Below are positions 1 to 34,314 of a stretch of DNA of 34,314 nt, piece after piece (position 1 is the first letter of the stretch; every line of letters starts with the position of its first letter). Under the pieces are notes generated by a model, which saw nothing but the letters and a program-made list of their open reading frames with translations, was not told the DNA's origin and did not search any database. Source of the DNA: Chrysophaeum taylorii (lineage: Eukaryota; Sar; Pelagophyceae; Pelagomonadales; Pelagomonadaceae); contig JAQMWT010000284.1 in the NCBI GenBank assembly GCA_029834535.1, positions 1 through 34,314 on the forward strand. Direction: 5' to 3'. Both the position numbers and the translations under genes were made by a program.

Positions 1-813
1 GGGGGCCGTCGGACTGCTTGAAGCCGAGCCAACGCTGCTTTCTTTCTCAATGAAGCGACGCAAACGAGCCAGATTGATGACGACGCGACGACGACGACTA
101 CGATCTGCCTAGACTTTGTACGACAGCGCAACTCGAAGGCCGCACACTGCTCCGCAGACCACACCGCAAGTCGGAAAAGGCGACAGTTCGTCTCTATGCC
201 CGGCACCAGTGTGAAAATGGTCCGCGTTTCGTCAACAAAAAATGCATATGGCATTCCGAAGCAGCGATAGCCTGCTTCGAATGTACGCGATCCCAAGATC
301 CGGGTAGAGTTACCCCTTCGCCGCTCATGTTCGAACGTAATGGCAACGCGACTCCAACGACGGCTGCACGAGGAACGTGTGTTGCTATTTGGGAACTGCA
401 AAAAAAACAAAAAAGCGCGCTCCATTTCAAAGTCTATCGCCGATAATTCTTGCTTCGTTTGTCGCCATCAAACACACAATACCCCTTCTGGCAGTCGTGC
501 TCTACAAGAAGACGCCAAACACACTAGGCGATCATGATTTTCTAGGCGAAGAAACGGACGTCGATGATGATGATGACGGCGAAGATGCGGAGGAAGAGAA
601 CGACAACGACTTCTGACGACTGAGGCATCAAAACTACACGATATATATGACCGCCATGTTCTTTCCACATGCACCTGGTGCCGTGTCTCAGAACGTCGAA
701 GACTCTAGGACATGCCGCAGCTTCTCTCACCACCACCACCCTCCCTACTACCCCCTCCCCTTTACTCCCACCCCCCCCCTCCTCGCTCTGCTCTCGCCTC
801 ACTCAACGCTTCT
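1..813. other. Unassigned left edge
   Basis: No gene is recognised with confidence. A short plus-strand frame (377-616, 79 codons) ends in a run of Asp/Glu, giving an acidic tail, but its start is arbitrary. Another plus-strand frame around 190-430 contains cysteines spaced C-x10-C-x9-C-x2-C with nearby histidines, which could be the end of a zinc-binding protein; I cannot name a family. From about 720 to 800 the sequence is pyrimidine-rich (CACC and CCCT runs) leading into the repeat at 814. Confidence 0.3.
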
Positions 814-997
814 TAGAGAGAAAAGTCAATTTAGGGTTAGGAACCCCCCACCTTAGTCTCACACTCACACCTAAACACCCAAAATCGCTGTGTCGAACAC
901 CGTGCTGCTCTTTGTGTCGTAAGAGACAGGGCGTCCGGGCAGCACTACCACTGCCATCATTCTCTACCAGAGGCACAGTGGATTTTTTCCTGTCTCT
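814..997 (+). repeat. Dispersed direct repeat, left copy (possible LTR)
   Basis: This stretch of about 184 bp matches 8718-8900 in the same orientation at roughly 88% by eye. Both copies contain TTTAGGGTTAGG, then a poly-C tract, a nearly identical core with CACTCACACCTAAACACCC, and the ending CCTGTCTCT. The pair brackets an 8-kb unit with a gag-like start, so they may be old LTR pieces. However, the similarity runs a little beyond any TG...CA boundary on both sides, so the exact element ends are not defined. Confidence 0.6.
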
Positions 998-1167
998 CGG
1001 TTTGGACCCAGTCCGGTACTGGTAGAGAAACGTCCTCCGAAAGACATCGATCTCGATCGACGTCTCGGACAAAGACTCAGGATTTCCAGGTAAGAGCAAT
1101 CTCCTGAAGTTCCTGAAAGTTTTAAGACCGTAGTCAAGTCTCATCACTTGCTACTGGTGAACAAAGT

Positions 1168-1344
1168 GTGAAACGTGTGAAAGGCAAACAACAACGCGCA
1201 AAACGCAACCCCAAAACGATGGCGACTCACGACCCACAAGTCCCGAGTCTGGAAGTAGCGACGCAATTCGCTACACAACAAGCTCTCTGGCAAATCATCA
1301 ACGCTGATTTGCCAAAAGCTGCTAACGCTCATCGAAGAGCCAAA
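1168..1344 (+). pseudogene. Gag-like N-terminal coding segment, split by a SINE-like insertion
   Basis: The frame starts at 1168, with a second ATG at 1219 that fits better as a start (MATHDPQ...). It encodes a helix-forming Ala/Gln-rich segment. At 1344 it is interrupted by the SINE-like element 1345-1629. After the insertion, the frame beginning near 1628 resumes with an Ala-rich helix. If one copy of the 13-bp target duplication is removed, left and right join in frame, so this was one protein. A TAG follows near 1711, after which the same frame stays open into the Pro-rich segment at 1817-2257. The position after an LTR-like repeat and the helical, basic-to-neutral composition suggest a Gag-type protein. 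No capsid motif is recognised. Confidence 0.45.
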
Positions 1345-1629
1345 CTAACTAAACTAACTAACTTCAGACCTCTCCCGAGCATGGGAGCCAGGCCGGACCG
1401 GCAGGAGCCGGTACGGAATAACAGAGGAAAATCGCGCAGTTGGGGCAGGGCGACGGACGAGGACGGACTTGTTGATGGTGGACCGCCACTGCGCGCGGTC
1501 TTGTGCGAGGTCGTGCAAAAGCGTCGCAGGCCGCGGACGTGTTGGTCCACGAACAATCGACCTGTCCGTCGCGTTCTGCCCAACCGAGCGAACCCCATCC
1601 CAGCGCGGACTTTCCGGGTGCTAACCGGC
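1345..1629 (-). mobile_element. SINE-like retroelement, copy R1, with 13-bp target duplication
   Basis: The insertion is flanked by TCGAAGAGCCAAA at 1332-1344 and 1630-1642. Read on the minus strand, its 3' end is a (TTAG)n-type tail, seen on the plus strand as CTAACTAAACTAACTAAC. The adjacent ~85 bp is shared with the copies at 9883, 14604 and 30215. The 5' ~195 bp (1433-1629) is not shared with those copies, so this is either a different SINE head fused to a common tail or a divergent subfamily. Target duplication length and simple-repeat tail fit LINE-mediated retrotransposition. Convincing pol III A and B boxes were not found. Confidence 0.75.
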
Positions 1630-1816
1630 TCGAAGAGCCAAAAGCGCTGCCATACTTGCTGCGTTCGCCGCAAACATCGCTGCCACCGCAAGCATCGCAG
1701 CTCAAGACGTGTAGCTAGATCAAGACGAACAACTTGAACAAGCTCCTCCACCAGCTGTTCTCACGACAACCCCCCTCAACAAAAGAGGAGTCGCGACCCA
1801 CGAACCGATCATCTCG

Positions 1817-2257
1817 ATGGTCACCCCCCCTCATGCCGACAACACCGCCGGATGTCAAACACCCCACGGCAAAGTCTCAGACCCCACTGCCTTCCCTCCG
1901 GACCCAGGCATAGCCAAGGTTACTCCACAACCTGGCACACCCCACATTCACGAGGACACTCCGCCTTGTTCGAATATCGCACCAGCAATGTTGAACACTC
2001 CACCACCACCACCACTAAACATTACTCTCTTCACTCTACCAACCCCACCGGAGCCTCCACCTCCTCCACTGGAGCCTAACTCCCCACTATCGGCGACTCC
2101 CGCTTCACCATCTATTCAAGTTCCCCAACATCCTCGTCAACCCCCTCGCCGCACCACTCATCCCCTTCCTGATGATCATGCCACCTACGGCCATGACGGC
2201 CCCGGCACCGTCATCCCTGACCAAGCCCCCACCGCGGCTCAAGCTACTGCCGCCTAA
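1817..2257 (+). CDS. Proline-rich segment of the unnamed 8-kb element
   Basis: This 146-codon frame continues the frame that resumes after the SINE-like insertion. It is open from just after the TAG near 1711 and shows no domain. It contains runs such as PPPPPL and PEPPPPP. It overlaps the start of the next frame (from 2172), so the two may be joined by a frameshift in one original protein. The whole region is C-rich and G-poor, which lowers stop-codon frequency and makes short frames unreliable. This call rests on frame continuity with the gag-like segment. Confidence 0.35.
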   Translation: MVTPPHADNTAGCQTPHGKVSDPTAFPPDPGIAKVTPQPGTPHIHEDTPPCSNIAPAMLNTPPPPPLNITLFTLPTPPEPPPPPLEPNSPLSATPASPSIQVPQHPRQPPRRTTHPLPDDHATYGHDGPGTVIPDQAPTAAQATAA

Positions 2258-3221
2258 CCATCGGACCATCCTGACCGACCTTCATCACCGTTCGAAAGTT
2301 GCTCATCCCCCGATTTTCATCTCCACCCGCGTGACTACGCACTCCACGGCTACAGCCGCCAAACTCACCATAACCGACGCCGCCCTAGCTTTCGCCACTG
2401 CCCAGCTCGCCATCCAAGCCGACGAACTGGTCTCCACCCACGCGGAACTCCATCTCACCTACACACAGTTCAAGGCACTCGAAACTGCCCACGCTGACAT
2501 CCGCAACTCCCACTTTGAAACCAACGCCGTCCTCAACACCATTCTCACCTCCTTGGATGCCACCCACTCCACCCAAGATGCTGCATCGCATCTTTCACCT
2601 CCTTTCCCCATCCACAACCAACCTTCCTCCCCTTCCGAGCCAATCTCCAATACCTCTCTCCCGATTCTCCCCGAGTATCATCACCACCTCCACGGATGCC
2701 CCGGACCTGGTTCTCCTGGTTCACCACCCACTCCGTCTCTCAATTCTCAACCCCCCGCCATCTCTGGCCCCTCCTCCTCTGCCAAATCACTCTTCGCCTC
2801 TCTGGCACCCCCTGAACCCCTTTGCACCCGCTCGCCTTCTCAGCCACCTGGTTCATCCCAACTCGGCCACATCCCCGCGTCCGAGTTGCGAGGGCGTACA
2901 TTCAACACCGGCGACCGTACCCCTACCACCAGCGACGATCACCACGTGCAAAGTCCCATCAAGAAACAAGACCACCAACATCAAGAGTCGACATATTCCG
3001 AATTATCAAAAGACAGCACTTTCCCTGATGGTCATGCTCACCATCATGCTGCCAAGACATGCACAATGGCCTCTTCTCTCTTCGGGCACAACGGCCCAGG
3101 AAGCAGTCTTGTCGAAGGAGCACCAAGCCACCTCGTTCCCACTTTCGACAAGTCAAAGAACAAAGCACCTCGGGATGTTCCCGAGTATTACGCCTACATC
3201 GACTATGGCAACCACACTTAA
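2172..3221 (+). CDS. Unrecognised protein with a helical segment, 349 codons
   Basis: Residues roughly 65-140 read as an amphipathic helix with regular Ala/Leu spacing (around TDAALAFATAQLAIQADEL), which could be a coiled coil of Gag type. The rest is Pro/Ser/Thr/His-rich and probably disordered. After the TAA at 3219-3221 the same frame reopens at 3246 and runs to 4523, so the two may be one protein of more than 780 codons broken by one stop. A motif ELRGRTF occurs near 2883-2905; related motifs appear in the later frames. No family is recognised. The start is uncertain, because the preceding Pro-rich frame overlaps it. Confidence 0.4.
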   Translation: MIMPPTAMTAPAPSSLTKPPPRLKLLPPNHRTILTDLHHRSKVAHPPIFISTRVTTHSTATAAKLTITDAALAFATAQLAIQADELVSTHAELHLTYTQFKALETAHADIRNSHFETNAVLNTILTSLDATHSTQDAASHLSPPFPIHNQPSSPSEPISNTSLPILPEYHHHLHGCPGPGSPGSPPTPSLNSQPPAISGPSSSAKSLFASLAPPEPLCTRSPSQPPGSSQLGHIPASELRGRTFNTGDRTPTTSDDHHVQSPIKKQDHQHQESTYSELSKDSTFPDGHAHHHAAKTCTMASSLFGHNGPGSSLVEGAPSHLVPTFDKSKNKAPRDVPEYYAYIDYGNHT

Positions 3222-3245
3222 CGACCCACGGCTCCGCCATACTCT

Positions 3246-4523
3246 ATGCCCCAGGCACAAGAGCCGCAGGCTACTGACAACATCCCCTCGGATTCAGCCC
3301 CCTGGTATGATGCATACAGCGAAGAAGCAAGACCTACTTCACTAGCCTTTAAGATGGTCTCCTCGACCATTTCAGATCAGCCACCTGATCCAAGCACCAT
3401 CACCAATGCCCCCGCAATGCCGTATCCACAAGGACAAGACACGCTGTCAACGGTCCCACGGTCAACATACTCGCAGGCACTCACCGCACCCGCAGGTATC
3501 AGCTCAGATTCACCAGGCACTCCCGCCTTGTTCGATATCTCTCGATCCGCAGCTCCCGATCACTTCGAAGCTGGTTCCACCTCGCTGCCTTCTCTCCCCA
3601 ACGACAGGCGCGCACTGCCGCTCACCGGCGCTCGCTGCTGCACCCACCATCCACCTTCTCGGCCGAATGCACTGGATGACACTGCTCAGCAGGTTGCATG
3701 GACCCATCTGCGATCACCATTTCACGATTCGATGGATGTCTTCGCACGAGCACCAGTCGCAGCACATGATCACCCGCTCCCCAACTTCCAGTCAGAGGAC
3801 GCACTCCTTTCGGCTGCCGATCCTTATGTCTCGCCGCGACCAAGCTTCTGGAAAGCCTTCACCATGGCCGCAGTAATAGACACAGATTTCGAGAGTTCTG
3901 AACGGCCCGATCAGCCACAAACTATGCACGATTCTATTGCGACCACTTCAGTCCTTTATGTCCCCCTGCATAGCTCTCTTTTGGACGCCACACGCTTGCG
4001 CTGCCTCCGGAAAATCGATGTTGCGCTCTCAGGAGACATTCTCCGCGCACAATGCACAGACTCGCTCCACCTGAACCGCTTCTGTCAGCACTTTCGCATC
4101 ACTGGAATGTACGACAAACGTTCCACGCCAGCTGCCGGCTCCACCACAAACAAACACCCAAGTCACGTACGTTGCCACCCTCAAAAGCGTCTTATCGCTC
4201 GGCACGTAACTCCTCATTCGAGGACGCATGTCACATGCCCACACCTCCGAATGCCCTACACGCCTATGGGCAACCCTGGTCACACGGCACTCACTGCTCT
4301 GGTCCCAGCATCTCCGCGATTGAGGATGCACCCAGCAGGACTGACCCTTACATCGCCCTTGGTTCTACTGCACTCTCCTTCGGCGATCCCCCTTTTCGAA
4401 TTCCCGCTCTGGACCCCAAGCATTCCAGGCCGGATACGCTCCACCAACGGATCTCAGCTCACGCGCCCATCTGCCCTACCTCGCAGACAGGTCAGCCGCG
4501 AAACACACCCCTTTTGGCACTGA
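3246..4523 (+). CDS. Unrecognised Ser/Thr/Pro/His-rich protein, 425 codons
   Basis: It lies in the same frame as 2172-3221 and is separated from it by a single in-frame stop plus eight codons, so it is probably the downstream part of that product. Composition is disordered and low in lysine, with no transmembrane segment, zinc finger or enzyme motif seen. It overlaps a second open frame starting at 4052. One of the two is likely the true coding frame after a frameshift somewhere in 4050-4520. C-rich composition favours spurious open frames here. Confidence 0.35.
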   Translation: MPQAQEPQATDNIPSDSAPWYDAYSEEARPTSLAFKMVSSTISDQPPDPSTITNAPAMPYPQGQDTLSTVPRSTYSQALTAPAGISSDSPGTPALFDISRSAAPDHFEAGSTSLPSLPNDRRALPLTGARCCTHHPPSRPNALDDTAQQVAWTHLRSPFHDSMDVFARAPVAAHDHPLPNFQSEDALLSAADPYVSPRPSFWKAFTMAAVIDTDFESSERPDQPQTMHDSIATTSVLYVPLHSSLLDATRLRCLRKIDVALSGDILRAQCTDSLHLNRFCQHFRITGMYDKRSTPAAGSTTNKHPSHVRCHPQKRLIARHVTPHSRTHVTCPHLRMPYTPMGNPGHTALTALVPASPRLRMHPAGLTLTSPLVLLHSPSAIPLFEFPLWTPSIPGRIRSTNGSQLTRPSALPRRQVSRETHPFWH

Positions 4524-4930
4524 CTTCGGACCACCCGCATCACGCGCTTTTGCTCACGGAGCATGACACGCTTTGCGACGCTCCCCGCGTCGCCGCCTCT
4601 AACACCAAGACACTCGTCATTTCCACCGACGCTCCGCGCCGCAACGTATCTCACGACCTTCAAATCACCAACATAAGTCGCTCGCGTCCGCACCACGTCG
4701 CGCACGCCTTACGAGGGCGTATTTCAATTGGTGACCTCACATGTATATCGATGCACTTTCCGACGTCCGACATTGAACTTACGAATCACTTTATGGCAAT
4801 CCCCCCAATGCCAATACGTCTGAAGCTGCGCAATCATGTCTCTGGAACCCTACAGCCTCAGAAACTGCCAGACAAGAAAGCACTCAGCTCTCAACAGCTG
4901 ATCAACAGCTCCTTATTGTCGCGCACATAG
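4052..4930 (+). CDS. Unrecognised protein, 292 codons, frame-shifted continuation
   Basis: Composition is the same as in its neighbours (His, Ser, Thr, Pro, Arg). It carries the motif ALRGRISIGD near 4703-4735, similar to ELRGRTFNTGD near 2885 and ELQGRISF near 6326. That argues that this frame and the neighbouring frames descend from one long protein. It is followed after 26 bp by the 1013-codon frame at 4957. No domain is recognised. Confidence 0.35.
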   Translation: MHRLAPPEPLLSALSHHWNVRQTFHASCRLHHKQTPKSRTLPPSKASYRSARNSSFEDACHMPTPPNALHAYGQPWSHGTHCSGPSISAIEDAPSRTDPYIALGSTALSFGDPPFRIPALDPKHSRPDTLHQRISAHAPICPTSQTGQPRNTPLLALTSDHPHHALLLTEHDTLCDAPRVAASNTKTLVISTDAPRRNVSHDLQITNISRSRPHHVAHALRGRISIGDLTCISMHFPTSDIELTNHFMAIPPMPIRLKLRNHVSGTLQPQKLPDKKALSSQQLINSSLLSRT

Positions 4931-4956
4931 CAACGAGCACTATCTCGCAGTCTCTA

Positions 4957-7900
4957 TTGGACGACAAGACGAAAGATAAGACCACAATGGCCAGCTACAC
5001 CAGCCAGCCCACTGATGTAGCAGACGAGACAATGCAAACCAACTGCACAGCACGGTTCCAGACTATACAGACGATGCTCAGGTCCAACGCTCAATTGCTC
5101 GACCACGCACACGTTCTGTCACATGACCTTGCACTGCTACTGGCTCCTGTCTCATTCATAGCTGATGCACCCCATCCGATGGACCAATCCTTCAGATATG
5201 TCCCGCTCGCAGAAGCACCATCGCAGGACACACAGGTACATCATGAAGATATATATACATGTAAGCGCACCACGATCACGCCCACAAGCACATTGCGCCT
5301 ATCTGATCACGACGAGACGAAGCTAATAATTAGCATGTTCCCTTCGCCTCTGGAAGACAAAGGCCGCCTTTCAGCCTCCCAGGCACACGACCCGTCCCTG
5401 TCGCTGCAATCCGTATTAACACAGACGATCTCGCCTCCCTGCACGACTGCAGATCAGGCACAAGCCAATGTCAGCACCCTGCAGAGTTATGCGCACCCGC
5501 TGGAATCTTACGAGTACGGCTACCTCCGTCAGTCAGGTCACTGCACCACCTCGGTCTTCCCTGACATCAGGTCGACGCATCGCTCATTCGCGATCACCTC
5601 AAGTCATCTATTGGACGACTATGATCTCGAGCATGAACTCATCGCAACGCTTGAGTCATACCCAAGAAGGAATCCTACATTGGAGTCACCTCAACCACTC
5701 CCACAGGAACGTTGGCCACCAGACGCCACCCATGTGCTCGTGGTTTCTCCATTGGTTTCCTCCAAAGCTTTTGACTGCAGCAGAGACAAAATGCAACCTT
5801 CCCATGCGACTATACTCGCATTCTCGTTTGGGACACAAGCATTTACCTCATGTCAGATGTTTACGCCCATAGTACCGCGACACACGGCAACCAAGATAGA
5901 AGTGGACTGCGTTCCACCCTCATCTTTGAGCGCTACCCCCGACATACTGCTCCCGGCACTACTAGCCAGTCCCATCACGTCTGATTCAGCTCCCATCGCT
6001 TTGTATGACGTCATATGTCATATTCCGATTAAAGCCCAGACACCGCACAGGCTACTATGCACTCGCGACGGCACGCTCACCGCCCCTCTCGGTTTAGACT
6101 ACGAACAACATTGCGCCATACCCGTGGTACACTCGCAGTCAACTGAGACGCACGCTCGCTTGTCGCACAGTACGATGCCCGAACACCATTTGATTCATGA
6201 TACGCAGAACACTGTCGTCTCAGCCACCGCTGAAGCGCCTCCTCCGACCGCCGCCCGGCTCTGCGCTCGTTTCGCAACCACGGTCTCTCCGTCACACAGG
6301 CAATTCGAAGATTTCACCCAGTTCGAATTACAAGGGCGCATTAGTTTTCCACCGACGACAAGATTCGTTTCGATTCGTATCAGTCATGCCTCCTATGGCC
6401 ACTCTGGCTACATCGGAACTCACTTCAAGGCACGTACCGAAGTCCCTCTTTCTAGGGGCCTCTGTCACACACCAAGACCTGATGAGCATTCGTCGTTCCT
6501 CCCCGCTTCAACGCGACTCTCGACGACCAAATCCCCGACGATTTGTGATGACACTAAGTTCCGTCATCAATACAATTCGGCGCCTCCCACGCTCTTCCGT
6601 CAGTCACTTGCGGGTCACACCTCTCACGTTTCAGGTCGCTCGATTTTATCCTGCACGCTGTCATATGCAAACGAAGTTCTGTCACGCCAAAGCCAAACGT
6701 CGCAGTTATCGCCAGTCTCGCGCAAGAAATGCCCGCCACCAAATGATAGCCGCACTCAAAGTCCTTTGCTTACATCTTTTCACGTCCCTCCCAGCACTAT
6801 GGTTGACGTTGAAGCTCTGCACCACTACGGTTCGGTTACAACACAACTTCACGCGAAATCCTCGTCCAGTTCTGATTATATCTCGCATCTGTCGACATTA
6901 CTATCAGAATCATGCTTCGGACACAGCTCAGACTACACTCGCGTATCACGCTCTTACGACGCACCCGGTTCGCTCCTCTCCGTTCGCACTGCAGGTTCCA
7001 TCTTGCAGAACTCTGAGCCCAACAGCCGCCATTGCGATTCGCACCCAGTCGACACTTTCCGTAGCACCCGCGAGGATAACCCCCATTCTCCACAGGTTGG
7101 ACACGCGCTCTGCCGCACACCGCTAGCCCCACCCAGTTGTGTTACGAATCAAGGGAAGTTAACTGCCATGCCGATCTATTTCTTCATTCCCACACACTCG
7201 CTGCTAGCCACAGTCTCACATGACTCATTATCGGACAGTCCTCGCATTATGGACATGACCTCACATCATGTTCATTCTTCGGACATCCCCCGTCCACAGA
7301 TTAGTCCTCTCTTGAAACATACGCCCCCTACACGTTGTATACTGTACAGCTCTCGCATATCGACAACACCCTTCTGTCGAATGTCTCACCTTTCAGTCAC
7401 TGCACGATTCACCAGGGATGCACCACGCTCCCTCGCGTTTGTACATCAAGGGATGTTGGATTCTGGTGAAAACGACTCCGGACATGAAGTGAATACTGGA
7501 TCAGTCGATTGTCACGGTTCAGGATTACTTTGTCGAATAGAGCACGAAAGATGCGACTTTGAACATACCTTCGAAGTCAACTTTGACCTTACCTTCGAAG
7601 TCAACTCTCCCCCTGGCACGGACAATATCTTCAAGCAGCTCATCGCCTTCAGGCATTTTCATATTTGCACCGACTCTTCAGCACAGGACACACGCCTGTA
7701 TCCACCATCATACGCGATACACTCGCAAACCTCAGTCTCAGCCCAATCATCTTTCGATGATAGCCACTGGCGACTTACACGAGACTACAACTCCACGTCT
7801 ACAGCAAATTTAGAGTTTTCATATTTATGGCCAATCCCAGACAACTTTATCCCGATATCCTCATCGCGCTACGATTACCCGCATATGATCTTAGATGCTC

Positions 7901-7998
7901 ATAGTTTAGCTTCAGCTGTCCCACGCTACACTCAGGACGACAGCTTCGACACGTATGAGACAGGCAATTCTGGTTCTCTCATCTTCCAGGACTGTTAG
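4957..7998 (+). CDS. Giant unrecognised Ser/Thr/His-rich protein, 1013 codons
   Basis: This uninterrupted frame is far longer than expected by chance even in G-poor DNA, so it was probably under selection for coding. The N-terminus (about residues 30-65) can form a helix. The remainder is rich in Ser, Thr, His, Pro and Asp with scattered Cys and very little Lys, and no reverse transcriptase, protease, integrase, transposase or membrane segment is visible. The motif ELQGRISF lies near residue 458. Near 7558-7605 a 24-bp tandem repeat duplicates the residues TFEVN. The frame closes at TAG 7996-7998, and the same kind of sequence continues in another frame to 8178. It may be the main product of a non-autonomous LTR-type element, or of an element whose polymerase is unrecognisable. 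Function unknown. Confidence 0.5.
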   Translation: MDDKTKDKTTMASYTSQPTDVADETMQTNCTARFQTIQTMLRSNAQLLDHAHVLSHDLALLLAPVSFIADAPHPMDQSFRYVPLAEAPSQDTQVHHEDIYTCKRTTITPTSTLRLSDHDETKLIISMFPSPLEDKGRLSASQAHDPSLSLQSVLTQTISPPCTTADQAQANVSTLQSYAHPLESYEYGYLRQSGHCTTSVFPDIRSTHRSFAITSSHLLDDYDLEHELIATLESYPRRNPTLESPQPLPQERWPPDATHVLVVSPLVSSKAFDCSRDKMQPSHATILAFSFGTQAFTSCQMFTPIVPRHTATKIEVDCVPPSSLSATPDILLPALLASPITSDSAPIALYDVICHIPIKAQTPHRLLCTRDGTLTAPLGLDYEQHCAIPVVHSQSTETHARLSHSTMPEHHLIHDTQNTVVSATAEAPPPTAARLCARFATTVSPSHRQFEDFTQFELQGRISFPPTTRFVSIRISHASYGHSGYIGTHFKARTEVPLSRGLCHTPRPDEHSSFLPASTRLSTTKSPTICDDTKFRHQYNSAPPTLFRQSLAGHTSHVSGRSILSCTLSYANEVLSRQSQTSQLSPVSRKKCPPPNDSRTQSPLLTSFHVPPSTMVDVEALHHYGSVTTQLHAKSSSSSDYISHLSTLLSESCFGHSSDYTRVSRSYDAPGSLLSVRTAGSILQNSEPNSRHCDSHPVDTFRSTREDNPHSPQVGHALCRTPLAPPSCVTNQGKLTAMPIYFFIPTHSLLATVSHDSLSDSPRIMDMTSHHVHSSDIPRPQISPLLKHTPPTRCILYSSRISTTPFCRMSHLSVTARFTRDAPRSLAFVHQGMLDSGENDSGHEVNTGSVDCHGSGLLCRIEHERCDFEHTFEVNFDLTFEVNSPPGTDNIFKQLIAFRHFHICTDSSAQDTRLYPPSYAIHSQTSVSAQSSFDDSHWRLTRDYNSTSTANLEFSYLWPIPDNFIPISSSRYDYPHMILDAHSLASAVPRYTQDDSFDTYETGNSGSLIFQDC

Positions 7999-8037
7999 CT
8001 CCGCCTTGCTCGCTATCATTACGACGATCACCCTACC

Positions 8038-8178
8038 ATGTCGAAACCGATTTGGTTGAATGGTCATATCTCTTCATGGGATGATGCTGGCGCTCAGTCA
8101 CATCGTCACACCTTTACTAGCCCAACAATAGAATCTCATTCCTACGGCCACTCTCGCTATTCGCCTTTCAATCAATGA
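8038..8178 (+). CDS. Short frame continuing the composition of the giant ORF
   Basis: A 46-codon frame runs from ATG 8038 to TGA 8176-8178, with Ser/His/Thr-rich residues like the preceding 1013-codon frame. The frame is also open upstream of the ATG to near the end of that frame. It could be the original C-terminus separated by a frameshift near 7998, or chance in C-rich DNA. From 8179 to 8717 I see no gene, only pyrimidine-rich sequence. Confidence 0.25.
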   Translation: MSKPIWLNGHISSWDDAGAQSHRHTFTSPTIESHSYGHSRYSPFNQ

Positions 8179-8717
8179 TTGGTCTGCTGCACAATCCCCG
8201 ACTGCCTGACCCATGATCCCTACTGTTGTTATCCGTTAGACCACCCGTTCTACTACGAGGATCCCCCAACCACTTAGGATTTATCCACCGGCACGCACCG
8301 TCCCCTATCTCGTCAGTCACCGAACAAGATGATGATCTGATCTCTCGTACAGAATTCGCCATACTTCGCCATTAGCCTACCTAGCATTTTCCTCCACGTA
8401 TCTTCTTCGCATCTTCCTCCACTTTTCTTCTTCCTTACGATATATCGATGCCTTTTCTGTTCCTTGATCATCCACCTCTTCTTGCAATATCCTTTTCATT
8501 TTGCCTCCCCTCTCAACCTATTCCACGTTCAACTTCGCGCTCTTTCTCCTTTCTCGCTCACACTCCCCTGCTATTCCACTCTACTCTATCTCTCTCATGC
8601 ACTTCGCACACTTTCCTCCCACGCCTCCTCACAACTCAACGTCTATTCGTCTCTGGCCAGACATTTGTTTTGTTTGTCCCAGATCTCGCTCATCACCGAA
8701 TTCAATCTGCTAGGGCG

Positions 8718-8900
8718 TAGAGATAGAAAATGCCATTTAGGGTTAGGACCCCCCCCCTAGTCTCACACTCACACCTAAACACCCAAAATCGCTGTGTCGA
8801 ACACAGTGCTGCTCTTTGTGTCGTAATACACATGGCATCAGGGCAGCACTACCACTGCCATCATTCTCTACCAGAGGCACGGTGGATTTTTCCTGTCTCT
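8718..8900 (+). repeat. Dispersed direct repeat, right copy (possible LTR)
   Basis: This is the partner of 814-997. It is preceded by purine-rich AGGGCGTAGAGATAGAAAA and then TGCCATTTAGGG, which resembles a polypurine tract followed by an LTR start. The copy ends at CCTGTCTCT. It is either the 3' repeat of the 814-8900 unit or the 5' repeat of the Ty3-type element that starts just downstream. The first reading makes the unit about 8.1 kb long. No matching copy was found downstream of 22204. The 8901-9097 stretch that follows shows no gene. Confidence 0.55.
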
Positions 8901-9097
8901 ACTTTGATCCCCCCCCCTTCCTTCTTTGCCAGCCCCGCCTTATCCTTAGAGTTAACTCTGTAACCAACCCCTCCCCTCTTAGCAGTCGACCTTTAAAAAC
9001 CCCTCCCCTCCCCAAAACTGCCTCGTCCAAAAATTGCGGCGGCAACGCAGTTGTACTATCAAAAAGTGAGCAAGACTTAGTGCAGAGGGCAGACAAT

Positions 9098-9352
9098 CGC
9101 GAATGCGGACAGGCAGCGAACGCGAACTCGCCGCGAACGAGAACTCGCCGCGAACGCGAACTCGCCGCAAACGCGAACCCGAGCGAACGCGAACTCGCCG
9201 CAAACGTGAACCCGTAGCGAACCCGAACTCGCCGCGGACGCGAACCAGTAGCGAACCCGAACTCGCCGCGAACGCGAACCGACTAATCGAACGCGAACCG
9301 GCAGCGAACGCGAACCAGTAGCGAACTCGAACTCCAAGCGAACGCGAACCCT
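9098..9352. repeat. GCGAACGCGAACTCGCC-type minisatellite
   Basis: About 255 bp of tandem units of roughly 15-18 bp built on GCGAACGCGAACTCGCC, with variants GCGAACCCGAACTCGCC and GCGAACGCGAACCAGTA. Arginine/asparagine/glutamate-rich translations of this array are a by-product of the repeat. It lies immediately upstream of the first Gag segment of the Ty3-type element, in what would be its 5' untranslated leader. Confidence 0.85.
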
Positions 9353-9359
9353 GGGTTCG

Positions 9360-9692
9360 TTGCTTCCTTTAGCGCCGGAAGTGCGCCCTGCAGGGAGAGA
9401 AAGAACGACAGGTGGAGCGGACGCCACGACAGCTTCGATGTCTGCAACATCTTTTGGGAGCGGGCCGATGCCACCGCCCGTACGTGAGCGAAGAGACGAA
9501 ACGGGTGCTACCGAATGGCCTCGGCCAGACCCAAGAATCCCCGCGGCGACTCGAGAACCGGAGGCGAGCGCACCTCCGGTGCCTCCCGCAGTCAACGCCG
9601 CGAGAGAGGAAAAGAGAGAGATTGATCCGGAGATGGTTCGGGCGATGGGTGAGCGGATTGAGTTCACACGGGACCAGTTCGCGAACAATTGA
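9360..9692 (+). pseudogene. Ty3-type element: N-terminal Gag segment
   Basis: This open frame of about 110 codons is Ala/Pro/Glu/Arg-rich and ends in a charged helix (EKREIDPEMVRAMGERIEF). The charged helical sequence continues in other frames to about 9880 (a Glu/Arg-rich stretch), where the SINE-like copy R2 begins. It sits directly upstream of the clearly Gag-like sequence at 10300-11080, so I read it as the N-terminal part of the same Gag, broken by frameshifts and the insertion. No start codon can be defended, because the repeat array precedes it directly. Confidence 0.4.
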
Positions 9693-9882
9693 ATCGTATC
9701 CAAAATCAACTTGGAGCTTGACGAGAAGAGAACGAGAAGAGAAAGAGAAGCTCCACCGGGTAATCGAAGAGTCGAGACGGAGCCGAGAAGTACGACCATC
9801 TTCCCCGGACGTTAGTCGCGTAACCCCGGAGAGACGAGGATGTCGGTTCGTCGCTCTCGGACGAGGCACCACCAAGTAATTA

Positions 9883-10136
9883 ACTAACTAACTAACTTCA
9901 GGCCTCTCCCGAGCATGGGAGCCAGGCCGGACCGACAGGAGCCAGTCCGGAATCACGGGCCTGTAGACGAGGAGTGCCGAAAGGTCGGTCGGCGGAGAGT
10001 GACCATCAAACTTGTCGCCATGCGACGAGGAGACCGCAATGTGACTGACAACCAACTCGTCGATAACCTTCCGTCTTCGCCCCCCGGCCATACCCTGTCC
10101 CACTGCGAACGTTCCGGCTGCCAACCGGCCCGCCCG
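9883..10136 (-). mobile_element. SINE-like retroelement, copy R2
   Basis: This copy is nearly identical over about 250 bp to the one at 30215-30460, in the same orientation. Its tail reads TAACTAACTAACTAAC on the plus strand, i.e. (GTTA)n at the minus-strand 3' end. It interrupts the Gag coding region of the Ty3-type element. The 5' boundary on the right is uncertain: similarity with the 30215 copy ends at GGCTGCCAAC, but that copy may be 5'-truncated. An 8-bp match GAGGCACC flanks at about 9864 and 10199, too short to be accepted as a target duplication. A reading frame stays open in three of the four copies, which could be chance. Confidence 0.75.
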
Positions 10137-10148
10137 GGAGGCGAATAG

Positions 10149-10610
10149 GTGCCAACCTACGCCGGGAGGGCGGATGCCCTCGAAAGGCTCAGGATTCATG
10201 AGGCACCGTCCTCCATCGCAACCGCAGTCGGCGATCAGGGTAGGTATCCGAAACCTACAAGAAGGCGCCACTCCGAGCCCGACCTTGTGCGTCCTCCAGT
10301 CGACGATGAATCGCCGACTCATGGAATGCGGAGCTCGCGAGGGATGTTTATACTTCCTTTCCAACCTCTCACAGGCTCCATCTCCAAGCCGAAGGACGAA
10401 GTGCTCACGTGGTTTCGGCAGCTACGTCGTATGATCCGGGGGGAGCCTGATCAGCCTTCGATAGCAATGAAGCTCATCCAGGGTGACTGCCAGAGGGCTC
10501 CAATGACGGCTTACCTTGAATGGGAGAAAGAGCAACCGCTTATGTGGGGACAATATAAGAAAGGACTCGTTACAAAAGAGGACTTGTTCGTCACGACCAG
10601 AAGTGTCTAG
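10149..10610 (+). pseudogene. Ty3-type element: Gag, capsid-like part 1
   Basis: The useful part starts near 10330. It reads like the start of a Ty3/gypsy Gag capsid region, with a Trp-containing helix (VLTWFRQLRRMIRG) typical of the segment that begins retrotransposon Gag domains. It closes at TAG 10608-10610. The homologous sequence continues in another frame from 10628, so a frameshift lies near 10600. The upstream part (10149-10330) may belong to the adjoining SINE-like copy or to linker sequence. Confidence 0.5.
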
Positions 10611-10627
10611 ATGATATTGAGGAAGCG

Positions 10628-11080
10628 TTGCTACTGCAATGTCCACCCAAGTCGACCCCGGAGCAGCTTCAGAAGGATTGGTTCAAAATGAACCAAGCGA
10701 ACCTCTCGCTCCAGAAATATGTCAGTAAATGGATACAGCTGTCTGGGTTGTGGAGGGCTGCAACTGGTCAAAAGATGGACCCGGCAGTTTTTCGTGTGCA
10801 CTTCATATCGGGATTGCAGTCGGCCGAGTTGCGTCACAAGGTTGAGTACGCTCAACTTACGTCTCCGGAGAGGGCAAGCACGTTGGATTAGGTGATTCAG
10901 CTGACTCTGGAAGTGGCGAAAATCCTTGAGACTAGTCCGTCCGCTGATAAGGATGACGAGGGAAAGAAGGCGGACAAGGAAAAGCTCAGAAAGAGCGAGC
11001 GGCGCGTCAAAGGCAAAAAAAATGGCACCACCAGCAGCAGCGAGCTAGATATGTCACTGCATCTGGAGCACAGCCTCTAG
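10628..11080 (+). pseudogene. Ty3-type element: Gag, capsid-like part 2
   Basis: The frame contains the pattern W...FRVHFISGL...LRHKV, matching the retrotransposon Gag signature in which a helix with F..GL is followed by a helix before the nucleocapsid. A TAG at 10889-10891 interrupts it, and the frame continues as VIQLTLEVAK and a Lys/Glu-rich basic linker up to 11080. The linker leads into the zinc knuckle at 11125. Capsid and linker together are of ordinary length for a Ty3/gypsy Gag. The protein would form the retrotransposon particle, but is broken here. Confidence 0.65.
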
Positions 11081-11091
11081 CGCATACGATT

Positions 11092-11418
11092 TTGGACCCC
11101 GAAGCGCGCAGAACGTATTCTACGTGTCTTGGATGCGGGAAGAATCGTTTCTTTGGTCACGACGATGGGAAGTGCCCCCACAACGGTAATCCCGCTAGGA
11201 AGGCGAGCCCCATGCGAGCGATGCAGGAATGGGGCTTCCCTCCGACCGTCGAAGGACAGGAGCAGTATCGGCAGGCTATTGTGGCGAATCAGACATCAGT
11301 AAGCCAACGAACCAAGGGACCTTTTGGATGGCAACCACAGGTGGTCTTCACCGCAGCACAGGGTGCAGGTACAGGTCCGCCGCAGCTACTCACAGGTACA
11401 CAGCAGCAGATGGTTTAG
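11092..11418 (+). pseudogene. Ty3-type element: nucleocapsid with variant CCHC knuckle
   Basis: The segment at 11125-11175 encodes C-x2-C-x7-H-x4-C with the typical Gly before the His (FGHDDGKC). Standard retroviral knuckles have x4 instead of x7, so this is a lengthened variant. The sequence after it is Gln/Pro/Gly-rich. A TAG at 11416-11418 is followed in the same frame by the protease-bearing frame, so Gag and the next product were once continuous or separated by a readthrough stop. Confidence 0.6.
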
Positions 11419-11442
11419 CTGCAGCCCGCAGCGCCACAGGTA

Positions 11443-12831
11443 GTGCAGACTTCGCTGAGGCTTGAAGATATTGCGAGCGCCGTAAACACGATGTCGTTGA
11501 TACTTCAAGCGCATCAGACGACTAGTGCGAAGAGGGGGCAGCCGCCCCAAAGTGTGAATGCTAGTCAGCGCCATGATGGAGTCGCGGCTCGATGGCTCGA
11601 TGTTATCTGCGAGGATCAGGATGGCACCATGCAGTATAATCAATGTACGGTTCAGAACTCGGAGCTCATTGAGGGGAACGTGTCTGACGAAAACGATGAA
11701 GCTGAAAGTGACGAAGAGACCCTTCCGTGTGAAGAATACCACTTTCATGATGAACCCATGGAGCCACCTTCCTTTCTGGTGATTACTGAAGAGGATTGGG
11801 TAGCGGAAGGTGGTTGTGGTACTGAGATGCGTAAGCTTCGACCGGCCATCCCCTTCCGAGGTGGAGTGAACAGATACGAGTACGAGTACCCTACTTTGTT
11901 TGGTGTGCGGGATAAGTTATTTGCGATCACCGTGGCACCGCCAAAAGAGAATTTTGCCAACAGTGCCGCCGCCTATCGCAGCATATCTACGGACTTTGAA
12001 GATTATTGTCCACAGACTGCAATGAACACTGCTGGCGCTGGTTCGGATCATCGTGAAGATAAGGCAGTGGCGTGTGACGGGACGAAATCTACTTGTTTGA
12101 CGTATATCCCAGTCGCTATCGCCACTCAATATGGTTGGACATACTGTATCATCGCTGCCGGGTTAGATGGAATGGCTGACTCGCCGTATGTCGATCATCG
12201 GCTGTGCACGAGACTTAGCCAGGCTTGCAAGATTATCTACCGTCAACCATCACCATCTACCCGTACTCTTAGTGTGTCTGGTGAATCTGGAGCTGCCATC
12301 AAAGAGTGGATCATCCTTCGCGTTTCTTTGACACCTGGGGCGTCAACACTATTGATGTTCTTTGTGGGACAAACAAATGGACAGGTGCTACTAGGGGCGC
12401 GAGAGTTACGTCTGTTGGGTGCTATCGTCGATCACACCTCGGAAACAGCTATTTTTCGCCGCTCCGAAGTCACCATTGGAGTCATCGAAAGTAGCGTCTC
12501 AGATTTACCCCAGGATTACCAGGGAGTGGTCTTGTACAACGAGGCGTTCGAAGCGACTCCAACAACGGTGCCGATGTTCCCGACGGCTAGGCTGGCCGTG
12601 CAGGACGGAAATGCAAAGCAGTGGAAACCATTTGGTCCTCCTTGGCGATATGATAGCTACTGCAGTCCATCCGATCCAGAGTCAACCACTATCGCCACTA
12701 CCGCGGTGAACCACTCCTGGGAAGCGACAGCCGCGTTTCGAGTGGGACTCCTGGAACTACGGAAGGTCAAACTGGTTATCGTCGAACACCTCGAGAGGAT
12801 AAGACTTTCGTCCCTCATTTTGCGTTTGTGA
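11443..12831 (+). pseudogene. Ty3-type element: protease-like polyprotein segment, 462 codons
   Basis: This long intact frame has an acidic N-terminal half. Around 12100-12460 it shows the outline of a retropepsin: a hydrophobic strand, then GLDGMADSPYVD (12160-12195) in the position of the catalytic loop, and later GQVLLGARELRLLGAIVD (starting near 12380) in the position of the conserved ILG...L helix. The catalytic loop normally reads D-[ST]-G-A; here it is D-G-M-A, so activity is doubtful. Near 12790 the frame shifts into the following segment. Protease is inferred from these two landmarks and its place between nucleocapsid and pol. Confidence 0.55.
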
Positions 12832-13265
12832 CGAGCACCCGCGACCTCTTGCCTAGTATTCCTTACATGCTAGAGCTCGAGTGCGATGTGCCGTTGATGA
12901 CGGGTCAGGCGTACCGACCTTACCGGTCATTGTATCCTGACCTCCGTCTGATACCAGGATCGTTTTCATCTTACTCTCCCCAAGAGCCTAGCGAAGTTCA
13001 TGTGGCTGTGGAGCGCATCGGAGAAGGGCCAATCGGCATTGATCCCGATACGCCCATGATCGAAGGAGAGATTGTGCGGCATGAGGGATGCGTCAACGTA
13101 CAGCTCGAAGCTGCGGAAGAGGATCACGAAGTTTGCTTCGCAACTGCTTCTGTTGACGAAGACGAAACTGAAGTGGAAGAGGAGGTTCTAGCTGAAAGAC
13201 CTCCTCCTGAGCCTCCCCCAGAGGGAGAGACAAAAAAAAACACCCGAAATGGAGGAGACTGCTAG
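12828..13265 (+). pseudogene. Ty3-type element: linker between protease and methyltransferase
   Basis: The frame is open also upstream of 12828, overlapping the end of the protease frame, which places a one- or two-base frameshift near 12790-12800. It encodes an acidic, Glu-rich C-terminus with the Pro run PPPEPPPEG. The stop at 13263-13265 precedes the methyltransferase frame, which has its own TAG at 13267-13269. No enzyme motif is seen; it is probably an interdomain linker. Confidence 0.4.
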
Positions 13266-13269
13266 ATAG

Positions 13270-14525
13270 CTGCCGTCTACGCATGCCTCTTTAGCTTGGA
13301 TACCGATTACGTACACTATCGTCGTCATTGATTTCGCCGGCGCTGGTAGATCGACTTTGGGTATCCGACGATGCAACGAGTTATATGGAACTTCTTTTCG
13401 CATTGTTTTGGCTCTGGACTCTTGTCGACAAGCCCGAGCTGTTTTCCAGCTTAATTTTCCGAGGGTTCCTTATGTCTTACACAATTTAGGGAAGTCTCAC
13501 CGTCGGACTTGCGATTTGGTTTTGTCGTACCTCAACAAGGACTACTGGGGGCATTCATACTTTCATGCGAGTCCTCCCTGTATTTATGGGTCAACCACCA
13601 ATCTCCACTATAGAGTCGCACGCAAGGGCGCTGCCATTACTCCTTGGGTTTTGCGCCATTTTCGTAATGCACCTCATGTGATTGGACGATGGATGTTGGA
13701 GCAGGAACCATCTGTGATACCTTTTGTGAATCACAGTTTTTACGTTCCAGGCGCCGTCGATTTCTACAGTATTAATCCTGAATTGCTATGTTCGCGTACG
13801 CGTCTACTCGCATGCAAGGTTCGCTTATCGCTACCGCTATTGACGTGCGTACCGCCGAATTGCAAGATCTTGTTAGTCCAGCGTTGGGATTTACGAGTGG
13901 ACATCCACTGATTGTGGTCAATAGTTTTTCGTCAACACGCCCGGCCATTGGGCCAGCCTTCACAGTGATGCGCAGCAAGTTGCAGATGGGCCCTCATTTC
14001 TCCAATACCCGACCACTTTCGTTGGAAATGCACCAGGAAATAATGACCGTTCCGTCTACGTGGGAATGGGGTGATACATCGCAAACAGCGGATATGAAGA
14101 GGTTGGGAAGTATGGTGCCGCCAGCGACTACGACGCTGATCGCACTGGCCGTGCATAATTCTTTTGATCCTGCGATTCGAAATCTTGGTAAGTTGCGGAA
14201 CATAACAACTACGACGATCGCCAATCCCGATCACCGTCTATTACGGTTTTTGCCTTTCGCTATCGATTCGCGAATTCCGACGCTCAACCCCGATACTCGT
14301 GTCGTATCATGGTTCAACCAAGACGAGTTTTGCACGCGCAGCGGTTCAGCACCTAGTCCTGCGCCATCTCATCTGCCAGCCACCTCCCCGCCGCCACATT
14401 CGGGTTTGTCGCCAGGGACGGCTCCCTTTTTTGCAGGGGCCACCGTCGCCACTGCTGTGATGCAGAGCAACCAAACTTCCACGACTGCTGAAGAGGAAGG
14501 CGCATCGCAGGTTCGGCCTGCATAG
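13270..14525 (+). pseudogene. Retrotransposon-borne C5-cytosine DNA methyltransferase (frameshifted)
   Basis: DNA C5-cytosine methyltransferases transfer a methyl group from S-adenosylmethionine to cytosine. Landmarks in order: motif I VIDFAGAG (13327-13347, cofactor loop); a motif II-like region with FQLNFP (about 13440); motif IV HASPPC (13564-13581), with the catalytic cysteine codon at 13579; a motif VI position reading WMLEQEP (13690-13710); a motif VIII-like SRTR or STRM near 13790; motif IX TRPLSLE...VPSTW (from 14007); and motif X LGSMVPP (14103-14123). Motifs I-VI are in one frame and IX-X in another, so a frameshift lies near 13780-13800, before the target-recognition region. The roughly 300-residue spacing fits a bare catalytic domain. 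The tail to 14525 is Pro/Ser/Ala-rich. It lies on the coding strand between protease and reverse transcriptase, so it was part of pol. Motif VI normally reads ENV; here it is EQE. Confidence 0.85.
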
Positions 14526-14558
14526 TTCGATAAGTATGAAGTTCCATGGGCGGACGCG

Positions 14559-14568
14559 CCTCACGACG
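14559..14568. repeat. Left target-site duplication of the MULE-like element
   Basis: CCTCACGACG occurs here and again at 18665-18674, immediately outside the inverted terminal repeats. Ten bases is within the 8-11 bp usual for Mutator-like elements. It lies in the Ty3-type element between the methyltransferase and reverse transcriptase regions, showing that the DNA transposon landed there after the retroelement. Confidence 0.75.
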
Positions 14569-14603
14569 GGGAAAATTCCCTTGGGGGATAATGCTTTACG
14601 TAC

Positions 14604-14746
14604 ATGGCGACAAGCTTGATGGTCACTCTCCGCCGACCGACCTTTCGGCGCTCCTCGTCTACAGGCCCGTGATTCCGGACTGGCTCCTGTCGGTCCGGCC
14701 TGGCTCCCATGCTCGGGAGAGGTCTGAAGTTAGTTAGTTAGTTAGT
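14604..14746 (+). mobile_element. SINE-like retroelement, copy R3, 5'-truncated
   Basis: This is the reverse orientation of the copies at 1345, 9883 and 30215. It starts within the element at ATGGCGACAAG and ends in the tail GTTAGTTAGTTAGTTAGT. 5' truncation is usual for LINE-type retrotransposition. It sits in the left inverted repeat of the MULE-like element, right after TTTACGTAC, and its tail abuts Helitron repeat A. Confidence 0.75.
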
Positions 14747-14756
14747 ACAAGTGCAG

Positions 14757-15030
14757 GCCAGTAAGTTCACCTAGTCCCAATCTCTAACCCCAGTAAGTTC
14801 GGCGTAAACCGACTCGTGCTCACACCCACTCACCCCACTCTCCTTTGAGCTCGTCGCTCTCACCCCCGCCAATCCAAGCTGCTGCGATCCGCACGCGCCG
14901 CCAACCCTCAACTTTACTATAAAAACCCCAGTAAGTTCACCTGGTCCCAGTAAGTTCACCTGGTCACTCAGCTCACCTAGTCCCAATCTCCAACCCCAGT
15001 AAGTTCACCTGGTCCCAGTAAGTTCACCTA
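14757..15030. repeat. CCAGTAAGTTCACCTGGTC tandem repeat block, copy A
   Basis: Variants of a 19-bp unit (CCAGTAAGTTCACCTGGTC and CCAGTAAGTTCACCTAGTC) occur singly and in tandem. They alternate with CCAATCTCTAACCC and are interrupted by a unique ~120-bp segment. Equivalent blocks lie at 15744-16080 in copy B and at 26489-26590 plus 26825-26930 in copy C. In helicase orientation the block is downstream of the coding sequence. Confidence 0.8.
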
Positions 15031-15059
15031 CAGTGCGCGTGTAGACGCCGGGAGGGGGC

Positions 15060-15618
15060 TTATCGGTATTGCGCAGCACGTGTGGGGTAGGGTGGAGTCG
15101 TCAACCCAGAAGAGCAAATCCTCGGGGTTGCCGATCGACAGAGAGCCACGTAGAGCTGGACGTGACAGAAGACGGGCTTGGGCAAGAGGACGCGGACCTC
15201 GCGGGGCGTCTGGCCCTGGCTCTTATTGATCGTTTGGCGTAGGCGGGCCTTAAGGGATACAGGTTGGAGGAGCCTCGGTGACACGACACGATCGATCATG
15301 TATCTGGTACCGTTGCAGTGGCCGTGCGACGGGTCGAGGTTGCGAAGACTTTAAGCTCGCGATCAAAGTCAGCATGCCGTTGGTTGTCAGGGAGTCGAAA
15401 ACTCGACTGTAAAGAGCGCGGCGTCGGCTTCCGACCCAACCTAGTCGGCCGAAAAGAACTCCGACGCCTCGTCTCCGGGAAAAAAAGGCCGCGGTCATGC
15501 GCGCGTTGTCAGCATCGACAACATCGTTTCGACGGGGCGTGAGAATGGCGCGCTGAAAGAGCCGCCGCGGGTCGTGGAAACAGTCTGCGAGGTCGCCGTA
15601 GACGGCTTGGAGGATCAC
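15060..15618 (-). pseudogene. Helitron Pif1-like helicase C-terminal fragment, copy A
   Basis: The upstream frame (15618-15250) has FHDPRRLFQRAILTPRRNDV followed by VDADNARM, matching the Helitron helicase stretch ending in ILTPRN..VD..N..M. Then SLTTNGM appears, and in a shifted frame NLDPSHGHCNGTRYMI. The final frame (15299-15060) has INKSQGQTPREV and PKPVFCHVQLYVALCRS, equivalent to helicase motifs V and VI (KSQGQT and QLYVALSR). Helicase motifs I-III and the Rep/HUH nuclease are absent. At least two frameshifts and the loss of the stretch between CNGTR and KSQGQT make it non-functional. Copies B and C carry largely the same lesions. Confidence 0.8.
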
Positions 15619-15733
15619 TGTCTGGCTCTCGCGCCTACCTGATCCTTACTCTCGCGCCTACCTGATCCTTACCCTAAATCGAGGGACAAACAGACAGACA
15701 AACAGACAGAAAAACATCTGTCGATTAGTAGTT

Positions 15734-16791
15734 ACAAGTGCAGGCCAGTAAGTTCGCCAGTAAGTTCACCTGGTCCCAATCTCTAACCCCAGTAAGTTCA
15801 CCTGGTCCCAGTAAGTTCACCTAGTCCCAATCTCTAACCCCAGTAAGTTCGGTGTAAGCCCACTCGTGCTCACATCCACTCACCCCACTCTCCTTCGAGC
15901 TCGTCGCTCTCACCTCCGCCAATCTAAGCTGCTTTGATCCGCACACGCCGCTCGCCTTTGCGTTCACTCTAAAAACCCCAGTAAGTTCACTTGGTCCCAG
16001 TAAGTTCACCTGGTCACTAAGTTCACCTAGTCCCAATCTCAAACCCAGTAAGTTCACCTGGTCCCAGTAAGTTCACCTACCGTGCGCGAGTAGACGCCGG
16101 GAGGGGGCTTATCGGTATTGCGCAGCACGTGTGGGGTAGGGTGGAGTCGTCGACTCAGAAGAGGATATCCTCGGGGTTGCCGATCGACAGAGAGCCACGT
16201 AGAGCTGGACGTGGCAGAAGACGGGCTTGGGCAAGAGGACGCCGACCTCGCGGGGCGTCTGCCTCTGGCTCTTGTTGATCGTTTGGCGTCGGTGGGCTTA
16301 AGGATACAGGTTGGAGGAGCCTCGGTGACACGACACTATCGATGATGTATCTGGTACCGTTGCAGTCGCCGTGCGACGGGTCGAGGTTGCGAAGACTTTA
16401 AGCTCGCGATCAAAGTCAGCATGCCGTTGGTTGTCAGGGAGTTGAAAACTCGACTGTAAAGAGCGAGGCGTCGGCTTCCGACCCAACCTAGTCGGCCGAA
16501 AAGAACTCCGACGCCTCGTCTTCGGGAAAAAAAGGCCGCGGTCATGCGCGCGTTGTCAGCATCGACAACATCGTTTCGACGGGGCGTGAGAATGGCGCGC
16601 TGAAAGAGCCGCCGCGGGTCGTGGAAACAGTCTGCGAGGTCGCCGTAGACGGCTTGGAGGATCACTGTCTGGCTCTCGCGCCTACCTGATCCTTACTCTC
16701 GCGCCTACCTGATCCTTACCCTAAATCGAGGGACAAACAGACAAACAAACAAACAAACAAACAGACAAACATCTGTCGATTAGTAGTTAGG
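15734..16791 (-). mobile_element. Helitron-derived repeat, copy B, head-to-tail with A
   Basis: This is a second copy of the unit at 14747, in the same orientation and without any spacer, so A and B form a tandem dimer. It has a few more CCAGTAAGTTCACC units than A and an expanded CAAA/CAGA tract (16735-16770). It ends CGATTAGTAGTTAGG, followed directly by the resumption of the MULE inverted repeat at 16792. Helitrons replicate by a rolling circle, and head-to-tail multimers are a known product, but a later tandem duplication is equally possible. Confidence 0.7.
16090..16665 (-). pseudogene. Helitron Pif1-like helicase C-terminal fragment, copy B
   Basis: The motif series is as in copy A: FHDPRRLFQRAILTPRRNDV, SLTTNGM, then INKSQ.QTPREV and PVFCHVQLYVALCRS in another frame. 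Here KSQGQT has become KSQRQT, and additional single-base deletions near 16285-16305 shift the frame upstream of it. The shared frameshifts show that A and B were copied from an already broken source. Confidence 0.75.
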
Positions 16792-16893
16792 ACCCAGGGA
16801 TAATAAATTTTGGGTACCTCTATGGCACTATAAGAAGTCTTGAAGTCGTGACGTCACTCCTGATGCACACGACTCAAAAAATAAGCGTTCAGC

Positions 16894-17127
16894 ATGGCGG
16901 AGCGACCGCTGCGACCACTCAACGAGATATTTGTCGCTGCTTTGAAGATGCTCACTGGGAACGAGTGGGACGGAACGTCCTGTGTGCTCGAGATGGCGCG
17001 CGAGGCGTGCGATGCGTTCGGCTGGGATTTCAGCAAGGAGATGAGGAACGGTGGCCTTGCAGGTATTGCGAAGCGGCTGGGGACCTATCATCGGAGTCGA
17101 GGTGCTCCGAAAGGAGCGCGCGCGTGA
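16894..17127 (+). pseudogene. MULE-like element: N-terminal coding segment
   Basis: A frame of 77 codons starts MAERPLRPLNEIF about 55 bp inside the inverted repeat, a plausible first exon or start. It has no recognised domain. Near 17100 the reading passes to another frame, in which a basic and then strongly acidic segment follows. A frameshift or a short intron could explain this; no clear GT-AG pair was identified. Confidence 0.4.
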
Positions 17128-17632
17128 ACCATCCAAGCAAACGATTCCAAACCCCCGGCCGCAGCAGCGCAGCCGCCGCGGGGAGACACTCGATGCAAGT
17201 GACGAGAGCGTGGTCGAGATTCAGCACTCTGCGCGGCGGCTCGGCTTTGGCGAGGAGGAGGAGGAGGAGGAGGAGGAGGACGACGACGACGAGCTTATGG
17301 CCATGGGCACCGAGACCATGGAAGCAGGTTGGGAGGTCGTGGACGACAACGAGGAGGTCGAGGACGATGAGGACGACGAGGACGACGAGATCGAGCCCCT
17401 GTCCGACGCCTCCACCAAGGCCACCCTCAACAAGGTCGGCACGCTCCGCACGCCGCGATGCACAGTATCAAGCGGTAAGTATGAGCTCGCAGTAGTCGCC
17501 GCCGCTGGTGATTACAAGCTCAGCGCTACCAAGAACCACACCGGCAAGTACGAGACAGGCGAGCGACCCGCGCCCATTAAGAACGAATTCAAGGTGCGTT
17601 CTCTGAACTTGAATTCAAGGTGCGTTCTCTGA
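17051..17632 (+). pseudogene. MULE-like element: acidic segment
   Basis: From about 17250 the frame encodes a Glu run and Asp/Glu clusters (GAG and GAC repeats at 17258-17290 and 17340-17395). A Lys/Thr-containing segment that leads into the zinc finger follows. The frame is broken by a 26-bp tandem duplication: GAATTCAAGGTGCGTT is repeated at 17585 and 17611. If one unit is ignored, the frame joins that of the zinc finger. Acidic stretches are common in transposase N-termini but do not identify a function. Confidence 0.45.
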
Positions 17633-17634
17633 AC
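17585..17634 (+). repeat. 26-bp tandem duplication that breaks the reading frame
   Basis: GAATTCAAGGTGCGTTCTCT begins at 17585 and again at 17611, with a shared 24-bp core and period 26. Twenty-six is not a multiple of three, so the duplication shifts the frame between the acidic segment and the zinc-finger segment. The near identity of the two units suggests a relatively recent event. Confidence 0.85.
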
Positions 17635-18285
17635 CATTCGAGGTGGGGAGTCGCGCGGACCACCGCTCTCAGTGCAGATCATAGCAAGGTGACGCTATAC
17701 CTGGCCTGCGAGTTCCGCAAGAACAAGCCGTGCTGCCCGGCCAAGGCAAAGCTCGTTTACCGCATCGCTGCCGGTCAGGTTGAGCTCTACTTCAGCGGCG
17801 AGCACCAGAACCACGCCAGCGACCTCAGCGACACCCGGAAATGTCGAGGTCTCCCGCGACTACTCAAAGGCCCTATCCTAACGCGCTTCGCTGCCGACCC
17901 CAAACCCCGCGCCATACCCATCCGCCAGTGGCTCGTGGACACCGGCCTTATTTACAAGAACCAGTTCAAGTTGCACAAGGGCAACAACAATCGGAGGCAG
18001 CTGATGTGCTTCGTCCGCCGTATGCGCACAAAGCTGCTCAGTAGCCTGTCAGTGGGCGACATGGTCGCGTACACGGTCATGATGGTTGACAGTCGTGACC
18101 TTATCGCCCACGTTCTACACCTGCAGCTGTCCCAAATTCTGGCACTATTTATTACAAGTGCAAGCACGTTCTCGCTCTCGCCATCCGCCTCAAGCACGTT
18201 CAAGTCCCGGAAGACACGATCATCCTGCCCTTCCGCAAGCGCTGTTGTGGTCGCGGTGCCAAAGTGCACGGCGGAGAGGCGTTGA
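17620..18285 (+). pseudogene. MULE-like element: FLYWCH/WRKY-type zinc finger
   Basis: The part after the duplication reads as a DNA-binding zinc finger of the FLYWCH/WRKY-GCM1 type that precedes Mutator-like transposases. It has Cys at 17707, Cys-Cys followed by Pro-Ala-Lys at 17731-17745 (CCPAKAK), and HQNH at 17803-17814 after Gly-Glu. The following 80 residues (CRGLPRLLKGPIL... to MRTKLLSSL) resemble the link to the transposase. Instead of a DDE catalytic domain, the sequence passes within about 50 residues to a SWIM finger in another frame. The catalytic core therefore seems to have been deleted near 18050-18090. Confidence 0.55.
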
Positions 18286-18310
18286 GCGCGAACCTGCTCG
18301 ACATCGTGGC
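18086..18310 (+). pseudogene. MULE-like element: SWIM zinc finger (frameshifted)
   Basis: TFYTCSCPKFWHY (Cys codons at 18122 and 18128) in one frame is followed in the next by YKCKHVLALAIRLKHVQVP (Cys at 18159, His at 18165). Together they make the SWIM pattern C-x-C...C-x-H followed by a hydrophobic helix, usually found near the C-terminus of Mutator-like transposases. A frameshift lies between Tyr (18146) and Tyr (18153). After the finger the frame continues to an Ala run near 18305-18330. Confidence 0.65.
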
Positions 18311-18417
18311 CGCGGCCGCGGCCGCAACAAAGCCCGCTCCCGTTTCCCAACCTCGTCAATTCCCATTATTCCAGGCGCGTCTGCCAAACCACATCACCCC
18401 AACCCACCCCACACCAC

Positions 18418-18482
18418 CTCTCTTCGCCTGCCCCACGACTCGACGATGACCCCGACTAGGTCCCGCGTACTTATCTCCACCC
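18418..18482. repeat. Short segment shared with Helitron repeat C
   Basis: About 65 bp beginning CTCTCTTCGCCTGCCCCACG and including CCCCGACTAGGTCCCGCGTA recurs at about 26606-26670 inside Helitron repeat C with only a few changes. Copies A and B lack it. It lies in the non-coding right part of the MULE-like element. Confidence 0.75.
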
Positions 18483-18664
18483 CACACCACCTCTGTGCGC
18501 GTTCCTCTCATTAGAACGGTTTCGAGCGAGTCAGGGCAGGGTTGCAGCCACGTAACACCGTTAAGCACTTCATCCCAACAGGCGACTTCTTTTTATCCCA
18601 AGGGGTAACCCTAATTCTTTTATCCCTGGGTACGTAAATCATAATCCCAAGAGCGACCCGGCCC

Positions 18665-18674
18665 CCTCACGACG
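18665..18674. repeat. Right target-site duplication of the MULE-like element
   Basis: This is CCTCACGACG, identical to 14559-14568. Directly after it the Ty3-type element resumes with a poorly coding 270 bp before recognisable reverse transcriptase at 18941. Confidence 0.75.
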
Positions 18675-18940
18675 ACATGGTCATCCTCTGCCCGCGACGC
18701 CTCCGCAGTTAACCAGTCAATAGAGCATGAAAGTCACCCCTCCGACCATCGCGCATGTGGAGAAGGTGATGACTGACTGGGTTGCATTACAGATCACCCC
18801 GAGTTGGATGAGGACGAGAAATTGATGATGAAACATCTCATCTCGTGCTCGTGGGCGTTCTTTGACGACGTAATGAAACGCGTTGATTCACCTGAAGAGT
18901 CACGCTGTGGTTTAAAGAGGAGAATACAAACCCCATCAAA

Positions 18941-19890
18941 TTGTCGCCATCTCGGTTGTCAAAGGAAAAGATTGAATGCTTGAGACTTCAAATCGAAGAG
19001 TGGAGTCGAGACGGAGCTATCCGTCCCGCGAACTCTCCTTGGGGTTTTCCCGTCTTGATGCTACCTAAAAAGGGAGCGGAGCCTGGTACTTCCAATGCTT
19101 ACAGAGCAGCGGTCGACCTGCGGAGTCTTAACGAACTGCTCAAGGACGATAGTTGGCCGAGCGTAAGCATGGCAGATACGCTGATGTTTCTCATCGACAA
19201 ACTCCGTCGTTCCAGCCTGGATATCAGATGGTGATATCACAATTTGCGATTATCACTAGAGACACAAGATGTAGTCACTTTCACCAGTCCTTTGGGAGCG
19301 TACAGCTATATGCGCTTACCTTTGGGAGTCAAAACTGCTGGAAGTCTACTTTGCAAGCAGCTGAACACCGATGTGTCGAAGTGGTTGTATCGTGATTTAG
19401 TGGCATACGTTGACGAGATCTTGGCCGGGCTTACGAATACAAGGAGTCATTTGCAATGCATTGTTCAGGTCACTCCTCATCTTGCTTTGAAAGGGTACAT
19501 TACCAAAGTAAAGAAGATCAATTTTATGACGCTTCTCATTGAGTTCTGGGGACACTTGTCTACCCCGAACAGGCGTCTTCCTTCGCTTAGATCTCTAGAG
19601 GCCATTCGGCACATGCCAATCCCTGGTACCTTGCCAGATGCTGACCCCAAGAAGCAAGTGCGCCATTTCTTAGGAACGGGGAGTTTCTTTCGTCGATATG
19701 TGCGCAATTTCGCGGAAGTCACTGAGCCACTAAGACAGTTGACGTTGCCGGACGTAAAGTTCGAATGGACGAAAGAGTGTCAAGAAGCATGCTATGCAAT
19801 CATCGAAGCCATCGTAAGTTCCAAGGGAGTCTACCATCCTGACTACTCACCACCGTTCTACATCCGGGCTGACGCTTCTGCGCATGATTG
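18941..19890 (+). pseudogene. Ty3-type element: reverse transcriptase
   Basis: Ty3/gypsy reverse transcriptase landmarks are clear: EWSRDGAIRPANSPWGFPVLML, then the basic KK, then VDLRSLN and SSLDIR (first catalytic Asp). After a TGA at 19232-19234 the same frame continues with YHNLRL, FTSPLGAYSYMRLPLGVK and AYVDEILAG (19403-19429). The catalytic box should read Y-[VI]-D-D; here it is YVDE, so the second metal-binding Asp is replaced by Glu. The TGA sits where a Gly codon is usual (R-x-GYH), so a single GGA to TGA change could explain it. The thumb and connection (FLGTGSFFRRYVRNFA) follow. The domain is recognisable but not functional. Confidence 0.85.
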
Positions 19891-20262
19891 GGCGCTTACT
19901 TGTTTCAGAAAGTGCCAGACGTTGGAGATGATGGAAAAGAACGAGTGGAAGAGAGAATCATTGAGTACTGGAGTCGGACAGTGCCCAAATCGACGAGGAA
20001 GTACGATCCTCGTCGCTTGGAACTCCTAGCAGTGCTCTCCGCTCTTGAGGCCTTTCGCTTTTACATTGAAGGACATAAGACGAAATTGGAGACGGATCAC
20101 CGTAATCTGACGTTTCTGCGAAACACCAATCACTCATCTGGGCAGTTGGCGCGATGGGCTATGCGACTCGCCGCTTTCGATAGAGAGCTCGGATGTAAAC
20201 CTGGAACTCGCCCGGCATGCGTATTCCTGACTTGTTGTCGCGCAATCCGATCGATAAGTTGA
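19840..20262 (+). pseudogene. Ty3-type element: RNase H
   Basis: The start YIRADASAHDWAL is still in the reverse transcriptase frame. The rest (from about 19890) is in the next frame: EYWSRTVPKSTRKYDPRRLE, LLAVLSALEAFRFYIEG and TDHRNLTFL. These match the Ty3/gypsy RNase H pattern with catalytic D...E...D (ADAS, RLELLA, TDH). A frameshift near 19890 and another near 20215 break it. RNase H removes the RNA template during reverse transcription. Confidence 0.8.
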
Positions 20263-20448
20263 TCGAGCAGGACGAAGACGGAGAGCCGATCAATGAAGCC
20301 TATTTGATCTTCCAGGAGATTCCATCTGACGTAGAAGGTGCAGCTTGTTCACCTTCTCACCAGAGACGATACCTTTGCCGGTGGAGAATACGACTACTGA
20401 AGCCCTTGCAGCGGTTAGTTGGTTAGCTAGTTAGTAGAGCGTCAGAAT
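20217..20448 (+). pseudogene. Ty3-type element: RNase H to integrase linker
   Basis: MRIPDLLSRNPID corresponds to the usual end of RNase H (A-D-x-LSR). The frame then becomes acidic and ends at 20426. At 20411-20437 there is a GTTAGTTGGTTAGCTAGTTA stretch resembling the SINE tail, but no SINE body is next to it. The integrase frame follows at 20449. Confidence 0.6.
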
Positions 20449-21712
20449 ATGCAACCGCCTCAATTTGCGTACGAGTCCGAACCGGTGGATCCAATCGAAC
20501 GTCTTCCCTTTGCCGTTCAAGCTGAGGACGAGATCACTCTCGAAGAAATAGCTAAGGAGCAGGCCGAGGATGAAACTTGCAAGCGAATTCGTCAAAGTCT
20601 CGACTCAGGACATAAGGAACAGAACGAGCAGTCACCGGTGTCGTACGAAGTCGAAAATGGCGTTTTGTACAAGGTTGATGATTCGGAATCCCGACGTCTT
20701 ATTGTGGTACTTCAGTCAATGCGAGAGCGCGTGATTGCTATGCACCACCGAGGTTTGTTCGGAGGTCATGTAGAACGCAATTCGACATCGAGGCAGATCC
20801 TAGAGCGGAATTGGATGCCGAACGTCCCGTCTTCGGTCAATGAGTCCAAAACGCTTGTGTTATCTGTCAAAGGTCCGATCCACCGTCTCGAAGCGCCATG
20901 GTTGATCTGTCAACCAAATAGCATATGAGATTGCGGTGTATTGGGTATGGATCTTATTGGGCCCTTGCAAGGTGCCGATTTATATACGTATATCCTCGTG
21001 ATGCACGATACGGCCTCGCACTTTCTCAAATTGGCATTGATCAATACCAAGCATATTATGCTATTTTGAATGCATTCGTCGATAAGATCCTGCTCGAAGG
21101 ATGTCTCCCAAGGTGCATAGTCACGGACAATGGAAATGAGTTCGCAAATAAGTTGTTCCGAACATTCGTTCGTCATTTCAATGTTCGTTACCGGACTACA
21201 ATACCATATCACCCTCAGAGCCATCATACCGAGCGTGTCAATCGATTCACTAAAGCGTTTCTACGTGCCGCGATCGAGGAGCAGCGGCAACCTGATTGGT
21301 CTGTTTTACTTACGTACGTTAATCTCGCCTTTCATGATGCGTACTGGCAAGCAGCCTCTGCTGCCACCGGACTACAATATCATGAGCGACCATCGCGGCC
21401 TGCCTCAGTCGCGTCAGCAGATCTCGATAGACTTCAAGAACAAGTTTGAACTCTACAGTCAACTCGTTGCACGAGCCCACCAAAAATCTCAGGAAAGCCA
21501 GAAGATCAACTACGATGCGAACCAGATCGACATCCAGTTCTCTCCTGGCGATTATGTTTAGCGTTTTGCGCCTAAGACGCGTCACAAGTTGCGACCGATC
21601 TGGCGCGGTCCATACATGTCACCGACAAGACTCCCTCTGTTGTTTACGAACTTAAGGACGTGAACCACGACGATGCCGAACCCGTTGTGGTGTCTGTGCA
21701 GCAGATTATTTG
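20449..21712 (+). pseudogene. Ty3-type element: integrase with GPY/F-like end (multiple frameshifts)
   Basis: The N-terminal zinc finger is present as MHHRGLFGGH (about 20740) and, in another frame, CVICQ (20856-20870), giving the HHCC set. The core follows in pieces: GMDLIGPL (first Asp, about 20944), IVTDNGNEF (second Asp, about 21118) and YHPQSHHTERVNRF (catalytic Glu, about 21210). After another frameshift come an Arg/Gln-rich helix (ARAHQKSQESQ), FSPGDYV, and PIWRGPY (about 21597-21617), the GPY/F landmark of chromovirus-type integrase ends. At least five frame changes and one stop (21559-21561) are needed to read it. All three catalytic residues are still encoded. Confidence 0.8.
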
Positions 21713-22204
21713 AAAGTGCCGATGATTGACACTTCTTCAGCTCCTCTGCACTTACCTTCGGATCGCGACCGCTTCAAGCATGGCAAATTCGCAATCTTTA
21801 GGGTCAAAGAACGATCCAACGTTTGGAAGATGGGCATCTACGTTGCCGAAGTCTACAAAGATTACGATCACGAAAATGATACAGCTGCGCTTCATTATTT
21901 TGCCGACTTAGGTCCACGCGACGATCCTCGCGTTTTCGATCCCACAAAGCCTCTAGGCGATCGACTCTTAAGACCAGAATACAAAGACCTTGACGGTCTT
22001 AGTTTTACTCGTCTTTCGAGCGAACATGGATGGTTGTGAACCCTGCGTATCTGATTTCTGACCCGAAGAAATCGATGTTCTTGTCAGTAACTTCAACCTC
22101 CACAGCAACAAAGTTCCTGCTGATGTCGCTGAACGAGCTTACCGTGCCATTCGTGAGCGCGACCTTCGTCACCCTCGAAGTCTAGGACGACTTCAACTTG
22201 AGTA
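21710..22204 (+). pseudogene. Ty3-type element: C-terminal unassigned domain
   Basis: The frame 21710-22039 encodes GKFAIFRVKERSNVWKMGIY followed by an acidic hinge and HYFADLGP. The pattern of short beta strands with a buried Trp suggests a small barrel that could replace the chromodomain found at this place in chromoviruses. I cannot assign it to a family. After a frameshift near 22040 a helix (VPADVAERAYRAIRERDL) ends at TAG 22202-22204. Purine-rich GAGTAGGGGG overlaps the stop and could be the polypurine tract, but no LTR pair was found. Confidence 0.45.
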
Positions 22205-23420
22205 GGGGGCTCCTGTGGCGGGAACGCCCTTCCCTCCACTTACCCGCCCGTTGCCTTGAACTTGGTGATGTCACCCTGACATCTCCACCAGTTTTTCCTC
22301 GGATACGTATGTACCGAGAACCTGTGTTGCCCTTGCCAATCTTGGCATATCTTGCTTGCTTTTTCTTGGAATCGATTGATTCTTGCCTAATCCCTTATAA
22401 TTCTTGATTTGTCCAACCTCAGGGCGATGCGTGCGTAAGCACCGGGTTGGGCGTGTGGTGGAACCACCCGCAGTTCGGACATTTTGAAAGGTCGCATTGT
22501 GACCGCCGGTCCGGCTACGAGGGGCGGGTGAAGAAGTTTCGGCCACACCGCCCCGCTCATCGCAAGCCACGACCTCAATAAGGTGACGACGTTTCACAAC
22601 TTGTAGGACGGCCTCGAGCCTCCTCTTCCGCTCGCCGTCACCACCTACGAGCGAGATGTACTTAGCAGATTTGAACATATTACTTTTAAGTTCGCCGTCC
22701 TTTGTAGTGAACGGATGCGATAAAGTTGCCCAACAAGGTCTTAGCAAATATTGCAACTTCGATCCTGCAGAGAACGGCCCTTATGTGGTGCTAAGTTGGG
22801 ACTTTCCGAGGACTTGTGGGCGAGTGTCAAAGAAGGAGGGGGGAGGCTAGAGAATCCGGGTAAGGCCTGTGGAGTAAGAGTTACTGCGGGGGGGAGGGTC
22901 CGGCGGCGAAAGGCGCAACGGCCACGGTACGTTCCGTTACGCTGCGCTCGTGGGCACCAGGGTAGTGGTAGCGGCAACGCGTAGCGGAGCGTCGTAACTC
23001 GTAACAGTTTTGGTAGCGAGGTTTCGTATCGTCCCAACCCTGATCTTACCCTAGTTCGGGCTTAGTGCGGCCCACATTGGCCGTGTGAAACTTGTAGACT
23101 CCAAACGCATTTCACCAACATACCCAACCGCGCGCTGCCGGCCGCACCAGAGCAGAACAGAGCCGCTATGCAAGGTCGCGGAACTGTCATTACACATCCC
23201 TGGAGAGGGCACTGAGAGATTAGGACCTAGAGCGGGATATTGGAGCATCCCAGAATTGCAGGATTGCAGACGGCTGTCGAGATAACGCGTCGAGAACTGC
23301 GTCGAAAATGGCCTCGGGTGCGCATCGAGTCCAACTTCAAAGAGTGTGGCCTTTAGAGAGGCAACAGAAGGGAAGGAACAGGGGTCGCCTGGGATATATG
23401 GATTAGAATCAGAGACATGT
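22205..23420. other. Gene-poor stretch, possible retroelement 3' end
   Basis: There is no confident gene. A minus-strand frame (22756-22271, 161 codons) has a coherent-looking N-terminal half with KYISLVGGDGERKRRLEAV and VLQVVKRRHLIEVV, but the rest is low-complexity and no family is recognised. Around 22935-23005 the sequence can form an imperfect hairpin (GTTACGCTGCGCTC against GAGCGTCGTAAC). If the Ty3-type element has a 3' LTR it should begin just after 22204, but I could not match it to any sequence upstream of Gag. Confidence 0.3.
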
Positions 23421-23895
23421 CTACTTTTTGGCTCGGACCAGTTTCTTGGTCATGACGACAGGTTTGGGTCCCGTTATGCACTTGTAGTAGAGGACACCGT
23501 CTTTGGGTTTGGAGATAGTGATTGCGTAGGGCATCATTTGGGGTTTCTTTTCCATCACACCCGTGATTTCCAGGCCATTGTCAGTCGTGACCTGCAGCAC
23601 TTTCATCCAGCATCGCACCTAAACTCACCATAGTAAAGGTGATAGGAGTTCCATCCGGGGCTTTGTTGAGGACAGCCACGCCGAATTTCCAGGTGGTCGT
23701 CATTTTTGAGAAAGCTGTGGGCATCGTGACAGTCATGCCGTTGTCGATTGCTTTGAAGGTCATTGTCCCGGTCCGGAAGAACGTATTCATCGTCGCCGCC
23801 ACCACCGATGGCATCCCCGCTAGTTTAAGATACTCGTCGAACCCCGTCGTTTCGACGTTATCGTATTTCCCCTCGATCGCCTTGACGGTGTCCAT
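23421..23895 (-). CDS. Fatty-acid-binding-protein-like gene with a 37-bp intron
   Basis: Exon 1 (23895-23629, 89 codons) and exon 2 (23591-23421, 56 codons plus TAG) join in frame across a GTGAGT...CTGCAG intron at 23628-23592. The 145-residue product begins MDTVKAIEGKYDNVE. G-x-Y followed by GFDEYLKLA fits the FABP family signature with one mismatch. Alternating strands follow, and the end MTKKLVRAKK matches the usual final strand position. FABPs (127-140 residues) are small cytosolic beta barrels that carry fatty acids or retinoids. The ATG at 23895 is chosen because it gives the family N-terminus; an AG (TTTCACACAG) directly before it could be a 3' splice site of a 5' UTR intron. No stop or frameshift is seen, so this may be an intact host gene. 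Codon use and context differ from the flanking repeats. Confidence 0.7.
23592..23628 (-). other. 37-bp spliceosomal intron in the FABP-like gene
   Basis: On the minus strand it begins GTGAGT and ends TGCTGCAG. Without removal the exon 1 frame runs into a stop soon after the junction. With removal the conserved FABP strands on both sides join in phase 0. At 37 bp it is close to the lower limit for ordinary spliceosomal introns. A possible branch site is GCTGGATGA in its middle, but this is weak. Confidence 0.7.
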
Positions 23896-24000
23896 CCTGT
23901 GTGAAATCACGTCAGAACAGATTCAAATTGAAGATGCGGAAGTAGCTGGGGGCTTTGTAGCAGTTAAAACTAGGGAATTCAGGAATTAGGGAGGGCACGA

Positions 24001-24009
24001 GATATAAAA
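24001..24009 (+). promoter_or_regulatory. TATA-like box
   Basis: ATATAAAAG followed by GGTGGG on the plus strand could serve a plus-strand transcript reaching the frame at 24303. GAGGTAAG at about 24050 could be a first splice donor. It is a single motif with no supporting evidence. Confidence 0.25.
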
Positions 24010-24302
24010 GGGTGGGAAGCCAAAAACATGTGACAGGACAAGATTGCAGAGGTAAGAGGCCCGACCGTGTGAGCTCAAGCTCGCCAGCCTTATAACACCA
24101 GAAGACCAGAGTTAGGCCTAGCCAAAACCCTCGTTTACTCGTGCACGCGAGCTTGGGGTTGTCCGAGCCGATTTGGCAGCGAACGACCTCGCGGCGGGAA
24201 CGGTCGGGTCCCGGGCGGTGTCGCGATCGGCGGCGGTGTCAAGCTTTCGACAGATCGGGGACTACCGAAGCGGTCACACGTTGCCTATACCTTCGGACAG
24301 CC

Positions 24303-24521
24303 ATGGCTACCGGCACCGATCCATCTTCGTCGGCCCAGAACACCGACCTGGTCGTGTTGAGCATTGGTCAAGCATATCAGATCACGCACGCCGCCAAGGC
24401 CGAACTCGCCGAGCCGCTTCGTCAGAAGTTTGACTCGTGGACATCAACGAACCTTCCCAGGGCCGGCGTTGACACCGAACTCGACGGCCTCATCCGCAAG
24501 CACGGCCTCAAGCGTGCTTGA
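24303..24521 (+). CDS. Hypothetical 72-residue protein
   Basis: The frame from ATG 24303 to TGA 24519-24521 starts MATGTDPSSSAQNTD. The following segment is helical and charged (AYQITHAAKAELAEPLRQKF) and ends in a basic LIRKHGLKRA. No family is recognised. GC-rich third positions resemble coding sequence. It lies about 300 bp downstream of the TATA-like box. It could be a first exon of a longer gene, since related open stretches continue in other frames to about 24985. Confidence 0.35.
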   Translation: MATGTDPSSSAQNTDLVVLSIGQAYQITHAAKAELAEPLRQKFDSWTSTNLPRAGVDTELDGLIRKHGLKRA

Positions 24522-24769
24522 AGATGAGGCTCGATCTGGTCACCGTGTCCTTCGATGGCGACACTCATAAGGTCTTGGACAGCCACTCTGCCAGGCTCGG
24601 CGACGCGGAGTCTGTTGTTGAGGTGGTCCTCGATAGATTTGCTAGCAGCTATTCTGCACCGAAACTCCTCGCTCTCCATGTTCGAGGTTATCGTGGCACG
24701 CCACCGATACGATGGTGACCCGACTGATTGCCACGCGCGTCGAACTCGAGGTGAAATTCCGCAGCGATT

Positions 24770-24984
24770 TTCACCACTGATTGGCTGATCTCGGAGCGCA
24801 CGTGGGGGTACTGCGGTGCCAACTATCCAGGCGCTGCGTTGATGTTCTCGTTCATCGAGCGTGACACCTATGAGATCATCACGCAGATGCTTCCCGACCA
24901 CGAGCACCCGGACCTTGCCGCCGGCACTCCACCGGCTCGCCCAGTCCTAGATGACCGCCGCGCGGGTTCTGTCTATAACCTATA
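24770..24984 (+). pseudogene. Unrecognised open segment with Trp/Tyr/Cys-rich start
   Basis: A frame without ATG is open from about 24776 to TAA 24982-24984. It encodes TDWLISERTWGYCGANYPGA, then an acidic helix (IERDTYEIITQML) and a Pro-rich end. The residue mix looks like real protein rather than noise. It may be a downstream exon or a frame-shifted continuation of the hypothetical gene at 24303. Function unknown. Confidence 0.3.
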
Positions 24985-26443
24985 AGCCTGGCAGCTTCTG
25001 CCAAGACGCACTCGGCTGGCAATGGCAACGTCGGCGCACGTGATGTCGGAGGCGGGACAGGGGCTTGAGCGTTGGTCCTGTTTCGCCACGCCTTGACGAG
25101 GGGCCGAGGGAATGGGCTCCCGCTCTCAGGTGCGTAGTTCGCCGGTCGCGACACGCTGCCATCGAGCGTCGAGCTGATGGCGAAGGCGGTGGGCGGAGAC
25201 GACGCTCGGGGGATGGAACCAAGACGAATACAGTGCCGTCGGCGCGACTGCAGCGCATATTCCAGCTAGTCCGCAACGCCGAAGAGCCAGGCGAGAAGAG
25301 CAGATCCATGACGTCGGTGGTCGCGCCGTCGGCCACGGCGCGTTGGAATTCTTCGGTCAGCGCCTTCGCCGAGTACCATCAGGCTCTCGCCGAGGCCGTG
25401 AGCGCCGTCACCAGCCGGAAGACTAACGGGCCCTAGTGCGACAAGCGCTTTGGACCACCCTCGACACGTGTTTCCTCGCCCATGACGCAAGCCCGCAGCT
25501 CCGGCAGTTCCTTGTTGCGGACGAGCCAAGCGACCGCGGCGGCGAATTCCGATGCCGAGCCACACAGGATCGTCGAGTCGACGAGTTCGATGAGCTCCCG
25601 ACATGCCGGGAGCACGGTTTCGCTCACGTCGTCGTCGTCCAAGCGCAAGACCGAGCTGGTGGCGCCCACGTTGAAATACGCCACGAGCATCGCGAGGATT
25701 GACTCCCATTGCTCGACGATCGGACGCTCGACCTTACACTGCTGCCGCGGCTGGAACGCATAGGTCATGTTGTTGATGGTGGTTACGTATAACATGGTCT
25801 TCTTGTCGTAGATACCTTTGGTGCGACCATGCTCGATGCTGTGCGCGGTGATGCCGCGGTGGATCAGCTCCTGGATGATCGACTTGGAGACCTTGTTGAA
25901 AGACCACCAGTCACACGGTGATAACCTGGGAATCGGCGGTTGGAAGTTGCTGGCGGAACATGACACTTTGGACAACGAGCGAGCGACCACGAAGTCTCGA
26001 CCGACGAAAGGGCCACGGACGATGCGGAAGAGCTCGGCGAGCCGTAGCTAGGCCCAAACAAGCACCTTGGACCGCATATGTGGCCCGAGATCACTGCGGC
26101 TTGACACACCATGCCTCCGGCGACCATATAGGGCCGCCACCGACCGAGGTGGGCCTCAAAAACTGGGTCGGAGCCGGTGAGGCCCTCGGGTACACCATGG
26201 ACGAGTGAGATAGGGTCTCCGACCCACTTTCCACCCATTTCTCGCGGAGCGCGACCCAATACTAGCATCTACAAATAACGGCACCGTTCGACGCCGCGAC
26301 GGTTAACTCGCCATTCCTGCGTCGTAGCGTCGCCAAACAAGTTGTCGAGGAAGGTCCTGACATCGGTCGAGACATCCCCGTCGCCCGTTGCCTCCGTCGA
26401 CCCGGGTGCGCCGACTCCACCGCCGCCAGACTGGACCATAATT
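24980..26443 (-). pseudogene. Decayed unrecognised minus-strand gene
   Basis: Three pieces lie on one strand. The first (26443 to about 25864) starts MVQSGGGGVGAPGS and has a TAG at 26269-26271, after which the same frame continues. The second, in another frame (25990-25433), has a coherent segment with SIIQELIHRGITAHSIEHGR and a KGIYDKKTML strand. The third is in the same frame as the second after a TAG near 25435 and a TGA near 25393, and includes WYSAKALTEEFQRAVADG. The continuity of protein-like sequence across the stops suggests a real gene that has decayed. No domain is recognised; the Tyr/Trp and helix content argue for a globular protein. Confidence 0.35.
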
Positions 26444-26481
26444 AGTGGCCGGCGCGGCCTTTGGTTGAAAGTAAAAAAAAA

Positions 26482-27532
26482 ACAAGTGCAGGCCAGTAAG
26501 TTCACCTAGTCCCAATCTCTAACCCCAGTAAGTTCACCTGGTCCCAGTAAGTTTCATATAAGTTCACCTGGTCAGTAAGTTCACCTACGGGCGGGGCCCG
26601 TCCTCTCTTCGCCTGCCCCACGCCTCGGCGATGACCCCGACTAGGTCCCGCGTACTTATCTCCGCCCGTCAGGCACATCCCTCATACCCCACAAACCCAC
26701 CCACATCCTTCATGCTCCCCACACCAACTCCTTTGAGCTCGTCGCTCTCGCCTCCGCCAATCTAAGCCGCTTTGATCCGCACGCGCCGCCAACCTTTGAG
26801 TTTACTCTTAAAAACTTTACTCTAAAAACCCCAGTATGTTCACCTGGTCCCAGTTTCACCTGGTCACTCAGTTCACCTAGTCCCAATCTCAAACCCCAGT
26901 AAGTTCACGTGGTCCCAGTAAGTTCACCTATAGTGCGCGTGTAGACACCGGGAGGGGGCTTATCGGTATTGCGCAGCACGTGTGGGGTAGGGTGGAGTCG
27001 TCGACCCAGATGAGTATATCCTCGGGGATGCCGATCGACAGAGAGCCACGTAGAGCTGGACGTGGCAGAAGACGGGCTTGGGAAAGAGGACGCCGACCTC
27101 GCGGGGCGTCTGGCCCTGGCTCTTGTTGATCGTTTGGCGTAGGCGGGCCTTAAGGGATACAGGTTGGAGGAGCCTTGGTGACAACGACACGATCGATCAT
27201 GTATCAGGTACCGTTGCAGTGGCCGTGCGACGGGTCGAGGTTTCGAAGACCTTAAGCTCGCGCTCAAAGTCAGCATCCCGTTGGTTGTCAGGGAGTTGAA
27301 AACTCTACTGTAAAGAGCGAGGCGTCGTCTTCCGACCCAGCCTAGTCAGCCGAAAAGAACTCCGACGCCTCGTCTTCGGGAAAAAAAGGCCGCGGTCATG
27401 CGCGCGTTGTCAGCATCGACAACATCGTTTCGACGGGGCGTGAGAATGGCGCGCTGAAAGAGCCGCCGCGGGTCGTGGAAATAGTCTGCGAGGTCGCCGT
27501 AGACGGCTTGGAGGATCACTGTCTGGCTCTCG
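26482..27532 (-). mobile_element. Helitron-derived repeat, copy C
   Basis: It starts ACAAGTGCAGGCC like A and B, after a poly-A run. It differs in the middle: at about 26606-26670 it contains a segment shared with 18418-18482. The helicase part is the same. Similarity to A and B stops at GGCTCTCG (27532), where the plus-strand copia pol fragment begins, so one of the two was truncated at this junction. Confidence 0.7.
26950..27530 (-). pseudogene. Helitron Pif1-like helicase C-terminal fragment, copy C
   Basis: The sequence corresponding to FHDPRRLFQRAILTP (about 27460-27500) and, in another frame, RQTINKSQGQTPREVGVLFP and PVFCHVQLYVALCRS (27135-27010) is present. Of the three copies this keeps the motif V/VI region best. 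It has the same shifts as A. Helitron helicases unwind DNA during rolling-circle transposition; this fragment is too short and too broken to act. Confidence 0.75.
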
Positions 27533-27538
27533 GCGTAG

Positions 27539-29014
27539 TACCATGCAGACGTCCCGAACGCCTTCGTTCAGTCTGACATCGATGCCAATGTCTATGTTCC
27601 ATTACCAGACGGCATCAAGCTTATCGACCCCGATGACGCTAAGTACAAGGGCCGACGTCTACCGAAACTGCTGAAGTCACTTTATGGACTTAGGCAATCA
27701 CCATCCCTTTGGAACAAAGAGATAGACGGCTTCTTCCGTAGCCTTGGTTACAAACGCCTGCATTCGGACTCTTGCCTATGTGCTCGAGTATCCGCTCATG
27801 CTAAGTTCGTCGTATGCAGTCTGTCTGTAGACGACATTGTTATTGTGTCCAATGACGACCCTCTTCGTACAGACTTACAGGATGCCCTCCACAAACGGTA
27901 TGCTGTAGAGCAGTTTGAACCTGTCCATACCCTCCTAGGCATGCGTGTGTGTCGCACATCTGACGGCTCCATTTCTCTGGATGTGCAAGCCAAGCTGGAT
28001 GAACTATTCGCTGATCACCCAGTCTTGCAGCAACTGACCCCGCTTAAATATCCTATGTCATCGTCCTTCAAGTATAAAGATGGCACTCCCAGCACTGAAA
28101 CAGAGTTGTACATCAACTCGCACTTTGCCACCCTCCTTGGCAAGCTGGTGTTCATGCAAGTTGCCTGCAGACCCGACTTCTCGCAAGCCTTGGGCAGATG
28201 TTCGCGTGGTATGCATGCACCCACATATGTTCACGTCCAAATGCTAGAGCATTTACTTCGCTACCTCAAGAAACCGGAAAACCGCTCACTTCGCCTCTGG
28301 TTTCACCCTAAAGGTAATGCCATTGAAGCTCACCTTCGCACTGTCTCCGCTAATCGAATTGATCTATCCACTGTGGTTGACTACCAACCACAGGATGTAT
28401 CTACTGGACAGTTTGACCCCTTAGTTGCCATGGTTGACGCTGACAATGCCCCTTCCTTAGCACAGGAAGTTAGGAAATCTTCCACCGGGTTTGTCTTCTA
28501 TCTTTTCAACTGCCTTATTGGTTGGAAAAGCGAACTTCAACCGATTGTCTCCTGCTCAACTCACGAAGCTGAGTTGATTGCCCTCAGTATTTGTGCTGAT
28601 GAAGCTGTTTGGCTACGCAAGCTGCTGTTGGAACTCTCCTTTGTCGTCAACCCCACCTTCTACGTCAACAATGCTAATGGTGAGAACACCGCTGACCCTG
28701 TTGACTTCGATGACAATGACAACCCAATTGCTGAAGATATGCGCTTCATCAGAAGCCTACCTCTTTTGTCTGACAAAGCTGCCGCTGTTCACACCTCTAA
28801 TAACCCAGATGGGTCCTCTCGATCCAAGGCACTGTCGACTATAGGGTTTAAGATTCGTGAGTACATATCGCTTCAGAAAATACGAGTCCATCATGTTCCC
28901 GGCAAGCTGAACGTGGCGGATGGCTTTACAAAACCACTTGCGGCTGAGTTCCCCACTTTTCGTTCTCTACTCGGTATGCATCATGCCTCTCACGACAATC
29001 CTTTACAGGATTGA
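27539..29014 (+). CDS. Ty1/copia pol, reverse transcriptase-RNase H part (5'-truncated)
   Basis: This is an open frame from 27539 to TGA 29012-29014. Reverse transcriptase: DVPNAFVQSDID (first catalytic Asp), LLKSLYGLRQSPSLWN, and VDDI (27827-27838, catalytic pair). RNase H: VDADNAPSL, KSSTGFVFYLFNCLIGWKS, STHEAELIALS and the end HHVPGKLNVADGFTKPLAA. All three catalytic RNase H positions are visible. The domain order and sequences are copia-type, while the wording is unusual (CRPDFSQALGRCSRGMH in place of the common plant forms). Integrase, protease and Gag are missing because the left side is cut at the Helitron junction. No stop or frameshift occurs in the remaining 491 codons, in contrast to the Ty3-type element, so this copy is younger. 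Confidence 0.9.
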   Translation, partial: YHADVPNAFVQSDIDANVYVPLPDGIKLIDPDDAKYKGRRLPKLLKSLYGLRQSPSLWNKEIDGFFRSLGYKRLHSDSCLCARVSAHAKFVVCSLSVDDIVIVSNDDPLRTDLQDALHKRYAVEQFEPVHTLLGMRVCRTSDGSISLDVQAKLDELFADHPVLQQLTPLKYPMSSSFKYKDGTPSTETELYINSHFATLLGKLVFMQVACRPDFSQALGRCSRGMHAPTYVHVQMLEHLLRYLKKPENRSLRLWFHPKGNAIEAHLRTVSANRIDLSTVVDYQPQDVSTGQFDPLVAMVDADNAPSLAQEVRKSSTGFVFYLFNCLIGWKSELQPIVSCSTHEAELIALSICADEAVWLRKLLLELSFVVNPTFYVNNANGENTADPVDFDDNDNPIAEDMRFIRSLPLLSDKAAAVHTSNNPDGSSRSKALSTIGFKIREYISLQKIRVHHVPGKLNVADGFTKPLAAEFPTFRSLLGMHHASHDNPLQD

Positions 29015-29030
29015 AGATACCTAACTCTAG

Positions 29031-29053
29031 TGACCGCAACGTCGTTAAACTAT
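29031..29053 (+). repeat. 22-bp direct repeat at the start of the third-ORF module
   Basis: TGACCGCAACGTCGTTAAAC followed by TAT; the partner at 30592-30614 reads TGACCGAAACGTCGTTAAAC followed by TAC. In the minus copy the equivalents are at 33011-33032 and 31699-31720. The repeat lies 16 bp after the pol stop and again inside the third ORF, so it brackets a cassette in both copies. Confidence 0.75.
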
Positions 29054-29560
29054 CCCTGGCCGTGGCATCTCTCCCAAGTTGTTTCAAAAGCGACAACCCA
29101 TAACCACTGTCACTCCTACTACCTCCCAGGCTGCTACTGTCTCACCGACACCAGCGATGGCCTCAACATGGATTTTGCCCTGATTGAACGAGGATTCTCT
29201 CGTTCTGAGAGCTTCCGTACTCCTGCCGCGCCCTTTCTCTCTTCTGTTATGCGAGCGGAAATCTCTACGGCACTCAGCTCGATATATGAATCTGCTGACT
29301 CTTTACTGTTTGTGGAACTTACGACGCTCATATCCATGCGCCTACCCATTACTACATTTTGGGAAGCTGCACCTGCTATTACTTCTATTGGCTGCTACAG
29401 AGGCCCCAAACGTGAACGTTTCATCCTGTCATCCTACATTTCTTGCTTCTACCACATATAATTCGAAGTCACAAGCACCTAGTGAACTCCCCACTGAAGT
29501 GCTGAGTCACCTTAACACAGATGACCACAAGAAGAATGGTCATATTCCCATCTCAACTAT

Positions 29561-30000
29561 CACCACTAACATTTGTTGTGCTTGTCACAACACCGATCAG
29601 GCGCCCATACAACCTAACGTATGTGCACGTAATGCTACTTCCTTCCAACCCTCCTGTGACGGGTGCTCAGCTGGTCATATACGCGCAACCATCATACGCA
29701 CGTATCATTTGCCAAAGGAGCTACATATTCTCTTGACCAGAAACCTAACGCAACATTCGTCACTTGCTCATTTAGTCTACTACACCACTAACATTTGTTG
29801 TGCTTGTCACAACACCGATCAGGCGCCCATACAACCTAACGTATGTGCACGTAATGCTACTTCCTTCCAACCCTCCTGTAACGGGTGCTCAGCTGGTCAT
29901 ATACGCGCAACCATCATACGCGCGTATCATTTGCCAAAGGAGCTACATATTCTCTTGACCAGAAATCTAACGCAACATTCGTCACTTGCTCATTTAGTCT
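29561..30000 (+). repeat. 222-bp tandem duplication in the copia third ORF
   Basis: The unit from CACCACTAACATTTGTTGTG (29561) is repeated at 29783 with only about three differences. The period of 222 bp equals 74 codons, so the frame is kept and the Cys-rich segment is doubled. The minus copy has one unit only. Confidence 0.9.
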
Positions 30001-30197
30001 TATCAGTAACCGATGCAGCCACAGACTCCACTACTCAAATACCATTGGCACTGGATCTTCGGCTTATTACTCAGATGCACCTGGAGCATCTTAACTTTCT
30101 TGTAACGCTCGAGCAAACACAAGCCCGCAAAACTCCGGCTATGTTCAAGCCCACCAAATACCACCATGTGATTAATACTGTTATCTGATCGCGTGTA

Positions 30198-30477
30198 CAA
30201 CATCTTAACAACTAACTAACTAACTAACTAACTTCAGACCTCTCCCGAGCATGGGAGCCAGGCCGGACCGACAGGAGCCAGTCCGGAATCACGGGCCTGT
30301 AGACGAGGAGCGCCGAAAGGTCGGTCGGCGGAGAGTGACCATCAAGCTTGTCGCAATGCGACGAGGAGACCGCGATGTGACTGACAACCAACTCGCCGAT
30401 AACCTTCCGTATTCGCCCCCCGGCCATACCCCGTCCCACTGCGAACGTTCCGGCTGCCAACAACATCTTAACAACTA
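30198..30477 (-). mobile_element. SINE-like retroelement, copy R4, with 17-bp target duplication
   Basis: The target duplication CAACATCTTAACAACTA is at 30198-30214 and 30461-30477. The element itself is 30215-30460 (246 bp), minus orientation, with tail TAACTAACTAACTAAC at the left. It matches copy R2 over its whole length with few differences. It split the third ORF of the plus-strand copia copy; the uninterrupted equivalent in the minus copy confirms that the insertion came later. Confidence 0.9.
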
Positions 30478-30681
30478 CGCATCATCCTCTGATGATACAG
30501 AACCGCTATTACTCCGGGATGTAATGTTCGGCCACACTTATGTTCAGGCAGAACATTAAGGCTTCCTGCACCCCTTCTTTTTTTTTAACGTTGACCGAAA
30601 CGTCGTTAAACTACTCACACTCCACGCTAGACGCTACTCTGGAGATATCTTCGCCACCGTTACCTACGCCTTCTGCTTCGC

Positions 30682-31134
30682 TTGTTTGTTCCGACTTCTT
30701 GTGCCAACAAGTCGACCAACTCCAGGAAACACCTCCCTGGAGAACCGGCTCTTCCCTCCTACAGCCAACACCCACGTGTCGCTTATACACCGTACAAGAT
30801 CACAGAGCTGTTGTCTCGCTTGATACTCGCCTCTCATGATCAACATGCTACCAACTACTCCTCCCCGGACGATCACCTCCTTCATCTACGTGACAAGTTG
30901 CTCTCATGCTTCAGAGCATTCTGTCCGCTCTCATGTGAATCTGAAGACTCTTCTATCTTCGTTCTTCGTTCGCCAAGTCCAACCTTTTTTTTGGAAAACC
31001 AACTGGACGCCTTTCAACTAGATTCTCTATCGCCATCCATACTGAATGCTCTACTTGCACTCACCCTTCTCTTGGCACCACATCGTTCAGCTATTGGTGT
31101 TCACCACCTTACAGCCGAAGCTGACGATGATTAA
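30682..31134 (+). CDS. Copia third ORF, C-terminal part (plus copy only)
   Basis: The 150-codon frame continues the third-ORF region beyond the point at which the minus copy is cut. It is Ser/Leu-rich with helices (KITELLSRLILA, ILNALLALTLLLAP) and ends in an acidic AEADDD. The hydrophobic stretch near the end is short and lies before an acidic tail, so a membrane anchor is possible but weak. The region 30616-30682 is open in a neighbouring frame, implying a frameshift. From 31135 to 31360 no coding is seen. Confidence 0.4.
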   Translation: MFVPTSCANKSTNSRKHLPGEPALPSYSQHPRVAYTPYKITELLSRLILASHDQHATNYSSPDDHLLHLRDKLLSCFRAFCPLSCESEDSSIFVLRSPSPTFFLENQLDAFQLDSLSPSILNALLALTLLLAPHRSAIGVHHLTAEADDD

Positions 31135-31372
31135 TAATCCTAACACACTGTCTGTTGTATCTGTGTTTCTTAATGTTCTGTTCAAAAGGGTCAAATCGAC
31201 TCTCAGTTCCACCAAGTCCAAGTCCAAGTCCTAAGACCCTTCTATACTCTTGATGCTTCGTATGTGACCTCTGTGACCATCAAGACCGTATTCCTTCCTT
31301 TTTTTCTTCATCATCATCTTTCTCAAGAGATGCTCTACAGTCGCACCTTGCGCTTAAGACATCTCGAGGGGG

Positions 31373-31686
31373 TGCAGAGAAATCTGCTGCCTCTTACCCT
31401 TATCCGTCCGTTGAGAACGTGATCTCTTCCTTACCCTTCTTCTTCCTTTCTACACAATCAAATAGTCCTCTGATTTGTGCCTACGCTCATCATCATGGTC
31501 TAGCGCGTCCCGAGGTATGTAGCACTATACACTTAACCTTTCTCGTGTAGTTCTAGATGCCGCATGTCGTGTTCTGAGGATATAAGGAACATAACTTTTC
31601 ATTCCCCGAATTAACCTTTCCAGACGTTCACGATGAGACGGGATGGTTTCCCAGGTGACATACCACTGCTTGCTAAATGCTCTGCA
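31373..31686 (+). repeat. Probable 3' LTR of the plus-strand copia element
   Basis: A polypurine tract (CGAGGGGG, 31365-31372) is followed by TGCAGAG, and the sequence ends at CTCTGCA (31680-31686), giving 7-bp inverted ends typical of copia LTRs and a length of 314 bp. Directly after 31686 begins sequence of the minus-strand copia third ORF, and the similarity between the two copies stops at just this point. A TATA-like TATAAGG lies at 31581-31587. No second LTR is in the window to confirm it. Confidence 0.65.
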
Positions 31687-32983
31687 GTGGGGAGTGAGTA
31701 GTTTAATGACGTTTCGGTCAACACATGCTGTGCAAGTAGGGGGTATTTCGTGTTTAGAAAGTGCAGAAAGTCTTGATGTTCTGCCGGAGTATAGGTGGGG
31801 CCAAACATTACATCCAGGAGTGATGGCGGCTTTGTATCATCGGAGGATGATACGTAGTCGTCAAGGTGTTGTGCCCACGATTGGACAAAAGCATTAATCA
31901 CATGATGATATTTGGTGGGTTTGAACATAGCCTGAGTTTTACGAGCCTGGGTTCGCACGAGAGTTACAAGAATGTTAAGATGCTCCAGGTGTATCTGAGT
32001 AACAAGCCGAAGATCCAGTGCGAATGGCAGTTGAGTGGTGGAGTCTGTGGCTGCATCGGTTGCTGATAAGACTAAATGAGCAAGTGACGGATGTTGCGTT
32101 AGACTGCTAGTCAAGCGAGTATGTAGCTCCTTTGGCAAATGATACGTGCGTATGATGGTTGCGCGTATATGACCAGCTGAGCACCCATCACAGGAGGGTT
32201 GGAAGGAAGTAGCATTGCGTGCACATACGATAGGTTGTATGGGCACCTGATCGGTGTTGTGACACGCGCGACAAATGTTTATGGTGATAGTTGAGATGGG
32301 GATGTGACCATTCTTCTTATGGTCATCTGTGTGTTGAGGTGACTCAGCACTTCAGTGGGGAGTTCACTAGGTGCTTGTGACTTCGAATTATATGTGGTGG
32401 AGGCAAGAAATGTAGGTTGCCCCAAATCGTCGAGGCATTGCGTACAGTAGGATGATGACAGAATGAAACGTTCACGTTTGGGGCCTCTGTAGCAGCCAAT
32501 AGAAGCAATACCAGGAGCAGCTTCCCAAAATGTAGTAATGGGTAGGCGCATGGATATGAATGTTGTTAGTTCCACAAACAGTGAAGAGTCGGCAGATTCA
32601 TAGATCGAGTTGAGTGCCGTATAGATTTCGGCTCGCATAAAAGAAGAGAGAAAGGGAGTAGCAGGGGTACGGAAGTTCTCAGAGAGAGAGAGTCCTCGTT
32701 CAATCAGGGCAAAATCCATGTTGAGGCCTTCCTGGAGTGTTGGGGATTGTAGTAAAATATGTTCAGTTGGTGTCGGTGAGACAGTAGCAGCCTGGGAGGT
32801 AGCAGGAGTGACAGTGGTTATGGGTTGTCGCTTTGGAGACAACTTGGGAGAAGGCTCGGTCGTGGAAAGCGAGCGTGGAATTGTCCTTCGAACGACTGGA
32901 GAGATGCCACGGCACGGCCACGGGAGTGCCAAGAAAAAGACATGAGCGACACTCACACGACACGTACAAAAAAATTGTGGCAA
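31687..32983 (-). pseudogene. Copia third ORF, minus copy, cut by the plus copy
   Basis: On the minus strand, frame 32983-32279 includes a basic N-terminal extension, MDFALIERGL, and CTQCLDDLGQ, then shifts near 32270. The frame from 32246 continues with VCARNATSFQPSCDGCSAGH and HLPKELHTRLTSSL to the junction at 31687; beyond it the frame runs by chance into the LTR. This copy lacks the 222-bp duplication and the SINE insertion. Near its N-terminus it has two stretches (about 110 and 45 bp) absent from the plus copy. It is therefore the better template for the third-ORF product. Confidence 0.55.
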
Positions 32984-33048
32984 AAGAAGGAAGGGTCAGG
33001 GCTAGTTTGCTAGTTTAACGACGTTGCGGTCACTAGAGTTAGGTATCT

Positions 33049-34314
33049 TCAATCCTGTAAAGGATTGTCGTGAGAGGCATGATGCATACCGAGTAGAGAA
33101 CGAAAAGTGGGGAACTCAGCCGCAAGTGGTTTTGTAAAGCCATCCGCCACGTTCAGCTTGCCGGGAACATGATGGACTCGTATTTTCTGAAGCGATATGT
33201 ACTCACGAATCTTAAACCATCTAGTCGACAGTGCCTTGGATCGAGAGGACCCATCTGGGTTATTAGAGGTGTGAACAGCGGCAGCATTGTCAGACAAAAG
33301 AGGTAGGCTTCTGATGAAGCGCATATCTTCAGCAATTGGGTTGTCATTGTCATCGAAGTCAACAGGGTCAGCGGTGTTCTCACCATTAGCATTGTTGACG
33401 TAGAAGGTGGGGTTGACGACAAAGGATAGTTCCAACAGCAGCTTGCGTAGCCAAACAGCTTCATCAGCACAAATACTGAGGGCAATCAACTCAGCTTCGT
33501 GAGTTGGGCAGGAGACAATCGGTTGAAGTTTGCTTTTCCAACCAATAAGGCAGTTGAAAAGGTAGAAGACAAACCCGGTGGTAGATTTCCTATCTTCATG
33601 TGCTAAGGAAGGGGCATTGTCAGCGTCAACCATGGCAACTAAGGGGTCAAACTGTCCAGTAGATACATCCTGTGGTTGGTAGTCAACCACAGTGGATAGA
33701 TCAATTCGATTAGCGGAGACAGTGCGAAGGTGAGCTTCAATGGCATTACCTTTAGGGTGAAACCAGAGGCGAAGTGAGCGGTTTTCCGGCTTCTTGAGGT
33801 AGCGAAGTAAATGCTCTAGCATTTGGACGTGAACATATGTGGGTGCATGCATACCACGCGAACATCTGCCCAAGGCTTGCGAGAAGTCGGGTCTGCAGGC
33901 AACTTGCATGAACACCAGCTTGCCAAGGAGGGTGGCAAAGTGCGAATTGATGTACAACTCTGTTTCAGTGCTGGGAGTGCCATCTTTATACTTGAAGGAC
34001 GATGACATAGGATATTTAGGCGGGGTCAGTTGCTGCAAGACTGGGTGATCAGCGAAGAGTTCATCCAGCTTGGCTTGCACATCCAGAGAAATGGAACAGT
34101 CAGATGTGCGACACACACGCATGCCTAGGAGGGTATGGACAGGTTCAAACTGCTCTACAGCATACCGTTTGTGGAGGGCATCCTGTAATTCAGTACGAAG
34201 AGGGTCGTCATTGGACACAATAACAATGTCGTCTACAGACCGGACTTGGCATACGACGAACTTAGCCATGTGCGGGATACTCGAGCATATAGGCAAAGAG
34301 GGGGGTCTTCCGAA
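33049..34314 (-). CDS. Ty1/copia pol, reverse transcriptase-RNase H part, minus copy (runs off the window)
   Basis: It is nearly identical to the plus copy: SVDDIVIVSN, HTLLGMRVCRT, CRPDFSQALGRCSRGMH, VDADNAPSLAHEDRKSTTG, THEAELIALS, HHVPGKLNVADG. It keeps the expected D-R-K-S-T in the RNase H segment, where the plus copy reads E-V-R-K-S-S. The frame is open from the TGA at 33049 to about 34296. Upstream of that (near 34297-34314) the sequence diverges from the plus copy or is frameshifted. The rest of the element lies outside the window to the right. Confidence 0.9.
   Translation of the reverse strand, partial: FGRPPSLPICSSIPHMAKFVVCQVRSVDDIVIVSNDDPLRTELQDALHKRYAVEQFEPVHTLLGMRVCRTSDCSISLDVQAKLDELFADHPVLQQLTPPKYPMSSSFKYKDGTPSTETELYINSHFATLLGKLVFMQVACRPDFSQALGRCSRGMHAPTYVHVQMLEHLLRYLKKPENRSLRLWFHPKGNAIEAHLRTVSANRIDLSTVVDYQPQDVSTGQFDPLVAMVDADNAPSLAHEDRKSTTGFVFYLFNCLIGWKSKLQPIVSCPTHEAELIALSICADEAVWLRKLLLELSFVVNPTFYVNNANGENTADPVDFDDNDNPIAEDMRFIRSLPLLSDNAAAVHTSNNPDGSSRSKALSTRWFKIREYISLQKIRVHHVPGKLNVADGFTKPLAAEFPTFRSLLGMHHASHDNPLQD

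Follow-up and report, generated by a model that had tools for sequence, protein, structure and literature searches.

An algal Ty3/Gypsy-type LTR retrotransposon family with a divergent C5-cytosine methyltransferase domain between its protease region and its reverse transcriptase

Retrotransposons that carry a C5-cytosine DNA methyltransferase (MTase) have already been published from dinoflagellates and from one charophyte, groups that the initial annotation of the locus reported here had named. SymbioLINE, SymbioDIRS and KnitGypsy-Dnmt3 were described by de Mendoza et al. 2018 (PMC5890265; for this and the other papers cited, statements refer to the part of the text available to us). Like the element reported here, KnitGypsy-Dnmt3 (Klebsormidium nitens) has the LTR Gypsy domain set, and its C5 MTase, too, is encoded within the Pol frame and under purifying selection (PMC5890265). 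However, its enzyme is a DNMT3 member and its repeats are, according to the paper's legend, arranged as in DIRS, whereas the MTase of the algal element appears very divergent, without evident DNMT3 affinity, and its repeats, where found, are simple direct repeats at the termini. The KnitGypsy DNMT showed no activity in yeast, a result that the authors call inconclusive, and the plant-type methylase set of K. nitens (PMC5890265) is unlike that of the present host, whose genes, as far as seen, are DNMT5 and DNMT2-like. SymbioLINE-Dnmt and SymbioDIRS-Dnmt3 (Symbiodinium) resemble the present case in that many DNMT copies (hundreds in Symbiodinium) are under purifying selection, and SymbioDIRS DNMTs methylate CG in yeast (PMC5890265). 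SymbioLINE is a LINE, though, and SymbioDIRS are tyrosine-recombinase elements, whereas the algal element has LTRs and an rve-type integrase; its Pol frame contains an integrase zinc-binding domain and an rve core instead of a tyrosine recombinase. Furthermore, SymbioLINEs were reported to be CpG-poor (PMC5890265), which the algal elements are not clearly. DIRS elements with a Dam-like methylase are another case of a retrotransposon-borne methylase, but this is an N6-adenine enzyme, structurally unrelated and residing in an element class other than the algal Ty3 (PMC5890265). An opinion paper (PMC6338049) lists Dam- or Dcm-type methylases, the enzyme types being pooled, in Ty3/Gypsy and DIRS elements of several groups, including stramenopiles, red algae, green algae and charophytes, and the available part of a 2025 survey (PMC12344493) adds no further retrotransposon DNMT lineage. 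As retrotransposon-borne MTases, one of them in a Gypsy element, have been published, the kind is known; of the initial annotation's "independent or unreported" occurrence, what stands is that no description of this MTase lineage was found in the literature searched. What appears to be new is the combination of a Ty3 element that has plain LTRs with a divergent MTase that lies between protease and reverse transcriptase (RT) and has no evident DNMT3 affinity. DNA methylation usually works against retrotransposons, and a further lineage conserving an MTase of its own strengthens the case that the enzyme helps some elements.

The window, that is, the whole stretch of 34,314 nucleotides analysed, is contig C284 of a genome of 70.8 Mb in 697 contigs. 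The layout of the element within it was obtained by aligning intact relatives (C225, C311 and C421) and by tblastn with the frames of C311; all parts lie on the plus strand except for the nested insertion, to which no strand was assigned. A decayed gag region (9438-11041) was recovered in four pieces with 40-53% identity to the gag-position frame of C311; a piece of it matched Retrotrans_gag of Pfam below the cut-off (E 0.0024), and a dispersed repeat at about 9881-10178 breaks the region. The protease region and the linker preceding the MTase (11734-13151; 61-65% identity to an intact copy) yielded no Pfam match, and its protease-like active site, DGMAD, was recognized by eye only. The N-terminal part of the C5 MTase with motifs I to VIII (13282-13866) is in frame 1 and 82% identical to the MTase of the intact copy L002, and the C-terminal part with motifs IX and X (13800-14168) is in frame 3 and 71% identical. 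Taken alone, both parts stayed below the cut-off of Pfam DNA_methylase (E 0.13-0.25 and 0.04, respectively), and the N-terminal half had no match among PDB sequences at E ≤ 10. Motifs I (DFAGAG), IV (SPPC) and X (LGSMVPP) are present in the order reported initially, but because they fall in two frames, the window copy of the MTase is frameshifted. The initially proposed extent, 13270-14525, does enclose the MTase, but its last ~350 bases are connector; the MTase end and the connector towards the RT occupy 14139-14567 (67% identity to an intact copy; one stop).

Downstream, the MTase and the RT half of the element are kept apart by a nested insertion of ~4.1 kb (14568-18660), which is absent from intact copies; accordingly, the alignment of C225, C311 and C421 to the window skips from 14568 to 18665. 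Within the insertion, a 1.05-kb repeat is present twice, and the sequence of 9881-10022 recurs in inverted orientation. The RT (18661-19915), interrupted by stops and frameshifts, matched RVT_1 below the cut-off (E 7e-6) and is 54-81% identical to an intact copy, and the RNase H (19888-20259) matched RT_RNaseH above it (75.8 bits, E 3.4e-21). The decayed integrase with its C-terminal extension (20260-22175) was recognized by rve (E 9.5e-6, below the cut-off) and by tblastn pieces, one of which contains ten stops. A polypurine-tract-like stretch (22203-22213) lies directly 5′ of the 3′ LTR, and the same string precedes the 3′ LTR of C225, C311, C421, C345 and C26. The 3′ LTR itself (22214-22547; 334 bp, TG...CA) is 73% identical to the 5′ LTR of C225; a 5′ LTR of the window element was not found within the window. 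The window element is, thus, an old, dead and interrupted Ty3/Gypsy copy, the parts of which stand in the order given by the initial annotation: according to Pfam and tblastn, a gag/protease region and RT/RNase H/integrase flank the MTase with the same polarity.

Intact copies with the same domain order, several of them with LTRs, were found elsewhere in the genome. C225 (2129 aa) and C311 (2115 aa) each have a single stop-free frame that spans protease region, MTase and RT. Two subfamilies, A and B, both with the MTase before the RT, were distinguished, each with more than 100 matches: at least 139 for A, including split pieces and one B row, and at least 136 for B; a first search, overlapping with that for subfamily A, had returned at least 150. 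In subfamily B, the MTase precedes the RT at C235, C147 and C311; at C235, the region upstream of the RT, comprising a protease-like string and the MTase, is in a single frame, and the genome search lists single frames of >3000 aa holding the B domain on C5. The frame of L012 has RVT_1, RT_RNaseH and Integrase_H2C2, in this order, above the Pfam cut-off, and rve just below (E 5.3e-7). The gag-position frame of C311 had no Pfam match to gag, and no protease was matched by Pfam either, DGMAD again being recognized by eye.

Clear LTR pairs were present at 5 of the 10 loci examined (C225, C421, C345, C505 and C26), about 290-344 bp long, 91-96% identical and 8.7-9.8 kb apart. Partial pairs were seen at C311 and C235, and ambiguous repeat pairs, up to 18 kb apart, at C147; at C499 and C607, where the examined stretches both end at the contig end, no pair was found. 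The LTR edges read TGTGG...CACA or TACA, a purine-rich stretch precedes, and a string starting with TGG, a candidate primer binding site, follows the 5′ LTR. The element loci examined were mostly retrieved through their MTase. The claim that a C5-type MTase is located between the protease region and the RT of a Ty3-type element, hence, applies to many genomic copies, several of them with LTRs, and we regard both the identity of the MTase and its place in the architecture of a Ty3/Gypsy-type LTR retrotransposon family of this alga as virtually certain.

The assignment to the DNA_methylase family, for which the two window halves fell short of the cut-off, was borne out by intact copies: against PF00145 (cut-off 22), L002 (subfamily A) scored 38.5 bits (E 1.2e-9) and L019 (subfamily B) 27.1 bits (E 3.6e-6). 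All of 26 aligned domains, hand-picked from 275 rows as stop-free and spanning the diversity, matched DNA_methylase at E ≤ 0.01 (this threshold, not the Pfam cut-off), and none matched another family. Conservation was assessed on these 26 chosen domains plus P0001, a database relative (see below). Among these 27 sequences, the catalytic cysteine of motif IV (C103) is present in 25, the catalytic glutamate of motif VI (E143) in 26, the arginines of motif VIII in 26 (R175) and 27 (R177), and the SAM-binding glycines of motif I (G23 and G26) in 27 each. The textbook pattern of C5 MTases is ENV in motif VI, GN in motif X and a glutamine in motif VIII; the element MTase reads EQE or EQV in motif VI and mostly GS or AS in motif X, and the glutamine of motif VIII is missing. 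The solved C5 MTase 8yf3 carries GRMVPP at motif X; therefore, a change at that position is tolerated.

Weak PDB sequence matches were mostly to C5 MTases (3 of 5 for L019, 1 of 1 for L002, 2 of 2 for profile A1 and 5 of 5 for profile A5). The tRNA methylase DNMT2 was among the nearest solved relatives, and DNMT3 chains were not among the PDB matches of these four queries. The NCBIfam family dcm, the cut-off of which is 100.65 bits, matched with 22.5 and 18.8 bits. The nearest matches in PDB (E 0.03-1) and NCBIfam are DNMT2 and dcm-type C5 MTases of bacteria; these matches are weak, cover mainly the N-terminal motifs and make membership in neither group evident. Comparison of profiles aligned the element MTase with the DNMT2-like gene of the host through motifs I-VIII (hhalign probability 39%, E 3e-4) and gave no match to the host DNMT5. 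Two predicted structures were of low confidence (pLDDT 40 and 43); for the second model, the first Foldseek match was a DNMT3 complex (E 4.4e-4, TMq 0.34), with KsgA and other methyltransferases scoring close to it. Such predicted-structure matches support a methyltransferase but fall short of proof. As judged from its sequence, the element MTase appears to be very divergent, with no DNMT3 affinity evident. A chance match of motifs is ruled out by the Pfam scores, the 26 of 26 domain matches and the dN/dS ratios.

These ratios were calculated from Nei-Gojobori distances. Between groups within a subfamily, dN/dS of the MTase was 0.05-0.10, for example 0.06 between the A groups (L002 vs L008; dS 1.57, dN 0.09) and 0.05 between the B groups (L019 vs L049; dS 1.95, dN 0.11), ratios that are rough because the high dS is near saturation; between A and B, dS was saturated and gave no ratio. 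For comparable pairs, the RT ratios were mostly 0.03-0.06, rising to as much as 0.12 where one partner was L010 or the window copy, which are both frame-broken. Among near-identical copy pairs, the ratios were higher (0.11-0.71 for the MTase and 0.39-0.62 for the RT), as expected because fixed copies drift. The MTase domain is, thus, under purifying selection, and its low, RT-like dN/dS between groups argues that the domain is used; we read this selection as probably acting during replication of the element. The MTases of A and B are 42% identical and the RTs 63%, which suggests that the MTase evolves faster than the RT. As the place of the domain is common to A and B, it has, most simply, been there since before the two subfamilies split.

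Beyond this genome, a first protein search with the A domain returned no match at E ≤ 1, and profile searches of 5.8 billion proteins, in one of which the best 8000 candidates were scored, retrieved two, P0001 (E 4.7e-34, and 6.8e-83 once P0001 itself was in the profile) and P0002 (E 3.8e-20). Both stem from short contigs, the sources of which are labelled jgi and ena. P0001 retains GxGG, SPxC, LEQVPG and RxR, but had no match in Pfam, PF00145 included, at E ≤ 1; overall, the MTases of A, B and P0001 are 32-42% identical. In P0001 and P0002, the stretch before the MTase is, by eye, presumably of the type that lies between protease and RT in Gypsy elements, so that both are taken as candidates only. 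Viral contigs scanned for relatives of A/B, and of the repeat family D described below, contained none.

The initial annotation had suspected an animal-like or holozoan host on account of a FABP-like gene. The genome, however, contains 84 matches to chlorophyll-binding/light-harvesting proteins, all above the cut-off (some being pieces of one gene), and a DNMT5, and the host is therefore a photosynthetic alga. The light-harvesting matches rule out an animal or holozoan, and for the FABP reading Pfam offers no support, giving DUF3869 at E 0.023 only. DNMT5 is encoded at 1006-3537 of L030 (C621) and matches PDB 7r76 with E 3e-143, a chain labelled Rad8 that we take to be fungal Dnmt5. DNMT5 is a maintenance enzyme in fungi. 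A second gene, at 1498-2577 of L029 (C634), is called DNMT2-like here on the strength of the DNMT2 signature, ENVxGFExS. In the PF00145 search of the genome, in which 123 of 474 candidates were scored and introns split genes, no clear DNMT1 or DNMT3 was seen among the 20 loci read. Such a host is a test case for the source of new methylation in DNMT5 lineages.

In our reading, the polyprotein of an algal Ty3/Gypsy-type element has captured a C5-cytosine MTase between protease and RT. The MTase, either cut out of Pol or staying in it, would be packaged with the RT in the virus-like particle and methylate cytosines of the fresh double-stranded cDNA, and the host DNMT5 could then maintain the mark. 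We consider it somewhat probable that the MTase methylates new cDNA, so that copies may arrive marked, and an even bet that cDNA is its main substrate. A possible benefit would be that the cDNA is hidden from defence, guarded from nucleases or deaminases, or settles quietly in chromatin. A footprint of CpG self-methylation, sought in element composition and in C>T singletons, was weak or absent. CG observed/expected was 1.02-1.26 for the A and B elements, compared with 1.26-1.46 for three loci of host genes and 1.11-1.28 for three further flanks; a copia piece of the window had 0.78. TG was somewhat higher in the elements than in host genes (1.04-1.21 vs 0.78-0.90), which would be compatible with a mild CpG effect, but not a strong one. 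In raw counts, C>T singletons at CpG sites and at other C, respectively, amounted to 16/113 and 25/296 in group A2, 11/112 and 34/305 in B1, and 5/139 and 19/289 in B2; they lean to CpG in A2 only and not in B1, B2 or family D. Alternatives to CpG marking are marking in another sequence context, transient marking and an RNA substrate. Because so many copies occur naturally in a single small genome of an alga, self-methylation is testable there by methylation sequencing.

An enzyme acting on RNA, be it the genomic RNA of the element or the tRNA that primes it, in analogy to the tRNA methylase DNMT2, would agree with DNA that bears no strong CpG footprint and with the DNMT2 chains among the best PDB sequence matches. 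However, the DNMT2 signature is absent from the element MTase and the host already has a DNMT2-like gene, which leaves this an unlikely, albeit serious, explanation. We are more doubtful still about a role in trans, in which the MTase would target the host genome or rival DNA (other elements or DNA viruses) and serve defence or provide de novo methylation. The many copies would be in line with such a role, as would a host in which DNMT5 and a DNMT2-like gene were seen but neither DNMT1 nor DNMT3 was clearly recognized (20 loci read, 123 of 474 candidates scored), and an antiviral role of such domains has been proposed (PMC6338049); selection on the element itself is, nevertheless, the simpler account of the purifying selection. 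That the fold is catalytically dead and retained in Pol for binding or for structural reasons might be thought because motifs VI, VIII and X deviate from the textbook pattern, but appears quite improbable, as catalytic cysteine, glutamate and arginine and the SAM-binding glycines are conserved across A, B and P0001 despite 32-42% identity. Finally, an unrelated insertion or an assembly artefact, which the interrupted window parts in different frames could suggest, is practically excluded, and for intact copies refuted, because the order recurs in A copies, in open frames as long as 2129 aa, and the domain precedes the RT in B copies at C235, C147 and C311; two other database proteins also carry it.

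Returning to the methylation of new cDNA as the preferred account, a wider version of it is tentative and, in our estimation, unlikely to hold in full. Elements of two kinds with MTases of their own may supply de novo methylation, with each new copy arriving self-marked and the host DNMT5 keeping the marks, and the Ty3 MTase may form an orphan lineage, acquired independently of the published DNMT3 captures and old enough for subfamilies of 42% identity and for an occurrence in other, unsampled organisms.

The same genome contains a repeat family, D, with a different C5 MTase (469-3444 of L040 on C582, 487-3423 of L045 on C96 and 463-2655 of L046 on C681). Pfam DNA_methylase scored 33-37 bits in L040, L045 and L048, and each of the 18 further loci that the Pfam search delimited (L031-L048) matches the family; about 56 genome rows have a D-like Pfam span, 18 of which were read and about 38 more assigned by span alone. 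The MTase combines PCQ and ENV with a degenerate motif I and lies behind a protease-like string, DGGAS, in frames of up to 1952 aa. An RT was not located, a 1.2-kb downstream piece (L069) having no RT recognizable by eye; family D may, nonetheless, be a retrotransposon. In the window, a Pro/Thr/Ser-rich coding stretch (3054-6408) is distantly similar to family D (~24%, E 3e-7 to 1e-10) and is perhaps an old relative, with low complexity possibly inflating the similarity.

Other repeats of the window were recorded as well. A Ty1/copia RT (27539-29011, plus strand; RVT_2, E 2.7e-21) is CG-poor (0.78), unlike the Ty3 elements, and the translation of a minus-strand frame at 33049-34314, itself without a Pfam match, nearly repeats much of it. 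Just upstream of the gag pieces, a tandem array with 17-bp spacing (GCGAACGCGAACTCGCC-like) occupies 9081-9367. The stretches 9881-10022 and 14603-14744 are 98% identical inverted copies of a short dispersed repeat, and a similar translated stretch lies near 30224. Inside the nested insertion, two tandem copies of the 1.05-kb repeat (14758-16601) are 90-98% identical and contain CAGTAAGTTCACCTGGTCC motifs.
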